Shown: in pieces, positions 1 through 64,000 of the stretch
How positions within the stretch are numbered: the stretch's first letter is position 1
Layout of the letters: each line of letters starts with the position of its first letter
Assembly (NCBI GenBank): GCA_015232315.1
Contig: JADFZZ010000015.1
Location: 1 to 64,000 of the forward strand
From: SAR324 cluster bacterium
GTDB lineage: Bacteria; SAR324; NAC60-12
DNA length: 64,000 nt
Direction: 5' to 3'
Position numbers and translations under genes: made by a program
The notes under the pieces: model-generated
Seen by the model: only the letters and a program-made list of their open reading frames with translations
Database searches by the model: none
What the model was told of the DNA's origin: nothing

Positions 1-106
1 GATTATCGGCTTTTTGCTTTTTTAAAAAAATAGACCGCTTTTTCGATTTCTGGGGATGTGTTGTTTCGAGTTGGAAGGAAAATTCGTGTTAGATCTGCGC
101 TGGTAA

Positions 107-322
107 TCATTTCACACATAATTGCTGCTCAAACAGTCGGGTGGGATTATGCAGAGGATGAACCGCAAATATTAATTTGGTATTTTTCAGCGGAGACTGG
201 TCGGAATAGGTGGGGTTGTAATCAGACCGGGGTCTCGAATCACAGGCCATCAGTATCAATAAGACCGGCAGATAGAACCCCAGTGTCTTCAGGTGCCGTA
301 ATACGTTTATTTTCGAGGGCAT
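107..322 (-). pseudogene. N-terminal remnant of a PhnD-like substrate-binding lipoprotein
   Basis: The 71-residue reading frame starts with a basic, hydrophobic leader ending in a lipobox (LILMAC, Cys near residue 27), so it would be a lipoprotein. It then reads KLIFAVHPLHNPTRLFE, which resembles the first strand of phosphate/phosphonate ABC transporter binding proteins (PhnD family). It stops a few residues later (QQLCVK), whereas intact family members run to roughly 300 residues. No PhnD-like continuation is visible in the other frames down to base 1, so this looks like a gene cut short by deletion or rearrangement rather than by one frameshift. It could still be expressed as a short lipopeptide. 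The family match rests on a short stretch. Confidence 0.45.
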
Positions 323-417
323 TCTATCCCGCTGAATGAATCAGAAGAAGAAACCATGGGACTGTCCAAGGAATGATGACAATGTATGGAATCAGACAGT
401 GGACAGGTCCCCGTGGA

Positions 418-1005
418 TCATTTTGATTCATCCGGAGTTTTCTGCACTTTTTTGAGAGCACTGTTCAAGGTACCTTCCACTTTGTCCTGCACTGCGACAG
501 AAACTTCTTCCACTTTGTTGGTCACATTCAGCGCGGTACCGAGCACAGCTTTCAACACGCCGGTCACCGCTTCAGAAACCTTGCCTATCAGTCGGGTTCC
601 TGCGAGGACCATCCGGAGTTTGTCATCCAGTGTTTCGCTGAGGGCTTCCACAAATTCTCCCGCTTTTGAAATGCGTTTCAAACCTTCTTCCAGAATTTTT
701 GAAACATTGACGGTCAAAACCTCTGTGATCTGAGCCGCTTTTTCTGTGTTTTTCAGCACTCCTGAAACAACACTGTCCACACGTTCCGTGATGATATCCG
801 CCAGTTCTCCGATTTTAACCGTATTGTCCAATGCTCCCTGAATCACATCTTCCAGGCTCTCTGTAATGGCATGCGTGATTTCACCGACTTTTTCAGTATT
901 TTTAAGCGATTCAGACAGGACTCGTTCCACAGCCTGTTCCACTGCATCATTGACAGATTGACGGATTTCTTCCACACGGCCAAGGACGGGATTTTTTTCT
1001 GACAT
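418..1005 (-). CDS. Protein of tandem 25-residue amphipathic helical repeats
   Basis: Unrecognised 195-residue protein. From about residue 10 to 184 it consists of roughly seven consecutive 25-residue units with no gaps. The pattern is a small residue, then L-K-N-T-E-K-hydrophobic-G-E-I/L-T, then an I/V/L-rich stretch with E/D, ending in V-L. The repeats should form long amphipathic helices. The tail (KKVQKTPDESK) is charged. There is no signal peptide or membrane segment. I chose the ATG at 1005 because GGAG lies 8 nt upstream; an in-frame start at 1077 has no such site. It is in the same orientation as the PrkA operon, 141 nt beyond the preceding gene. A surface-coating (phasin-like) or scaffold role would fit the helix pattern but is speculation. 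Confidence 0.7.
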   Translation of the reverse strand: MSEKNPVLGRVEEIRQSVNDAVEQAVERVLSESLKNTEKVGEITHAITESLEDVIQGALDNTVKIGELADIITERVDSVVSGVLKNTEKAAQITEVLTVNVSKILEEGLKRISKAGEFVEALSETLDDKLRMVLAGTRLIGKVSEAVTGVLKAVLGTALNVTNKVEEVSVAVQDKVEGTLNSALKKVQKTPDESK

Positions 1006-1146
1006 AATTGCTCCAGAAGAGGGGTTGAATGATTTTGCCGGATTATGGCATAGCTCTGAAAAATCATAAATTTTCAAAATATGACTTTTTTCGCCTTTAA
1101 CAGATTAAGTCCGGAAGGGGAAGCTGAAATTTGAGATTCAGTTGCG

Positions 1147-1719
1147 TCAGAACTCACGTGGAACAAAATTGTCCGGAGTTTCCAACGCAAACAGTCCGTC
1201 ATGGATGGATGCCAGATACAGTCCGGATTTCAGGACTTCCTCCTTGGCGGATTCTTTGGCGTCAACGTAAGCGATGATACCTTTGAGTGTTTTATCGCCG
1301 AATTCCGGAAAAAACTCACGGAAGTGTTTGAGAATTTTCAGCACCTGTTTCACTTCCCGCTTGTCCAGTTGACTTTTGACTTCGATGACAAACAGTTCAT
1401 TCCGTTTGCCATTGGCGTAGGCAATCGCATCAATCTCCGCATGTTCGCCAGCTTTTTTACGTTTCAGACGGGTCAGAAATGTTTCCATTCCAAATTGTTC
1501 TTCCATGATTTTGGAGATGGAAGGAAAGGCCATCCCCTCGGTAAATGAGCCGAACTTGTTGTTCAAGCCACCGACATTCCTGGAAACTTCCTTGATTTGC
1601 TGGTCTGTCGCCTTACTATTCTGGAAAAGTTCCTTGATTTGCTGGTCTGTTTCTTTTTGCGCGATAGCCAGGCTGGCTACCAGTGCTTTCAATTCGTCAT
1701 CGGTCATGTTTTTCACCAT
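1147..1719 (-). CDS. Coiled-coil PD-(D/E)XK nuclease-like protein (DUF3782-like)
   Basis: A protein of 190 residues. The N-terminal 60 residues form a coiled coil with a repeated TDQQIKE motif. The C-terminal part carries a PD-(D/E)XK-type core: GEHAEIDAIAY followed by ELFVIEVKSQL, giving the E..ID..(E)VK arrangement of restriction-endonuclease-like folds. Such DUF3782-type proteins are common, of unproven function, and often lie near mobile genes. It follows the large PrkA homologue in the same direction after a gap of 85 nt that holds a perfect 8-bp hairpin. ATGs at 1719 and 1707 are both possible and neither has a clear ribosome site. Nuclease activity is inferred from the motif only. Confidence 0.65.
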   Translation of the reverse strand: MVKNMTDDELKALVASLAIAQKETDQQIKELFQNSKATDQQIKEVSRNVGGLNNKFGSFTEGMAFPSISKIMEEQFGMETFLTRLKRKKAGEHAEIDAIAYANGKRNELFVIEVKSQLDKREVKQVLKILKHFREFFPEFGDKTLKGIIAYVDAKESAKEEVLKSGLYLASIHDGLFALETPDNFVPREF

Positions 1720-1735
1720 GAAGGGAGGTGATAGG

Positions 1736-1757
1736 GAGTCAACAACAGGGTTGACTC
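1736..1757. promoter_or_regulatory. Perfect 8-bp inverted repeat (GAGTCAAC/GTTGACTC)
   Basis: GAGTCAAC at 1736-1743 and its exact complement GTTGACTC at 1750-1757 are separated by six bases. The hairpin lies between the stop of PrkA paralogue 1 and the start of the PD-(D/E)XK-like gene, both on the minus strand. There is no U-run after it in that direction, so it is more likely a processing site, attenuator or operator than a classical terminator. Confidence 0.4.
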
Positions 1758-1804
1758 ATTTTGGCAAGAAGCGGGAAGGATCGCAAGCAGGATTTTCGGC
1801 AAAC

Positions 1805-4297
1805 TCAACTGATGACATTTTCAAACTGAATGATGTTTTTACGCAACGCGAACACAATGGTATCCAGAGCCAGAGCATCGGAATAGCGAAACCGGGTGGA
1901 CATATTGTTCAGAATATTTTCCACAAATTGTCTGATTTCCGGGGATTGATTCAGATATTGGACCGGATCGTTTTTTTTGTGAAAAAACGCGTCTCTCAGC
2001 AATTCCGGATTGATGTTGCCGTCCACTTTGCGATGTGAAAGCAAGGTCGCGTATTCTCTGGCAAAACAATGCAGAAGTTTGTCATTTCTGGATGCGATGA
2101 TGCTTTTGCCCTCTTCAATTTTCAATTCTTCATGAGCCTGGAGATCCAGAAAACGCTGGGCGATTTCCTGCCGGAAAATGGCGTGTTCATGATCTCCTGA
2201 AAGAATTTTTTCAATGGAACGCATATAATGCAGGTCAGGTTCCTCCACTTTTTCGCCGGTGAAGGGATCAATGAATACATATTTCGGCACCATGACATGT
2301 GAAAAGGCCTTGTTGTGGTGCGCTCTTGCCAGCAGGGCATGCTGTAAATAACGGCGTAAATCTGTTTCAATCTGCTCCGGATCACGGTCCACGGTGCAAA
2401 TCGTGATTTCTTTGCGAACCATGTAATGATACAGCCCTTTGACCACTTGAACGAGTCCGGCAAAATCACCATAACCGCCGAGTCCTTCAGGATAATTCAT
2501 ATCACCGATTTTTCGGGGCTTGACCGGGCGTTCGGGAGTTGGTGGCGTGTTCGACAGCCAGTGATGCAGGTTGGGGCCTTCCGCGATGACCCGTTTGAGC
2601 TGACTGAGAAAAATCCCCACATGGACTTTGCGTCCCTCCGAATTGGTGATGGTGTTGCGCATGATGTTCTGCAACTGCCGGATCGAAATGCCGTAACGGC
2701 CTTCGTTAGGATAATGCTCATTCCACAAAACCCGCATGAATTCATCGTTGATCAGACTCAATTGTTCTTCCGTGAACATTTCAGATTGCCTTAATGGAAT
2801 CGCGTTGGGATGACGGCTGATAAAATGCTCAAACGATTCCTTGTTCTCCAGATCAATTCCGGCCTGCATGGCCGCGTTTCTAAAGGGGTGCCAATGCGGA
2901 AGTTTCTGGATCAAAGAAACAGGATCTTCAATGTGGGCTGAATAAATGAACAGTTTCTGTTCCGGCGTGATGCTGTGAAACAGTGCTTTTTTTGCTTCAC
3001 TCCAGCTTTCCGGCAGCTTTTTGCGGATTGGTGCCATGAAACGGGTCATGACTGAATAATAAGCGGCAATCTTGAGAAGATTCGGATCGAGGTCATATTC
3101 TTCCCGCATGTTGGCCATATCCCGTTTGAGGATGTCCATTTCAGAATTGGCGTCGAGCAGATAATTGACCGGGATTTTTTCAATCCGGTCCAGTAACTTG
3201 GAAGACGTGAGCTGGCTGTCGAGCAACTGGATTTCTTCAATGTTGGTGGTCAGAATTACGGTGTTGTCCACGGCAACCTGAGTGGATTCCACCGAAACCC
3301 TGTTACTGCCGAGTAGCATGAGCAATGGCTTGTAATCATGTTCGGGCACATGCTCTCCAGTCACGCCAAACGCGTCATGGATGTGTAATATTCCACGGTT
3401 GGAGCCAACAATGGAACCGTCGTACTGATACAAAATTTTTCCGGGAAGATGCTGGTTGATGGTGGCCATGTCTTCTGAACTCAGATCAAATGGCTCAATT
3501 TTGATGCGCAAGCGTGCCATTTCATCAATGTTGGAAATTCCCCGGCCTTGAGCGGATGAAAATTCAATTTCCTCAACCTGGATGTATTCTTCAATGATAT
3601 CAAACAACGATTTGCCTTCATTGAGCGGGTTCTGCAACAATGACTGTAAAATATCAAGAGTGCGTTTGTCCAGTGAGGCGTTTTGATAATAGGTCGGCAC
3701 ATTGATTTTTTCATGTTCCTTACGTTTGCTGTTGATGTATTCCAGCAATTCCTGGCGAGGGCGTGAGATTTCCGATCCGTTGCCTTGAAGCACGGTGGGA
3801 AACAACAGCAACGGGTTGTGATGAAACGCTGTCCGGACTTCCACGGAACGTCCGCCTTCATTTTGAAAACAGAAAAAGAAGGTGTAAAGTTTCACATTTT
3901 TTTGTCGGGTGTATTCCTCAAGCGCGAGCGTGATCAGATCCACAATATTGGTTTTGCCTGAAGCCGGTGGGCCAACCATCACAATCCCCCGGTTGGGACC
4001 GGCTTCTGTTTTGGCGGATTCCACCACATCGACAATCCGCTTGATACAAAATTCCTGCCCGAACACGGCGTTGCATCCACCGCTGAACAGATCCTTGAAA
4101 ATATTGTAACTGAAGACAGGCTCGCCACTGCGTATCACGATTTCCAAACCAAAAAAACGGATGGCTTCCGAAATCAGCGAGGCGGAGGTTTGCAAATGAG
4201 CTTGGGGATTCTGAATCAACGCATCTACAAATTCAGAAAACTTTAAGGTTTTCTTGCGATGATAACGAAGCAGTTCCTGATAGTTGAATGAAGTCAT
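1805..4297 (-). CDS. PrkA-family AAA+ serine kinase homologue, paralogue 1
   Basis: The 830-residue product is a PrkA homologue, longer than the usual 640-700 residues. PrkA proteins have an N-terminal AAA+ ATPase domain and a C-terminal kinase-like domain and act in stress and starvation responses. Visible features: a VFGQ motif before the ATPase core, Walker A GPPASGKT at about 109-116, a Walker-B-like strand ILHIHDAFG, and a sensor-like VILTTN. ATG at 4297 is preceded by GAGGTGATT; an upstream GTG at 4303 is less likely. The first ATPase core residues are only loosely like those of paralogue 2 at 7879-10098, so this is an old duplication rather than a recent one. It is separated from spoVR by a toxin-antitoxin pair. 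Confidence 0.85.
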   Translation of the reverse strand: MTSFNYQELLRYHRKKTLKFSEFVDALIQNPQAHLQTSASLISEAIRFFGLEIVIRSGEPVFSYNIFKDLFSGGCNAVFGQEFCIKRIVDVVESAKTEAGPNRGIVMVGPPASGKTNIVDLITLALEEYTRQKNVKLYTFFFCFQNEGGRSVEVRTAFHHNPLLLFPTVLQGNGSEISRPRQELLEYINSKRKEHEKINVPTYYQNASLDKRTLDILQSLLQNPLNEGKSLFDIIEEYIQVEEIEFSSAQGRGISNIDEMARLRIKIEPFDLSSEDMATINQHLPGKILYQYDGSIVGSNRGILHIHDAFGVTGEHVPEHDYKPLLMLLGSNRVSVESTQVAVDNTVILTTNIEEIQLLDSQLTSSKLLDRIEKIPVNYLLDANSEMDILKRDMANMREEYDLDPNLLKIAAYYSVMTRFMAPIRKKLPESWSEAKKALFHSITPEQKLFIYSAHIEDPVSLIQKLPHWHPFRNAAMQAGIDLENKESFEHFISRHPNAIPLRQSEMFTEEQLSLINDEFMRVLWNEHYPNEGRYGISIRQLQNIMRNTITNSEGRKVHVGIFLSQLKRVIAEGPNLHHWLSNTPPTPERPVKPRKIGDMNYPEGLGGYGDFAGLVQVVKGLYHYMVRKEITICTVDRDPEQIETDLRRYLQHALLARAHHNKAFSHVMVPKYVFIDPFTGEKVEEPDLHYMRSIEKILSGDHEHAIFRQEIAQRFLDLQAHEELKIEEGKSIIASRNDKLLHCFAREYATLLSHRKVDGNINPELLRDAFFHKKNDPVQYLNQSPEIRQFVENILNNMSTRFRYSDALALDTIVFALRKNIIQFENVIS

Positions 4298-4366
4298 AAT
4301 CACCTCATGGATTTATTAAAATTAATAGAATATCGAATTTTGCACAGGATTTGTTCATTTTCTGTT

Positions 4367-4975
4367 TCAAATTTGATGAAGCGACTCAATAATATCCTGT
4401 GACCAGGGTGCTATGTCACTATAAATTTTTGCGATATTTTTGTCTGTAACTCTGAACAGCAGAACAGGATCAGCATCTGTCTCAGAGTTATCGTAGAAAT
4501 AAGTGCGATCAACCCATTGCAATGCTTCTACACTGTTGGCAATTGATCGATAGTAACGACTAATAATTTTGGGAATCGGAACATCATGCCCCCCTTCCAT
4601 AACACGTAAAGCAACACGTTGAGCGTTAATCGAAGGATCATTTGTACAAACAAAGAACAACCTCACGAAAAAACCCGCTAATTTAGCACGCCTAACAAAT
4701 TCCAGTTTTTCCGGTGATGAAAAAACGGTTTCGAAAGCCATGCTAGCCATACTTTCCAGGCAGTTTTCACGTATTGCTTTGGCTTTATTTGCGGCTTTGA
4801 TTACAGATTCTGATGAATTCCAATCCCCAAACTCCTGTTGAGCTATAAAGTCTGGATTGATATAGACACAATCATCCATCCATTCGTGTCTCAAGAGTTT
4901 ATCAGTGATTGTAGTCTTCCCAGAGCCATTTGGCCCGGCAACAATGATCAATCTGGGTTTTTGTGCTTCTGTCAT
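4367..4975 (-). CDS. Zeta-toxin-family P-loop kinase
   Basis: 202 residues with a Walker A motif (AGPNGSGKTT, about 13-22) at the N-terminus and, later, RVMEGGHDVP followed by a conserved RYYRS, typical of small Zeta-type toxin family kinases. Characterised Zeta toxins phosphorylate UDP-N-acetylglucosamine and so block cell-wall synthesis; the substrate here is not shown. The start ATG overlaps the stop of the 61-residue gene upstream by 4 nt (ATGA), the arrangement of an antitoxin-toxin operon. The pair sits inside the PrkA/YeaH/SpoVR operon on the same strand, so it is either inserted there or read through by the operon transcript. Confidence 0.8.
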   Translation of the reverse strand: MTEAQKPRLIIVAGPNGSGKTTITDKLLRHEWMDDCVYINPDFIAQQEFGDWNSSESVIKAANKAKAIRENCLESMASMAFETVFSSPEKLEFVRRAKLAGFFVRLFFVCTNDPSINAQRVALRVMEGGHDVPIPKIISRYYRSIANSVEALQWVDRTYFYDNSETDADPVLLFRVTDKNIAKIYSDIAPWSQDIIESLHQI

Positions 4976-5157
4976 GTTGGCAAAGAACCTTGCTTGCGGG
5001 AAACAACTTCAGCAATGACATCACGTAATTTATTAAAATGGTGATCCATCGCTTCAATTTTTTTCAGACGTGCCTCATTACCCGCCTGCCTAATTAAAAC
5101 TGAGAGTTGTTCCTCTCCGTCTCTATCTGTTTCTTCAAATGCTATTTTTTTTTTCAT
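4972..5157 (-). CDS. Putative antitoxin partner of the Zeta-type kinase
   Basis: A small charged protein of 61 residues (MKKKIAFEETDRDGEEQ...), mostly helical, ending four bases inside the kinase gene. I do not recognise the family from sequence. The antitoxin role is inferred from size, order and the 4-nt overlap with the Zeta-type gene. ATG at 5157 has a weak CGAGA ribosome site; an upstream TTG at 5178 would add seven residues. The C-terminal half contains a helix with HHFNKLRDVIAEVV, which could contact the toxin. Confidence 0.6.
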   Translation of the reverse strand: MKKKIAFEETDRDGEEQLSVLIRQAGNEARLKKIEAMDHHFNKLRDVIAEVVSRKQGSLPT

Positions 5158-5180
5158 AGATTCTCGAAGTAAATTCAAAA

Positions 5181-6803
5181 TTACAGTTTAAAAGGTTTCT
5201 GTTCCTGCTGGATTCGTTCCTGTACTTCATCAAAACTGACGGAGTTGATGACGGTTTCCTTGAATAGATTGGCTGAATAGGTATAAAGCCAGTTTTTGGT
5301 GATCATGGATACAGGTCCTTTCCAGATGTGATTGAGATTTTTCAGCGTGGGTTTGATCCATGTTTTTTTGAGTGAACGTCCATCATCCCGATGGTAGAGC
5401 AGCAAACCGCCATCCTGAAAGTCGGCATCAATCACATAAATCCGGGGACGGTAAAAATGGGTGAAAAAATCCAGCATCTCTTCCTTGATGGGTTCCGGAT
5501 CCACCCACACCCATTGTTTGTCAGCCTGAATCACATGGTTCGAAGAGATTCCCAATTGCTGGGCTTCCCGTTTGTCAAACCGGTTCAGATGAAATTCATG
5601 GATCAGTTTGGGCGTCAGGAATCTGCGTAAAAATTCATAATCCGTCACGGTTCGTACAAGATGCTCCATGCGTTGGATGGGTGGCACAGAATCAGGCCGG
5701 TTCCATTGATTGCGCAGTTCCCTGTCTTTTTCTTCGAGGTAATCCAGCGAAACCTTGCCTTCCCGATAAAGCTCTTCAATGTGTGTCCACAGGTAAAATC
5801 CGAGGTGATACGGATTGCGCCGATAGTAGGGCCGGGGATAACACACGCCGGAAAATACCTTGGCATAATCAATGATGCCTGTCACGGACCGTTCCTTGAA
5901 CAGTTCCAGCATGATTTTCTTTTCCCAGTACATCGCCCAGCCTTCATTCATGATCTGGGTCCGCATGATGAAATCGTGGGTGGAATAGACTGTGTAAAAA
6001 TAATTCAGCAATGATTTTTCAGATTGGCTCGCCGGAGCGTAGTTTTTTAAAAATCCGAAAATATCCTGACAGGGCGCTCGCAATTTATAACCGCGCAAAC
6101 TCAAGGTTTCCTGTCGCATCTTTGTCTGCATTTCCTTATGCCAGGCGTCTTCTCGTGACTGCTTTTTCATCAGTGAATCGAGGGTGTCGGAATAAGGCTG
6201 AAAATATGAAGGACCGGCAGTTTCAGGAACATAGGTGTCTGTTTCCTGCTGACGGTCCAGCACGTCGGTATCAATGGCACGAGCCAGATTGAACCGTGAA
6301 TGCGGCGCGATGAACGGAATGATGGATTCGGACGCGTTCCAGAATTGACGGTAAGCCTCTTCACCCATTTGTTGTCGGGCAAGATCGGCCTTACGCACCA
6401 GATACATGACAAATTCGGTGCGGTCATGGGTGGAGTCCTGAAGCACATTCAATTCGGAAAATTCACAGTGTCCACACACATGGGCCATGACGGAGGCCTG
6501 CATCATCGGGGAATTGGTGTGATTCAAATAGGCATAGGAGGGATTTCCGGTCTGCACCACTTCATAATACAAACTGGATTCCTGCCCGGTTTCCACACGG
6601 TACTTGCGAGTCACCATGCGTTTGCCTTCCCAGATATTGACCGGACTCACCGGATACACGTGTTTTTCCAGTAGCGACATGAATTCCAGACTGTCGAGCA
6701 CAAAGAACCGCATTTCCGGCAAATTCCGCTCAAATTGACCGGCATGATACCGAACTCGTTGTTCAAGATTATAAAGCAGAGGTACAGATTTGGTACTTTC
6801 CAT
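5181..6803 (-). CDS. spoVR: SpoVR family protein
   Basis: This 540-residue product matches the SpoVR/YcgB family in length and in signature stretches such as YEVVQTGNPSYAYLN, GHCEFSELN, NEGWAMYWEKKIM and NPYHLGFYLW. The family's biochemical activity is not established; in Bacillus it is needed for spore cortex formation and in enterobacteria it is co-inherited with yeaG (prkA) and yeaH. The ATG overlaps the TAA of the yeaH-like gene by one base (TAATG), so the two are translationally coupled. Conserved His, Cys and Glu residues near the N-terminal GHCEF segment could bind metal, which is inference. The family has no link to sporulation in Gram-negatives. Confidence 0.93.
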   Translation of the reverse strand: MESTKSVPLLYNLEQRVRYHAGQFERNLPEMRFFVLDSLEFMSLLEKHVYPVSPVNIWEGKRMVTRKYRVETGQESSLYYEVVQTGNPSYAYLNHTNSPMMQASVMAHVCGHCEFSELNVLQDSTHDRTEFVMYLVRKADLARQQMGEEAYRQFWNASESIIPFIAPHSRFNLARAIDTDVLDRQQETDTYVPETAGPSYFQPYSDTLDSLMKKQSREDAWHKEMQTKMRQETLSLRGYKLRAPCQDIFGFLKNYAPASQSEKSLLNYFYTVYSTHDFIMRTQIMNEGWAMYWEKKIMLELFKERSVTGIIDYAKVFSGVCYPRPYYRRNPYHLGFYLWTHIEELYREGKVSLDYLEEKDRELRNQWNRPDSVPPIQRMEHLVRTVTDYEFLRRFLTPKLIHEFHLNRFDKREAQQLGISSNHVIQADKQWVWVDPEPIKEEMLDFFTHFYRPRIYVIDADFQDGGLLLYHRDDGRSLKKTWIKPTLKNLNHIWKGPVSMITKNWLYTYSANLFKETVINSVSFDEVQERIQQEQKPFKL

Positions 6804-7870
6804 TAACGGGCCTCAAACAGGGTTTTAATCACTGTGACCGTATCCGATTTACTGTTGATTTCTCCAAGACGCACCACATCATCCTTGTGAAATTGAGTCG
6901 AGATCTGGCGATTGAGCAAACTCATGCGCCCCGGTTTGACTTCCACCACGCCAATCCGGTTGAACACAGGCCTCATGGATGATTCCAGCAATTCCACAAT
7001 CGCGGCGGCGTCCGCGTCAAACAATTCGCCATCGCCAAAATAAAACGCGTAATAATTGGTGGATGACGGATCATATTCATTCATCGCCACCTGATGCACG
7101 AGTTGGAACACAATGGAGGCTTCCGTGCCGCCCACATTGCTGATGTTATAAAACTCATCCGCCTGCACTTCATAGGCCTCTGAATCATGCACGAAAAACC
7201 GGTGCTCCACCTTGCCTGCGCCATAATTGAAATCGAGCCAGTTCTGGATGAAGTTGACCAGCCGTTTTTCCAGTTCCAGCCGTTCGCCATAGGTGGAATA
7301 GGAAATATCGCCCATGTAAAACACAACGGCTGAAAATTTGGGCTTTTCCACACGCTCAGGCTGTTTGAACCGTTTGTCCCTGCGGCGGAATTCCAGGTTG
7401 TATTTTCCTTCTGCGGGATTATACACACCGGTTCCCACACTGGTTTTCAAGGCTTTCCGGAAGGTTCGTTTTTTATCAAGCAGAACGCCCACCGGACCAA
7501 ACGTTTTAAATTCGTGGGAGAGTTCCTTGATTTTTCCACGGCTGGATTTGGTCAAATTGGGCAGTTTCAGTTTTTCAGCGATCAGTTCCATCAGTTTTTG
7601 GAACGGCAGATTGAACCTGAGTTTGCCGCCACCTTTTCCGGACCCCGGACCGCCAGCGCCTTGTCCCGCACCGCCTTCTGCCTCATTTTCATACACAAAA
7701 GTCGGCACAACGATGTCATCCATTTCCACAATGATGTCACTTCCCCGTTCTCCAAAATTGGTCAGGTTGCCTTCGTTGAGGATGTTCTGGACAAGGTTGT
7801 CCATCTGTTCATCCATGAACTCATTGAACGCCCCTTCGGACTCGTTGGAGGAAATATTGTCAATGGACAT
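6803..7870 (-). CDS. yeaH: YeaH/YhbH family protein (DUF444)
   Basis: A protein of 355 residues. The N-terminal region is acidic and includes a glycine-rich linker (about 70-85), a usual feature of this family. The C-terminal half is von Willebrand A-like, with a MIDAS-type DISYS and a GGTEAS threonine loop. YeaH is a conserved partner of PrkA and SpoVR; in E. coli yeaG and yeaH are co-transcribed under nitrogen starvation and stress. The ATG at 7870 lies 8 nt after the stop of PrkA paralogue 2; an in-frame extension to 7942 would overlap that gene and looks spurious. The first metal-site residues are DxSxS, so metal binding is plausible. Confidence 0.9.
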   Translation of the reverse strand: MSIDNISSNESEGAFNEFMDEQMDNLVQNILNEGNLTNFGERGSDIIVEMDDIVVPTFVYENEAEGGAGQGAGGPGSGKGGGKLRFNLPFQKLMELIAEKLKLPNLTKSSRGKIKELSHEFKTFGPVGVLLDKKRTFRKALKTSVGTGVYNPAEGKYNLEFRRRDKRFKQPERVEKPKFSAVVFYMGDISYSTYGERLELEKRLVNFIQNWLDFNYGAGKVEHRFFVHDSEAYEVQADEFYNISNVGGTEASIVFQLVHQVAMNEYDPSSTNYYAFYFGDGELFDADAAAIVELLESSMRPVFNRIGVVEVKPGRMSLLNRQISTQFHKDDVVRLGEINSKSDTVTVIKTLFEAR

Positions 7871-7878
7871 AATCCGTC

Positions 7879-10098
7879 TCAGAGAATGATGCTGGAAGCA
7901 TTGGCGGTGATGGTCAATGCCTGATACGCGCATTTTCCGCAATAGCCCCGAACTTCCATCAGATATTTGATGGTGTCATTGAGCTGTTCCTGTTCTTTTT
8001 TGTTCACCACCGCTGAACTGGTGCCGCTTTTGATCCAGCCCAGCAGTTTCATGTTTTCACCGGACTTGAATTCGTTTTCAAACACATATTTTTTGATGGC
8101 GTTCTGATACGAAGGTTCATCGGACAGAATCACAGCATAATTCACGCTGGAAATGGCATCGCTCAATTCCTTGCGGAACACTTCCTTGTCCGGAATTCCG
8201 AGATACTGTTCAATTTTCTGCATGAATTTTTCATCAGGCTGTACATCGGTCTGAGTCACATCGTGTTTGACTTTTGCATGATGGGCATAGGCCCTGACAT
8301 GGTCGGTGTATTTTTTCCAGGTGGATTCAATCACAGAGTCATCCCGCAAAATCGCGCTGTAAACATCACTGGCGATCTGGCCGAAAATCCAGCTTTTGGC
8401 TTGAGGCAGGATTTTTTCCACATAATGACTCAGCCGTGTTTTCTGGGTGGCATACGAATCCTTGAGGGAGCGTTCCATCTGCACATACAGGTCAAGCGGC
8501 GTGGAACAGGGATTTTCCAGCGCGATGGATGTCAGCATAGCGTGTTCTCCGGCTTCTTCCTGAAGTTTCTTGATATTGGCCGCGTGTTCATTGATCTGAA
8601 AATGCTCGGTGGTTTCAAACACATTTTGAATAAACCGGGGGTCCAGACCAAAGGTTCCTTCTGAGGGTTTTACAAATTCAAATTCATCCAGAATCATCTT
8701 GGCCATGTTGTTGTCAGCGCCGCTGTCGGTGCGTCCGGCGTAAATCAGCGCTTTTTGTAGCAGGGTCATGTTGGGATTCTGTTTGGATTCATACAGTCGA
8801 GACATGGTGGACATCAGACTCAACAATGCCAGACTGTGAGGCGCGACATGGGCCATGTGTTTTTTCTGTTTGTTCCAGTGGCGGTGTTCGTTGGAATAGG
8901 TGAAGGCGTAAATCTGCTGTTCCTGAATAAAATCCACAGACAAGGGCATTTCAATGAATGTGGTTCTGGAACGCAAGGCTTCAAACGAGGCGTTGCCCAT
9001 GAACATATTGAATTCATGAAAATTGGTGTGTCCGATGATCACGCCGTTGAACGGGATCGGGGGTTGACCTTCCGGTTTGAAAAAACGGTCCTGGGTGGCA
9101 AACAGCAATTCGTACAGAAACTTGTCCGAAAGTTTCAGAATTTCATGAATTTCCACAAAACCATTGGCTCCGGCACACAGTTCGCCTTTGTAGTCATGGA
9201 CCAGTGGATGTGATTCACTGCCGAAGCGTGGCAGAAGGCTATAGTCAATGTTGCCTACCAGTGAACCGGCTTCCTGACTTTTCTCATCCCGTGGCGTGTA
9301 GGAACCAATGCCGGTTTTGGTGCGTGAATCATAAATCATGCGTTTGACTTTGAGGAATTTGACCAGTTGGGCAAATTTGATTTTTTTGGCTTTCATGAAT
9401 TCTTTGAGAACATAATCCGAATAAGGCGACAGCCAGCCCTCAATCTGGATTTTGAATTCATTGTCATAATGTGGATGCTGTTTGAGCCATTTTTTGATGG
9501 AATCCGCATCGACCTGTCCAGTCAATTCGGCCGCAAAACTTTCACGAATGTTGGCGGGAATGGCCTGTAACGGCATCTCAAACAACGGACTTTGCAGATA
9601 ATACACGCCATCTTCCTCAAACAACGCGCGTTCTTTCAGACGTTCATCCACGGTGGGCAACAGGAGTGTGTAGGTCTTTCCATGTTCTGAAACAGAATAT
9701 TCATGCAAGGCCTGTTTGACTCCATCCATGGAGCGAGATTTGGCGGAACCGGGAGGCCCGAGCAAGATCCAGAGTCGTTTGGACGCTTCCAGTCCACGGC
9801 TGGCATTGTTGACTTTTTCCACCAGATTCATCTTGGCTTTCTGCTGACCGAATACAACGTATTTGCCGACCAGTTCCGGTTCTTCAAAAAACTGATACCG
9901 GTGTTTCACAGGTTTTCCCACCACGATAGAATGTTCCACACCCCGTGAAAGAATCATGTCATGCAGGAGCTGAGGCGTGGTCCGGGTGATCCAGGGACAC
10001 TGCCGTACCAGTTCGAGATATTCCGTGAAGGACAGAATTTCTTCCGCGACATCGTCGGAACTGGTTTGCTCAAGTAACGAATGCAAGGTTTTATTCAT
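7879..10098 (-). CDS. prkA: PrkA-family AAA+ serine kinase homologue, paralogue 2
   Basis: A 739-residue protein with the PrkA layout: VVFGQQ before the ATPase core, Walker A GPPGSAKS (114-121), a Walker-B-like strand GFVEIHEIL, a GHTN sensor strand and a long helical C-terminal part. It ends near a CGKC pair (GYCGKCA), which is also seen at the end of other PrkA proteins. It is the copy immediately upstream of yeaH and spoVR, so it is the better candidate for the canonical prkA. The ATG overlaps the VKOR-like gene by 4 nt and has GGAGAG upstream. Two PrkA homologues in one operon is unusual and suggests distinct partners or a hetero-oligomer. Confidence 0.9.
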   Translation of the reverse strand: MNKTLHSLLEQTSSDDVAEEILSFTEYLELVRQCPWITRTTPQLLHDMILSRGVEHSIVVGKPVKHRYQFFEEPELVGKYVVFGQQKAKMNLVEKVNNASRGLEASKRLWILLGPPGSAKSRSMDGVKQALHEYSVSEHGKTYTLLLPTVDERLKERALFEEDGVYYLQSPLFEMPLQAIPANIRESFAAELTGQVDADSIKKWLKQHPHYDNEFKIQIEGWLSPYSDYVLKEFMKAKKIKFAQLVKFLKVKRMIYDSRTKTGIGSYTPRDEKSQEAGSLVGNIDYSLLPRFGSESHPLVHDYKGELCAGANGFVEIHEILKLSDKFLYELLFATQDRFFKPEGQPPIPFNGVIIGHTNFHEFNMFMGNASFEALRSRTTFIEMPLSVDFIQEQQIYAFTYSNEHRHWNKQKKHMAHVAPHSLALLSLMSTMSRLYESKQNPNMTLLQKALIYAGRTDSGADNNMAKMILDEFEFVKPSEGTFGLDPRFIQNVFETTEHFQINEHAANIKKLQEEAGEHAMLTSIALENPCSTPLDLYVQMERSLKDSYATQKTRLSHYVEKILPQAKSWIFGQIASDVYSAILRDDSVIESTWKKYTDHVRAYAHHAKVKHDVTQTDVQPDEKFMQKIEQYLGIPDKEVFRKELSDAISSVNYAVILSDEPSYQNAIKKYVFENEFKSGENMKLLGWIKSGTSSAVVNKKEQEQLNDTIKYLMEVRGYCGKCAYQALTITANASSIIL

Positions 10099-10553
10099 AA
10101 TAACTCTCCGCGGATGATCTTTTCAGCAAATTCAAGGTAAGTTGTCCAATAAATCGCCACATGGCATGCTACGATCGCATAATTGATCAGATACAGACGT
10201 GTGCATCGGACACAAGTCATTTTCAGTCTGACAAACAATAACCAGGCATAGCCGGTGGTCACCAGAAATCCGGCCAGAATCCATAGTGCAAGCCAGGGAG
10301 GCAAAGGCCGTCCTGTGGTCAACATATGCAAAAGCTGTCCCAGAATAATAGCATAGAACAAGGCGGCAAAATACGCTACCGGGATTTTAAGGATAAATGC
10401 CCGGGGAGATGCCAATACACGGTCACAGGCAGACACCACAGGCTGGTCTTTGAGGGCCTGATGCCGAACGGCCAGAGCGATTGCGCCTTGAATGCCCCAA
10501 AAGGAGAGCAGGCCCATAAAAACATGGATCAGAAAATTGTTTTCAATGGTCAT
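10095..10553 (-). CDS. VKOR-like membrane thiol oxidoreductase
   Basis: 152 residues with four to five hydrophobic segments. A loop SACDRVLASPRAFILKIPVA resembles the first conserved region of vitamin K epoxide reductase family proteins (C...VL.S...GIPVA). A later CVRC within MTCVRCTRLYL fits the family's CxxC redox centre. VKOR homologues in bacteria reoxidise disulphide-forming proteins using quinones. Only one cysteine is visible in the first loop, not the usual pair. It is the first gene of the PrkA operon and overlaps paralogue 2 by 4 nt. The assignment is moderately secure, and a link between membrane redox state and PrkA is inference. Confidence 0.65.
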   Translation of the reverse strand: MTIENNFLIHVFMGLLSFWGIQGAIALAVRHQALKDQPVVSACDRVLASPRAFILKIPVAYFAALFYAIILGQLLHMLTTGRPLPPWLALWILAGFLVTTGYAWLLFVRLKMTCVRCTRLYLINYAIVACHVAIYWTTYLEFAEKIIRGELL

Positions 10554-10653
10554 GGCGGTTTTATTTCCGTTATCAAATGGATCGTAGCATTAATCTCAAT
10601 TTGAGAACTGTTTTTTATATTTGAGATTTTAAATAGCTTTTAAGGTGGGCCGT

Positions 10654-11022
10654 TTAAGACAGTTTTCGAATTCGTATTGTGTCTTTTTGAAAGACACAAA
10701 AACTGTTCACAAGTTGTTTTGAATGATTCTCAATAATATTTTGTACGACCTGTACTTTTCTTTCACTGCCAGCATCTTCCAGTCTAAGTAGCAATACACC
10801 ACTATGAACTATACTGGAATGATAGACTAACTCCCCGAAATCCTTATCCATTGTGACCACAATTCTATGTTCCATAGCCGCAATTTGAATGATTTTTTCG
10901 TCAGGCATTTTGGGATCAAGATCTCTGATATTTTTAACATCAAAGCCTTTTTCTTTTAAATATGCTTCAACCTTTTTTCCAACACCAATATCCATGAGAA
11001 ATTTGATGGGGGCATCATTCAT
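10654..11022 (-). CDS. DUF5615 PIN-like toxin
   Basis: 122 residues. The N-terminal MDIGVGKKVEAYLKEKGFDV, the central DEKIIQIAAMEHRIVVTMDKDFGELV and a GVLLLRL strand are characteristic of the DUF5615/PIN-like family, in which acidic residues such as the D of TMDKDF line a nuclease-like site. These proteins are normally the second gene of a two-gene unit with DUF433. The start ATG overlaps the DUF433 stop by 4 nt. RNase toxin activity is inferred from the family's fold and gene pairing, not shown here. Confidence 0.85.
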   Translation of the reverse strand: MNDAPIKFLMDIGVGKKVEAYLKEKGFDVKNIRDLDPKMPDEKIIQIAAMEHRIVVTMDKDFGELVYHSSIVHSGVLLLRLEDAGSERKVQVVQNIIENHSKQLVNSFCVFQKDTIRIRKLS

Positions 11023-11267
11023 GCTGATACCTTTATTGGAAACACCTGTTCTTCACTCACCAGTTCTGCCGCATACAACAGAACCGCATGAATGTCATCA
11101 GACTCAAGTTCAGGATAATCATCCAGCAGATCCTGTTCCGGAACTCCGGCAGCCAGTGCTCTGAGAATTTGTTCCAAAGAAATCCTCATTCCGCGAATGG
11201 TGGGTTTTCCAACCAGAATTTCAGGATCGATTGTGATTCTGGATAAAAGCGAGTCTTTATTTTCCAT
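11019..11267 (-). CDS. DUF433 antitoxin
   Basis: 82 residues with the DUF433 signature: ITIDPEILVGKPTIRGMRIS, then a helix-turn-helix-like segment LAAGVPEQDLLDDYPELE and DDIHAVLLYAA. DUF433 proteins are small winged-helix-like proteins that act as antitoxins and probably autorepressors next to DUF5615 genes. AAAGGA precedes the ATG at 11267. The pair lies downstream of the tandem corA genes and upstream of the PrkA operon, on the same strand. Confidence 0.88.
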   Translation of the reverse strand: MENKDSLLSRITIDPEILVGKPTIRGMRISLEQILRALAAGVPEQDLLDDYPELESDDIHAVLLYAAELVSEEQVFPIKVSA

Positions 11268-11400
11268 TTTATTTCCTTTGTTAACGTTGAATCATTCAGC
11301 CCACACTCTATCATGAACAACATGCGGTATCGCAATTGTTCTCCATAATTTGCCGCTAAGGGACTCGATGCCGAAACAGGTCATGATTGTCAAACAACTC

Positions 11401-12381
11401 CTACAACAGTCCTTTCTTCCTGAAAAAATACAACATGATTCCGACCAGTACCATGATAACAACCAGCGTTGCCGGATAACCCCAGTGAAAACGCAGTTCC
11501 GGGATTTCATCAAAATTCATTCCGTAAAGACTGGTGATCAGCGTGGGTGGCATGAACACCGCGGAAATGATGGTGAGGACTTTCATCACATGGTTCAGAT
11601 GATTGCTGATGCTGGAATGAAAGGCGTTGCGGGCGGATTTGAGCATGTCCTGATAGGTTGTGACCAGATCGACCGCACGGGCCAGATGCTCATACAAATC
11701 ACGGAAATAAATCAGATTTGAGTCATCAATTTGCTCTATATGCCCTTTTTGAAGCGTGCGGGTGATTTCCCGCATGGACAGCAAGGTTGCCTGAATAGAA
11801 GTCATTTGACGGCTCAGGTGATAAATTGTTTGGAGATTTTCCGGGGTGGGATTTTCCAGAATCAGGGGCTCAAGATCTTCAATACGGTGTCCAAACTTAT
11901 TGAAGGTCAGGATATAATTACGGACGACAGCGTCAATGAGTTCATAGGCCAGATAATCCGGTCCCATTTTCCGCAAACGGTTTTTGGGAGATCGCAGACT
12001 TTTACGAACACCGTCAAAAATTCCCGAATATTGTTCCTGAAGGCTCAGAACAAAATTGGAGCCAACAATCAGGCTGATTTGTTCCTTGATCACTTTCTGC
12101 TGTTCGGAGTCATAGCTTAGACTTTTAAGGATGATCAGCAGATAATTGTCGAATTCGCTGATTCGTGGACGCCCTCTCAGATTCAGAATATCTTCCCGCA
12201 AAAGAGGATGGACTTCAAACAGTTGTTGCATCTGGGATAGCACCGAGCCTTCGAGCAGATTGCTCACATTCAGCCAGGCGACATTCCAGTTTTCCCCCAT
12301 TGGGAAACCCAGTTCCGGGAGTTCCTTTTCAATCAGATCGTTCTGGCTATAGGCCATTAATGTGATTTGGTGCTGTGACAT
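11401..12381 (-). CDS. corA: CorA-family magnesium/cobalt transporter, copy 2 of tandem
   Basis: 326 residues. The N-terminal cytoplasmic domain is followed by a long helix and two C-terminal membrane helices. The selectivity-filter motif YGMNF (about 285-289) and the acidic-aromatic loop before the last helix identify it as a CorA-type divalent cation channel. The C-terminus is basic (FFRKKGLL). It follows another CorA gene with a single base between stop and start. The two share the same ending, YGMNFD..PEL...WGY, which shows tandem duplication. Mg2+ is the usual substrate; Co2+, Ni2+ or Zn2+ export is possible for one copy. Confidence 0.92.
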   Translation of the reverse strand: MSQHQITLMAYSQNDLIEKELPELGFPMGENWNVAWLNVSNLLEGSVLSQMQQLFEVHPLLREDILNLRGRPRISEFDNYLLIILKSLSYDSEQQKVIKEQISLIVGSNFVLSLQEQYSGIFDGVRKSLRSPKNRLRKMGPDYLAYELIDAVVRNYILTFNKFGHRIEDLEPLILENPTPENLQTIYHLSRQMTSIQATLLSMREITRTLQKGHIEQIDDSNLIYFRDLYEHLARAVDLVTTYQDMLKSARNAFHSSISNHLNHVMKVLTIISAVFMPPTLITSLYGMNFDEIPELRFHWGYPATLVVIMVLVGIMLYFFRKKGLL

Positions 12382-12382
12382 T

Positions 12383-13462
12383 TCAAAACCATTTTTTCTT
12401 TTTAAAATAATACAACATGCCGCCTGCCAGTGTGACCATCAGTGTCAGCACCATGCCATAGCCCCATTTCCAGTGCAGTTCCGGCATGTAATCAAAATTC
12501 ATTCCATACAAACTCGAAATGAAGGTGAGCGGAATGAAGATGGTTGTGAGAATGGTGAGAAGTTTCATGACATCATTCATTTTGTGATTGATTCCGGAAA
12601 CGTAGGTATCGACCATATCCGATAGCAAATCCTGAAACGTAATGAACATATCCATGGCCTGAGTGATTTGTTCGTGAACATTCCGGAAATATATCAGGTT
12701 CGGGTCTTCGATGAGATGGGTGTCGCCCTTCTGCAGGATCCGGATCACTTCAATCGAAGGCATCATGATGCTCCGTAGCGAAATGATTTCACGTTTGAGC
12801 AAATGAATTTTTTCAAGTGTCTGCCTGGTTGGTGAGGAGAGAATCACTTCTTCCAGTTCATTCAGATTGTGATGAATTTTTTCGAGTGCGTAAAAATAGT
12901 TATCGACCACATGGTCAATGAGTGCATACATCAGATAATCCGCTCCGAATTTGCGCAATCGTGCTTTCCCGGTGCGGATGCGTTCGGCCATTCCCTGAAA
13001 GCCAAAACCTGTTGATTCCTGAAATGACAGCAGAAAATCTGGCCCTAACACAAAACTGATCTGGGATGTGTAAATGTCCTCTTTGGCTTCATCAAAGCCG
13101 ATTTCCTTGAGAACCACAAAGAAGAAATTGCCATAGTTTTCAGCTTTCGGGCGCTCGTCATTGCTCATGATGTCTTCGAGTAGCATGGGATGCAGGCCAA
13201 ACAACATTCCCAACTGTTCCATCATTTCCGGACGCAATTTGTCATGGATATGCAACCAGGTGACAGAGCGGTCGCCTTCGTTTCGTACAGGAATCGGAAA
13301 ATACCATAAATGGATCTGCGCGAATTCTTCTTCTGTCACCGCACGTTCTTTCAGCACGTCAGCACTGTAGCTCATGACATGCATCACATGCCGGGCCAAG
13401 GGTGCCACGGTTTCTGCTGAGGAATGTTCCTCGGTTGACAAGGCGGGGGTTTTTGATTCCAT
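12383..13462 (-). CDS. corA: CorA-family magnesium/cobalt transporter, copy 1 of tandem
   Basis: A CorA protein of 359 residues with a longer N-terminal extension than its neighbour. The YGMNF motif (about 320-324) is followed by PELHWKWGY and a final membrane helix ending in a lysine-rich tail (YYFKKKKWF). It is the promoter-proximal gene of the pair. No M-box or other Mg2+-sensing leader is obvious upstream, where a 9-bp inverted repeat lies instead. Confidence 0.92.
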   Translation of the reverse strand: MESKTPALSTEEHSSAETVAPLARHVMHVMSYSADVLKERAVTEEEFAQIHLWYFPIPVRNEGDRSVTWLHIHDKLRPEMMEQLGMLFGLHPMLLEDIMSNDERPKAENYGNFFFVVLKEIGFDEAKEDIYTSQISFVLGPDFLLSFQESTGFGFQGMAERIRTGKARLRKFGADYLMYALIDHVVDNYFYALEKIHHNLNELEEVILSSPTRQTLEKIHLLKREIISLRSIMMPSIEVIRILQKGDTHLIEDPNLIYFRNVHEQITQAMDMFITFQDLLSDMVDTYVSGINHKMNDVMKLLTILTTIFIPLTFISSLYGMNFDYMPELHWKWGYGMVLTLMVTLAGGMLYYFKKKKWF

Positions 13463-13658
13463 AAATCATTCTCTGAGAAGCAACATCCTGTGCCTGTTGA
13501 GGCACTGTTTGCGGATCAGCATTGCAGAGGCTGTGCCCTGTTGTTTCATTGGGAATGGAATTCGTAAGATTCGCGCGTCTTGAGGCCTGTTCGGCAGGAG
13601 CGGTGTTTGGGACTTTATCGCGGGAAATTCCTGACGTTTACGACCTTCGCCCTGATCC

Positions 13659-13682
13659 GGGGCAGACACACAGGTCTGCCCC
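13659..13682. repeat. 9-bp perfect inverted repeat (REP-like)
   Basis: GGGGCAGAC at 13659-13667 pairs exactly with GTCTGCCCC at 13674-13682 across a six-base loop. Its GC-rich form, followed by TACAGG, is like extragenic palindromes dispersed in many proteobacterial genomes. It lies in the 258-nt gap between the 7TM kinase gene and the tandem corA genes, all on the minus strand, and could act as an intercistronic mRNA stabiliser or partial terminator. Confidence 0.55.
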
Positions 13683-13720
13683 TACAGGACAAAATCGAAG
13701 GGGTAGTTTGGATCAGTGGA

Positions 13721-16510
13721 TTATTTGATCTGAACACACAAGTTGGCAGGCAGGCTGATCTGTAATTCGAAGTTACGTCCGGTAGACGAGCCTTTGGTAT
13801 TGTCCAGAAGGATGGAAACATCACCGCCCTGGCCTTGAAGGAAGCGTTTGACAGCGTCCATCCCGACACCTCGTCCTGAAATTTCTGAAACTTTTTCAGC
13901 AGTGGACAAGCCTGATTTAAAAATCAAATCAGCGGCCTCCGTATCAGAAACGGTACTCACATCGGAAAACAATCCGGTTTCAACCGCTTTATTCTTCAGT
14001 CGTTCCAGATTCAGGCCTTGCCCATCATCGCCCATTTTCAGGATCAACCGGTCATTGATCATATCAGCGGTCAGCCAGATATTGCCCTGAGCTTCTTTGC
14101 CCTTGCCCAGACGAATATTACCGGTTTCCAGACCATGATCCATCGAGTTGCGGAACATGTGCATGAACACATCTCTCAGCATGGGGATGGAGTCCTGAAC
14201 CACACGGATTCCGTTGTCATGGATTTCGACTTTGGGTGGCTCTTTCTGAAGTTCAGCCGCCAGTTTTGGCAGGTTCTGCACAATTTCCTGCACAATGCCA
14301 TCCAGGGGTTGTGTGTCCATAGCCTTGCGGAAACGTTTGATGGAAGTCGCACCTTTGGGGAAGGTTTGTTGCATATCGAGTTCCAGTTTTTCCAGATAAC
14401 TGATCAAGGATTTGTCAATCATTTTGCCTTCGTCACCGCTTCCGGCAAAGCCCTCCAGTTTTTCATGGAATACTTCAGCATAGCGGGCAATTCCCTTTTC
14501 AGCCAGTTCCAGTTCAACCAGCAATTCTTCGCTGTTCCAGATTTTATCCGGATCTTTTCTGAGTTGGTCATAGGTGTGTTCCACCTGATGGGTTGCGTCC
14601 GTGATATAGCTCAAGCCATAGGTACGGGCATTTCCCTTGATGGTATGCATGTTGCGGAACAGGGTCGCAATGACATCTTTGTTTTTGTCATTTGTTTCAC
14701 TGATGAGTTTGCGGTTTTCCTCAATGAATTTATCCGCGTTTTTAAGGAACGTATGGAATTTGGTGGCAGACACAGTAAGAATCTGGCCAATGATTTCCAG
14801 TTCTTCTTTCTGCTGGTTCGCTTCAGCCTGTAATTTTTTCAGTTCCGTCATATCCCTGACACAAAGCAGTATTTTTTCAATCGTGCCGTCGTTGGACATG
14901 GGAGACCAGGAAAATTCAAGGTGCTTGGTTTTTCCATTGATCACTTTTTCGATTTCACCGATCAGTAGATGCTGGTTGAACATGAAGTTCATTTCATCTT
15001 CACCCAGACTGGAACTGATCGCGGTTTCCATTTGATCCAGATCGTTGATGCCGACACTGGATTCCTTGAAAATCAGATCCATCACATTCCTGCCGGTGAT
15101 TTCTTTGGTCTCGAAGATGGTTTCCAGAAAATGGGAGTATTCGGGATGAATGGTCTCATCTTCCTGGATGGCAAGGATTCCTTCCTCCAGATTTTCCAGC
15201 ATACTGGCAATATCATTGGTTTTCTGGCGCAATTTTTCAGTGCGCTCTTCCACGATTTTTTCCAGATTTTCATTGATGTTTTTCAGGTCACGCACCAGTC
15301 GTTTGTTTTCCAGAAACGTATCGGCAAAAATGTTACTGGTAACCCACAGAATGGCGAAAATCGCACCCAGAATACCAAACGCGATGGTGGAAATGGTAGA
15401 CAACAACCCTAGTGCCAGCATGATGTCATTGACCGCTGAAACGAGAAAGATGGACATCAGCACCATCATGGTTCCCGTATGCGGAATCCTGTTGCGTATC
15501 CCCTTGATCAACAGATAGAACATTATGAGGATGAAGGTTAGCACCAAGATAAAAATAATGGTGCGGAATATCTGGAATATATGGAGATTGAAATGAACCA
15601 GTCCAAGAAACAGGAAGGTGCCAGCCACAATCAGAGTGAGGATTCCTAACACCCAGTTCATCCGGGGGTAAATATAGTTGGTGACATACTCAGCAAACAA
15701 GACCATGAAAAAGATCGCACCCATCCCCCAGTAATGCAGAATCAGCAGTGTTTCCACATTCCAGTTACGGGTCATGATGTCAGTGGGATTGATGAGAAAC
15801 GGGTAAATTCCGAATGTAATCAAAAATACCGACAGATACATCGGATAACGGGTTTTGACGTAAACCAGCAAAAAGAAGAGTCCAAACAGCAAACATACCG
15901 TGGAAGCCAGCATCCTGAAGTCACCGCCCATGAAATGCCGGAATGCCAGGGAACCATCAAACTTCTGATATTTTCTGATTTCCAGAGGCAACTGATAAAT
16001 CCCTGTCATCAGAATGGTGTTCACACGCAGAGTCAGAACCTGACGCGGTTTGGTGATCGTAAACCGCACCGGAACCGGTTGCACCCCATAGTATCGTCCA
16101 AGAGTGATCTGACCTTCCCGGTCATAGATTTCCTCGCCGTCCAGGTAGGCATGGAATTTTCCCAGATAGGTTCCCACAAGAAAGGTAACCTCTGTCCCGA
16201 TCAAGTCAGGATTGAAGTCCAATACCGCCCGATACCAGCCCACTCTGAAATTAACTCCATCCTTGTAGGCTTTTTTCCACGGACCGGGAGCCTTGATGAC
16301 TTTCCAGTCAGTTGTATCAAGCACGACATTTTTGTTTTCAGGGCGATCATCCCGTGTGAACAGCCATGTGCCATGCATTGGAAAGGGTTTATCCAGATTA
16401 TCAATTTTGAACAGACAAGAATCACATTTGACTTCATCCGCGGCAAACGCAGGTGAAAACCAGAACACTCCCATCAGCAGTGAAATGATCAGAACGAATA
16501 TCTTTTTCAT
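13721..16510 (-). CDS. 7TMR-DISM receptor fused to Hpt and CheA-like histidine kinase
   Basis: A protein of 929 residues. A Sec signal peptide (residues 1-23) is followed by a periplasmic jelly-roll-like domain (to about 185) and seven membrane helices (about 200-392), the 7TMR-DISM arrangement. Then come a coiled coil, a PAS-like region (about 435-555), an Hpt-like helix bundle with the phosphorylatable His622 (MHTIKGNART), and a CheA-type ATPase domain with N788 (FRNSMDHG), DDGQG at 828-832 and GRGVG at 879-883. Phosphotransfer through an Hpt histidine rather than a DHp dimerisation domain is a chemotaxis-type mechanism. There is no receiver domain or CheW domain. The periplasmic domain probably binds a carbohydrate-like ligand, which is inference. 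Confidence 0.87.
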   Translation of the reverse strand: MKKIFVLIISLLMGVFWFSPAFAADEVKCDSCLFKIDNLDKPFPMHGTWLFTRDDRPENKNVVLDTTDWKVIKAPGPWKKAYKDGVNFRVGWYRAVLDFNPDLIGTEVTFLVGTYLGKFHAYLDGEEIYDREGQITLGRYYGVQPVPVRFTITKPRQVLTLRVNTILMTGIYQLPLEIRKYQKFDGSLAFRHFMGGDFRMLASTVCLLFGLFFLLVYVKTRYPMYLSVFLITFGIYPFLINPTDIMTRNWNVETLLILHYWGMGAIFFMVLFAEYVTNYIYPRMNWVLGILTLIVAGTFLFLGLVHFNLHIFQIFRTIIFILVLTFILIMFYLLIKGIRNRIPHTGTMMVLMSIFLVSAVNDIMLALGLLSTISTIAFGILGAIFAILWVTSNIFADTFLENKRLVRDLKNINENLEKIVEERTEKLRQKTNDIASMLENLEEGILAIQEDETIHPEYSHFLETIFETKEITGRNVMDLIFKESSVGINDLDQMETAISSSLGEDEMNFMFNQHLLIGEIEKVINGKTKHLEFSWSPMSNDGTIEKILLCVRDMTELKKLQAEANQQKEELEIIGQILTVSATKFHTFLKNADKFIEENRKLISETNDKNKDVIATLFRNMHTIKGNARTYGLSYITDATHQVEHTYDQLRKDPDKIWNSEELLVELELAEKGIARYAEVFHEKLEGFAGSGDEGKMIDKSLISYLEKLELDMQQTFPKGATSIKRFRKAMDTQPLDGIVQEIVQNLPKLAAELQKEPPKVEIHDNGIRVVQDSIPMLRDVFMHMFRNSMDHGLETGNIRLGKGKEAQGNIWLTADMINDRLILKMGDDGQGLNLERLKNKAVETGLFSDVSTVSDTEAADLIFKSGLSTAEKVSEISGRGVGMDAVKRFLQGQGGDVSILLDNTKGSSTGRNFELQISLPANLCVQIK

Positions 16511-16757
16511 AACTCCCCAATTCCCGGATTAATAACAAATAGAGGATTACTCCTCAAAATTTCCCTCACCTTAGCTTTAGCATACGAAAATCCATGATAG
16601 CAAGAGTCAGATCCGGTTTATTTGCATTATTTTTATTTTTTTATTTTTTTTCGTGTGCGTTTGCCTGTAGAAAGACGTTTGTTTTTTGTTAAAACCTGGC
16701 ATAACGTCAGAAATATTGTCACACACATTAAACCGGAACCTTTTTCAGTTTTTGCCC
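16511..16757. promoter_or_regulatory. Divergent promoter region between the 7TM kinase and meaB genes
   Basis: Both flanking genes are transcribed away from this 247-nt, strongly AT-rich segment, which includes long T and A runs around 16620-16650. It must hold both promoters, but I cannot fix -35 and -10 boxes with confidence. No cobalamin riboswitch-like conserved boxes are visible ahead of meaB. Confidence 0.4.
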
Positions 16758-17744
16758 ATGTCGTTGACCCTATCCATTTCTGAAGCTGTTGATCAAATCC
16801 GACAGGGAAACCGCCGGACTCTGGCCAAAACCATCACACTGCTGGAAAGCACTGTGGAATCGCATGTCGAACAGGGACAGGCCATTCTCGACGCCTTGCT
16901 ACCCTATACGGGGAAATCTGTCAGACTGGGCATCACCGGTGTTCCCGGTGTTGGTAAAAGCACGTTTATTGAGTCCTTTGGATTGTATCTGATTGAAAAC
17001 GGATTCCGGGTTGCTGTATTGGCAGTGGACCCCAGCAGTCCGATCACAGGCGGCAGTATCATGGGGGACAAGACTCGCATGGTGGATCTATCGCGGAATC
17101 CCCGGGCGTTCATCCGCCCGACACCGTCTTCCTGCACACTCGGCGGGGTGGCCCGTAAAACACGTGAAGCCATGCTGGTTTGCGAAGCCGCGGGGTATGA
17201 TGTGATTCTGGTGGAAACCGTGGGGGTTGGGCAGTCTGAAACACTGGTAGCTTCGATGGTTGATATGTTCCTGGTGTTGATGCTTCCGAATGCCGGAGAT
17301 GAACTGCAAGGCATCAAAAAAGGTATTCTGGAAATGGCTGATCTGATTCTGGTGAACAAGGCTGATGGTGATTATCTGGCCAAGGCACAACTGGCTAAAC
17401 GTGATTATTCCAATGCGCTGAGGTTGGTGCATCCCCGGAAAGCCATGTGGAATCCTGAAGTCCTGCTATGCAGTGCGCTGCAACGCATGGGCTTTGACGA
17501 ATTGTGGACTTCCATTAAAAAATACAGGGTGCAATTGACTGATGCTGGAGTGTGGGAACAACAGCGTCAAAATCAGGCCTATGACTGGATGTGGTCGCTG
17601 GTTGAGGAAGAACTGCAACGTCAGTTTCACAAACACCCGGCAGTACGCAACCTGTTGCCCTCCGTGGAACATTCTGTCAGAAATGATCATCTTCTGCCCA
17701 CGGTCGCGGCCGCACAATTGCTGAAGGCCTGGCGGGGGGAATAA
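16758..17744 (+). CDS. meaB: MeaB-type GTPase, chaperone of acyl-CoA mutases
   Basis: 328 residues from the chosen ATG, the usual length for MeaB/ArgK proteins. G1 motif GVPGVGKST (61-69), AVDPSSPITGGSIMGDKTRM, ETVGVGQSE (switch/G3 region) and NKADG (G4) are all present. MeaB loads and protects the B12 cofactor of methylmalonyl-CoA mutase and related mutases. An in-frame TTG at 16686 would give a longer protein; neither start has a strong ribosome site and I chose the ATG by family length. The mutase itself is not in the window. It fits the ethylmalonyl-CoA pathway genes at 29.5-32.4 kb, which need a mutase step. Confidence 0.93.
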   Translation: MSLTLSISEAVDQIRQGNRRTLAKTITLLESTVESHVEQGQAILDALLPYTGKSVRLGITGVPGVGKSTFIESFGLYLIENGFRVAVLAVDPSSPITGGSIMGDKTRMVDLSRNPRAFIRPTPSSCTLGGVARKTREAMLVCEAAGYDVILVETVGVGQSETLVASMVDMFLVLMLPNAGDELQGIKKGILEMADLILVNKADGDYLAKAQLAKRDYSNALRLVHPRKAMWNPEVLLCSALQRMGFDELWTSIKKYRVQLTDAGVWEQQRQNQAYDWMWSLVEEELQRQFHKHPAVRNLLPSVEHSVRNDHLLPTVAAAQLLKAWRGE

Positions 17745-17747
17745 TGC

Positions 17748-17970
17748 ACCTCTGGTGCCCTTCCCCGGCTCATTGGCAAGCCACCGGAGGTGGGCTAAGA
17801 GAGGTACACGTCTGTTAAGTTAAAAAATTACCTGCGAAAAAATCCCCCTTTTCAAAGGGGGCATGGGGGATTTCGCGCTCAGAATAACATCCCCCTAACC
17901 CCCTTAAACCAAGGGGGAATTGGTGCCGGTACCTTCAGCGTGCTTAACTTAACAGCCTTGCGCCAGAGGT
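17748..17970. repeat. Nested inverted-repeat element, MITE-like
   Basis: The gap between two convergent genes holds an ordered set of palindromes. The outer pair is ACCTCTGGTGC (17748-17758) against GCGCCAGAGGT (17960-17970), with one mismatch. A perfect 12-bp inner pair is CTGTTAAGTTAA (17812-17823) and TTAACTTAACAG (17944-17955). Inside lie two C5/G5 hairpins (CCCCCTTT/AAAGGGGG and CCCCCTT/AAGGGGG). The inner element of 144 bp has no coding capacity and looks like a small non-autonomous repeat. It may also end transcription from both sides. A target-site duplication is not evident. Confidence 0.55.
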
Positions 17971-17997
17971 AGGGAACCAGCAAAAATGGTTACAGAT

Positions 17998-20910
17998 TTA
18001 TGGTCGGGTACTTACCTGCGATTGTTTTTTTAGTTTTTCCAGCAGGTTGGGATAGGACGCCAGCGTGATGTTCATGTGTTCCACGTCAAAATTTTCCGCA
18101 TGAGACTGTAAAGTCTCGCCGAATTCCCGCAGAGGACGAATCGCGTTATCTTCCCCCAGTTTCAACAATTGTCCGGCAAATATTTGAATCGTGTCAAACA
18201 CCCCGCCCAGTTTTACCACTTCCCATTGTTTCCATATTTCATTTTCCAGACGTTCCAACAGTTCAGGTGTGATGACCCGGTGTTCCGCGGGCGATGAGGT
18301 CTCTTTCGGCAGATTGTCTGTCGGGGAACATTCAAATTCATTTTTTAGGAATCGGGATAATTCTTCCAGGAGGGCATTCAATTTCAGGGGTTTCGGGAGA
18401 TATCCGTCAAAACCGGAATCCTGCAACCTCGATATTTCGCTGTGCTCAATAGACGCCGTCAGGGCGATGACAGGAATATCCGCGGTTTCCAGAGAACCTT
18501 TCAATTTTTTAGTCGCTTCATGCCCATCCATGACAGGCATCCGGATATCCATCAGGATGACATCAGGATGATATTCCCGCGCCACCAGCAATGCTTTCTG
18601 ACCATTCTCCGCTTCCAGCACCTCGACACCACTTTTTTTCAGGCTTTCCCTGACGAGAAAACGATTGGGTTCCAAATCATCCACCACCAGAACTCTTTTG
18701 GAACCGAAATAGAATTGACGCTCAGCCGATATCAATGAGGTGTTCAGGGAAAACTTTGCGGTATCAGGTATCTCGACATCCCGCAATTGTATGGTGAAGA
18801 CACTTCCCTGATCAGGGATACTGCTGACTGTCAAGGTCCCATTCATCAGATTTACGAGCTTTTTTGTAAGACTCAGTCCCAGCCCTGTGCCGCCGAATTT
18901 GCGGGTACTCTGACTATCCTGCTGTCGAAATGACTCAAAAATAAGTTCCTGTTGATGTTGAGGAATACCGATGCCTGTATCCTCAACACTGACATACAGG
19001 TCAACCTTGTCCTGACAGCCTGTTTTATTTTCAGTTTTTACAAAAAGTTTGATGTGTCCTTTTTCGGTAAATTTTACTGAGTTTCCAATCAGATTGATCA
19101 AAGTCTGCCGAATTCTCACCTCATCCAGCATCAAAAACGCGGGTAACTTCGGATCAAGCTCCACCAGAAATTCAAGTTGTTTACCCTCCAGGATCAATCT
19201 GAAAATCTGATCAACCTGATCAATCACGGAAGGCAATGCGACGGCCTCATATTGAATTCTCATCATTCCGGATTCAATCTTGGAAAGATCAAGAATGTCA
19301 TTGATGATCGTTAACAAACTGTTTCCTGCCGTTTGAACAGACTCGATATATGTTTTCTGGGTTTTATCCACAATCAATGTTGACAGCAATTCGCTGAAGC
19401 CGATGACCGCATTCATCGGGGTCCGGATTTCATGGCTCATGTTGGCCAGAAATTGGCTTTTGGCTTTGTTGGCCAAATCAGCCTTCTGACGGGCTTCATC
19501 CAGAGCAACGTTTTTTCGTTCCACTTCGATGGCATATTCCAGAAGCGTTGCGGCATACTGTTCAGCATCCTTTTGTGCCTGTATAATTTTCCGTTCAGAT
19601 TGTTTGCGTTCTGTGATGTCCCGGATGATACCCGTAAACAACTGTTTCCCATCAATATAAATTTCATTGACCGCAAGATCCATCGGGAAAATGGTTCCAT
19701 CTTTCCGTTGTCCCTCCACTTCCCGGCCAATGCCGATAACACGAGCCTTGCCTGACTCCCGATACAGTTTCATGTATTCGTCGTGTTCACTTTGATAAGG
19801 CTCAGGCATCAGCATACTGATATTGTTGGAAATCACTTCTTTCGCACTGTATCCGAAAATGCGTTCAGCCGCATGATTCATGGATTCCACAAGGCCATAG
19901 GCATTGATGGTAATGATACCATCCACAATATTATCCACGATTGTACGGATATGGATTTCATGCTCACGCAAATCCTCCGCGATCTCCTGACGTGTCATAA
20001 TTTCATGTTGGAGCCGCTCATTGGCCTGTTTGAGTTCCAGCGTTCGTTGTGTGACACGGATTTCCAACTGTTCTTTGGCATTCTGAAGTTCCCTGTTTGA
20101 CTCAACCAGACTATCGGTCATCTGATTGAAAGATCTGGATAATATCCCGATTTCTCCACTGGCTGTTTCCGCGACCCGATGCGAAAAATCCCCGTCACAG
20201 ATCTGTTGAGTCGCGGTGACAAGATTCATGATCGGGGTGACAATTGATCTGGTGATAAAAACCCCGATCGCAGACGCCAGGAAGAGGATGAAAATGACAA
20301 AAGTCACTGTCCATTCAAGACTGTTCTGTAAAGTTTGCTGAGCGCGTCTGGCGGCGATACGGATGGTGACCAGTGAAGATTCAAACGAGTGTTCATATTG
20401 CACACCCCGTTTGACAAAATATTCCCGCAAATGCCCCTCAAAAATCCATTTTTGTTCCCGATAGGCGCGGTTTTCCAAAATTTCAACGGCTCTGGACAGA
20501 TGCCCCTGAAGGGCTTGTTCAAGTGCCTCATGTTCCATGTCAACCAGCAGGTTATTGGCCTGTTTCAGTCGATGATAAATCTCTTGGTCTTTTTCATCTC
20601 CACGATCAATGGCTTGTTGAATCGCCTGGTCTAGCAGAGGTTCGAACGCATAATAGCGCTGTTTCCACTTTTGAATTCCTGTAAAGGCAAAATTACGAGC
20701 ACTGTTGGTCAAAACTTCATCATAATAACGGATGGTTTGAGCCAATGAATCCATCTCAGCGTCATGACTCACCTGTTCAATGCTCAACGGAATGTCTTCA
20801 CTGAGGGGCCGTGAAACATACTGAAGTTGCCGTAGCGCCCAAAATCCCTCAATCGCGGCTAAAACTGAGAGAATTAAAAATCCTGTGAATAATTTTTTTT
20901 TGATCGTCAT
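17998..20910 (-). CDS. Hybrid sensor histidine kinase (HAMP-PAS-HisKA-HATPase-REC)
   Basis: 970 residues. An N-terminal membrane helix (about 8-25), a helical periplasmic sensor and a second helix (about 200-220) lead into a HAMP domain and coiled coil. A PAS domain (about 320-435) follows, then the dimerisation histidine His493 (MSHEIRTPMN), an ATPase domain with N610, DTGIG (644-648) and GGTGLGL (673-679), and a receiver domain with Asp788 (LMDIRMP). A final helical domain (about 870-960) resembles the extra C-terminal module of other hybrid kinases. It is the last gene of a three-gene minus-strand unit with an RsbU-like regulator and a binding protein, which probably supplies its signal. 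Confidence 0.93.
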   Translation of the reverse strand: MTIKKKLFTGFLILSVLAAIEGFWALRQLQYVSRPLSEDIPLSIEQVSHDAEMDSLAQTIRYYDEVLTNSARNFAFTGIQKWKQRYYAFEPLLDQAIQQAIDRGDEKDQEIYHRLKQANNLLVDMEHEALEQALQGHLSRAVEILENRAYREQKWIFEGHLREYFVKRGVQYEHSFESSLVTIRIAARRAQQTLQNSLEWTVTFVIFILFLASAIGVFITRSIVTPIMNLVTATQQICDGDFSHRVAETASGEIGILSRSFNQMTDSLVESNRELQNAKEQLEIRVTQRTLELKQANERLQHEIMTRQEIAEDLREHEIHIRTIVDNIVDGIITINAYGLVESMNHAAERIFGYSAKEVISNNISMLMPEPYQSEHDEYMKLYRESGKARVIGIGREVEGQRKDGTIFPMDLAVNEIYIDGKQLFTGIIRDITERKQSERKIIQAQKDAEQYAATLLEYAIEVERKNVALDEARQKADLANKAKSQFLANMSHEIRTPMNAVIGFSELLSTLIVDKTQKTYIESVQTAGNSLLTIINDILDLSKIESGMMRIQYEAVALPSVIDQVDQIFRLILEGKQLEFLVELDPKLPAFLMLDEVRIRQTLINLIGNSVKFTEKGHIKLFVKTENKTGCQDKVDLYVSVEDTGIGIPQHQQELIFESFRQQDSQSTRKFGGTGLGLSLTKKLVNLMNGTLTVSSIPDQGSVFTIQLRDVEIPDTAKFSLNTSLISAERQFYFGSKRVLVVDDLEPNRFLVRESLKKSGVEVLEAENGQKALLVAREYHPDVILMDIRMPVMDGHEATKKLKGSLETADIPVIALTASIEHSEISRLQDSGFDGYLPKPLKLNALLEELSRFLKNEFECSPTDNLPKETSSPAEHRVITPELLERLENEIWKQWEVVKLGGVFDTIQIFAGQLLKLGEDNAIRPLREFGETLQSHAENFDVEHMNITLASYPNLLEKLKKQSQVSTRP

Positions 20911-20922
20911 AAAGAGTTTCCG

Positions 20923-21933
20923 TTAATCCCTGATCAATTCCCTGGCTTTTGCCAGCACTTCCTGTGGGACTGTAATGCCCAGTGTCTCTGCTGTGTTCAG
21001 ATTAATGACAATGTAATCTTCTCTGGGTGATTCAGTTTGCAGCCAGGAAGGTTCTGAACCCTGCAAAATTAAAGACGCTTTTTCTCCGGCTATTTTCCCG
21101 AGAGCCATGAAATCGCCCACGTTGCCAACCAGAGCGCCTTTCAAGACGCCCTCCTTGTTGCAGGCAAAATTGGGTTTTTTATACTGTTTGCTGAAGTCAT
21201 TGATAATTTCCTCACCTCCGGCATGGGTCAGTGTGTCACAGGTTGAAAAGATGGAATCTATCTCATCCACATGTTCCTGCAACTGCTGACGTATATCTTC
21301 CAGATCAACCGCCGCGATATCAATTATTTTAATTCCACGATTTTCCAGCAAATTTTTGATTTCATTGAACTGATTTGTTGAATTGGGTTCATCTTTTCTG
21401 CGAACCACAGCCAATGATTTTGTTTCGGAATATATTTCTTCAAAAACGTAATACTGTTTTGACGGGGGAACATAGTTGCGGGTTCCAACCAGATTATTTC
21501 CGGAGGATTTCAATGAGTCAATGAGTCCGGATTCCACAGGATAGGTACAGATGGAAAACACCACAGGAATCGGGTTTTCCATTTTGCTGGTCAATTCCTT
21601 CGCGATCATTGTTCCCGGAGTTGTCAGCGAATAGATCAAATCGACTTTTGCTTGAATGAAAGAATCAATGATGGCTCGTTGTTTTTCCAAATCAGCCTCG
21701 GAATTTTTGACAATGAACCGCACATTGTTTCCTTCGATATACCCATGTTCCTCAAGACCTTCCTTGAAGCCATCGACACTCCTTGCGAATTCGGGATTGC
21801 TTCCCCATTGTGCGACACCAACCGTCAGGATGTGTTCTTTCTGAAAATGACTGAAAAGAGTTATGAGTAATCCTGTGGTGACAATGAGTAATCCCGCGAT
21901 GGATATTATTTTTGTTAATGGACTGTTCTTCAT
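20923..21933 (-). CDS. ABC-type substrate-binding protein (COG2984-like)
   Basis: A 336-residue protein with an N-terminal hydrophobic segment (about 8-27) that serves as a signal peptide or anchor. GVAQWGSNPEFARSVDGFKEGLEEHGYIEGNNV and the following fold match the periplasmic-binding family of COG2984 (TrpX/ABC_sub_bind type). The ATG at 21933 has GGAGG five bases upstream. No permease or ATPase gene is adjacent; instead it sits between an RsbU-like regulator and a hybrid kinase, so it may deliver a ligand signal to the kinase rather than feed a transporter. The ligand is unknown. Confidence 0.82.
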   Translation of the reverse strand: MKNSPLTKIISIAGLLIVTTGLLITLFSHFQKEHILTVGVAQWGSNPEFARSVDGFKEGLEEHGYIEGNNVRFIVKNSEADLEKQRAIIDSFIQAKVDLIYSLTTPGTMIAKELTSKMENPIPVVFSICTYPVESGLIDSLKSSGNNLVGTRNYVPPSKQYYVFEEIYSETKSLAVVRRKDEPNSTNQFNEIKNLLENRGIKIIDIAAVDLEDIRQQLQEHVDEIDSIFSTCDTLTHAGGEEIINDFSKQYKKPNFACNKEGVLKGALVGNVGDFMALGKIAGEKASLILQGSEPSWLQTESPREDYIVINLNTAETLGITVPQEVLAKARELIRD

Positions 21934-21950
21934 TTTTCCTCCGACAGTAT

Positions 21951-23108
21951 TTATCTCTCGTTGCCCAGATATTCAAAACCAACAATGGTATAATCATCAT
22001 TGCAGGGGGTTCTCTCGCTGAATGATTCAAGGTGTTCCATCAAATCTGTCAGAAGGGTTGAAAGACTGGACGTTCTGTTTTTTTCCAAAAAGGAGAGCAG
22101 TCGATTTCGCCCATAGGGTTTGCCCTCAGCGTTTTCCCATTCCGTGATGCCATCGGTGTAAACAATAAACCTGTCATTCGGATGGAGTTGGATGTTTTTT
22201 TCTTCATAGGAACTGAGGCTTTCCTCTGCGAATATCCCCATCGGCATTCCTCCTGTCGACAATTGAACCAGGGGGGATCCATCGGCAGGAACAATGATCA
22301 AAGCCGGGTGTCCCGCATTACAAACAGTCAATTGTCCCTCCGGGGTGATTGTCGCGTAAATCCCGGTGATAAAACGGCCTTCCAGATCGCGATGACTCAA
22401 TGTTCTATTTATTTTTTCGACAACATTTTTGGCACTATCCTGCTCGTTTTGTCCATCAAGTATTCCGGGAATCATCATGGTGATCAGGGATGCCGGAACG
22501 CCATGGCCGGTTACGTCACCAATAAAGAAACAGAACTGGTTGTCTTTGAGGCAAAAGTCCACCATATCGCCTGACACCTTGCCCAAGGGATGAAAAACCA
22601 TGGCAGACGATAAAAAAGGAACAGCCACGGTTTCCCGCATCACAGCCCGTTGAATGATGGAGGCGACATTCAATTCCTCCTCACTCTGTTTATAAAGCTT
22701 CTGAACTTCTACCAGCGCCTGTTTCAAAGCAAGATGCGTTCTGACCCGTGCCATCAATTCTTCACGGTTGAAGGGTTTGGAAACATAATCCACCGCTCCC
22801 GCCCTGAATCCCTCAACAATGCTTTCCGGTTCAACTTTTCCGGTCAGAAAAATAATGGGAATGTCGCGTGTCACCGGGGATTTTTTCAGACGGGCACAGA
22901 CCTCAAAGCCATCCATTTCAGGCATCATGACATCCAGCAGAATCAGATCAATTGAAATTTTATGTACCAGTTCAAGGGCGTTTTTCCCATTCTGGGCAAA
23001 GGCGATCTGATAATGTTCCTGTTTTAAAAAACCTGCGAGAACCTGAATATTCTTGGGAACATCATCCACAATTAAAATCATGGGTGCTTTGGTGGGTGTT
23101 TTTGTCAT
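21951..23108 (-). CDS. Response regulator with RsbU/SpoIIE-type PP2C phosphatase
   Basis: 385 residues. A receiver domain (about 10-125, Asp in LLDVMMPEMDG, K in SKPF) is joined by a coiled coil (about 130-150) to a PP2C-like phosphatase (about 170-380), with SGDMVDF, GDVTGHGVPASL, GGMPMGIF and YTDGITEWEN. Such proteins dephosphorylate anti-sigma-factor antagonists in partner-switching pathways once the receiver is phosphorylated. The likely phosphodonor is the hybrid kinase two genes downstream. No anti-sigma or antagonist gene is present here. ATG at 23108 has AAAGG upstream; a TTG one codon earlier is less likely. Confidence 0.92.
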   Translation of the reverse strand: MTKTPTKAPMILIVDDVPKNIQVLAGFLKQEHYQIAFAQNGKNALELVHKISIDLILLDVMMPEMDGFEVCARLKKSPVTRDIPIIFLTGKVEPESIVEGFRAGAVDYVSKPFNREELMARVRTHLALKQALVEVQKLYKQSEEELNVASIIQRAVMRETVAVPFLSSAMVFHPLGKVSGDMVDFCLKDNQFCFFIGDVTGHGVPASLITMMIPGILDGQNEQDSAKNVVEKINRTLSHRDLEGRFITGIYATITPEGQLTVCNAGHPALIIVPADGSPLVQLSTGGMPMGIFAEESLSSYEEKNIQLHPNDRFIVYTDGITEWENAEGKPYGRNRLLSFLEKNRTSSLSTLLTDLMEHLESFSERTPCNDDYTIVGFEYLGNER

Positions 23109-23166
23109 CAAGACCTTTAACTGGATGTTTGTTGGAAGACTGGGGCGGTTGCTTCAGTCTGAAATA

Positions 23167-24120
23167 TTATCCTGCTTTGGCCAGCGTTTCCACGCTAGAG
23201 TGCTCCTTGAGACGTTCCATCAATTCAAACAGGTGTGTTTCCGAATCCGTCGTGACAAGTCGGGTTCTCCATTCTTTCGCCTGATAAAATCCCTGGATGT
23301 ATTCGGACAAATGTTTGCGGAATTCACGGATCGCAATGCGTTCCGGCAAGGTTAGACGCAGAAGACGGTAATGCTCCTGAGCCACTGTAACGGTTTCAAC
23401 CAGTGTTGGCGGATGATGTGTTTCAGGATTTTGAAAGACCCACGGATTGCCGATCGCCTTTCGGCCAATCATGAAGCCATCCAGATTTTTCAGTTTGTTC
23501 ATGCCATCGACATAATTCTGCACATCGCCATTTCCAATCACCGGAATGGCCAGATGCTGTTTCAGTTCATAAATGGGGTTCCAGTCAGCCTGTCCCTTGT
23601 AGGCCTGCTGATACGTTCTGCCATGGATCGTGAGCAGTGATACTCCGGCGGATTCCAGTTTTCTGGCAAAGGGAATCAAGCCTGTCGAGTCCGACCAGCC
23701 AAGCCTTGTTTTAACCGACACTTCCAGCGAACAGGCGCTTCGGACCGCTTCCACAATGCGGCAGGCCGTGTCAGAATCTTTCATCAACGCACTGCCATGC
23801 TGGGAAGCCACCACTTTTTTTGCGGGACACCCCATATTGATGTCAATGCCAAGGATGCCGCGTTGTTCCACCATCCGGGCGACTTCGGCGAAGGATTCCG
23901 GATTGTTGCCGAACAACTGCATAAAAAACGGATGCTCCACTGGCGAATAATCCAGACGCTGCCGCACAAAATCACTGCGGATCAAACCTTCAACATTGGT
24001 GAATTCACTGAACAGGACAACAGCAGGATTCAACTGCCGGACAATCTGGCGATACATCGTGTTGGTGATGCCATCCATTGGCGCCAGGCATACAATTGGT
24101 TTTGCAAATTCAGACCACAT
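23167..24120 (-). CDS. dus: tRNA-dihydrouridine synthase
   Basis: 317 residues of the Dus family: LAPMDGITN at the N-terminus, INMGCPAKKVV with the catalytic cysteine, KTRLGW, TIHGRT and GNGDV for FMN contacts. It reduces uridines in the tRNA D-loop with NADPH. The C-terminal helical domain is present. Which Dus subfamily (A, B or C) it belongs to cannot be settled by eye. It is transcribed divergently from the aminotransferase genes. Confidence 0.93.
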   Translation of the reverse strand: MWSEFAKPIVCLAPMDGITNTMYRQIVRQLNPAVVLFSEFTNVEGLIRSDFVRQRLDYSPVEHPFFMQLFGNNPESFAEVARMVEQRGILGIDINMGCPAKKVVASQHGSALMKDSDTACRIVEAVRSACSLEVSVKTRLGWSDSTGLIPFARKLESAGVSLLTIHGRTYQQAYKGQADWNPIYELKQHLAIPVIGNGDVQNYVDGMNKLKNLDGFMIGRKAIGNPWVFQNPETHHPPTLVETVTVAQEHYRLLRLTLPERIAIREFRKHLSEYIQGFYQAKEWRTRLVTTDSETHLFELMERLKEHSSVETLAKAG

Positions 24121-24260
24121 GTGACACTCAAAAAATAATCAACAGGAAAAACAGGAACTATTCTGATAAACAAGCGCCACAATTTACCGGGAAGCGTTTT
24201 TGTTTCAAGCGGATTATCCCGTCTGAAACATTACAACGCCTGATGTTAAAAAGGATGACT

Positions 24261-25694
24261 ATGAAAAATATCACGGCAAATCATCACGAGTATTTTAAGG
24301 ATCGGCTGTCGGCCACTGAAAAGAAACAGATTGATCAATGGTTTGGGGAATACATCAATGAAGGACAGATCAAATATCTGCGTGCGGGCCATCTGGATGT
24401 TCTGGAAACAAAACGGCAGGGAATCCATTTCACGGAACCTGTCAACGGACAACGGATCATGGATGGATTTTCCGCGGCCGGCAGTTTCAACGTGGGCCGC
24501 TTGAATCCTGAAATAACAGCGGTTTTGCGGAACGCTCTGGATCAATGGGACATGGGCGACATGCAGAGCATTTCTCCTGTCAAAGTCAAACTGGCCCGAA
24601 AACTGACCGAACTGGCTCCCGGAAATCTGAACAGGATTCTGTTTGCCTCGGGTGGCGGTGATGCTCTGGAAGCCGCCATCAAACTGGCACGCGGAGCAAC
24701 AGGACGTTCAGAAATCATCTCCACCGTCAAGGCCTATCATGGTCATACCGGCTTTGCCCTTTCAGCCAACGGCAAAGAACATTATCGCAAATATTTTGAA
24801 CCGTTGATTCCTGAATTCCGGTTTGTGCCCTTCAACGATCTGCACGCCATGAACTCCATTGTCTCAGAAAAGACAGCCGCGATCCTGGTGGAACCGGTAC
24901 AGGGAGAGGCTGGAATCTTTGTGGGAACTCCGGATTATCTCAAGGGATTGCGGCAACTGTGCGACAAATTTGGCTGTCTGCTGATTTTTGATGAAGTCCA
25001 GACAGGCTTTGGACGGACAGGAAAAATGTTTGCCTGCGAACACTCCGGCGTGGTTCCGGACATCATGGCCCTGGCCAAATCCATGGGCGGTGGTGTTTAT
25101 GCCAATGCCGCGGTGCTGTATCAGGATTCAGCCGCCTTGGTCACGTTTGTGGAAGCCCACCCGGAATTTCACACTTCCTGGGGCGGCACCGATCTGGGGT
25201 GTGAAGTATCCCTGGCCGTGCTTGAGTATCTCCAGAAAAATCGTCTGTGGGAACATGCCGAAAGGATGGGCAACAAGCTTCAAACCGCCTTGAGCGAGAT
25301 ACAGCAGGAAAATCCCGAAATCATCAAAGAGATTCGCGGGATCGGGTTGATGATTGGTGTGGAATATCTCCATGAATTCATGGGGCCGATGATGTCCGAC
25401 GCGCTCGCCAGAAACGGGGTGTTCGCGGTGTATTCCGGAAACGCTCCTCAGGTCATGCGGTTCATGTTTCCGCTGGTGATTTCAGAGGATGAAATGGAAC
25501 AGGTGATTGACGCCATTCGCCATGCGGTTCATGCGATGAAATGGCTGTTTCCTGTGGCGTTGCATGTGGCCAAAGTACCATTTTTGCTGGAATGGCTGAA
25601 TGATGAAAAATTTCAGACCACCGTGTTTAACGGCTTGAGAAAACTGGAAGACCTGCAACGGAAACTGAATCCATTTTTACGGAGGAAAAAATGA
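24261..25694 (+). CDS. Class III PLP aminotransferase (active copy of tandem)
   Basis: A protein of 477 residues. Ordered motifs of fold-type I, class III aminotransferases are present: glycine-rich phosphate loop [46 protein letters not shown] with Asp244, and ALAKSMGGG with the Schiff-base Lys273. A C-terminal extension of about 50 residues follows the usual end. The substrate is unknown; acetylornithine-, GABA- and diamine-type enzymes are the nearest classes. ATG at 24261 has AAGGA at good spacing. It overlaps the next gene by 4 nt (ATGA), and the two proteins share the same fold and motifs, which suggests a two-subunit enzyme. Confidence 0.88.
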
Positions 25695-26929
25695 ACAATG
25701 AAACTGTGTCACAGAAAGAAATGCTACAAACCTGGGGCAATCTGGTTTCCAAAGCGCAAGTGAACCGTCTCAAATCGCTGGGGCAGGATTTTGTGGTTGC
25801 GGGATCATCGGATGTGATGATTTATGACATGGAAGGCCGAGAATATATTGATTGCCACACCTCTGCCGGCATTTTCAATCTGGGCCGACGGCATCCGGAA
25901 ATACAGAAACATTTTCAGCAGATTCTGCTGGAGGCCGATCAGGGAAATTTCCCGATGATTTCACGGGAAAAAGCGATACTGGCAAAAAAACTGGCTGAAT
26001 TCGCTGAAGGAAATCTTTCCCAATCCATGTTTGGTGTGACCCGGGGTGAGGCACTGGATTTTGCGTGTAAACTGGCTCGGGGATATACCGGAAAAGCCCG
26101 CTTGTTGTCTGTCAAGGGGTCCTGTTTCGGACAAACCGGTTTTGCGCTGTCGCTCAGTGATCTTCCCGAAAAAGCCTTGTTCACGCCACTGGTTCCCATG
26201 ACCGAGATTGTGGACTTTGAGCCTGCGGAGACACTGATTCAAAACATCACCACAACAACAGCCGCGATTTTTCTGGAACCGGTTCAAACCGAAAATCATG
26301 CCCATGAATTTTCTGAGGAGTTGCTCAGGATGATCAGAAAACGCTGTAATGAAACCGGCACCCTGCTGGTGTTTGATGAAACCCAGACAGGCATGGGGCG
26401 AACCGGGAAAAAATTTGCCTTTCGGCATCACACCGTTGAGCCGGATATGCTGGTGTTGGGGGAAGCTGTTTCCGGAGGGTTTTTCCCGTTAACCGTCACA
26501 CTTTATACCCCTGAACTGGGCACCTTCATGAACGCCCATCCGTTGATCCATCTTTCCACTTTTGGCGGTTCTGATCTTGGTTGCCGGGTGACGCTGAAAG
26601 CACTGGAAGTTTATGAAGCCACTCAACCCTGGAACAATGCTGAAACAGCAGGGCTGGAATTTCAACGTGGATTGAATAGTCTTAAACAGAAATATCCTCC
26701 ATTGCGTTCGGTGGCGGGAAAAGGCTTGTTGTGGTCGCTACGGTTTGGCAACAGGGCACAGGCTCGCAAGGTCTGTCAATCGCTGGCAAAAAACGGTGTC
26801 TTGTGTCAACCCGGTCGGGTGGATCAAAACACCGTGTTATTGCGTCCGGCCCTGACCCTTCAAGCCGCTCACATCCGGAAAATCCTGGATGCGCTTGAAA
26901 TCACGTTGAGTGCTCTGAGCACCTCGTGA
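25691..26929 (+). CDS. Class III aminotransferase homologue lacking the PLP lysine
   Basis: A 412-residue paralogue of the preceding protein. It keeps GEALDFACKLARGYTGKARLLS, LEPVQT and FDETQTGMGRTG, but where the Schiff-base lysine should be it has Glu258 (VLGEAVSGG). It also reads KGSCFGQTG in place of the AYHGHTG loop, losing the Tyr/His that normally stack on the cofactor. The Lys-to-Glu change needs only one base (AAA to GAA), but the extra losses argue for a genuine non-catalytic protein. Given the 4-nt overlap, it may be a structural or regulatory partner of the active copy. Alternatively it may be a distinct PLP-independent enzyme or a decaying duplicate. Confidence 0.8.
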   Translation: MNNETVSQKEMLQTWGNLVSKAQVNRLKSLGQDFVVAGSSDVMIYDMEGREYIDCHTSAGIFNLGRRHPEIQKHFQQILLEADQGNFPMISREKAILAKKLAEFAEGNLSQSMFGVTRGEALDFACKLARGYTGKARLLSVKGSCFGQTGFALSLSDLPEKALFTPLVPMTEIVDFEPAETLIQNITTTTAAIFLEPVQTENHAHEFSEELLRMIRKRCNETGTLLVFDETQTGMGRTGKKFAFRHHTVEPDMLVLGEAVSGGFFPLTVTLYTPELGTFMNAHPLIHLSTFGGSDLGCRVTLKALEVYEATQPWNNAETAGLEFQRGLNSLKQKYPPLRSVAGKGLLWSLRFGNRAQARKVCQSLAKNGVLCQPGRVDQNTVLLRPALTLQAAHIRKILDALEITLSALSTS

Positions 26930-26940
26930 ATAAGGTAGAT

Positions 26941-27888
26941 CTAATCATTTTGCCGAAACCTGCGGATGCTATCGAGAATGAGTGACTCCTGACCTTTGGC
27001 AAACCAGTGGATATCCGGTTCTTTGCGGAACCAGGTCAATTGGCGTTTGGCAAAATTGCGGGTTTTTTGCTGAATTTGTTCAACCATTGCGTCACGGGTC
27101 AGTTTACCGGAAAGGTATTGAGCAATCTGCAGATAGCCAATAGCCTTCAGGGGTTTGAGTTCCGGTGAATAACGTTCCAGCAGAAATTCGACTTCTTCAA
27201 TCCATCCGGCATCCATCATCAACAGGGTGCGCTGATTGATCCGTTCATAGAGTGTTTCCCGCTCAAACTGGTAACCCAGCGCCAACAATGGATACTTGGG
27301 CGTTGCGTCGGCAAAGGCGTTTTGTTCCTGAAATACAGCCATGGAGGTGCCGGTGTGTAACCATACTTCCAGTGCGCGCAGAATGCGTGAGGTGTCATTG
27401 GCGTGTAACCTTTCCGCCATCACAGGATCATGATTCCGCAATTGCTGATAACAATAATTCAGACCATGTTCAGCATGCCATGTTTCCACCTGTTCACGAA
27501 GCGCTTCCGGAACTGCTGGAATTTTGGAAATTCCATAAACTGCCGCCCGAAAATACAATCCGGTTCCGCCAACCAGAATCGGAAGTTTGTTTTTTTGTGC
27601 TATTGCCTGAATCAAGTGGTCACAATCCGTCTCAAACTTGCCGGCAGAATAGGTCTGGTCCGGTTCAATCAGATCCAGTTGATGATGCGGGATTTTTGCC
27701 TGATCGACCTTGTCAGGTTTGGCCGTGCCAATATCCATGAAGCGGTAAACCTGCATGGAGTCTGTGCAGATGATTTCTCCATTCAGAGTCTGAGCCAGTT
27801 CAATTGCCAGCTCACTTTTACTGCTGGCGGTTGGGCCGACAATTGCCAGAACAGGCAGGCGTAAATGATTTTCAGCGGTCAATGTCAT
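26941..27888 (-). CDS. miaA: tRNA dimethylallyltransferase
   Basis: 315 residues from the ATG at 27888, which has GAGGGA upstream. The P-loop IVGPTASSKSELA, CTDSMQVYRFMDIGTAKP, HHQLDLIEPDQTYSAGKF and GGTGLYFRA are MiaA signatures. It adds a dimethylallyl group to A37 of tRNAs reading U-initial codons. The gene is usually near mutL or hfq, neither of which is seen here. An in-frame extension to 27939 overlaps the SDR gene and is not needed. Confidence 0.95.
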   Translation of the reverse strand: MTLTAENHLRLPVLAIVGPTASSKSELAIELAQTLNGEIICTDSMQVYRFMDIGTAKPDKVDQAKIPHHQLDLIEPDQTYSAGKFETDCDHLIQAIAQKNKLPILVGGTGLYFRAAVYGISKIPAVPEALREQVETWHAEHGLNYCYQQLRNHDPVMAERLHANDTSRILRALEVWLHTGTSMAVFQEQNAFADATPKYPLLALGYQFERETLYERINQRTLLMMDAGWIEEVEFLLERYSPELKPLKAIGYLQIAQYLSGKLTRDAMVEQIQQKTRNFAKRQLTWFRKEPDIHWFAKGQESLILDSIRRFRQND

Positions 27889-27925
27889 GGAATGTTCCCT
27901 CGATAGTGGTGAATGGTTGCAGAAA

Positions 27926-28933
27926 CTAAGGTCCATCAACCGCGAGCATCTCTTGCAGAGCCTGGATCAAATCCTCATGGTCATGATGGTATCCCAGTTC
28001 CTGACGTGCTTTGGTGTCATTCACAAAATGAAACGCACTGCCCATCACAGCTTGTTGAGGATTGATCACCAGTTTAAGTTTTCCCAGAATTAATGCCGCA
28101 ACTCTGGGAATGGTCAGGACAGGCAGACTGTGTTTGTCGGGAGACACTCTTTCATGCTGGAGTTGCCGAATCAGTTTGGCAAAAGCTGTCATCGTCAAAT
28201 TCTCACCACCCAGTATGTAAGTTTCACCAATCCGTCCTTTTTCCAACGCCAGCATCACGCCTTCAGCCACCCGCTCCACAGAAGCGTAGCTCACACCACC
28301 CGCAAGTACAGGGAAGCCCTTCAGGATTTTTTCGACCAGTCCTACATTGGTGCTGGTTGCCCGACCTGTTGGTGGGCCGACCAGCGAACCTGGCTCCACC
28401 ATCACCAACGGCAGAAGACTCCGTTGGCAATAGACTGTCATCAGTTGTTGAATTTCATATTTGATATCGCAATAGATACTTCGGGTGGGCTGGAAATGAC
28501 TCACCGATTCAGTGAGATATTGCGCCGGTGCGGGTTTGCTGAGCATAAAACCACGAGCCGCGACACTGCCGACACCAACAATTTTGTGGAGTTTCCGCTG
28601 TGTGTGAAGTTCCTCTGCCAGTTGCATAAAATTCAGGGCGGTCTGAACATTATGTTTTCGTGCGGTTTCATAATCGTGATGATAATTGACCGAACCCACC
28701 GCAAAAATCAGTTGGAAAATCTCATGTTTCAGCAAAAATTGTTTGATTCTGCTCAGATCTTCCTGAATCAGCAAATCCGCAGTCAGCGTTTCTCTGATAT
28801 ATTTTTGCACATGATCGGTCTGGGAACCGGATCGCACCATTCCATAAACCTCATATCCATGGGCATGCAGTATTTTAGCGGTGCGACTGCCCAGAAAACC
28901 TGTGATTCCTGCGATAAAAATCTTCGATGACAT
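27926..28933 (-). CDS. Extended SDR-family NAD(P)-dependent epimerase/reductase
   Basis: 335 residues: Rossmann glycine motif GITGFLG (about 9-15), a catalytic Tyr/Lys pair in YCDIK, and a C-terminal substrate region. It resembles the dihydroflavonol 4-reductase-like and hopanoid-associated epimerases of the extended SDR class. The substrate cannot be read from the sequence. The ribosome site is AGAGG at six bases. It is followed by miaA after 37 nt on the same strand. Confidence 0.85.
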   Translation of the reverse strand: MSSKIFIAGITGFLGSRTAKILHAHGYEVYGMVRSGSQTDHVQKYIRETLTADLLIQEDLSRIKQFLLKHEIFQLIFAVGSVNYHHDYETARKHNVQTALNFMQLAEELHTQRKLHKIVGVGSVAARGFMLSKPAPAQYLTESVSHFQPTRSIYCDIKYEIQQLMTVYCQRSLLPLVMVEPGSLVGPPTGRATSTNVGLVEKILKGFPVLAGGVSYASVERVAEGVMLALEKGRIGETYILGGENLTMTAFAKLIRQLQHERVSPDKHSLPVLTIPRVAALILGKLKLVINPQQAVMGSAFHFVNDTKARQELGYHHDHEDLIQALQEMLAVDGP

Positions 28934-28981
28934 GTTGAACCTCTATTTGTTTTTTGTTGGGCGACCCGTATCTATTTTTGT

Positions 28982-29310
28982 GTTGGGCGACCCGCCGGTC
29001 GCCCCTACGGTTTCAACGTTGTGTGTGGGCATACCGCACCAGATGATATCAACGCCCCAACGGGATTATGTTATGCGTAGGGGCGACCCGCCGGTCGCCC
29101 ATGGGTGATGCACATCGCCGACGAGATTGTGTTGGGCGACCCGCCGGTCGCCCCTACGGTTTCAACGTTGTGTGTGTGCATACCGCACCAGATGATATCA
29201 ACGCCCCAATGGGATTATGTTATGCGTAGGGGCGACCCGCCGGTCGCCCCTGGGTGATGCACATCGCCGACGAGATTGTGTTGGGCGACTCGCCGGTCGC
29301 CCATGGGTGT
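28982..29310. repeat. 149-bp tandem repeats containing GGGCGACC palindromes
   Basis: Two full near-identical units (28982-29130 and 29131-29279) and the start of a third (from 29280) repeat with a period of exactly 149 bp. Each full unit contains two copies of the palindrome GGGCGACC-CGCC-GGTCGCCC, at 28985, 29081, 29134, 29230 and a variant at 29283. A partial copy lies near 28957. This GC-rich palindrome (often written with flanking GTAGGG/CCCTAC) is a dispersed bacterial REP-type element. The array fills much of the 585-nt divergent gap between the SDR gene and ccr; no gene is evident in it. Confidence 0.75.
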
Positions 29311-29518
29311 TGAACCTGGCCTATGAGATGTTGATTATGTGTAGCAGAATCCATGGATTTTCGTCCAGTCCAAATGATTTGCGAAAAAAGGCAACCGTAT
29401 GCGTCTGTATCGCTGAAATCAAAGCAATATAGACTTGCAAGGTTATGGCTGTTTGCTTATGGTTTCCTGCTTTCCAAACCGTCTTTGGAGTTTTTATCAA
29501 TCAAACGGAGAAGAAAAT
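29311..29518 (+). promoter_or_regulatory. Upstream region and candidate promoter of ccr
   Basis: TTGCAA (29435-29440) and TATGGT (29458-29463) are separated by 17 bases and lie 56-84 nt ahead of the ccr start, so they could form a sigma-70-type promoter. The -10 box is imperfect. The leader ends with CGGAGAAG as the ribosome site. No regulator-binding palindrome is clear outside the repeat array upstream. Confidence 0.35.
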
Positions 29519-30757
29519 ATGAAAGAATATTATCCGATGGGAGAACACCCAGCTTTGGGAGAAGTTCCACAATACATGTTAGCTCAAGTAATCAGAGAGT
29601 CACGTTTTGGTGAACCAAAACAGGCATTTCAGATCGAAAAGATTCCTGTGCCTGAAATGGGCCCACGGGATGTTCTGGTGTATGTCATGGCAGCAGGTGT
29701 GAACTATAACAATGTCTGGGCCGCTCTGGGGATTCCGGTCAATGTTATCAAAGCTCGTAACAAACAGGGAGAACCTGAAGATTTTCATATTGGCGGCAGT
29801 GACGCATCCGGTATTGTCTGGAAAACAGGCAGTGATGTGAAAAACGTCAAGGTCGGTGATGAAGTGGTGGTCCATTGTGGCTGCTGGGATCCAAACGACC
29901 CTCATGTTCTGGCCGGCAAAGATCCGGGAATCGCTCCAAGTCAACACATCTGGGGCTACGAATCCAATTATGGCAGTTTTTCACAGTTCACCCGGGTCCA
30001 GGACCATCAATGTCTGCCCAAACCCAAGCATTTGAATTGGGAAGAAGCCGCAACCTACATGCTGGTCGGCGCAACCGCATACCGGATGTTGCATGGCTGG
30101 TTGGGCAATCAGGTTCAGAAAGATGATCCGGTGCTGATCTGGGGTGCCGCCGGTGGTCTGGGTTCCATGGCAATCCAGATTGTCAAGGCCGCTGGTGGTT
30201 TGCCGGTTGCGGTTGTTTCAGAAAAAGATAAATTCGATTATTGTAAAAAACTGGGTGCTGTCGGAGTGATCAATCGTAAGGATTTCAATCACTGGGGTAT
30301 GATGCCACACTGGAAAGACACCGAAAAATATAATGAATGGCTGGCCGGAGCAAAAAAATTCGGCAAAGCATTCTGGGACGCTCTTGGACAAAAACGCAGT
30401 CCGACCATCGTGTTTGAACACCCTGGTGAAACAACGATCCCAACCTCCATTTTCATGGTGGAAACCGGCGGTATGGTGGTGATCTGTGCTGGCACAACCG
30501 GATTCAACGCCACTTTGGATTTGCGCTACCACTGGATGCGACAGAAACGTCTTCAGGGATCGCATTTTGCCAATGATGAACAATGCGCGGCCATCAACCA
30601 GCTCGTGATTGACAAGAAAGTGGATCCTTGTCTGGCTCGAACGTTCACGTTTGAACAAACCGGTGACTGTCATCAGTTGATGTATGAAAACAAACATCCT
30701 TCCGGCAATATGTCCATTTTGGTCAATGCCCGCAACACAGGAATGACGACCTTATAA
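29519..30757 (+). CDS. ccr: Crotonyl-CoA carboxylase/reductase
   Basis: 412 residues of the zinc-type (MDR) alcohol dehydrogenase superfamily, with signatures of Ccr: [43 protein letters not shown] near the N-terminal third, and the nucleotide site [17 protein letters not shown]. Ccr reductively carboxylates crotonyl-CoA to ethylmalonyl-CoA with NADPH and CO2, the key step of the ethylmalonyl-CoA pathway for acetyl-CoA assimilation. ATG at 29519 is preceded by CGGAGAAG; an upstream TTG is not needed. The next gene, 13 nt downstream, is the pathway's methylsuccinyl-CoA dehydrogenase. Butyryl-CoA synthesis for polyketides is an alternative role. Confidence 0.93.
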
Positions 30758-30770
30758 TCTGGAGATCTCT

Positions 30771-32438
30771 ATGAGTGCAATTGTATTGAGTGGTGAAAGC
30801 AACGGAACAGCATGGCTGGCCGCAGGGAAAACCCTGCTGGATCAAGCCGGTGAGCAGGTCCGCGCTGTTTTGAAAAAACTGGCGGAATTGTCCACCAAAG
30901 ACGGATCGATTGATACTGATCTGATGGATAACTATCAGGTGGAAGCTTATCGTCTGGGGATGGTTTATTCCCAATGGCAGGCGGCTGAAGTCATGGTGGA
31001 ATATGCGGAACTCGGCGAACTGGAACGAACGATGGCCATCGGTTATATCGGCACAACCATCCAGGCGATTCGGGAACAGTTGTCCTATTGCGCCCTCAGA
31101 CTGGATAGCTTCACTGCGGAATGTCAGCAGTTTTTGACCGACAAAATCACCAGTCAGTTTATCGCTGAAACAGCAGGCAGTGAATATGCTGGAAAAGTCC
31201 TGGAACTGATTGATCGGTTTCAGTCGGATGGTTCCTGGAATCTGGGCGAAGATCACACGCTCATGCTAGAAACCTTCAGGGATTTTGCTGAAAAAGAAGT
31301 GAAACCTCTGGCTGAAGAAATCCATCGCAAAGATTTGCTCATTCCGGAAAAAATCATCAAAATGGTCAAGGAACTCGACTGTTTCGGCCTGTCCATTCCT
31401 GCGGAATATGGCGGATTTCAGGACGAAGAGGACAATCTGGGAATCGTGGTGGTCACCGAAGCTTTGTCTCGTGGCGCTGTGATTGTCGGAAGTCTGATCA
31501 CACGGCCTGAAATTTTGTCAAAAGCCCTGCTGAAAGGCGGAACCGAAGCACAGAAGAAAAAATGGTTGCCCAAGCTCGCTTCCGGCGAAAAACTGTGCGC
31601 GGTTGCGGTCACAGAACCCAACGTGGGTTCCGATGTGGCCGGAGTGTCTGTCACAGCCAGGCAAACACAAGGCGGATGGCTGATCAACGGTGTTAAAACC
31701 TGGTGTACTTTTGCCGGAAAAGCCGATCTGCTGATGGTGCTGGCACGTTCAGAGGAAGATCCCAAACTCAAACACAAGGGATTGTCCTTGTTCATTGCTG
31801 AAAAACCTTCGTTCAACGGCCATGATTTTGAATACACCCAACCACAGGGCGGCCATATTTCCGGACGTGCGATCGCCACCATCGGCTATCGCGGAATGCA
31901 TTCCTATGAAGTCAATTTTGAAAACTATTTTGTCCCTGAAGATCAACAGATCGGTGGACAGGAAGGTCGAGGAAAAGGCTTTTACATGCAGATGGCAGGC
32001 TTTTCAGGCGGACGTCTGCAAACAGCGGCTCGAGCTTTGGGCGTCATGCAGGCGGCTTATGAAGCCGGAAAGCAATATGCCAAGGATCGGAAGGTTTTTG
32101 GTAAGTCCCTGATTGACTACAGAATATCTCAAGCAAAAGTAGCTCAAATGGCCATGTCGATTCAGGCCTGTCGTCAATTGACCTACAAAGCCGCACGGTT
32201 GATGAACGAAAAGAAAGGGCAGATGGAAGCCTCCATGGTGAAACTGCTCTCCTGCCGTCAGGCGGAGTATGTCACCCGTGAAGCGCTCCAGCTTCATGGT
32301 GGTATGGGCTATGCTGAGGAATATGCGGTTTCCCGCTATTTTCAGGATGCCCGTGTGTTGAGTATCTTTGAAGGAGCCGAAGAAATTCTGGCTCTGCGTG
32401 TGGTCATGCCTGCTCTTCTTCGTGAAATAGCAGGCTGA
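30771..32438 (+). CDS. mcd: (2S)-Methylsuccinyl-CoA dehydrogenase
   Basis: 555 residues: an acyl-CoA dehydrogenase with an N-terminal helical extension of about 160 residues, the length and layout of Mcd of the ethylmalonyl-CoA pathway. Motifs include AVTEPNVGSDVAGV for flavin and substrate contacts, the KTWCTFAGKAD segment, LQLHGGMGYAEEY and the C-terminal IFEGAEEILALRV. It oxidises methylsuccinyl-CoA to mesaconyl-CoA with FAD. It is 13 nt after ccr, with GGAG ahead of the ATG. Linkage to ccr makes this much more likely than a general fatty acyl-CoA dehydrogenase. Confidence 0.88.
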   Translation: MSAIVLSGESNGTAWLAAGKTLLDQAGEQVRAVLKKLAELSTKDGSIDTDLMDNYQVEAYRLGMVYSQWQAAEVMVEYAELGELERTMAIGYIGTTIQAIREQLSYCALRLDSFTAECQQFLTDKITSQFIAETAGSEYAGKVLELIDRFQSDGSWNLGEDHTLMLETFRDFAEKEVKPLAEEIHRKDLLIPEKIIKMVKELDCFGLSIPAEYGGFQDEEDNLGIVVVTEALSRGAVIVGSLITRPEILSKALLKGGTEAQKKKWLPKLASGEKLCAVAVTEPNVGSDVAGVSVTARQTQGGWLINGVKTWCTFAGKADLLMVLARSEEDPKLKHKGLSLFIAEKPSFNGHDFEYTQPQGGHISGRAIATIGYRGMHSYEVNFENYFVPEDQQIGGQEGRGKGFYMQMAGFSGGRLQTAARALGVMQAAYEAGKQYAKDRKVFGKSLIDYRISQAKVAQMAMSIQACRQLTYKAARLMNEKKGQMEASMVKLLSCRQAEYVTREALQLHGGMGYAEEYAVSRYFQDARVLSIFEGAEEILALRVVMPALLREIAG

Positions 32439-32451
32439 TTTTTATTGTTGC

Positions 32452-32473
32452 GGGAACCGGAATCCCGGTTCCC
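32452..32473. terminator. 9-bp hairpin between convergent genes
   Basis: GGGAACCGG (32452-32460) and CCGGTTCCC (32465-32473) form a perfect stem around AATC, between mcd and the convergent acyl-CoA dehydrogenase-like gene. T-rich sequence (TTTTTATTGTTG) precedes it on the plus strand. A bidirectional terminator role is inferred from position; there is no long U-run after the stem. Confidence 0.4.
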
Positions 32474-32509
32474 CTCCCATTGCCTGCCGAACATCCCTTC
32501 TGTAAAATA

Positions 32510-34207
32510 TCAGTCTTTCATGGAATACTGAGCTTTCATGGAATAGATATAGTTCTTCCAGATTTTATCAAAACGTTCCTGACGGAAGGCCGGACTTTTG
32601 ATCAACTCCAAAGCCATTTTTTTCTGGAGATCCGAGTTGCTGGTTTTGGAATACAGCGTCAAGGCGTGTTTTGAAAAATCCCTGATCATGAAATCAAAAA
32701 TTTCTTCCATCAGATCTTCTTCGACCTTTTCAATCTTCATGTTTTCCAACAACAGTTGCCCATAAGCCACCAACGTGAAAATTTCACCCAAGGCCAGCAG
32801 ATAATCAATGTCTTTGGATTGCTCATCCGTTGGTCCGGCCTTGATCAATAATTTTTTAAACAACTCAATTTGTTCCCTGAAAATTTTCACATTCTCCAGA
32901 TTTACAGAGTCATAGGCCAGATGATAATCATGGAACTGAATCTTGCCCAGTCCTTTGGTTTCACCCTGATGGAACATGAATGTGTCATTGTTGTTGTCTG
33001 AACGTCGTGGAATTTCAGGAAAGGGTTGAGGGCTGAAGAAAAAGTTCTTCATGAATTTGACAATCAGGGCCATATTCACATGAACCGTTCCTTCCAGTTT
33101 GGGCAGCATTCCGATTTCATGAGCGGCAATCTCGAAAAAAGGCTCCTTTTCAAACCCCTTGGCCGCAATAATGTCCCATAACATCCGAACCACTTCTTCC
33201 CCCTGGGTGGTGACTTTCATTTTTACCATTGGGTTATACAACAGATAGCGTCGGTCATCTCTGGAGGCGGATCGCATGTAATCAGTTGCGCGCGTCGCAA
33301 ACAGTTTCATGGCAAACAGGCGGCAGTAGGAATCGACAAACAAACGCTGCACATGGGGGAAATCGGTGACAAATTTGCCGTAAAGATTGCGATTGGCCGC
33401 ATGATCAATGGCTTCATAGAAGGCGTGAGTGGCAAGTCCGATGGCTCCAAATCCCAGATTGAATTTACAGAGATTGATGGTGTTGAGCATGTCATCCCAG
33501 GCTTTTTGTCCCCGACTGAGAATATCATGGTTGGTGATGGGATAATCATTCAATCTGTATTCGGCAACATAGTTCTGCTCATTCACCACGTTTTTGACGC
33601 ATTCGTAGTTGGGGTGTTTGGAATCCACCACAAAAAATACATATTCATTGGTGCCATCAATTTTCGCGAAAGTAGACACCAGGGAGGCTTCATTTCCGTT
33701 ACCGATATAATACTTGTCGCCTCGAGCCAGCCAGGTTCCATCCGGTTGCGGGTACAGCATCATATCGGATGAATAAATATCGGCGCCATGTTCTTTCTCA
33801 GAAAGGCCAAACGCGAAAACAGCGCCTTCCTGGAGAAGTTTTGCGGTTTTGTGCTTCACGGCTTCATTGTCGCCGTTAAAAATCGGGCCGAGTCCAAGCA
33901 TGGAGACCTGGAAGGTGTACCAGTAGGTGATTCCATAGAAACTGCTGATTTCCGCAAAATCCACGTTGCGGAAGGTATTCCAGCTTGATCCGGGATCGCC
34001 ATAATTTTCTGGTGTCATCAAGGTGGCGAAGACCTGTTGCTGTTTTAGAAACTCTACAAATTCATAATTCCATTTTTTCTGATGCCAGTCTTCCTTGATG
34101 CTTTTTAGGCCTTTTTGCTCAAACCAGGCGATGATATTTTTCATCATTTCATTGGTCTTTGCGACCGGATGACGATCCTGATATTTATTGGGATTGAATA
34201 ATTCCAT
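32510..34207 (-). CDS. Acyl-CoA dehydrogenase-like flavoprotein
   Basis: A 565-residue member of the acyl-CoA dehydrogenase superfamily. The FAD/substrate region reads AFGLSEKEHGADIY, the middle domain has YYIGNGNEAS, and a helical C-terminal domain follows. The likely catalytic position is the Glu in PKLEGTVHVN. The N-terminal part is large, and the C-terminal extension (about 450-565) is helical. Its substrate is unknown. It is convergent with mcd and may belong to the same acyl-CoA metabolism, although nothing in the sequence ties it to the ethylmalonyl-CoA pathway. GGGAG lies six bases before the ATG. Confidence 0.78.
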   Translation of the reverse strand: MELFNPNKYQDRHPVAKTNEMMKNIIAWFEQKGLKSIKEDWHQKKWNYEFVEFLKQQQVFATLMTPENYGDPGSSWNTFRNVDFAEISSFYGITYWYTFQVSMLGLGPIFNGDNEAVKHKTAKLLQEGAVFAFGLSEKEHGADIYSSDMMLYPQPDGTWLARGDKYYIGNGNEASLVSTFAKIDGTNEYVFFVVDSKHPNYECVKNVVNEQNYVAEYRLNDYPITNHDILSRGQKAWDDMLNTINLCKFNLGFGAIGLATHAFYEAIDHAANRNLYGKFVTDFPHVQRLFVDSYCRLFAMKLFATRATDYMRSASRDDRRYLLYNPMVKMKVTTQGEEVVRMLWDIIAAKGFEKEPFFEIAAHEIGMLPKLEGTVHVNMALIVKFMKNFFFSPQPFPEIPRRSDNNNDTFMFHQGETKGLGKIQFHDYHLAYDSVNLENVKIFREQIELFKKLLIKAGPTDEQSKDIDYLLALGEIFTLVAYGQLLLENMKIEKVEEDLMEEIFDFMIRDFSKHALTLYSKTSNSDLQKKMALELIKSPAFRQERFDKIWKNYIYSMKAQYSMKD

Positions 34208-34325
34208 GGTGATCTCCCTTGAGGATTAACTGAGGATTAGGTGCGGTTGCTCTGCGTGAACGCACAAGATATCAATGAACTCATCACAAATGACGAGACG
34301 ATAATAGTAGGGATCGCCCCTACAT

Positions 34326-35465
34326 TCATGGAAACCGAATACTGGTTCCCAGATTCACTTCATGGCGGATGTTGGTTGAGGCCCCTTGATAATCGGTAAT
34401 CCGGAGCAGTATGGTATGAATCCGATAGTTTTCCGTTTCATCCGGAAAAAACTCCCAACCTGTGGCCACACCAATTTGCCGTATGTGGTTTTTGTCTCCG
34501 GACTGATTTTCATCATGGGTGTATTTGAACAACCAGTTCCATGTTTCCGGCCAATGGTAGCTGAAATTTAAAACCTGTGATGCAATGTGTTCTTCAGGAA
34601 AACGAACCCGGGAAATCTGACCGGAATCATCGGTTTCAGATTGATATTCTGCAAAAGTTTGGCGGGTATATTCCATTTCCAGCATAATTCTTACGGTCGT
34701 CCAGCGAAGACCAACACCTGAATGGATGGTATCATGAACAGCGGTGGTCACAGTGATATTTTCAAGAATTGTTTGGGTCCGTGGAACCGGAATTCGCCCC
34801 CATGAAACAAGGGGCAACAGTTGTCCCTCAACGAAACTGCCATACCAGACCAGGTTGTAAGCCAGTAATGCCGCTGATTCTTCATGAGCTTCATACGGAC
34901 TTTCAAATCCCTGAAGCGCAAACGTTTGACCGCCAGCCAGAAAACGGATATCCAGACCGTTGGCGTAAGTGACAGGCAAGGCTGAAACCGCAAGGGAATA
35001 TAAATACTGGTCCAGGGCAGACGCGTCGTTTTCCCATGCGCCCAAGGGAATAAAAATTTTGCCGGCACGGAGGTGAAAATCAGGAGTCACTTGTCGTTCA
35101 ATCCAGGCATACTCCACCGTGTTTGAAGGATCTCCGGTGTTTTCTGACATCCATGAGTCAAAGGCCAGACGCAGACGAAACCGGGTTATGTCCGTCACGT
35201 TGCCGCTGAAATTGAGGGTGACGCGAGGAATCTCCAGCTTGATGTATTGGGCTTCACTGGTTTCAATCCACCGGGCATCTCCCCGAATTTCTGTTCCTGT
35301 TTCCAGAGGGATTTCGGCGCAGAATCCTGCAGATACCATAAAATTAAATAAAAACAGTCCTGCCAGAATTTTTATGAGACCATTGAGATTCCATGCTCCA
35401 GCAGGTAACGCCGACCTGAAAATCCTGCGTGGATACCAGTCAATTCGCAAACAACGTATTTTCAT
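34326..35465 (-). CDS. Porin-like outer-membrane beta-barrel protein
   Basis: About 379 residues. A hydrophobic signal-like stretch precedes EIPLETGTEIRGDARW. The rest alternates hydrophobic and polar residues with aromatic girdles, like phosphate-selective or substrate-specific porins (FHLRAGKIFIPLGAWEN is a typical barrel strand pair). It ends in an aromatic (SIRFP), as outer-membrane proteins do. The substrate is unknown. ATG at 35465 has GGAAAA upstream; a second ATG at 35480 is possible. The long basic N-terminal stretch before the hydrophobic core is unusual for a signal peptide. Confidence 0.65.
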   Translation of the reverse strand: MKIRCLRIDWYPRRIFRSALPAGAWNLNGLIKILAGLFLFNFMVSAGFCAEIPLETGTEIRGDARWIETSEAQYIKLEIPRVTLNFSGNVTDITRFRLRLAFDSWMSENTGDPSNTVEYAWIERQVTPDFHLRAGKIFIPLGAWENDASALDQYLYSLAVSALPVTYANGLDIRFLAGGQTFALQGFESPYEAHEESAALLAYNLVWYGSFVEGQLLPLVSWGRIPVPRTQTILENITVTTAVHDTIHSGVGLRWTTVRIMLEMEYTRQTFAEYQSETDDSGQISRVRFPEEHIASQVLNFSYHWPETWNWLFKYTHDENQSGDKNHIRQIGVATGWEFFPDETENYRIHTILLRITDYQGASTNIRHEVNLGTSIRFP

Positions 35466-35549
35466 CGTGAGATTTTCCATAAATGGTGTTAGACACCGTT
35501 TTTTTTATTTGAACCGTTTGATTGATCAATCTTTTTTTGGAGAAATAAC

Positions 35550-35930
35550 ATGTTTCCATGGGAATCGGTAGCAATGGCACAAGGTCCGGGCGGAGGTGCA
35601 GGTCCTAACGCAATGATACAATTTATTCCGTTTATTCTGATTTTTGTAGTGTTTTACTTTCTTATCATCCGACCTCAGCAGAAAAAACAAAAATCTCATC
35701 AGAATATGCTGGCAGATCTGAAAAAAGGAGATCAGGTTGTCACAACAGGCGGCATTTTCGGCACTATTTTTAAATTAGGAGATGATTCCGTCACGCTGGA
35801 AGTCTCTGACAAAGTGCGCATCAAGATTGAACGTCAGCAAATTGGGCGACTGGTACAGGAACTTTCTGAGAAAAAAAATACTGAGGAAAAAGCGGAGAAA
35901 ATCGAGAAAATCGAGAAAATCGAAAATTAA
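35550..35930 (+). CDS. yajC: Preprotein translocase subunit YajC
   Basis: 126 residues: a membrane helix (about 22-40, IPFILIFVVFYFLIIRPQQ) followed by the YajC cytoplasmic domain (LADLKKGDQVVTTGGIFGTI). It is the accessory membrane subunit next to SecD and SecF. The N-terminus carries a short glycine-rich segment. The C-terminus ends in a 9-bp repeat (GAGAAAATC, three copies at 35895-35921) encoding EKI repeats. GGAG lies eight bases before the ATG. secD follows after 421 nt that contain dispersed repeat sequence. Confidence 0.95.
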   Translation: MFPWESVAMAQGPGGGAGPNAMIQFIPFILIFVVFYFLIIRPQQKKQKSHQNMLADLKKGDQVVTTGGIFGTIFKLGDDSVTLEVSDKVRIKIERQQIGRLVQELSEKKNTEEKAEKIEKIEKIEN

Positions 35931-36351
35931 CCCTGCTGTAAATAATTTTGTGATGAAATCCTGTGGCCTGCCACGATGTCATCCCCGTGAAAACGGGGAT
36001 CCCGGAGTGCGCCGATGGATTCCGTGTCAAGCACGGAATGACACCGTGCGAGGGCTTGAAGCGGTTGCCGTCACCAGAAAATTTACAGCAACAAATTAAC
36101 CACAAACCTTATGGTTTTCATGGTATTGCAACGGCTGAAGGTGCATCAAATTGATTCGATTGCCCTTCAGTTTTGGTAACACAGCTTGTCATTAAAATTT
36201 TATAAAACGAACAATCGCCTGCCTTGCAGGTATTCAAGCAACAATAATTTTCTTCCCATGATTGGCCTGTGGGCCACTGTTTCCGCAGTAGGAGAACTTG
36301 CTGGAAATGGATTGATTGAGGAAGGTTTCACGATCCCAAAAAGGAAAGGTT
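35931..36351. repeat. Repeat-bearing gap between yajC and secD
   Basis: The 421-nt gap contains a dispersed palindromic element: ATCCCCGT-GAAA-ACGGGGAT (35981-36000), then ATTCCGTG-TCAAG-CACGGAAT (36019-36039), with TGTCAT/ATGACA arms outside. This is like the TCATTCCCG-type intergenic repeats of many proteobacteria. A smaller CCTGC/GCAGG hairpin occurs near 36217-36230. The rest shows no gene that I can support. Together they may tune expression between yajC and secD. Confidence 0.5.
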
Positions 36352-37917
36352 ATGGAGATTAAACTGAAAGGAATCTTGATTTTACTGGTTCTGAGCGCGG
36401 CATTGTTTTACGCATGGCCCACATGGGAAGCTTATAAACCCGGGGGCGATCCACTGAAAGTTGAGCATAAAGTCAACCTGGGACTGGATCTTCAGGGCGG
36501 GATGTATCTGGATATTGAAGTGAAGGTGGATGAGGCCGTGACGGAGATTGTCCGCAGAACAACCCAGGAACTGGAAGAGTTGATGCTGGATAACCAGGTG
36601 GATTACATTCATATCGCACAGGATGGCAATGATATCGTTCTGGAACTCGCTGAAACTGAAAAGATTGATCTCGAGGCAGACCCCTATGACCGATTCCTGG
36701 TGCTGTTTGACAAGACAGAGCAAAATGGCCAGATCCGGATCAGTATGAAAGCTTCAGAAGCCGAGCGTATCCGCAAGGGATCTGTGGATCAGGCACTGGA
36801 AGTGCTGAGAAACCGGATTGATGGTCTGGGTGTCAGTGAGCCATCGTTGCAGCGTCAGGGTGACAACAGCATCCTCATTCAACTTCCCGGATTGAAAGAC
36901 AGACAGCGGGCGATTGAATTGATCGGCCCCCAGGCGATTCTTGAATTCCGTCTGGTGAATGATAACGCAACCCGTGGTACTGCGTCAGCGAATGAAGAAG
37001 TTAAATATGAGGAAGTCTGGAACAGACAATTGCAGAAACTTGAACGGAAAATTCCGTTTGTGGTTGAGAAAAAAGCATTGTTGACGGGAGAAGTCATCAG
37101 AGATGCTCAGGTTCGGTTCGATTCACAAAACAATGAACCCTATGTCGCACTGTCTTTTGACGCTACGGGAGCAGAACGTTTCGCCAAGATTACCGAAAAA
37201 AACAAAGGACGTCGTCTGGCGATCATTCTCGATGACAAAGTTCAGTCCGCACCGGTGATTCGTGAAGCCATAACCGGGGGTGAAGCTTCCATTTCAGGAC
37301 AGTTCACTCTGGAAAACGCCAGTGATCTGGCTGTGGTTCTGCGTTCCGGTTCCCTGCCCGCGCCTATTGAAATTCGGGAAGAACGCACTGTGGGTGCCAG
37401 CCTGGGTGAAGATTCGATCAGGCAAGGATTGACGTCATTGATATTCGGCGGTGTGCTGGTATTGGTGTTCATGATTGTGTATTACAAGGTTGCCGGTCTT
37501 TTTGCGGATATTGCTCTTGGCATGAACATCCTCCTGATTGTTTCTATTCTGGCCGCGTTTGACGCGACACTCACATTGCCGGGAATGGCGGGAATTGTGT
37601 TGACGGTTGGTATGTCTGTGGATGCGAATGTGCTCATTTTTCAGCGCATCCGGGAAGAACTGAAAAGTAGTTCCAAACCCAGAACGGCTATCAAGGAAGG
37701 TTTTGGCAAGGCGTTTTCCACTATTTTTGATTCGAACATCACCACCCTGTTTGCCGCTTTGGCACTGCTCCAGTTTGGTACAGGCCCCATCAAGGGATTC
37801 GCGGTGACGCTGTCCATCGGGATTCTTTCCAGTATGTTCACGGCGATTGTCGTGACCCGATTTTTGTTTGATGTGGTGTATATGAATCGTAAGCAACTCA
37901 ATTCAATCAGTATTTAG
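36352..37917 (+). CDS. secD: Protein translocase subunit SecD
   Basis: 521 residues with an N-terminal membrane helix (about 7-24), a large periplasmic domain and five C-terminal membrane helices. DLQGGMYLDIEV and VLRNRIDGLGVSEPSLQRQG are SecD signatures. It assists protein translocation through SecYEG with the proton motive force. ATG at 36352 follows AAAGGAAAGG; an in-frame GTG/ATG at 36316 is unnecessary. secF follows after 19 nt. Confidence 0.96.
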   Translation: MEIKLKGILILLVLSAALFYAWPTWEAYKPGGDPLKVEHKVNLGLDLQGGMYLDIEVKVDEAVTEIVRRTTQELEELMLDNQVDYIHIAQDGNDIVLELAETEKIDLEADPYDRFLVLFDKTEQNGQIRISMKASEAERIRKGSVDQALEVLRNRIDGLGVSEPSLQRQGDNSILIQLPGLKDRQRAIELIGPQAILEFRLVNDNATRGTASANEEVKYEEVWNRQLQKLERKIPFVVEKKALLTGEVIRDAQVRFDSQNNEPYVALSFDATGAERFAKITEKNKGRRLAIILDDKVQSAPVIREAITGGEASISGQFTLENASDLAVVLRSGSLPAPIEIREERTVGASLGEDSIRQGLTSLIFGGVLVLVFMIVYYKVAGLFADIALGMNILLIVSILAAFDATLTLPGMAGIVLTVGMSVDANVLIFQRIREELKSSSKPRTAIKEGFGKAFSTIFDSNITTLFAALALLQFGTGPIKGFAVTLSIGILSSMFTAIVVTRFLFDVVYMNRKQLNSISI

Positions 37918-37936
37918 GTGAACAGGAGTGACTCAA

Positions 37937-38860
37937 ATGGAATTATTTAAAGATACGCTGAATCTGGATTTTGTCGGAAAATATAAAATGGCCATGATTT
38001 TTTCCGGGATTGTGATTTTGGCCTCACTGGTGTCCATTTTTCTGCATAAAGGTCTGAATTATGGAATTGATTTCCGTGGTGGAACCAATGTGCAGATCCG
38101 TCTGGGACAAACGTATAACCTGGATGAGATACGGACCATCTTCAGTTCGCTCAATATTGGCGAGGTGATGCTTCAGACTTTTGGCGATGAAGAAAACAAC
38201 GAAATTCTGCTGTTGCTTCCGGTGGACAGTGTTCTGGGAACCGGAGAAGAACTGACCGGTAACATCCAGAAATATTTAGGTACCCAATATCCTCAAATGG
38301 AGATCCGGCGCATTGAAAGCATTGGTCCCAAGGTTGGTGACGAATTGAAAACAAGTGCGCTTGATGCGATCCTGGTGGCTTTGGGATTGGTATTGATTTA
38401 TATATCCTTCAGGTTTGAATGGCGGTTTGCGGTAGGTGCCATTGCCGCACTGGTTCATGATATCTGTTTTGTAGTGGGTGTGTTTTCATTTTTTGAGCAT
38501 GAAATTACTTTGACCGTCGTGGCCGCATTGCTGACGGTGGTAGGATATTCCCTCAATGACACCATTGTTATTTTTGATCGTGTGCGTGAAAATCAGGCAC
38601 GTTTCCGCAAACGTGAGCTGAGCGATTTGATCAATCTGAGCACCAATGAAACGATGAGCCGCACCATCCTCACATCGGGTACTACCCTGCTGGTAGTAGC
38701 CGCGTTGTATGCGATGGGCGGTGAAATTATTCATGATTTCGCATTGGCTCTGCTGGTCGGAATTGTTTCAGGAACATATTCAACCATCTACATCGCAAGT
38801 CCCTGTTTGTTGTGGCTCAATCGGGTCGTTCCTCAAAAATCTGAACAAAAACAGGCGTGA
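37937..38860 (+). CDS. secF: Protein translocase subunit SecF
   Basis: 307 residues: a membrane helix (about 19-36), the GIDFRGGTNVQIRLG domain and five C-terminal helices including the VVGYSLNDTIVIFDRVREN motif of SecF. It partners SecD. ATG at 37937 has AGGAG at eight bases; a GTG at 37928 would lack spacing for that site. tyrA begins at the last base of the stop codon (TGATG), so the two are translationally coupled. Confidence 0.96.
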   Translation: MELFKDTLNLDFVGKYKMAMIFSGIVILASLVSIFLHKGLNYGIDFRGGTNVQIRLGQTYNLDEIRTIFSSLNIGEVMLQTFGDEENNEILLLLPVDSVLGTGEELTGNIQKYLGTQYPQMEIRRIESIGPKVGDELKTSALDAILVALGLVLIYISFRFEWRFAVGAIAALVHDICFVVGVFSFFEHEITLTVVAALLTVVGYSLNDTIVIFDRVRENQARFRKRELSDLINLSTNETMSRTILTSGTTLLVVAALYAMGGEIIHDFALALLVGIVSGTYSTIYIASPCLLWLNRVVPQKSEQKQA

Positions 38861-39732
38861 TGCGGCCATCTTCTGTGGAGTTCCCGTTACCATCCCTTGC
38901 CATCATTGGTCTTGGACTTATTGGTGGCTCGCTGGCGCTGGATCTCAAAAAACAGGGAATTGTGAAGCAGGTGATCGGTTATGATCTCCGTGAAGAACAC
39001 TGCCAGCAGGCTTTGAGACTTGGAATTGTTGATCAGGCTTCGACCGTGTGGGATGAGGCGCTCAAACAAGCAACCCTGGTGGTTCTGGCTGTACCGGTAC
39101 GGTCCTGTTCAACGGTCATTCGTGAATTGCGCGGAAAACTTTCTCCACAGGTTGTGATGACCGATGTGGGCAGTGTCAAAGGCCCGGTGATGCGTCTGAT
39201 GGCCTCTGAATTTTCAGACATAGCCTTTGTCGGTGGACATCCCATCGCCGGTTCCGAACAATTTGGTCCTCAACATGCCCGCACCGGATTGTTTCAAAAC
39301 AAAATGTTCATTGTGACGCCGGCGAATAACACCGCACCAGAGCATCTGGAATTGATCCGAAGCCTCTGGGAACGAGTCGGAAGTCGTGTGATCACAATGG
39401 ACGAAAACACTCATGACCGGGTGTTTTCCTGGGTCAGTCATCTGCCGCACCTGCTGGCGTATGGCAGCATTCAAACCATCGCTGGAGCGGATGAACCGGA
39501 GATTCTGAAATTTTCCGGTGCCGGATTGAAAGATTTTTCCCGGATAGCCTCTTCCAGTCCGGAAATGTGGGCCGATATTTTTCTGGAAAACAAAGCCAAC
39601 CTGCTGGCCAATCTGAATAAATTTTTTGCGGTCATGCAAAATCTCCAGACAGCCATCGAACAAGACGACCGTGACGGCCTGGCACAACTGCTTCAACAGG
39701 CCAAAGCATCCCGCGATCAGTGGATTAGTTGA
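38860..39732 (+). CDS. tyrA: Prephenate dehydrogenase
   Basis: 290 residues with the N-terminal nucleotide motif GLGLIGGSLALDL and the TyrA signatures DVGSVKGPV and GGHPIAGSEQFGP (His in HPIAG), then a helical C-terminal dimerisation domain. It converts prephenate to 4-hydroxyphenylpyruvate in tyrosine synthesis with NAD+. No ACT or chorismate mutase domain is present, so it is the monofunctional type. Its position behind secF is unusual. Its stop codon abuts that of the convergent cyclase gene with no space (TGATCA). Confidence 0.94.
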   Translation: MRPSSVEFPLPSLAIIGLGLIGGSLALDLKKQGIVKQVIGYDLREEHCQQALRLGIVDQASTVWDEALKQATLVVLAVPVRSCSTVIRELRGKLSPQVVMTDVGSVKGPVMRLMASEFSDIAFVGGHPIAGSEQFGPQHARTGLFQNKMFIVTPANNTAPEHLELIRSLWERVGSRVITMDENTHDRVFSWVSHLPHLLAYGSIQTIAGADEPEILKFSGAGLKDFSRIASSSPEMWADIFLENKANLLANLNKFFAVMQNLQTAIEQDDRDGLAQLLQQAKASRDQWIS

Positions 39733-41103
39733 TCACCCCAGTTGATACAATTGAATCTGCTGATTCCGTCCACGAATGGGGACTTCGCCCAGGCTCACCA
39801 TGGATTCAACATGCATGATTTTTTCCCAGACAGATTCTGAAATGAGAATCTGGGAATTGAACTGTTTGTTGAGTTGTTCGATGCGTGAGGCCAGGTTGAC
39901 CGTGTCGCCAATCACCGTGTATTCCTTGCGGGTTTGCGAGCCGATATTGCCGGTAATGGCGTTGCCGGTATGCAGGCCGATGCCAATTCGTGTGGGCTGG
40001 ATTTTTCCTTCCTGAATCAGGGTTTCGATCGTTCTGCAAATTTCAAGAGCCGCATTCACGGCATTCTGGCTTTCTTCACCATCGGCCAGAGGCGCCCCGA
40101 AAATTGCCATGAATCCATCTCCCAGAAATTTATTGATGATGCCTTTGTGTCGATTGATGATTTCAATCATGAATCCAAACAGGGTGTTGAGATAAACCAC
40201 AACTTCTTCAGGCGAATGGGCTTCTGAAAACCGGGTGAATTGCCGAATATCCAGAAACATCACGCACACATGCCGCATTTCGCTGTTCACATCCGTTTTT
40301 TGTTGCAACAACTGATTCACCACTTGCGGAGAAACATGCTGTCCGAACATATTCACCACCCGGTTGCGTTCTTCAACTGAATTGAACGACAGCCAGATTC
40401 TTTTGTTGATTTCGCGGGCGATCAGTCCGGTGATAAAACCAGTACATGCCAGAATCGCGGCTTTATCCAGATGATGAAAAATATTGGTCATGGCATAGGG
40501 ATAAGACTCTGCTGACGGTTGATGAATGCTGTACCACGATATTCCCAGATATTGCAGACCACTTAGAAAGCCCGATAACAGCGACATTTTGAAATCAAGA
40601 CGCAAGATGCTGAGTACCAGAAAAATAAAATACATATAGGTTGCCGGACCAAGGAGAGCGCCGACCGGATCAATAATATATCCCATCAGCCAGATACCGA
40701 TGGTGGGGATGGTGGTTTCTTCAATCACCTGTCCGTAACGCATCCATGTCACCCAGCGACTGTTGTCTTCAATGGCCTTGTGAATCACCATTTTGGAAAT
40801 GAATTCATACGCAATGATTCCGCCAAAAAAGAACCACGCATGGCCCAGGTGGAGCCGATGATTGAACAATTCATCGAATTGGCGGGGCAGAACCATGTAA
40901 AATCCTGTGACAACGATCAGTACCAGAGAAAAGATGGCAATGATCAGCAGGGTACGCAGTTCCTCAGCTCTCAATAATTGCTGGCGCAAGTAGCTTTCAA
41001 AGGCTTTCTCCGCATTTTCAGGAAGATGAGAAGTATGATGCAAGGAAAAGAGAGATGTGTGTTTCATGGCAATACGGAAGGAAACGCCATGTCCGTGAGA
41101 CAT
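39733..41103 (-). CDS. Membrane-anchored class III nucleotide cyclase
   Basis: 456 residues. Five or six membrane helices (about 50-230) precede a class III cyclase domain (about 270-450). The metal-binding aspartates are in MFLDIRQF and KFLGDGFMAIFG, and the transition-state Asn/Arg in TVIGDTVNLASRIE. This is a family of adenylate cyclases; GTP use cannot be excluded. The membrane region is not a HAMP or CHASE domain. It starts 17 nt after the FadL-like gene and could share its transcript. Two ATGs (41103, 41067) are possible and neither has a clear ribosome site. Confidence 0.88.
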   Translation of the reverse strand: MSHGHGVSFRIAMKHTSLFSLHHTSHLPENAEKAFESYLRQQLLRAEELRTLLIIAIFSLVLIVVTGFYMVLPRQFDELFNHRLHLGHAWFFFGGIIAYEFISKMVIHKAIEDNSRWVTWMRYGQVIEETTIPTIGIWLMGYIIDPVGALLGPATYMYFIFLVLSILRLDFKMSLLSGFLSGLQYLGISWYSIHQPSAESYPYAMTNIFHHLDKAAILACTGFITGLIAREINKRIWLSFNSVEERNRVVNMFGQHVSPQVVNQLLQQKTDVNSEMRHVCVMFLDIRQFTRFSEAHSPEEVVVYLNTLFGFMIEIINRHKGIINKFLGDGFMAIFGAPLADGEESQNAVNAALEICRTIETLIQEGKIQPTRIGIGLHTGNAITGNIGSQTRKEYTVIGDTVNLASRIEQLNKQFNSQILISESVWEKIMHVESMVSLGEVPIRGRNQQIQLYQLG

Positions 41104-41120
41104 GGCTTTAAAATATCAGA

Positions 41121-42743
41121 TCAGGTTTCTGAGTCAGTAGCCCAGTCACAGAATTCCTTGACCCCGCCGAATTTGAAGTTATAGGTCACACTGGCCGCAC
41201 CCACAAGCCCTTGCCAGGTTCCATTGAACGGATCCTGAAACACACCGGCTCTGGCGTTGTTGCGAACGTCACTGTTGGTGGTGGTTGGCATAAGAATGAT
41301 GGTCGCAAAACCAAAACTGATGCTGTCTGTGTTCGACATGCGGTATTCTCCACCTATCCCCATTTTCACAACTTCCCCGATAGGGATAATCGCTGACATT
41401 AATCGTGGATCAGTCAAACTTGTGGTTTTTTCAGCGCCACCCCGTATCAGATATTTTTCATTGAAATGATAGGCTCCGCCAGCGCGGTAAACTTTGATAT
41501 CCTGTAATTGGAACGGGAGCGAGATATTGTCTTCTTCAAAGCCAACAATTTTCAACAGACTGGCACGCTGAGGCAAATCGGCACTCAGCGTAGAAAACAT
41601 GCTGAAACCGATTTCCGCATAGCCCACTTCACCTTCGATGGTTGGGTTTTCCGGATCATCTTTCCACCCCAGTGCTGTTTCCATATACCAGGGTAAGCCG
41701 ACATTGGCTTTGAACGACATGTCATTCAATTTTAAATTGAGTCCGTTGGACATGGCAGGGAACGCCTTGGAAATTGCGGTATCCGCCAGAATCAGACCTG
41801 CTTCAGCCAGCGGGTTGATGGAAAATTTCCCTTCACCGAGAATCGTGAGCTTGAAGGACGATTGATAATGCATAGCCAGAAAGAAATTTTCATATTGCCC
41901 GAGATAAGCCACATTGAAATTTTGTCCGCCACCATTTCCATACAAATGGATGGTTTCGTTCAATCGGATTGGATTACTCAACCCGAATAAACCCATATTG
42001 TCAGAGATAAATCCCATGACACCACCAACAATCGTGTCCAGATTGAACCCTTCAGGAAGCAGATTCGCCAGTCCCAGGGTCAGCTCATTGACATAATCGG
42101 TTACACCTTCCAGCACAAGAGGGTTATCCAGGTTCAGATCAATCCCATCCCGGCGGTAATCAAAATAAGGAATATGATGGGTCACGCCAAAGGCTATGTG
42201 ATTGTTCTCATCCAGATCGGTGGCATAGTTCACATTGAGTCCTACAATCACCAGTGTGACATCCTGTACAATATCTTTTCCTGCCCAGTTTCTATCCCAT
42301 TTCATGGCCGCCGCAAAGGTGGGTTTGAAGGCAAAACCCCAGGCGTCATCGTCATTTCTTTTGGCAAATTCAAAACTGGGTGCTGTTAGAAACCCACCTG
42401 TTTCAAGCGGCAATAGTTCAATGGGTAATGATGTTTCTGTCTGTTTTTTCCCGATATTCTTATCAGCCTGATCCGCACTGCCATCGCCCCCGAAAGAGCC
42501 TTCCCACTGCAATCGAAAATTGATGAGGTGTCCACCAATACTGAAATGCATTCCCGGTTCCAGTCGCATCATGCCTGCCGGGTTGGTGGCCACGGTTTCA
42601 GCATAGTCATTGAAGGTCATGACGGCATTTTGAACCAGTTGATTGGTACTCGTCAATGCGTTCCCCAAAGCACCATACGCTGTTGAAATGCCCATAAACC
42701 AGAGCAGAACCATTATTCCATTGATTTTCCATTGCGTTCGCAT
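41121..42743 (-). CDS. FadL/OmpP1-type outer-membrane channel
   Basis: 540 residues with a signal peptide (about 1-24, ending ...TAYG) and the FadL family NPAG motif (ETVATNPAGMMRLEPG). The remainder alternates strand-like segments ending in NFKFGG near the C-terminus. FadL channels import long-chain fatty acids or other hydrophobic compounds through a lateral opening. It is longer than the usual 400-450 residues, and the C-terminal 10 residues (FCDWATDSET) lack the typical aromatic end, so its barrel closure may differ. A possible operator hairpin lies 33 nt upstream at 42776-42790. Confidence 0.8.
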   Translation of the reverse strand: MRTQWKINGIMVLLWFMGISTAYGALGNALTSTNQLVQNAVMTFNDYAETVATNPAGMMRLEPGMHFSIGGHLINFRLQWEGSFGGDGSADQADKNIGKKQTETSLPIELLPLETGGFLTAPSFEFAKRNDDDAWGFAFKPTFAAAMKWDRNWAGKDIVQDVTLVIVGLNVNYATDLDENNHIAFGVTHHIPYFDYRRDGIDLNLDNPLVLEGVTDYVNELTLGLANLLPEGFNLDTIVGGVMGFISDNMGLFGLSNPIRLNETIHLYGNGGGQNFNVAYLGQYENFFLAMHYQSSFKLTILGEGKFSINPLAEAGLILADTAISKAFPAMSNGLNLKLNDMSFKANVGLPWYMETALGWKDDPENPTIEGEVGYAEIGFSMFSTLSADLPQRASLLKIVGFEEDNISLPFQLQDIKVYRAGGAYHFNEKYLIRGGAEKTTSLTDPRLMSAIIPIGEVVKMGIGGEYRMSNTDSISFGFATIILMPTTTNSDVRNNARAGVFQDPFNGTWQGLVGAASVTYNFKFGGVKEFCDWATDSET

Positions 42744-43108
42744 AAATCACTCATCATTTCAGGTTAGTTTTTTGACCTCACCTGGTGAGGCATCCCCCTG
42801 ACTGAATACTCCTGCTGAAATCACAGATCTGGCCTCAGACTGGAGTTTCATGTCGCTAGGTGTTGCTTTAACGGAGAAAATCATCTTTTGCAAGAAACAA
42901 CCTGAAAAAGATAAAAAAATTATAAATTCAGGGACTTGTTTTAAAAAATGAGGATTGTTCAAATTTCCCTTTGTGAACATGTATTTATTTTGATACCAGA
43001 AAATAAGTCAGATAGCGCGTGACGATGTCTTGACGTGAACTGATTTGTTTTGCAACCCGTTTATTAACCAGATTTGTTCTTGTCTGATCACAGCGGAACA
43101 GGAGGAAC
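42744..43108. promoter_or_regulatory. Divergent intergenic region with palindrome CCTCACC-T-GGTGAGG
   Basis: This 365-nt gap separates the FadL-like gene and the 27-residue repeat gene, which point away from each other. A perfect 7-bp palindrome with a one-base centre (42776-42790) stands 33-47 nt before the FadL start and is a candidate operator. The middle part (about 42880-42990) is AT-rich and probably holds promoters. GGAGG five bases before 43109 is the ribosome site of the plus-strand gene. No coding sequence is evident. Confidence 0.45.
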
Positions 43109-44827
43109 ATGCCCGAAGCCATAAAAGCTCCAAGTCCAGGAATTCTCATGAACTCAACTTTGCAGAAGATTCTCAATCTTGCGAATATTGCCACAATCCT
43201 CGTCATTTTTGTTGTGGCACCAGCATTTTTTCTGTCACGCTGGGCTGATCCGGTCATTGAGCATATCAGTGCCCGTTTTATCATTCCGACCATCAACAAA
43301 TACATGCGGGATAATCCGGAATTGCTGAGTAATTTACCCGGACGCATTGATCGTGAAGCCGCGGCGACCATGGTCAATAATCTGTTGCGGGAAAGTCCCG
43401 ATCTGCTGAGTGATTACGTCCAGCATCTGGATCCGGTGCTCATGGCTGAAGCACTGAACCGGGCCGCCAGAAACACGCCTGAATTTTCCAGCAAATTCGC
43501 GCAAAAAGTCGATGGAAAAGCGATTGGTACGCAGGTCAACATTCTCGTCAAGCAGAATCCGGCGTTTGCCAGTGAAATGCTGAGTGTTCTTGATCCCAAT
43601 GCTCTGGCTGGCATGATCAATACAACGATGAAGAAAAACCCGGATTTCGCCTCCAGTCTGCTGGCGGAACTGGATGCGGCGATCATTGCCCAGACCGTCA
43701 ATAATTTGTTGAAACAAAACACCGAGTTTGTTTCAAAAGTGGTGGGAGGCATCGACACAAAAGTTTTGACTCAGGGAATGAATATTCTGCTGGAGCAACA
43801 TCAGAAATTTATTTCCGGCATTGCGGGTGGTCTCGACACCAGGATTCTGGCATTATCCATCAACAATTTGTTGAGAGAACATCCCAAAATGCTGTCTGAA
43901 TTGATCAGCGGCATGAACACTCAAGGACTGGCGGTAACCGTCAATCATGTCATCAAAGACAACCCACGATTGGCATCCAATCTGGTGGGCGACCTTGAAA
44001 CCGGCAATATTGCCGCTTCCATCAATTATCTGGTTGAAGATCACCCCATGCTGCTCTCTGACATGGTCGGTGGGATGAATGCCACCGCAGTGGGTACCGC
44101 GACCAACAATTTGCTCAAAGCCAATCCCAAATTTCTGCCGGTTCTTGTGAAAAGCATGGATCCCCAGGTGGTGGCCCATGCACTCAATGCCACACTTCAG
44201 GAAAATCCGGAATTTCTGGCGACAATGGCCAAAGATCTTGATATGCAGGCTGTTGGAACTTCGGTCAATCAATTGCTCAAGCAGAATCCAAGGTTGGTCT
44301 CCAATGTGCTGAAACCGGTCAACGTCAAACTGATCGCGGATGCGGCGAATATCCTGATGGAAGAAAATACAGGATTCATGAGCGAACTTATCGGCGGACT
44401 GGATGGAAAATTGCTGGGTGGAGCCATCACCGTGCTGATGATGAACAACCCGGGATTTCTGGCCAAAGTGGTCAAAAACATGGATCTCCAACCTTCTGTT
44501 GAAGCAGTCAACATCCTGTTGCGTGATAACCGGGATATTCAGAAAGAATTCCTGAAACATCTGGATGTTGACGCGATGATGGTTGTGCTGAATCGTAGTG
44601 AGGAGTATCTGATTCCTATGGTCAACACCTTGTTCAGTCGTGAAAACCTTATGGGACAAATGGCCTGGCGTGTCAGCGGGACTTTTGGCTACAATGTCAC
44701 CTTTCCAACAATTCCTGTCGCAGGTTCCCTGCATGGTGGCTACAAGCTGTCAGAAGAAGATCTTGGCCGTTTCTGGGACAACAAGGAAGGCCTGCAAATG
44801 GATAAACCCGCATCCAAAAAGAAATAA
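43109..44827 (+). CDS. Membrane-anchored protein of fifteen 27-residue repeats
   Basis: A 572-residue protein of no family I recognise. A short lead is followed by one membrane helix (about 22-42, ATILVIFVVAPAFFL). From about residue 90 to 494 it is built of about fifteen consecutive 27-residue units without gaps: hydrophobic-N-hydrophobic-L-hydrophobic, then a polar NP pair, F/L-hydrophobic-S, then a second hydrophobic run ending L/M-D/N, then four small residues before the next N. Each unit should form two helices, giving a long solenoid. The end (about 495-572) is not repetitive. Ribosome site GGAGG at five bases. The solenoid would project into the periplasm or cytoplasm depending on helix orientation, which cannot be settled here. 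Confidence 0.8.
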   Translation: MPEAIKAPSPGILMNSTLQKILNLANIATILVIFVVAPAFFLSRWADPVIEHISARFIIPTINKYMRDNPELLSNLPGRIDREAAATMVNNLLRESPDLLSDYVQHLDPVLMAEALNRAARNTPEFSSKFAQKVDGKAIGTQVNILVKQNPAFASEMLSVLDPNALAGMINTTMKKNPDFASSLLAELDAAIIAQTVNNLLKQNTEFVSKVVGGIDTKVLTQGMNILLEQHQKFISGIAGGLDTRILALSINNLLREHPKMLSELISGMNTQGLAVTVNHVIKDNPRLASNLVGDLETGNIAASINYLVEDHPMLLSDMVGGMNATAVGTATNNLLKANPKFLPVLVKSMDPQVVAHALNATLQENPEFLATMAKDLDMQAVGTSVNQLLKQNPRLVSNVLKPVNVKLIADAANILMEENTGFMSELIGGLDGKLLGGAITVLMMNNPGFLAKVVKNMDLQPSVEAVNILLRDNRDIQKEFLKHLDVDAMMVVLNRSEEYLIPMVNTLFSRENLMGQMAWRVSGTFGYNVTFPTIPVAGSLHGGYKLSEEDLGRFWDNKEGLQMDKPASKKK

Positions 44828-44851
44828 CCGAACCCGTTAGTGATAGGAATT

Positions 44852-45529
44852 ATGTCTGCTTTTATCGCGTTTCCTCTAAATTCCGAATTGGAACACAAAC
44901 TCAAGGAGGCCTGTCGGCGAGTCCGCAGGGAACCGCCTGAAATTCAGCATCTGCCATTTGTCATCGACTTGATCTGTGAATTGGTGGATGTCGGCATGAA
45001 TTTTTATTTTGCAGGGTTGATTCAACGATTAAAACTTGGAGGTTGGGGGATCACCATCATCAACATGGCACTGAAAACAGCCAAGGGCGGATTGCATGTG
45101 ATGATCCGCAAAATTCTCAAAAACATGACGAATGAACAATTGCATCCACTCATGGGCCTGTTGGAAGAAATGCTACTTGAACATGACGGAAAAGCTTCGT
45201 TGGGATTTCCCATTGAAGGCGAACTGGCAGAACGCTTGAAAGAAAATGTCAGGCGTATCCAGAACGAATCCCCACCCAGCCAGCATTCTGAATACACACT
45301 CACTGTCATGTACGCACTGACAGACACCGGTCTGGACTTTTATTTTCTGGAGGCTGCCCGCAGATTGCAGGTTGGCCAGTGGGGAATGAAAACCGTCAAT
45401 TGGGGGGTGGTCATTGCGCGAAAAGCCATTCATGGAGCCATGAAAAAACTACTCCCCACCCTGAATGATGAACAATTGGCGACACTTTCAGGATTTGTGG
45501 ATGAAATCATGATTGAAATCGCAGGCTAA
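44852..45529 (+). CDS. Two-copy internal-repeat protein, partner of the 27-residue repeat gene
   Basis: 225 residues made of two homologous halves of about 105 residues. Both begin with a FP-(L/I)-x2-EL-x3-LKE motif and share RR-x9-P, a hydrophobic helix with FYF, QWG or GGWG (residues LKLGGWG/LQVGQWG), a helix of IARKAIHGAMKK/TAKGGLHVMIRK, and a closing NDEQL/TNEQL-x-LE helix. I do not recognise a family. It lies 24 nt after the repeat gene with AGGAA before the ATG, so they probably form one unit. Hydrophobic helices without a signal peptide suggest a soluble helical or membrane-associated protein. Duplication shows the single unit is a stable domain. Confidence 0.7.
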   Translation: MSAFIAFPLNSELEHKLKEACRRVRREPPEIQHLPFVIDLICELVDVGMNFYFAGLIQRLKLGGWGITIINMALKTAKGGLHVMIRKILKNMTNEQLHPLMGLLEEMLLEHDGKASLGFPIEGELAERLKENVRRIQNESPPSQHSEYTLTVMYALTDTGLDFYFLEAARRLQVGQWGMKTVNWGVVIARKAIHGAMKKLLPTLNDEQLATLSGFVDEIMIEIAG

Positions 45530-45551
45530 CACCTCAGCAGAAACAGGCCCA

Positions 45552-45788
45552 ATGTTTGTTGAAATAAGAAAAATACCTGGATTATCGGTTGTCGGCAAAT
45601 TACCCGTGGGCATGGAACGAGGCGGATTTTTCCTGAACATGGAACATATTCTGTTTGTCAGTTTCGAAACCAGGATGATCAATCTTTATACCGATGAGAT
45701 CGTCTTTCATCTGTATTTTGAAGAAGATGCCATGTCTGAATACCAGCGACTCAAAACCCTGTTCACCAAAAAATATTGTGCCAAATAA
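45552..45788 (+). CDS. Small unknown protein
   Basis: 78 residues (MFVEIRKIPGLSVVGKLPVG...) with alternating beta-type segments and a short helix at the end. No family recognised. An in-frame TTG at 45513 would overlap the preceding gene; I chose the ATG, with AGG 7 nt upstream. It could be part of the operon with the two repeat proteins. No signal peptide or cysteine pair stands out, apart from one Cys near the end (KKYCAK). Confidence 0.5.
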   Translation: MFVEIRKIPGLSVVGKLPVGMERGGFFLNMEHILFVSFETRMINLYTDEIVFHLYFEEDAMSEYQRLKTLFTKKYCAK

Positions 45789-45801
45789 AATCCCCGCATC
45801 A

Positions 45802-46269
45802 ATGAATGCCTGCTACATGAAAGAAGCCCTTCAACTGGCAATGGATGGCATGAAAGCCCGAAAAGGAGGACCTTTTGGTGCGGTAATCGTGAGACAGGGT
45901 GAAGTGATTGGCCGAGGACAGAATCAGGTTACTTCCACCAATGATCCTACAGCTCATGCAGAAATTGTGGCGATTCGTGACGCGACGGCACAATCAGGCT
46001 CCTTTCAATTGAACGGTTGTGACATTTATACCAGTTGTGAACCTTGCCCCATGTGCCTGGGGGCCATCTACTGGGCGAGACTGGACCGGATCTACTATGC
46101 GGCAACCCGTGAAGACGCGGCCGTCATTGGTTTTGATGATCGGGCAATTTATGACGAATATCTGAAACCGGTTTCAGAACGTTCTCTTCCCATGTCGCAG
46201 TTCTTACGGGATGAGGCACTTGATGTTTTTGAAATATGGGCAAATCTGAATTCAAAAATCTGTTATTGA
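45802..46269 (+). CDS. guaD: Guanine deaminase
   Basis: 155 residues of the cytidine-deaminase-like fold, with the zinc motif HAE (52-54) and CPMC pair (PCPMC, 81-85). GGPFGAVIV, TSTNDPTAHAEIVAIR and YTSCEPCPMCLGAIYWAR closely follow the Bacillus-type guanine deaminase. It converts guanine to xanthine plus ammonia. The tRNA adenosine deaminase TadA has the same fold, but the TSTNDPTAH stretch and the C-terminal region fit GuaD better. It lies 13 nt after the small unknown gene. No ribosome site is obvious at 45802; ATG at 45817 is an alternative. Confidence 0.88.
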   Translation: MNACYMKEALQLAMDGMKARKGGPFGAVIVRQGEVIGRGQNQVTSTNDPTAHAEIVAIRDATAQSGSFQLNGCDIYTSCEPCPMCLGAIYWARLDRIYYAATREDAAVIGFDDRAIYDEYLKPVSERSLPMSQFLRDEALDVFEIWANLNSKICY

Positions 46270-46316
46270 ATTTCTGGTAAGTCCGTTTGGTTAATCTATA
46301 TTGAGAGAGTGTGTCT

Positions 46317-47057
46317 ATGAAAAAATGGATAGTGCTATGGACTTTGGGGCTGTTTTTTATCACAACTCAACAAAGCCATGCGGAAAAATATCTGTGGGGT
46401 GTCGAAGATCTTCAATATTTCCCGTTATATTCCAGTGAGGGCGAGACCTATCTGGGCTATGCTTCTGATCTGTTCAATCTCTTTGAAAAAACAGAAAAAC
46501 TGGAGATGGAGATAAAACCCTTTCCTGTCAAACGTCTGTATGACAATTTTTTTGCGGGAAAAATTGACTTCAAATTTCCTGATCACCCCAACTGGCAGAC
46601 AGATCTGAGGAAAGATATCCAGATTATTTACAGTGATCCTGTGATTGACTATATTGATGGCTGTATGGTCTTGCCCGCGAAAGTGGGAAAAGGTCTGTCA
46701 AGCATTAAAGTGCTTGGAACAGTGCGTGGATTTACAGCATGGGATTATCTGGATCAGATCAAATCTGGTTCGATCAAGGTCTCTGAAAATAATTCATTCA
46801 CAGGACTGTTACAGCAAGTGATTATGGGAAGGGTTGACTGTGCCTATATCAATATCACAGTTGCCCGTTATCAATTGAATGAAATTTTGAAAAAACCAGG
46901 TGGTGCGGTATTTGATCCAAGTCTTCCACACACCAGTGATTCATACAAAATATCCTCTAAAAAACATCCTGAGGTTATTGAAAAATTTAACAAATTTCTC
47001 AATGGACATGCTGGTGAAATAGCGGTGCTCAAAGCAAAATACAACATAAGCCCTTGA
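46317..47057 (+). CDS. Periplasmic solute-binding protein, SBP_bac_3-like
   Basis: 246 residues with a Sec signal peptide (about 1-22, cut after SHA). The mature part has a two-lobe binding-protein layout (GYASDLFNLFEK, KIDFKFPDHPNWQTDLRK, and a second-lobe AYINITVARYQLNEIL), similar to extracellular solute-binding domains (family 3). It is shorter than most transporter binding proteins (about 260-280 residues). No permease genes are linked, so it may be a sensor-type binding protein or a stand-alone one. GAGAGAG precedes the ATG; a GTG two codons earlier is less likely. Confidence 0.6.
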   Translation: MKKWIVLWTLGLFFITTQQSHAEKYLWGVEDLQYFPLYSSEGETYLGYASDLFNLFEKTEKLEMEIKPFPVKRLYDNFFAGKIDFKFPDHPNWQTDLRKDIQIIYSDPVIDYIDGCMVLPAKVGKGLSSIKVLGTVRGFTAWDYLDQIKSGSIKVSENNSFTGLLQQVIMGRVDCAYINITVARYQLNEILKKPGGAVFDPSLPHTSDSYKISSKKHPEVIEKFNKFLNGHAGEIAVLKAKYNISP

Positions 47058-47290
47058 TAGAAGAGCTTTTCACGGAGAAAATATGCGGGAAGCCATTGAA
47101 CAGAAAATCACGGATATACAGACTCCGGGGTATCTCAGAATATTTGCCCTGCGATACCGTCGTTTTTAGCCACAGAACCCCCGCCCCAGATGGTGCGTAG
47201 ACTATGTTACCGATTGGTCTACGATGTGATCCCAGAGTGGCATGTAATCGTTTAGAATGTTTTCCTGATTTTCTTTGTTGAGAGGTTTTT
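47058..47290. other. Gap with short open frame and inverted repeat
   Basis: Between the binding protein and the Rpn-like gene. An open frame of 28 codons (47083-47169, MREAIEQKITD...) has GGAG at seven bases, but shows no recognisable family and may be chance. CGTAGAC (47196-47202) and GTCTACG (47217-47223) form a 7-bp inverted repeat, a possible regulatory hairpin ahead of the downstream gene. Confidence 0.3.
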
Positions 47291-48256
47291 ATGAAACGAT
47301 TGATCAACCCCTTGATTGACTGTGTGTTCAAGGCCATTCTGGGTGATCCGGAGCACAAGGGGATTCTGATTCATTTTCTCAACAGTATCCTCAAGCAGAA
47401 TTGCCCCATCACCGATGTAGAAATCCTCAACCCCTACAACGCCAAGGAATTCCTCAACGACAAACTCACAGTGGTGGATGTCAAGGCTCAGGATGCGCAA
47501 GGACATCTTTATCAGATCGAAGTGCAACTGACACTTGAACGATGTCTGAGTGAACGCATGCTGTACAACTGGAGCGTGCTTTACAAAAAACAAATTGAGG
47601 AAGGTGAAGATTATTCCCGACTTCATCCGGTCATTGCCATCTGGTTGCTGGACGGCACCCTATTTTCGGAATCATCTGTTGTGCATCATCATTTTCAGGT
47701 GTATGATTCTCAACATCAGGTCAGTCTGACGGATCATTGTGCTATTCATGTTCTGGAATTGCCCAAATGGAAAAAACCGGAACACCATCCACTCGAACCG
47801 GAAGATGCCTGGATGTATTTTTTCGAGGAAGCCAGACACTGGGAGAATCTCCCGGAAGAACTTCAACCCATTGAACCTTTGAGGGATGCCATGAGTGTCA
47901 TGAAACGTTTTGCCGAAAGAGATGCCGATTACTGGTTGTATGAAGCCCGCCTGGAAGGCCAACGACTGCAACGGTTCCGTGAAAACGAAATGCTGCGTGT
48001 TGAACGTGAAAAACAAAAGGCGGAGGATGATTTGAAACAGGCTCGTCAGATGTTGGAAGAAACCCGGAAGCAGACAGAGCAAGCACAACAGAACGCTGAG
48101 CAAGCACAACAGAAAGCTGAGCAAGCACAACAGAAAGCTGAACAGGAAAAACAGAAAGCTGAGCAGGAATTGAACATGGAGCGGCAGGAAACAAACAAAT
48201 TACGGGAACTGCTCAAACAAGCGGGAATTAATCCTGACACAGCCATGAAATCCTGA
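47291..48256 (+). CDS. Rpn/PD-(D/E)XK nuclease-transposase family protein with coiled-coil tail
   Basis: 321 residues. The N-terminal part (NPLIDCVFKAILGD, VVDVKAQDAQGHLYQIEVQLT) has the D..E-x-Q core of the PD-(D/E)XK family found in Rpn-type recombination-promoting nucleases and PF12784 transposase-like proteins. The C-terminal third is a strong coiled coil with heptads EQAQQKA, encoded by 21-bp tandem repeats at 48077-48160. Rpn proteins raise recombination and cut DNA; activity here is inferred. These genes occur in multiple copies in many bacteria. No transposon ends are obvious around it. Confidence 0.78.
   Translation: MKRLINPLIDCVFKAILGDPEHKGILIHFLNSILKQNCPITDVEILNPYNAKEFLNDKLTVVDVKAQDAQGHLYQIEVQLTLERCLSERMLYNWSVLYKKQIEEGEDYSRLHPVIAIWLLDGTLFSESSVVHHHFQVYDSQHQVSLTDHCAIHVLELPKWKKPEHHPLEPEDAWMYFFEEARHWENLPEELQPIEPLRDAMSVMKRFAERDADYWLYEARLEGQRLQRFRENEMLRVEREKQKAEDDLKQARQMLEETRKQTEQAQQNAEQAQQKAEQAQQKAEQEKQKAEQELNMERQETNKLRELLKQAGINPDTAMKS
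48077..48160 (+). repeat. 21-bp coding tandem repeats in the Rpn-like gene
   Basis: Four near-identical 21-bp units, GAGCAAGCACAACAGAAAGCT type, encode EQAQQNA, EQAQQKA, EQAQQKA and EQEKQKA. Copies 2 and 3 are identical at the DNA level, so the array may have expanded recently by slippage and could vary in length among strains while keeping the reading frame. Confidence 0.7.
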
Positions 48257-48312
48257 GCCAGTCCCAGTCCAAAGTTTTGAAACAAGGTAGACTGGATCAC
48301 CATGATGGGTAC

Positions 48313-48585
48313 TCAATTGCGGATATCCCAGAGAGTCCACAGTCCAATCAGAATAAATCCGGCGCCAGCAATAATTTTGAGCCAGCGGGGGTTGATGAGG
48401 TGGCTCAACTGACTTCCCACGAGAACGGCCAGAAAAGAAGACAGCACCAAGGCTGAGGCAGAAGCCGCAAAAACACCCCATTTGCTCAATTCCTGATTGG
48501 TAGAAAACATCAGGGTGGCAAGCTGGGTTTTATCACCAAGTTCCGCCAAAAACACACTTGCGAAAACAAACCATAATTCTTTCAT
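48313..48585 (-). CDS. Half-size GDT1/TMEM165 (UPF0016) family transporter
   Basis: 90 residues with three membrane helices and the family motif ELGDKTQLAT (E-x-G-D-K-T) near the N-terminus. UPF0016 members usually have two such halves in one 200-residue protein and transport Mn2+, Ca2+ or H+; single-half proteins are known to pair with a second half-size copy or homodimerise. No second copy lies nearby. GGAG is four bases before the ATG. Confidence 0.82.
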   Translation of the reverse strand: MKELWFVFASVFLAELGDKTQLATLMFSTNQELSKWGVFAASASALVLSSFLAVLVGSQLSHLINPRWLKIIAGAGFILIGLWTLWDIRN

Positions 48586-48659
48586 AACACTCCGTTAACA
48601 GTCGGTCATTTTCATGTTTAAAAAATTTCAAACAACCGCGTCATGGTTCTAAAAAAGCC

Positions 48660-48688
48660 TTGTTTTGTCAAGATAACTCATGTATTAC
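48660..48688 (+). promoter_or_regulatory. Candidate tRNA promoter
   Basis: TTGTTT (48660-48665) and TATTAC (48683-48688) are spaced 17 bases apart, followed by GC-rich CGGCGC, as in stringently controlled stable-RNA promoters. The tRNA begins about 15 nt beyond the -10 box, leaving a short 5' leader. Assigned by sequence match and position only. Confidence 0.45.
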
Positions 48689-48703
48689 CGGCGCTTTCCT
48701 TTT

Positions 48704-48781
48704 GGCAAGGTAGCTCAATTGGTTGAGAGCGCAGGATTCATAACCCTGAGGTTGGGGGTTCAATTCCCCCCCTTGCTACCA
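48704..48781 (+). tRNA. tRNA-Met (anticodon CAT)
   Basis: 78 nt with encoded CCA. Acceptor arms GGCAAGG/CCTTGCT (with a G-U first pair), D-arm GCTC/GAGC, anticodon loop TTCATAA in CAGGA/CCCTG, and T-arm GGGGG-TTCAATT-CCCCC all fold. The anticodon stem lacks the GGG/CCC pairs of initiator tRNA, so it is elongator Met. A lysidine-modified Ile-CAT tRNA cannot be fully ruled out from sequence. The innermost anticodon-stem pair is A-C. Confidence 0.93.
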
Positions 48782-48816
48782 TTTTCCTCATTGCGACAGC
48801 CCCTCAGTTCAGCAAA

Positions 48817-50109
48817 TCATTCCCTATCTTTCAGTGGAATCTCCAGACGTGCGCGAACAGCCGATGCGTGAGCATACAAGCCTTCACTTTCAGCGAATTC
48901 CATAATGGCCGTGCTGTCCTGACGCAGGCGTTGAGCAGAATAGCCAATCACCGAGGTTGTTTTAATGAAATCCTGAACTCCCAGCGGAGAAGAGAATTTC
49001 GCACAACCTGAAGTGGGCAGAGTGTGGTTGGGGCCTGCAAAATAATCGCCCACAGGCTCAGGGCTATAAGGTCCCATGAACACCGCACCCGCATTCCGGA
49101 TTTTGTGTAGCTTTTCGAAGGGATCAGGGATCAGGAGTTCCAGATGTTCCGGGGCAAACACATTAATGGCGTCAAAAATGTCATCAACATGTTCTTCCAC
49201 CACAATCGCTGAGTTATTGAGGAAAGAGGCTTCGATGATTTCCCGACGGGGAAGGGTGGGAATGATTTCTTCCAGCCATGCGGCGACACTCAGAGCCTGT
49301 TGCGAAGAGTTTGTCACAAGGACAGCCCGGGCGTCAGGATCGTGCTCAGCTTGTGACAACATATCGCGGCCAAGATATTCCACAGGAATCTCGGGTTGTG
49401 TGCAGGCAATCATGATTTCACTGGGACCCGCAAATGAATCAATTCCGACAATTCCGTAGACCTGCCGTTTGGCTTCCGCAACCCAGGCGTTTCCTGGGCC
49501 GGTTATTTTATATACAGGTTCAATCGTTTCTGTGCCATAGGCCAATGCGCCGATCGCCTGGGCACCTCCAACCGCATAGATTTCAGTAATTCCCAATAAT
49601 TCCAGTGTTGCCAGAATCAGCGTGTGGGGCAATCCGCTTTCTGTCGGCGGCGACACAACCACAATTCTGGGCACTCCAGCCACCTGTGCCGGAATCACAT
49701 TCATCAACACTGTCGATGGATAGACCGCGCGTCCCCCCGGAACATAGATGCCAACGCAATCAATGGGGGATACTTTCCATCCCAAAATGGCGCCATCTTT
49801 CTCAAAACGGAGTTGCGTTTCTGTTTTTTGCCGTTGATGGAATTCCTTGATATTGGTGGCGGCTCGACAAATGGTTTCTTTCAGGGAGGGGGGCAGTGCT
49901 GACAAAGCCTGTTTTAACGCGTCTGGAGGAACCTTGAATTGCGTCAACGCGATTTTGTCAAATTGCCGGGTGTATCCAGCCAAAGCCGCATCCCCTGTTT
50001 GTTTGACAGTTTCCAGAATCTGGCGCACAGAGGCCGAAATATCACGGGTGGGCACGTCTGCCAGATTTTGCAGATATTGAGACATTCCTTCAAAAATACG
50101 TACTTTCAT
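48817..50109 (-). CDS. hisD: Histidinol dehydrogenase
   Basis: 430 residues, the usual length. CVGIYVPGGRAVYPSTVLMN, VGGAQAIGALAYG, KITGPGN, DSFAGPSEI and the zinc/substrate region SQAEHDPDA and APEHLEL are HisD signatures. It performs the last two oxidations from L-histidinol to histidine with NAD+. It stands alone, without other his genes in the window. Confidence 0.96.
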   Translation of the reverse strand: MKVRIFEGMSQYLQNLADVPTRDISASVRQILETVKQTGDAALAGYTRQFDKIALTQFKVPPDALKQALSALPPSLKETICRAATNIKEFHQRQKTETQLRFEKDGAILGWKVSPIDCVGIYVPGGRAVYPSTVLMNVIPAQVAGVPRIVVVSPPTESGLPHTLILATLELLGITEIYAVGGAQAIGALAYGTETIEPVYKITGPGNAWVAEAKRQVYGIVGIDSFAGPSEIMIACTQPEIPVEYLGRDMLSQAEHDPDARAVLVTNSSQQALSVAAWLEEIIPTLPRREIIEASFLNNSAIVVEEHVDDIFDAINVFAPEHLELLIPDPFEKLHKIRNAGAVFMGPYSPEPVGDYFAGPNHTLPTSGCAKFSSPLGVQDFIKTTSVIGYSAQRLRQDSTAIMEFAESEGLYAHASAVRARLEIPLKDRE

Positions 50110-50124
50110 AACGCCGTTTCCAAT

Positions 50125-51261
50125 CTATTTGAATTTCACCAGAAGCATAGCGATATCATCGGTTTTATGCATACTGCCAGTGTATTGATGGAGTAATTTT
50201 ACCATGTTTTTCAGAACGGCAGGATATTGGATAGATCGCTCAAAGTAAATACTCATCTGCGGAATTCCGAGAAAACATTTATTTTCGTTCATACATTCAG
50301 AATATCCATCCGTATAGAGTAGCAGTTGATCGCCTGATGAAATCCTGATTTCAGCTTCCTCATAGTGTTTTTGGGCTTCCAGCAGTTTGAGCGGCAATCC
50401 TGAATGTGTTTTCAGGACAGAAACCCGATGCTGTTGGTTTTGATAGATCAAAGGCGGAGTGTGTCCGGCACAAGCATAGCGCAGAGTTCTTGAGGGATGA
50501 TGAAAGATGGAATAAAACATGGTGAGATATTGTTGGGTGGGCAACGTATCCCATAACGCCTGATTGAGTTTGACCAACGCATCGGAGGGTGAAAGATCCT
50601 TACTGGTCAAAATTCGCAGATACCCCCGAACCAGCGTCATGGTGACCATGGCGGGAGCCCCATGTCCGCTGACATCCGCCATCACAAAAGCTGTATGCTC
50701 ATCATCAATGGGAAAGGTATCATAATAATCACCACTGGCGTATTCAGTCGGTTCATAAAAAATTTCTACGTCAAAAAAAGGCGTTTGGGGGACCTGACTG
50801 ACCAGCAGTTTTTTCTGGATGTCGCCGACTTCCTCCAGTTGTTCGGCCAACTGATTTTTTAATTCAAGAATTTCATGATATTGGGCATCCATCCGCAGTG
50901 CGGTATGAATGCGTGCGTTCAACTCAAGTTCATGAACCGGTTTGGTGATATAGTCCACAGCACCAAAATCCAGACAGGATGCGAGCATCGTTTTTTCATT
51001 CTCACTGGTCAGCATGATGACAGGAATGTTGTAGTGGGATTTTTTTAAAAATTTAAGGACAGCAATTCCGTCCATTTCAGGCATGTATAAATCCAACAGA
51101 ATCAGATCAGGTTTCTGTTCGTTCAGCACCGTTTCAAGTTCTCGACTGTTCATCAACGACAAAATATCAAAGCCGCTGTTTTTTAATAGCAATACCATGA
51201 ACTTGAGCACATCCGGTGAATCATCCACCACAAGGATCAGGGGTCTGGTATCTTGATTCAC
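50125..51261 (-). CDS. Response regulator with RsbU/SpoIIE-type PP2C phosphatase (second copy)
   Basis: 378 residues: receiver domain (Asp in LLDLYMPEMDG, Lys in TKPV) about 10-125, coiled coil about 135-155, and PP2C domain about 165-378 with SGDYYDTF, ADVSGHGAPAMV and LYTDGYSEC. The layout is that of the copy at 21.95 kb. It starts with GTG, four bases inside the stop of the hybrid kinase gene (GTGA overlap), so the two should be co-expressed. Partner-switch control of a sigma factor is the usual role of the family and is inferred. Confidence 0.92.
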   Translation of the reverse strand: MNQDTRPLILVVDDSPDVLKFMVLLLKNSGFDILSLMNSRELETVLNEQKPDLILLDLYMPEMDGIAVLKFLKKSHYNIPVIMLTSENEKTMLASCLDFGAVDYITKPVHELELNARIHTALRMDAQYHEILELKNQLAEQLEEVGDIQKKLLVSQVPQTPFFDVEIFYEPTEYASGDYYDTFPIDDEHTAFVMADVSGHGAPAMVTMTLVRGYLRILTSKDLSPSDALVKLNQALWDTLPTQQYLTMFYSIFHHPSRTLRYACAGHTPPLIYQNQQHRVSVLKTHSGLPLKLLEAQKHYEEAEIRISSGDQLLLYTDGYSECMNENKCFLGIPQMSIYFERSIQYPAVLKNMVKLLHQYTGSMHKTDDIAMLLVKFK

Positions 51262-53153
51262 ATGGACCTCAAAGTTTGCAGGAGTTGATCAAGAATAGTT
51301 TGGAAGGACTCCTGATCCATATTGACCAGAGCTTCCTGCAACAAAGTGATCTGTTGATTGATATATGGAACAGAATTCAGTTGTTGTTTCATGGTTTCCA
51401 ATTGTTTTTCCAGCACGGTATAGCGCCAGAAACTGATGTTTGCGAGTTCTTCCGCTTCTTGAATAAAAGTCTGACGCATTGCGTCTGGAATGTCCTGCAT
51501 CGTCATGGTGGCGGATGTCGTATGTTCCGAAGGTGATTCCGGATCATTTTCTCTTCCCAGATACTTTTTACACAGGGCCAGTAACGAGTCTTTTTGTAAT
51601 GGTTTTGAAAGACAGTCCTCAAAACAGCCTGATTTTTTTTCAGTATCGCTGGTGCCATAGGGCAAGATTCCAATCACAGGAATATTGGCGCAGTTTGGTC
51701 GTTGTTTCAACTGTTCAGTGGTTTGAATTCCATCCATTTCAGGCATTTGAAGATCCATGAGAATGAGTGAGGGATGACACTGTTCTGCTTTTTTTAAGGC
51801 TTCCTTGCCATTGATCGCTGTTTCTACCTGCACTCCCAGATCACCGAGCATAATTTTAGTGAGAAACAGATGCGTGTCATTATCGTCGGCAATCAATACC
51901 GTTTTTCCTGCATAAACCTGTTTTTCAGATTTTATGATCCTTTCTGGTGTGATGGCTATTTTATCGATGTTCAACCAGAAATTCAGTGTCAAATGAGTTG
52001 CCGTGTGTTCCAGAGTGAATTTTCCCTGCAATTCAGATCCCCATTGTGCAATCCGCTTGAGTCTCGCATCCTGAAAAGCACCCTGTACCTGTTTGTCAAG
52101 AGGTTGCGTTAACATCTGAAATTGTTGCTCGCGTTGTTGCATGTCGTCTTCATTGATGGATAAAACCAGCGCAAATAAAATCTGATCTGGATGGGGCTCA
52201 ACTTCGAGACGTACAACAGAAAAAGAGGGGGGACCCTCCAGACAGATTTCAAGCAATCCTTTGAGCAGATGATTCAAGCGTCCCCGGTCACTGCTGATGT
52301 GGACGGGGGTTTGCCCCTGAAAGGCATAACTGAAATCAATATTTTGTTCCATAGCCGTTTTTTTCAGCAAGGTCATCAAGCCTTTCACCATGACTCTGAG
52401 ATCGAATTTTTCCCATTTAGGCTCGGTACTGTCTGGATTGAATTTGGCGAGCGCGGAAATATTGTAAATGGCTTCTTCCAGATTACTGATGTTGCTGAGC
52501 AGGATCTGCAGATAGTGTTCGCACTGCTCTTTCATCTCCTGTTTTTTAAACATCGTCAGCAGAACTTCCGCAAAACCTTTGACCGAACTCAAAGGTGAGC
52601 GGATCTCATGGGACATGCTGTCATAGTAATTGTGGTTTTGTCGGGCATAGTGGCGTTTGATCTGAGCCAGTTCAATCCAGGGGGTCAGATAGTTTCCCAG
52701 AAGAGTCAAAAGGCTGGTTTGCGCGGCATCAAGGTGCAGCGGTTTGTCATGAAACACCGCGAGTATTCCGATCCAGAGGCCTTCGGGATTTTGGAGAGGG
52801 CAGGCAAAATAGCCTTTTATATTCCGATTCATGAAAAATGGCGTTTTTAAGGCTTCGGGATCATGAATTTCACAACGTTGGGTCGCATTACAGAAATCCC
52901 ATTTGAGATCTGCTGCGGAGATGCTCCGGCTTGGTTCAAGGTGGTCCCTGTGCCAGAACGCTTTGGTCATGATTGTAGAATTGTGCTGAATCTCGCCGAT
53001 CAGCACAAAAGGAACACCTAATTCAGCCGCGACCTGTCGGCAGATCTGCCCGAACCCGTCCTCTGTGCCTGGCGTTGCCAGCAGTTTTGATAATCGGTGA
53101 TAAGAAGATTCCTCCTGATTTTGAGAAGAAAACCACAGCCAATTTTTAAACAT
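51258..53153 (-). CDS. Hybrid histidine kinase with degenerate ATPase domain
   Basis: 631 residues. GAF-like domain about 15-165, dimerisation domain with His182 (SHEIRSPLSS), an ATPase-like region (about 280-395), a receiver domain with Asp467 (LMDLQMPEMDG) and a helical C-terminal part (about 550-631). The ATPase region lacks the N-box asparagine (LLKGLLEICLEG), the DxGxG and the GxGLGL box. It therefore probably cannot bind ATP normally, so it may act as a phosphatase, scaffold or acceptor. No membrane segment or signal peptide is visible. It overlaps its response regulator by 4 nt. Confidence 0.82.
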   Translation of the reverse strand: MFKNWLWFSSQNQEESSYHRLSKLLATPGTEDGFGQICRQVAAELGVPFVLIGEIQHNSTIMTKAFWHRDHLEPSRSISAADLKWDFCNATQRCEIHDPEALKTPFFMNRNIKGYFACPLQNPEGLWIGILAVFHDKPLHLDAAQTSLLTLLGNYLTPWIELAQIKRHYARQNHNYYDSMSHEIRSPLSSVKGFAEVLLTMFKKQEMKEQCEHYLQILLSNISNLEEAIYNISALAKFNPDSTEPKWEKFDLRVMVKGLMTLLKKTAMEQNIDFSYAFQGQTPVHISSDRGRLNHLLKGLLEICLEGPPSFSVVRLEVEPHPDQILFALVLSINEDDMQQREQQFQMLTQPLDKQVQGAFQDARLKRIAQWGSELQGKFTLEHTATHLTLNFWLNIDKIAITPERIIKSEKQVYAGKTVLIADDNDTHLFLTKIMLGDLGVQVETAINGKEALKKAEQCHPSLILMDLQMPEMDGIQTTEQLKQRPNCANIPVIGILPYGTSDTEKKSGCFEDCLSKPLQKDSLLALCKKYLGRENDPESPSEHTTSATMTMQDIPDAMRQTFIQEAEELANISFWRYTVLEKQLETMKQQLNSVPYINQQITLLQEALVNMDQESFQTILDQLLQTLRSM

Positions 53154-53320
53154 AGGATAACCAGAAAGAGATGATTTTTATTCCTCTATTGCGTTTGTCA
53201 ATCAATCCCGTTAACACAAATAAAACACTTATAGGCTATATGTATTGAGAAGAAGTAGCGCTTACAAGTCTGAAAACAAGTTTCAGCACTCAAATATGTC
53301 ATAAATTGAAGAGGAGAAAA

Positions 53321-55507
53321 ATGCCATCTGTCAGAAAAAACATGAAAAAAGGAGTATCTACCACCAATAGCGGAACAATTCTGAACAACGGAAGGCCAAG
53401 CAAAGCCATGCCGGAACTCCCGCTGGACTGGGAAAATCTTGATCCTGCCGATCTTAAAAACCCTCTGCTGTATATCAACCGTGAGTTGAGTTGGCTGGAA
53501 TTCAATCAACGTGTGCTGGACCAGGCATATGATGACATGCATCCTTTGCTGGAAAGAGTGAAATTTCTGGCGATTGTCGGCACGAATCTGGATGAGTTTT
53601 TTATGATTCGTCTGGCAACAATCATCAAAAAGATTGTGAACAATATTGATGATCTCTCACAGGATGGCCTGACAACACGCCGCCAGTTCTGGGCGATTCG
53701 GGAACGTGCTGAAAAAATGCTCAATGACATGACTCAATGCTGGGAAAAAACCTTGAAGCCTCAACTTCGGGAAAAGTCGATTGTGTTTCTGGATGCCGCC
53801 GATTATACGGACCAAATCCGACAATTTCTAAGCTCGTATTTTCTCAAGGAAATATATCCCGTATTGACTCCTCTGGCCTATGATCCCGGACATCCCTTCC
53901 CACATATTTCCAATCTCAGCACCAGCCTGGCTGTTGTGATCCGGCATCAGGGAGAAACCAGATTTGCCCGGGTTAAAATTACAGCCGTATTGCCGAGGTT
54001 TGTACGTATTCCTGAGCAGGTTTGCGGTATTTCAGGGCATGTCTTTGTGTTTGTGGAAGATGTGCTCAAAGACCATATGCAAGAGCTTTTTCCAGGGACC
54101 AAAATCGAAGAAATCTATTTGTTCCGGATGATCCGTGATACGGATGTGGTCATACAGGAAGATGAAGCGGATGATCTCCTGCAAACAGTGGATGAAAGCC
54201 TGAAACGAGTCAGATATGGCGAGGTTTCAATGCTCCAGGTAGAACAGAACATGCCCGACCGTATTCTGAACATTCTGATTGAAAACACCCGGGCGATGGA
54301 AGGTGTGGTCACGCGGACGGACAGTCGCATGAATTATGGCAGTCTGATGCAACTCTATCAACTCCATCGGCCACAATTGAAAGACACACCGTTTTCGCCA
54401 CCTGTCCTGTTCAGTGAACACAACCGGGATACGCTGCTTGAACGCATCAAGATTCAGGATTTGCTGGTGCATCATCCGTTTGAGTCGTTTGTTTCTGTCG
54501 AAAATTTTATTTCGGCGGCAGTCAATGATCCCAATGTGATTGTGATTAAAATGACGCTGTACCGCATTGGTTCCAACTCACCGATTGTGGACCAGCTTAT
54601 TCAGGCGGCTGAAGCCGGGAAACAGGTGTCTGTTCTGGTTGAACTCAAAGCCCGGTTTGATGAAAAAAATAATATCATCTGGGCCAAACGCCTTGAGGAA
54701 GTGGGCGTGCATGTGGTGTATGGCGTGATGAAGCTCAAAACACACTGCAAGTTGTGTCTGGTCATTCGCAAAGAATCCGATGGTATCCGGCGCTACATGC
54801 ATATTGGCTCAGGAAACTATAATCGCGGAACCGCGCAAATTTACACCGATACCGGATTATTTACCGCCAATGATGAAATCGGTGGTGATGTTTCGGATGT
54901 GTTCAATGTGATCACGGGTTACTCCAATAAAAAGGACTATAAACATTTACTGGTAGCACCAGCGGGTCTGCGCCCCGGCATTATGAGAATGATTGAACGG
55001 GAAATCCTGCATGCCCGTGAAGGCCGGGAAACGAGAATCATTATCAAGGCGAACGGATTGACAGACCCTGAAATAATCCGTGCCATGTATCAGGCCTCAC
55101 AGGCCGGTATCAAAATTGACCTGATTGTTCGGGGCATTTGCTGTCTCCGCCCCGGAATCAAGGGCATCAGTGAGAACATCAGAGTGATCTCAGTGGTGGG
55201 CCGGTTTCTGGAACACTCCCGAATTTATTATTTTCTGAATGGTGGACAGGAAAACATGTATATCGGCTCCGCGGATCTGATGGAGAGGAATCTGGATAAA
55301 CGGGTTGAAGTCCTGTGCCCTGTACTGGACCCCAAAATCATGGAGCATCTCAAAAATATGGTTCTGGGCAGTGTGCTCAATGATTCTGTGAGAGCCTTTG
55401 TTTTACAGTCCAACGGCAAATATGAACGTCTGAAAAATCTTCAGAAAGACGGAATTGATTCGCAGGATTATCTCCTCAATTGGTATGCCAAAAGTGGAAA
55501 TTTGTAG
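53321..55507 (+). CDS. ppk1: Polyphosphate kinase 1
   Basis: A 728-residue PPK1. The N-domain (ELSWLEFNQRVLDQAYD), NLDEFFMIRLATI, TRTDSRMNYGSL, IKMTLYRIGSNSPIV, LVELKARFDEKNNI and the catalytic HCKLCLV, HIGSGNYNRGTA and LEHSRIYYF motifs are present. It makes inorganic polyphosphate from ATP using a phosphohistidine. ATG at 53321 has GAGGAG at five bases; a TTG at 53306 would add little. It is transcribed divergently from the degenerate kinase gene. No exopolyphosphatase gene follows. Confidence 0.96.
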   Translation: MPSVRKNMKKGVSTTNSGTILNNGRPSKAMPELPLDWENLDPADLKNPLLYINRELSWLEFNQRVLDQAYDDMHPLLERVKFLAIVGTNLDEFFMIRLATIIKKIVNNIDDLSQDGLTTRRQFWAIRERAEKMLNDMTQCWEKTLKPQLREKSIVFLDAADYTDQIRQFLSSYFLKEIYPVLTPLAYDPGHPFPHISNLSTSLAVVIRHQGETRFARVKITAVLPRFVRIPEQVCGISGHVFVFVEDVLKDHMQELFPGTKIEEIYLFRMIRDTDVVIQEDEADDLLQTVDESLKRVRYGEVSMLQVEQNMPDRILNILIENTRAMEGVVTRTDSRMNYGSLMQLYQLHRPQLKDTPFSPPVLFSEHNRDTLLERIKIQDLLVHHPFESFVSVENFISAAVNDPNVIVIKMTLYRIGSNSPIVDQLIQAAEAGKQVSVLVELKARFDEKNNIIWAKRLEEVGVHVVYGVMKLKTHCKLCLVIRKESDGIRRYMHIGSGNYNRGTAQIYTDTGLFTANDEIGGDVSDVFNVITGYSNKKDYKHLLVAPAGLRPGIMRMIEREILHAREGRETRIIIKANGLTDPEIIRAMYQASQAGIKIDLIVRGICCLRPGIKGISENIRVISVVGRFLEHSRIYYFLNGGQENMYIGSADLMERNLDKRVEVLCPVLDPKIMEHLKNMVLGSVLNDSVRAFVLQSNGKYERLKNLQKDGIDSQDYLLNWYAKSGNL

Positions 55508-55509
55508 AA

Positions 55510-57492
55510 TCAGGAAGTGACTCTGAATGTGCGGCTTACTCCCTGATAAGGCACAAAATCACGGAATGTTCTCTGAGACCCCTGATACACCACCCTGTAA
55601 ATTCCCGGAATTGTTTCGTCCGGGATGTTCCAGATGATTTCTGCGATGAGGTCTTTTTTTTGCTGAAACCATCGAACCCGGGTATCCCAATCTGAATCGA
55701 CAGCAACGCATTCCCATCGGCCTTGATGCTGTCGTTCTACGAGCACATAGGTTTGAGTCTGCTCCAGGTCATCATTCGGATTGGATGCATTGAGCTGAAA
55801 CAGAACTTTCTCACCGGGATGGTATACGCTACGGGGTTGTTGGCGGACCATCCCCTGCGTGGGGCTTGCTTTCAGACTTCTTTGCCGGAGTTCCACACGC
55901 TGGAACATGGGGAACTGAAAAATCGGTGCCCGGGATTCCTTGACCGCAATGCCATACGCCATCATGTGAGACAGTTCGGAATAAATCTGCTGATACGCAT
56001 TGAAGGTATAGGGGCCAAAATGAACGGAGGCACCTTCATAATGCTGAAGTGCGTAGGCTTCCCGCGTTTCAATATAACCGGTGTAGGTATTGGCCAGTCC
56101 AGCGATCACAAGATGCTGGATCCCCTTGTTGATCAGGACGCTCGATAATTGATGTTTCAACCGTCTGCCACACATCGTGGTCATTTCTCCCGGAACTGAA
56201 ATCAAGCCCAGCATGCCAATCTGAAAAATCTGAAATGGCAGAGTTTGCGGCGTCCATGGTGCGTTTTGCGAAATTCCTGTGGGTAAAATGACAGGTTTAT
56301 GCTGATGTTCCGGATCATCCCAGAGGCGTGACAACATCCAGGTCGCAGTGCCAATGGCTTTAGCCGAAAGACCTTTATTGTGTTTCCAGATATGTGGAAG
56401 CGTCCATGTTTTGCCCTTGTTGAGTCCTTCCTGAATTCCCGGCACATCGCTGGGGCCATCCTGTGAGGCACCCGCGGCAAAGGAAACTCCCAAAGCCGAA
56501 GTTGGCAAACGAATTTCAGTGGTGCCCGTAAATTCCGGAGCAACCACATAGCCGGGCATTTTTACCCATCGGTGCCTAAAATCTAACGGTCCTGTCACAG
56601 GTTTGCCTTTTGCCTCAAACAATTCCCAGGCCTTCTCAAATTGTCTGAAACCGCATATTTCTGTACTTTCCAGGTCATCTTTCCCTTCGCCCATACCATC
56701 TCCCCGAATGTTGGGTGATGTATCACCATGCTCACTGTTGGCAAACGCCGCCACAAATGAATTATCCTTATATTTCTCCCGCATTTCTTTCTCAAAACGC
56801 CAGGCCGCATAACCTTTGCTGTCTCCGCTGATGTAACGGTTGTTTTTGCTGGTGGAGGTGGGATGAATCGCATACCAACTAATCACCCCCACAGGTTTTG
56901 CATCCAGTGTTGTGAATGTACAAACAGTCATTTCCTTGTTGGTATCATGCGGATATTCGATTGAGTCAGGATTTGCCCGATACGCTTCCGGAGAGCGATT
57001 GACGCTGATTCCTGTCAACTCCCCCCTGTTCATGAAAAACAGTCCCGGTTTCAATTGACGATGTGCCGTGATGACAGATTGAAAAATACCATTCACGATT
57101 CTTCTGAAATTCTGTGAGGAAAAACCCCAGGTGGTGATGTTGTATAACGGATAATGGGAGTATCCACCGGGGCCGGAATGCGTATGCGTTGCCGTGATCA
57201 TCACATTTTCATGATCATACAAGCCTTCGAAACGGCGTCGGAGTTTTCTGATGACAGCAAGCTTGATGGATTGGGAAATGAAACATAAATCCGCACAGAC
57301 AAATACCACTCTTTTTCCTGAGTCCGTATCGCGCATGATGAATGCCCGACTCCATAACCGCAGTTGAATGCCCCAGGTTTTCTGCTCAGGTGTGCCATAA
57401 CCCATCATCCCGAGACCCAGAACATTGCCGGTGATATCCTGTTTTCCAACGCCTATTTCATAATCTGAGGTGCGAGTCTGTGAAGATGTCAT
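55510..57492 (-). CDS. Neutral/alkaline ceramidase family protein
   Basis: 660 residues. IGVGKQDITG, MMGYGTPEQKTWGI, the zinc motif THTHSGPGGYSHY, SEHGDTSPNI and the C-terminal beta-domain show the neutral ceramidase family, which hydrolyses the amide bond of ceramide to sphingosine and fatty acid. ATG at 57492 is preceded by AGGAG. Unlike secreted members it has no recognisable signal peptide at either possible start, so it may be cytoplasmic, which is odd for an enzyme on membrane lipids. It could act on other N-acyl lipids. It is convergent with ppk1, with 2 nt between stop codons. Confidence 0.88.
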   Translation of the reverse strand: MTSSQTRTSDYEIGVGKQDITGNVLGLGMMGYGTPEQKTWGIQLRLWSRAFIMRDTDSGKRVVFVCADLCFISQSIKLAVIRKLRRRFEGLYDHENVMITATHTHSGPGGYSHYPLYNITTWGFSSQNFRRIVNGIFQSVITAHRQLKPGLFFMNRGELTGISVNRSPEAYRANPDSIEYPHDTNKEMTVCTFTTLDAKPVGVISWYAIHPTSTSKNNRYISGDSKGYAAWRFEKEMREKYKDNSFVAAFANSEHGDTSPNIRGDGMGEGKDDLESTEICGFRQFEKAWELFEAKGKPVTGPLDFRHRWVKMPGYVVAPEFTGTTEIRLPTSALGVSFAAGASQDGPSDVPGIQEGLNKGKTWTLPHIWKHNKGLSAKAIGTATWMLSRLWDDPEHQHKPVILPTGISQNAPWTPQTLPFQIFQIGMLGLISVPGEMTTMCGRRLKHQLSSVLINKGIQHLVIAGLANTYTGYIETREAYALQHYEGASVHFGPYTFNAYQQIYSELSHMMAYGIAVKESRAPIFQFPMFQRVELRQRSLKASPTQGMVRQQPRSVYHPGEKVLFQLNASNPNDDLEQTQTYVLVERQHQGRWECVAVDSDWDTRVRWFQQKKDLIAEIIWNIPDETIPGIYRVVYQGSQRTFRDFVPYQGVSRTFRVTS

Positions 57493-57846
57493 AAGTCTCC
57501 TGTCAAGCCGGGGTTCAGCCAACAAATCGGTGGATTGGACCGCTAACAACGCTGTCTACCATTGTTCTTAACAGAAAATTTTTATTTGGAAAACAGGAAG
57601 ATTGAATTCGACAGTATCGTTTTCTCAATGTGACAGGTCGTCTTTGACGGATGGACGCTTCAGAGATCCTCGAAATTGCATTGACGTATGTAATGTGGAA
57701 AAATTGTTTGCGTTCATCTTTCAAATCTGTTTGTATACGATCTGAAGCGGTTGTAACAATTATTCCTGTAATTTCAGGAGTTGTTACAGCAAGCCGTAAA
57801 AAATGATGACAGTCAGAAATATTTTTTCAATGAAAGAGGGTGTTTT
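57493..57846. promoter_or_regulatory. Divergent region with palindromic operator-like element
   Basis: 354 nt between the ceramidase-type gene and the J-domain-like gene, pointing apart. TGTAACAA (57752-57759) and TTGTTACA (57781-57788) are exact inverse copies 21 bases apart, with a small CCTG/CAGG palindrome between them. Such a nested symmetric site, about 60-95 nt before the downstream start, is a good candidate for a dimeric regulator. GAGGG at seven bases precedes the ATG at 57847. No gene is evident in the gap. Confidence 0.5.
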
Positions 57847-58857
57847 ATGGACAATCAACTGAAAAAAATAATCACCCGTATCCATCCTGACCGGTTTCAC
57901 AGCTATCCCTCGATTCAGCAGATCAATGAAACCGCGGTGCAACAGATTTTATCCTTCTGGAATACCGGAAAGGATTCCAGTCATGCTATCAAATCTTTTT
58001 TAGCGACAATCCGGTTTTATTATTACAATCAGGATGATCTGTTTGAAAAAGTGGAAGTGACGCTTGAATTGCGAAACCGTCTTTTGCAAGACTCAGAACT
58101 AAGATCCGCGTATGTGGATTATGCCATCCAGTTTCTGTTATTTCTTTGCGGAGGCAGAGACGCAGGGCCTTCTGTGCCGGAAGGACTCGAAGAATATGAA
58201 ATTCTGGACATCGAACATCCCCGTCAGGAATTCCCTGAATCCTTTGGTGTGGATATTCTGTTACAGCAGATGAGACAAAAACTGGGCAAGGGCATCCAGT
58301 TTGATCATGAACTGACCACAGAACAACAGGAAAAGGCCTTGGGGCAACTGATGAATGCCGCTGATATCATGCAACATCTGAATCTGGAAAATATCCAGTT
58401 GATCATCGCTCAATCCTATCACATGCTGTCCTCCAACGTATGCAATATTCCTTATGATTTTGAACTGGGCGAATGCCTGAGATACATTGAAGAAAATTTT
58501 CCTGAGGCGATCCGGGAGATTCAGTCAAGAAATCGACATTTGACAGTATTTCTAAAGGAAAAGCTGGGCTGTCTGGGCGTGAATGGAACGCAGATCTGTT
58601 CCATCACCCAGCTCTATCTTGGGATGGGGCGGTTGAATCTTTATACAAGACAACTCAAGGTATTTGATTTGAAAGAAACTTTTTTGATGATCAGTGTGGA
58701 TTATTTCAATTCAGGACAAATGTTTTATCTACCATGGAACTTTGATATTGAATCCCTCCAGGCTCATTTGTCCCAGTTTCTGGCAGAACATCAGCAACGT
58801 CGCAAAAAGAATTTTGATGAAATGCCCATTCAGCTTTCTTTTGAATTCGCGGCCTGA
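57847..58857 (+). CDS. J-domain-like (DUF4460-type) protein of unknown function
   Basis: 336 residues. The N-terminal 40 residues (KKIITRIHPDRFHSYPSIQQINETAVQQIL) carry an HPD motif followed by Asn/Ile-rich spacing like the J-domain-related DUF4460 region of animal TCAIM-type proteins; this is weak, motif-level resemblance. The rest is mostly helical with a central insert PRQEFPESFGVDILL and a distinct C-terminal domain (about 245-336, FLKEKLGCLGVNGTQ ... YLPWNFD). It has no membrane segments. It is convergent with an HD-GYP-type gene with no space between stop codons. Hsp70 co-chaperone function is not implied by the HPD alone. Confidence 0.55.
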   Translation: MDNQLKKIITRIHPDRFHSYPSIQQINETAVQQILSFWNTGKDSSHAIKSFLATIRFYYYNQDDLFEKVEVTLELRNRLLQDSELRSAYVDYAIQFLLFLCGGRDAGPSVPEGLEEYEILDIEHPRQEFPESFGVDILLQQMRQKLGKGIQFDHELTTEQQEKALGQLMNAADIMQHLNLENIQLIIAQSYHMLSSNVCNIPYDFELGECLRYIEENFPEAIREIQSRNRHLTVFLKEKLGCLGVNGTQICSITQLYLGMGRLNLYTRQLKVFDLKETFLMISVDYFNSGQMFYLPWNFDIESLQAHLSQFLAEHQQRRKKNFDEMPIQLSFEFAA

Positions 58858-60198
58858 TCACATAGCCTGAATTTGAAGGAAAATGTCCAGAGCCTGGTCA
58901 CCAAAAATATCATAATGATCCAGATCCTTGACAATATTCATATTTTTTTCCACTTCCAGATCAATCAGTGCGTATTTTGATACATCATTTCCCTGGGCGT
59001 CCCTGACCACAACGACCTTGGGACGATTCAGATCTATTGTGGGAACGCTGATCACAAAGGCCATGGAATTATCATTCAACTGTACCAGTGAGCCTTTCGG
59101 ATATTTCCCCAGAACCTTCATGAACAAGTCCCAGACGTTGGGATCAAATTCCACACCGGTCAAGGCGTCAATATAACGCATAGCGGCGGCAGGTGGCCAT
59201 GATTTTTTATAACTTCGCCGTCCAATCAAGGCCTGATAGACATCCACAATCGAGGCCAACCGGGTTTCCATCAGCACATCATCATACTTGACATTCTGGG
59301 GATAACTCGAATTGAGAGATGTGTCCATTTTCACATGGTGATAATGGGCGATATTGACTATCTGGGACGGCATCCCCATTTCTTCGAGAATCTTTGCGCC
59401 AAACACTGTGTGTGACTGCAAAAGATGCATTTCGCGGCTTTCCCGCTCAAACCGGGCAGTGCTTTCCAGAATATCCTTGGGAACTTTTGATTTGCCGCAA
59501 TCATGCATGAAACCGGCAAACAGGGTCATTTGGACATCCGCAAACACGGGTTTTTCTCCTGTGAGACGTTTCATTTCATAATAGGCATTCTGAAAAATGG
59601 CGGCAGCATCCACGCAATGCGCATAGGTCTGGTCACTTTGTTTAAGGCTGGCAAGGGTCTGCATGGCTTCCGCACTTGACGATTTCATCATATTTTCAAT
59701 ATAGACCTTGACCCCCTCGGTTTTCATCTTACCAAGTCTTGCGCCATCCATCATGTCTTTTACCGCATCCGTTGCTTGTTCGCGCATTTCCACGCTTTCT
59801 TTCACCTGTTGCACAAATACGTTGGCTTCTTCGACAGATTCCTTGTGTTTTTCCTGTTGGGTTTTCTGTTTGGGAAGTTCCATCACTTCAAATTCCAGAA
59901 AACCCCGTTTTTGCAACTCTTCAATCAAGCGCGGGGTAACCGTGGTGAATTTTCTGAGAGTGTCCGGGAAATCTGTAATTTTAAGCAAGCGATCATTCGG
60001 TTGCAGGTCATTTTCCTTGCAATCCATCTTTTTTCCATTCCTCGCGATTTTAAAAGTAGCACCTTTAAAATTAAGCTGAATGAATTTACAGGAATGTTCT
60101 CCCAACTGTAGATATTGCGTGGAAAATCCTGTGAAGGCCAGGATTTTCATATTATCTTTCAGTTGTTTGATAGGAACAATTTTAGTTGATGCTGACAT
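58858..60198 (-). CDS. HD-GYP-type phosphodiesterase
   Basis: 446 residues. An N-terminal domain (to about 110) precedes a coiled coil and an HD-GYP-like domain (about 180-310) with H194, the HD pair 232-233 (FMHDCGKSKVP), H263 and H287/H288. The GYP motif reads SYP (298-300) and the usual HHE reads HHV, so metal and c-di-GMP contacts may differ from canonical enzymes. HD-GYP proteins hydrolyse cyclic-di-GMP; this one is a variant whose activity should be tested. The C-terminal 100 residues form an extra domain. AAGGT lies eight bases before the ATG. Confidence 0.8.
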   Translation of the reverse strand: MSASTKIVPIKQLKDNMKILAFTGFSTQYLQLGEHSCKFIQLNFKGATFKIARNGKKMDCKENDLQPNDRLLKITDFPDTLRKFTTVTPRLIEELQKRGFLEFEVMELPKQKTQQEKHKESVEEANVFVQQVKESVEMREQATDAVKDMMDGARLGKMKTEGVKVYIENMMKSSSAEAMQTLASLKQSDQTYAHCVDAAAIFQNAYYEMKRLTGEKPVFADVQMTLFAGFMHDCGKSKVPKDILESTARFERESREMHLLQSHTVFGAKILEEMGMPSQIVNIAHYHHVKMDTSLNSSYPQNVKYDDVLMETRLASIVDVYQALIGRRSYKKSWPPAAAMRYIDALTGVEFDPNVWDLFMKVLGKYPKGSLVQLNDNSMAFVISVPTIDLNRPKVVVVRDAQGNDVSKYALIDLEVEKNMNIVKDLDHYDIFGDQALDIFLQIQAM

Positions 60199-60210
60199 GG
60201 GTTATACCTT

Positions 60211-60561
60211 CTAAACTGGCGTTGAGGATAAGGGTGAAGCCTTGCATATGGAACATGCGCACTTGTCTCTTAAGGATTTGAAGGTGTACAATCCTGAATT
60301 GTGACCATCACTCCAGTGAATCCGGAAAGCGTAATTTCCTACATATTCACTGTGTCGGATATGAATATCCACAGGAATGGTTTCCGGTTTCAATACTTTT
60401 TTACCTGTCAATTCATCAATACAAACCGCACAGGGACAATCATTCCGTAATTGGAAAAAAATATAACGGCTTTCGTGGCCGTCTTTCCACAGGATATACA
60501 AATCATCAGCAATCAGGATTTTTTCAGGCTTTTTTTGTTTGAGGGATGTCATTACTGTCAT
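60211..60561 (-). CDS. DUF971 domain protein with two CxxC-like motifs
   Basis: 116 residues. ADDLYILWKDGHESRYIFFQLRNDCPC and the W-S-DGHNSG-LYTF-SLRD repeat match DUF971, the N-terminal domain of gamma-butyrobetaine hydroxylase-type proteins, found alone in many bacteria. It contains two cysteine clusters (CPCAVC and CACSIC), the second after the repeated LRDKC segment; the domain may bind a metal or Fe-S cluster. Its start follows TTTTTTAG with no clear ribosome site. It is 12 nt upstream of the HD-GYP-type gene. Confidence 0.82.
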   Translation of the reverse strand: MTVMTSLKQKKPEKILIADDLYILWKDGHESRYIFFQLRNDCPCAVCIDELTGKKVLKPETIPVDIHIRHSEYVGNYAFRIHWSDGHNSGLYTFKSLRDKCACSICKASPLSSTPV

Positions 60562-60702
60562 AATTTTTTAGTGTCCAGTATAATAACTCAAGAGTTATAA
60601 GTTTTTAGCCGACAGTGTCAGTGTTCGTTAGAAAACAAGAATGAGTCTTTAGTACAATAATTTTTGAGTTAATTCAACACACGAATTGGAAAGTACATAA
60701 AA

Positions 60703-61323
60703 ATGGGATTTTCGGACAAACAGGTGTTACACGATTATTGGGTGAAACGACGGATCATTCGATCTTCTAATGTGCTGAACGGCTTCATGGAAGTTAGCAG
60801 AGAAAATTTTGTTTCCTCCGATCAGGTACGTGATGCCTATGCGGATCATCCGCTGCCGATTGGGCATGGGCAGACTATTTCCCAACCCACAACGGTCATG
60901 CTTATGCTGGATTTGCTGGAACTGGAGTCTGGCCAAAAGGTACTTGAAATTGGCGCAGGAAGCGGTTACAACGCTGCGATCATCTCGCGGATCGTCAAAG
61001 AAGTGGTGACAATTGAACGCATTCCTGAGTTGGTCGAACTGGCCCGGAAGAATCTGAAAAAGTCAGGTATATCCAATGTCAGGGTGGAATATGGCGATGG
61101 CAAAATCGGTTGTTCCATGGAATCTCCGTTTGATCGGATTATCCTCACGGCCGTAGCACCGCGGATTCCGGAAAATTTATTATCCCAGCTCAAGCCAGGT
61201 GGCGTGTTGGTGGGGCCTGCAGGGCCTGCATTTCAATGTGAAATGGTCAAAATCCGGAAAATCAGTGAAACACAAAGTGACCGCTCCAGTCATGGTCTGT
61301 TTTCATTTGTACCTCTGGTTTAA
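60703..61323 (+). CDS. pcm: Protein-L-isoaspartate O-methyltransferase
   Basis: 206 residues of the PCMT family: LPIGHGQTISQPTTV (substrate loop), VLEIGAGSGYNAAI (SAM site), VTIERIPEL and LKPGGVLVGP. It methylates isoaspartyl residues to start repair of aged proteins. A GGAAAG ribosome site precedes the ATG. The next gene, galU, is 55 nt downstream in the same direction. Confidence 0.95.
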   Translation: MGFSDKQVLHDYWVKRRIIRSSNVLNGFMEVSRENFVSSDQVRDAYADHPLPIGHGQTISQPTTVMLMLDLLELESGQKVLEIGAGSGYNAAIISRIVKEVVTIERIPELVELARKNLKKSGISNVRVEYGDGKIGCSMESPFDRIILTAVAPRIPENLLSQLKPGGVLVGPAGPAFQCEMVKIRKISETQSDRSSHGLFSFVPLV

Positions 61324-61378
61324 TGTCTCATAAATGATTGATTTTTGAGATGAGTAATTCCCTTGAAGGAGAACATTC

Positions 61379-62281
61379 ATGAAAGGTATCATTCTTGCGG
61401 CAGGTTATGCCACACGCTTTCTTCCCGCATCCAAAACCATTCCCAAGGAAATGTTTCCCCTGATTGATCGTCCTGTGATTGATTATATTGTTCAGGAAAT
61501 GGTTTTGTCAGGAATTCATGACATTTTACTGGTATCTTCCCGTCGTAAAAAAGCCATGGAGGATTATTTTGATAGGGAAATTGAGCTGACCACCGTGTTT
61601 GCCCAAACCAACGAAATTGAAAAACTGGAACGGATTCGACCGATTGACGCCAATATTTTCATGTTACGCCAGCAAAAAATGATGGGAACAGGAAACGCGT
61701 TGCTCCTTGTTGAACCCTTTGTGCAGGATGAACCCTTTATTGTGGCTTATCCTGACGATTTGTTTTTTGGACCAACGCCCTTGTCACGTCAGTTGATGGA
61801 TGCTCATGCAACGACTGGAAAAACGGTGTTGGCCGTGGAAGGACTGCCAGGACAGGATGTTTCACGCTATGGTGTGATTGTGCCGGAAAATTCTGACGAA
61901 CCGATTGAGTCAGGCCGAACAGTCAACATGCGGCAAATGGTGGAGAAGCCGTTCAGGGGCACCGAACCAAGCTGTTTTGTCTCTTATGGTCGATATCTTT
62001 ACACCCCTGATATTTTCCCGGCCTTGAAGGCCAGCGCCCACAGTCATGATGGTTATGGTGAATTCACACAAACAGAAGCAATCAACATGCTTGCGGCCAG
62101 AGGAAATGTTGTGGGATTACAAATCAGCGGAAATCGCTATGATGTGGGTGAACCACTGGGATATGTTCAGACCATTCTGCAGATGGCTATGCAACGTCCA
62201 CAATTCCGGCAACCGATGAAAGAATTCATGGAACAAATGCTCAAAGATGAGGGCAACGGTAAAAAAACGCGAAAATCCTGA
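61379..62281 (+). CDS. galU: UTP-glucose-1-phosphate uridylyltransferase
   Basis: 300 residues with GalU signatures: LAAGYATRFLPASKTIPKE (nucleotide loop), GTGNALL, YPDDLFFG (metal Asp), VEKP and NRYDVGEPLGYV. It makes UDP-glucose from UTP and glucose-1-phosphate for envelope and exopolysaccharide synthesis. AAGGAG precedes the ATG at eight bases. It is convergent with the DUF4262 gene, 14 nt apart. Confidence 0.95.
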   Translation: MKGIILAAGYATRFLPASKTIPKEMFPLIDRPVIDYIVQEMVLSGIHDILLVSSRRKKAMEDYFDREIELTTVFAQTNEIEKLERIRPIDANIFMLRQQKMMGTGNALLLVEPFVQDEPFIVAYPDDLFFGPTPLSRQLMDAHATTGKTVLAVEGLPGQDVSRYGVIVPENSDEPIESGRTVNMRQMVEKPFRGTEPSCFVSYGRYLYTPDIFPALKASAHSHDGYGEFTQTEAINMLAARGNVVGLQISGNRYDVGEPLGYVQTILQMAMQRPQFRQPMKEFMEQMLKDEGNGKKTRKS

Positions 62282-62295
62282 AATGTTGAATACAG

Positions 62296-62742
62296 TCAGT
62301 TCATTTGCTCTGAAAACAACTGTGCCTGCACCTGACATCCGGAATCACAATCCTGATGCCAGGGATAGCGGTGCTGACTGTCAGGCCAGATCAAACGCAG
62401 GCGTCCTTCCAGCAAAGGCATTCCTTGAGGATCCAGAGGATTATGCACCAGCATCAGTTCATAGCCTTCAATAATTTCATCAATCAATGAGCCATGCGTG
62501 AATTGCTGCCCCATTTTGATCCGTTGTGCCAGAGTATTCAGGAACAGACAGGACATTTCATCGTTCAGTCCAACCACCTCAATTTCAGGATGCTTGAAAT
62601 TTTTTTGAAGTCCAAATGTCTGGCTGCAGAGGATCTCATCGTAAATGGTAGACAATATTGTCCAACCATAACGCTCAAGATCCTGGCGGATTTTTTCATG
62701 CACCTCTTCAGAGGTAGGATCATTCGGGTTTTGAGGGGTCAT
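62296..62742 (-). CDS. DUF4262 protein
   Basis: 148 residues. GWTILSTIYDEILCSQTFGLQKNFKHPEIEVVGL and the LNTLAQRIKMGQQFTHG stretch follow the DUF4262 layout (a small fold of unknown function). The middle holds LLEGRLRLIWPDSQHRYPWHQDCDSGC. ATG at 62742 has GGAG at six bases, so I prefer it to the longer frame to 62766. Nothing in the context points to a role. Confidence 0.8.
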   Translation of the reverse strand: MTPQNPNDPTSEEVHEKIRQDLERYGWTILSTIYDEILCSQTFGLQKNFKHPEIEVVGLNDEMSCLFLNTLAQRIKMGQQFTHGSLIDEIIEGYELMLVHNPLDPQGMPLLEGRLRLIWPDSQHRYPWHQDCDSGCQVQAQLFSEQMN

Positions 62743-62911
62743 GGTTGCTCCATGCGGAAGTGACAAGGATCTGTCCGGGATAAATAAAAAAATTAATTGT
62801 CTGGTGTTTGATATAGATCATGTTTGTAAAAGTCGAATGAATTTTAAGTACGATGAGGGTCAACGATGACCAGTGAACTAATGTGAACCTAATTAACGCG
62901 CAGGAGAACCA

Positions 62912-63961
62912 ATGCTGAAAAAAATGATTCTTGTAACCCTCCTTCTGGTGATTCTAAGCGGAGTCGCGCTCATGGTTTCCCAGAAAAAAAATGAAACTGA
63001 CCCCAGAGAGGGACAGTCGATCATGAAGACTGTGGATATCAATGAATTGTCACGTATCCTTATCCAGGGGAACAACACACCGGTGGAACTGGAAAAAAAT
63101 GAAAACCAGCAATGGCTTGTCAAGAGTGAGCACTATCTGGCTTCCTCTGAAGAGTTGCAAAAATTACTGGTCAAATTCATGGAGACCAAAATTGGACATA
63201 AAGTCACGGACAATCCACAGCACCATGAAAAATTCAGGGTGCTTCATATCGATCAGAATAATGGCCAGTGGGATGCTCAGAAAACAGGAACCTTGGTACG
63301 CCTGTTGAAACAGGATGGCAGTCCTGTGCTGGAGGTGATTCTCGGCAAGGACCGTGTTCAGGGCGGTGGACAATATTTCCGATATGCGGGTGACGATTCG
63401 GTTTTTCTGATTCTTCAGAACCTGATTGTGCCTACAGATTCAGAAGAATGGCTGGATAAACTGATTATTGATCTGGATGCTAAAAAACTGGTAAAAAACA
63501 TCAGCGTCACCCCTTCTGACAACGATCCTTACGTGCTGATCCGTGACAAGGAAGACGCAGAGTGGCAGACCACCCTGACCGGACAGGAATCACTCAAACA
63601 GGAAGATATCGGCACCTTGCTCGATCAGTTGAAAGATTTGCAGTTCCTGAAATTAATGCCTGTGTCCACCCCTGCCACAGAAACAGGGCGGGAACGTGTT
63701 ACCACCCTTGAATTTGAAAATTTTGATGGCCGTATTCTGTTGCTGGTTGTGGGCGAAGACAAAGTTTCAAGTGAAGACTATCATTACATGCATGTGTCGA
63801 TGAAATTGAGAGAGGGCGTGACGGATGACGCCTTGAAACAGGAAGTTGACACCTTCAATGCAAGAACTCAGAACTGGCTTTATGGCTTGAGTAACTACAA
63901 GGGCATCGCTTTTCTGAAACACCGTTCTGATCTGGTAAAAACATCCGGCGCGAGTGAATGA
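62912..63961 (+). CDS. DUF4340 membrane-anchored protein
   Basis: 349 residues: one N-terminal membrane helix (about 5-24, MILVTLLLVILSGVALMV) and a long periplasmic or exterior part with the DUF4340 pattern (ILIQGNNTPVELEKNENQQWLVKS, then a TLVRLLKQDGSPVLEVILGKD strand). DUF4340 proteins occur with Gld-type ABC exporter genes in many bacteria; no such gene precedes this one, so any exporter would lie beyond the right edge. AGGAG at six bases before the ATG. Function unknown. Confidence 0.82.
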   Translation: MLKKMILVTLLLVILSGVALMVSQKKNETDPREGQSIMKTVDINELSRILIQGNNTPVELEKNENQQWLVKSEHYLASSEELQKLLVKFMETKIGHKVTDNPQHHEKFRVLHIDQNNGQWDAQKTGTLVRLLKQDGSPVLEVILGKDRVQGGGQYFRYAGDDSVFLILQNLIVPTDSEEWLDKLIIDLDAKKLVKNISVTPSDNDPYVLIRDKEDAEWQTTLTGQESLKQEDIGTLLDQLKDLQFLKLMPVSTPATETGRERVTTLEFENFDGRILLLVVGEDKVSSEDYHYMHVSMKLREGVTDDALKQEVDTFNARTQNWLYGLSNYKGIAFLKHRSDLVKTSGASE

Positions 63962-63965
63962 TTCC

Positions 63966-64000
63966 ATGCTGAAAACAGAAGCGGATCATACCGAAATGAG
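63966..64000 (+). CDS. Start of an open frame cut by the window edge
   Basis: An ATG four bases after the DUF4340 stop opens MLKTEADHTEM and runs to the end of the window. Spacing suggests the next gene of the same operon, but only 11 codons are visible and no family can be assigned. Confidence 0.35.
   Translation, partial: MLKTEADHTEM

Follow-up and report, generated by a model that had tools for sequence, protein, structure and literature searches.

The window analysed here, a 64,000-nucleotide stretch of DNA from a SAR324 cluster bacterium, carries three closely spaced genes, the first of which encodes a protein composed largely of 27-residue repeats behind a predicted membrane helix. This arrangement raises the questions of what fold and role such an array may have, and of whether the three genes constitute an undescribed system, as a preliminary description of the sequence had proposed.

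The repeat array and the two genes that follow it

Gene 1 (43109–44827, + strand), delineated by its open reading frame and by lag-identity analysis, encodes 572 residues, and a Shine-Dalgarno sequence, AGGAGG, lies ahead of its ATG at 43100–43105. Promoter and terminator scans gave signals no higher than those of shuffled sequences. One N-terminal hydrophobic helix, the predicted membrane helix, occupies residues ~21–45 (43169–43243, +; Kyte-Doolittle maximum of 2.49 at residues 24–42), in agreement with the single membrane helix noted before. A degenerate unit at residues 53–79 (from 43265) precedes the main array, in which the unit listing and column counts define sixteen unbroken 27-residue units at residues 80–511 (43346–44641, +), slightly more than the approximately fifteen described previously. 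The last of the sixteen is degenerate. The remaining residues, 512–572 (44642–44824, +), form a non-repeat C-terminal tail that is first aromatic- and glycine-rich and then lysine-rich.

The self-identity of gene 1 reaches 28–29% at lags of 27, 54, 81, and 108 residues, with all other lags from 5 to 119 at or below 12%. The lag of 27 yields 114 identities in 427 positions, compared with a best value of 56 in 2000 shuffles (lags 10–59). In its natural frame, the unit reads L-D-x-x-x-[LIV]-[AG]-x-x-[VI]-N-x-L-[LM]-x-x-N-P-x-[FL]-x-S-x-[LMV]-[VL]-x-x, with the signature [LIVM]-D-x3-[LIV]-[AG]-x2-[VI]-N-x-[LV]-L-x2-[NH]-P-x-F-x-S. Asn-11 is conserved in 15 of the 16 units, Asp-2 in 12, and Pro-18 and Ser-22 in 11 each. 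Since TRF found no tandem repeat in the DNA behind the array, the array is old and visible in the protein only. When the longer helix of the unit is drawn as a helical wheel, Asn-11 falls approximately 130° from the hydrophobic moment and therefore could form a ladder along one face. An 18-bit single-unit match within a histidine kinase of the window (13721–16510) was judged to be a chance helical linker.

Structure prediction was performed for gene 1 by single-sequence AlphaFold (pLDDT 45) and for a four-unit block with four in-register rows (pLDDT 56). Both models predict an all-helical repeat region, with a helix of ~14 residues and another of ~8–9 residues in each unit, and their tertiary confidence is low. 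The predictions fit the helical array suggested earlier, and gene 1 is probably an α-solenoid.

Gene 2 (44852–45529, +) begins 24 nt after gene 1 and encodes 225 residues comprising two copies of an uncatalogued helical domain, at 44867–45190 and 45203–45526 (both +). Self-alignment of the halves gave 34% identity over 108 residues, confirming the duplicated domain that had been recognised in this protein. ATG 44852 is the best start because the paralogues of gene 2 start there in alignment. Gene 3 (45552–45788, +; best start ATG 45552) follows after 22 nt, as described, and encodes 78 residues, for which no relatives were found in Pfam, NCBIfam, PHROGs, or the fetched loci. The starts given in the open-reading-frame list, GTG 44840 for gene 2 and TTG 45513 for gene 3, are unlikely. 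Export signals are absent from gene 2 and gene 3, and a comparison by hhalign found no relationship between the repeat and the gene-2 domain. The tight spacing on one strand agrees with a three-gene operon, but the set was not seen in the other genomes examined.

Distribution of the two families

The genome that contains the window (5.25 Mb) holds a second repeat gene, on contig C31, which encodes 180 residues and lacks a membrane span. Three more gene-2-type loci are located on contigs C33, C5, and C38; the C33 protein is the closest to gene 2 (36% identity), and the C38 protein carries approximately four domain copies behind a membrane segment. Both families are absent from all 51 other genomes of the class. 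Within a sample of 383 genomes drawn from the whole domain, the genome itself included, the repeat family occurs in one other genome, G100, which belongs to a different phylum (E = 4e-26), and the gene-2 domain occurs in G100, G108, and G196. G100 is the only one of the 382 other genomes with both families, which it carries on separate contigs. In the class of G196, 369 genomes were scanned, which added four with a single-copy gene-2 domain (G450, G580, G591, and G660), bringing the genomes with this domain to six beyond G100 and the genome under study. Pattern scans for genes 1 and 2 across 84,980 species genomes, a method that reaches close relatives only, returned nothing, and no relatives of either gene were found in plasmids and viral contigs. 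A 168-residue protein encoded 4.3 kb downstream of the C31 paralogue was considered as a further repeat relative and rejected, as its similarity is not significant, with one window of it ranking 8th of 60,677. This uncatalogued helical protein (L011:9914-10420) contains a weak unit-like stretch, IPLDKLPETIKTIVWNEPEISLGVVGA.

These sequence comparisons indicate that both families are real, sparse, and wider than this operon. They recur in more than one phylum, and neither has a representative in Pfam, in NCBIfam, or among PDB sequences. The three-gene order, in turn, was seen in no examined genome except its own, and the repeat genes elsewhere, on C31 and in G100, stand without an adjacent gene 2. 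The preliminary description had stated that it would be refuted if related genomes lacked this order, and the order is missing from all 51 other genomes of the class, which include no second species of the genus. The part of its proposal concerning novelty holds for the two families, which are missing from the catalogues searched, but an undescribed conserved three-gene system is not demonstrated, as none of the other genomes examined shares the gene order.

Gene neighbourhoods and a possible scaffold

Divergent from gene 1, across an intergenic region assigned from the open-reading-frame map (42744–43108), lies a gene for an outer-membrane transporter of the FadL/TodX type (41121–42743, − strand; PF03349, E = 7.4e-21). 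A membrane class III cyclase gene follows fadL by 17 nt on the same strand (39733–41103, −; PF00211, E = 3.4e-31). Comparable neighbours accompany the paralogues of gene 2. The C33 paralogue precedes, by 9 nt, a gene for a full-length homologue of the window's cyclase (31% identity over 421 residues) and is divergent from a gene for an α/β-hydrolase/acyl-CoA-synthetase fusion; this locus makes the combination of gene 2, a membrane cyclase, and a lipid gene look like a duplicated module. The C38 paralogue is divergent from receiver-cyclase and chemotaxis-type signalling genes (the chemotaxis type being assigned by eye), and next to the C5 paralogue is a gene for a response regulator that combines a receiver with a cNMP-binding domain. 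In G100, a membrane protein with two cNMP-binding domains is encoded ~37 nt after the short repeat gene. The C31 repeat paralogue adjoins pyrF and lacks a cyclase gene within 21 kb.

Beyond G100, the gene-2 domain has other company. A single-copy gene in a gammaproteobacterium (L044:6616-6978) lies ~100 nt downstream of a wax ester/TAG synthase (WS/DGAT) gene. In two species of one gammaproteobacterial genus (L041:7483-7827 and L042:7600-7944), a small single-copy protein is encoded overlapping or just upstream of a RIO1-like kinase of the PA4780 family, of which it is a possible partner. These single-domain proteins match the ~105-residue domain of gene 2 with profile E values of 6e-12 to 3e-20 and differ from gene 2 in that the domain occurs once, not twice; among open reading frames of at least 80 residues in the fetched flanks of the gammaproteobacterial loci, none was a repeat gene. 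At two further loci, the gene-2-domain gene precedes flavin-oxidoreductase-like and SDR-like genes, named by eye (L030), or lies near a MaoC-type dehydratase gene (L031). Lipid and cyclic-nucleotide themes recur, but they are not universal.

Of the four gene-2-family loci in this genome, three have a class III cyclase within 5 kb, a distance range that covers 9.8% of the genome (binomial P = 0.0035). This is a post hoc statistic chosen after the loci had been seen, in which the C33 and window loci may represent one duplication. The genome holds 45 class III cyclase domains in its 5.25 Mb, most of them in open frames longer than 500 residues. A fast-evolving, lineage-specific repeat protein may stand by chance ahead of a gene-2-family protein with which it has nothing to do, with signalling genes close by because the genome abounds in them; the three genes would then form no functional unit. 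Such an accident is consistent with a gene order confined to one genome and with repeat and gene-2 genes that are unlinked both in G100 and elsewhere in this genome, on its other contigs. It accounts less readily for gaps of only 24 and 22 nt on one strand, for the co-occurrence of both families in G100, and for the cyclic-nucleotide neighbours repeated in two phyla, and we consider it rather improbable.

The reading that we favour, tentatively and as less likely than not, is that genes 1 and 2 encode a membrane-tethered α-solenoid scaffold and its adaptor, which would serve cyclic-nucleotide signalling connected with the uptake of lipids. In this model, gene 1 would form a membrane-tethered solenoid with ~16 short hairpins of helices and a regular Asn/Asp/Ser surface that would bind partner proteins, and the tandem-domain helical protein of gene 2 would serve as its adaptor. 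Together with the products of the divergent fadL–adenylate cyclase operon, they would constitute an inner-membrane scaffold that couples the uptake and handling of long-chain fatty acids or hydrocarbons to cyclic-nucleotide signalling. While the all-helical fold is predicted, we infer the scaffolding, the contact between genes 1 and 2, and the lipid and cyclic-nucleotide role, and all evidence of association comes from neighbouring genes, in a genome that carries 45 cyclases. Several observations argue against the proposal. The fadL and cyclase genes are divergent from gene 1 and not co-transcribed with it, the C31 paralogue has no cyclase nearby, two of the gammaproteobacterial genes for the gene-2 domain have a RIO1-like kinase as their neighbour instead, the order of the three genes was seen in one genome only, and the model pLDDT values, 45 and 56, are low. 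If the link to signalling and lipids is true, the locus would represent a new scaffold class for bacterial cyclic-nucleotide signalling, in which genomes like this one carry dozens of cyclases with few known partners.

The side of the membrane on which the repeats reside also bears on the scaffold proposal, since repeats in the periplasm could not come into contact with a cytoplasmic gene 2 or with the catalytic domain of the cyclase, which would count against it. Gene 1 could instead be a periplasm-spanning α-helical rod whose anchor sits in the inner membrane and whose repeats extend outside towards the outer membrane, where it would move or sense lipids with the divergently encoded FadL, gene 2 being separate and cytoplasmic. 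The one N-terminal membrane helix, the complete lack of cysteine in 572 residues, a stack of ~16 hairpins that by rough inference is long enough to cross the periplasm, and the neighbouring fadL are compatible with such a rod. However, the two short relatives, on C31 and in G100, have neither a signal peptide nor a membrane span, which favours the cytoplasm and places the repeat there in at least those proteins. Where gene 1 has its membrane helix, each of them starts with an amphipathic helix of cationic character. This feature suggests a cytoplasmic location for the working repeats, and the family as a whole may share the trait of attaching to a membrane or lipid surface. In addition, the charges flanking the membrane helix of gene 1 favour no clear topology, genes 2 and 3 lack export signals, and neither the G100 nor the C31 repeat gene has FadL as a neighbour. 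A periplasmic rod is accordingly unlikely.

Further genes were noted elsewhere in the window. A neutral/alkaline ceramidase with both Pfam domains is encoded at 55510–57549 (−; PF04734, E = 1.6e-153), and an acyl-CoA dehydrogenase at 32510–34207 (−). One cluster at 1805–10098 (−) comprises a PrkA kinase, a second, divergent PrkA-like protein, and SpoVR, and a transposase protein of the PDDEXK_2 nuclease family with a low-complexity QQKAEQA tail is encoded at 47291–48256 (+).

Comparison with known repeats and folds

The preliminary description had found the unit unlike known repeats, and this assessment was borne out by searches of Pfam (to E = 10) and NCBIfam with gene 1 and of Pfam with five unit blocks, which returned no TPR, HEAT, ARM, ankyrin, or LRR profile match. 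Searches of NCBIfam and PHROGs gave no credible match for gene 1, and PDB sequences gave none for the repeat or gene-2 profiles. For gene 2 and for its paralogues and more distant relatives, there was likewise no above-threshold match in Pfam or NCBIfam and no credible match in PHROGs. The phrase "27-residue repeats" was not found in the papers listed by a literature search.

The sole above-threshold Pfam match of gene 1 (hmmscan to E = 10) is to Cut8 (PF08559), at 32.4 bits against a gathering cut-off of 26.2 bits, in two stretches. Cut8 is a fungal nuclear proteasome tether. The better stretch aligns with profile positions 46–105, or 60 of 241, and does not cover the whole domain; four of the five unit-alignment blocks gave weak matches, with a best single-block E value of 0.0029. 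A column-shuffled copy of gene 1 gave no match, so the similarity is attributable to a common local hairpin motif rather than to composition. We judged this partial match to be probably convergent and not homologous. Gene 1 shares with Cut8/STS1 a hairpin of the HPEL kind in its unit, while Cut8 is not known as a 27-residue tandem array. Since the Cut8 cut-off admits a bacterial repeat protein, automatic annotation may mislabel homologues of gene 1.

Among the folds compared, the closest structural and hhalign resemblance was to the MgtE N domain (PF03448), FliG, and FlgY, in which short helical hairpins, of the sort predicted for gene 1, form a superhelix. These proteins share a right-handed ARM-like superhelix of short helix pairs, and FlgY provides a published precedent for reuse of the motif as a scaffold (PMC11870540). 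Gene 1 might be a far relative of this group that unit duplication has greatly lengthened and that serves as a scaffold for stacking or oligomerisation, not specifically connected with lipids or cyclic nucleotides. The Foldseek list for the four-unit model is headed by MgtE cytosolic domains and FliG, but with E values of at least 0.4 on a model of pLDDT 56. FliG is also among the weak profile matches of the repeat. The unit profile scored 23.6 in hhalign against the MgtE N domain of T. thermophilus (P = 0.0024), exceeding the scores of 300 shuffles and of 252 segments of natural proteins. However, hhalign assigns this match a probability of 12%, and other MgtE sequences scored low. A single-unit PSSM did not single out MgtE, with no significant result, and Pfam scans of gene 1 and the unit blocks gave no MgtE_N match. 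Gene 1 further differs in its strict 27-residue period, its conserved Asn-11 and NPxF, and its ~16 tandem units, as well as in the lack of a CBS domain, of a Mg2+ channel or flagellar genes nearby, and of a significant profile match. Based on these sequences and models, we consider kinship with this group doubtful and treat the resemblance as a low-confidence lead, not as membership.

With the HEAT, armadillo, and TPR α-solenoids, gene 1 shares, by prediction, the general build of tandem two-helix units. In these families, the units comprise roughly 30–42 residues, in contrast to the 27 residues of gene 1, and the hhalign scores of the unit profile against consensus TPR, ARM, and alphaRep sequences (9.2–11.4) lie at background, near the shuffle mean of 10.6. 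The unit LDxxxLAxxVNxLLxxNPxFxSxLVxx may conceivably define a separate class of very short α-hairpin solenoid with an Asn ladder, which together with the unnamed gene-2 domain would form a bacterial scaffold coupling lipid uptake to cyclic-nucleotide signalling; we regard this combined reading as a long shot. The array itself is regular enough to offer a natural template for the design of short-unit solenoids. Armadillo repeats carry an Asn ladder, which the regular asparagine of the gene 1 unit recalls.
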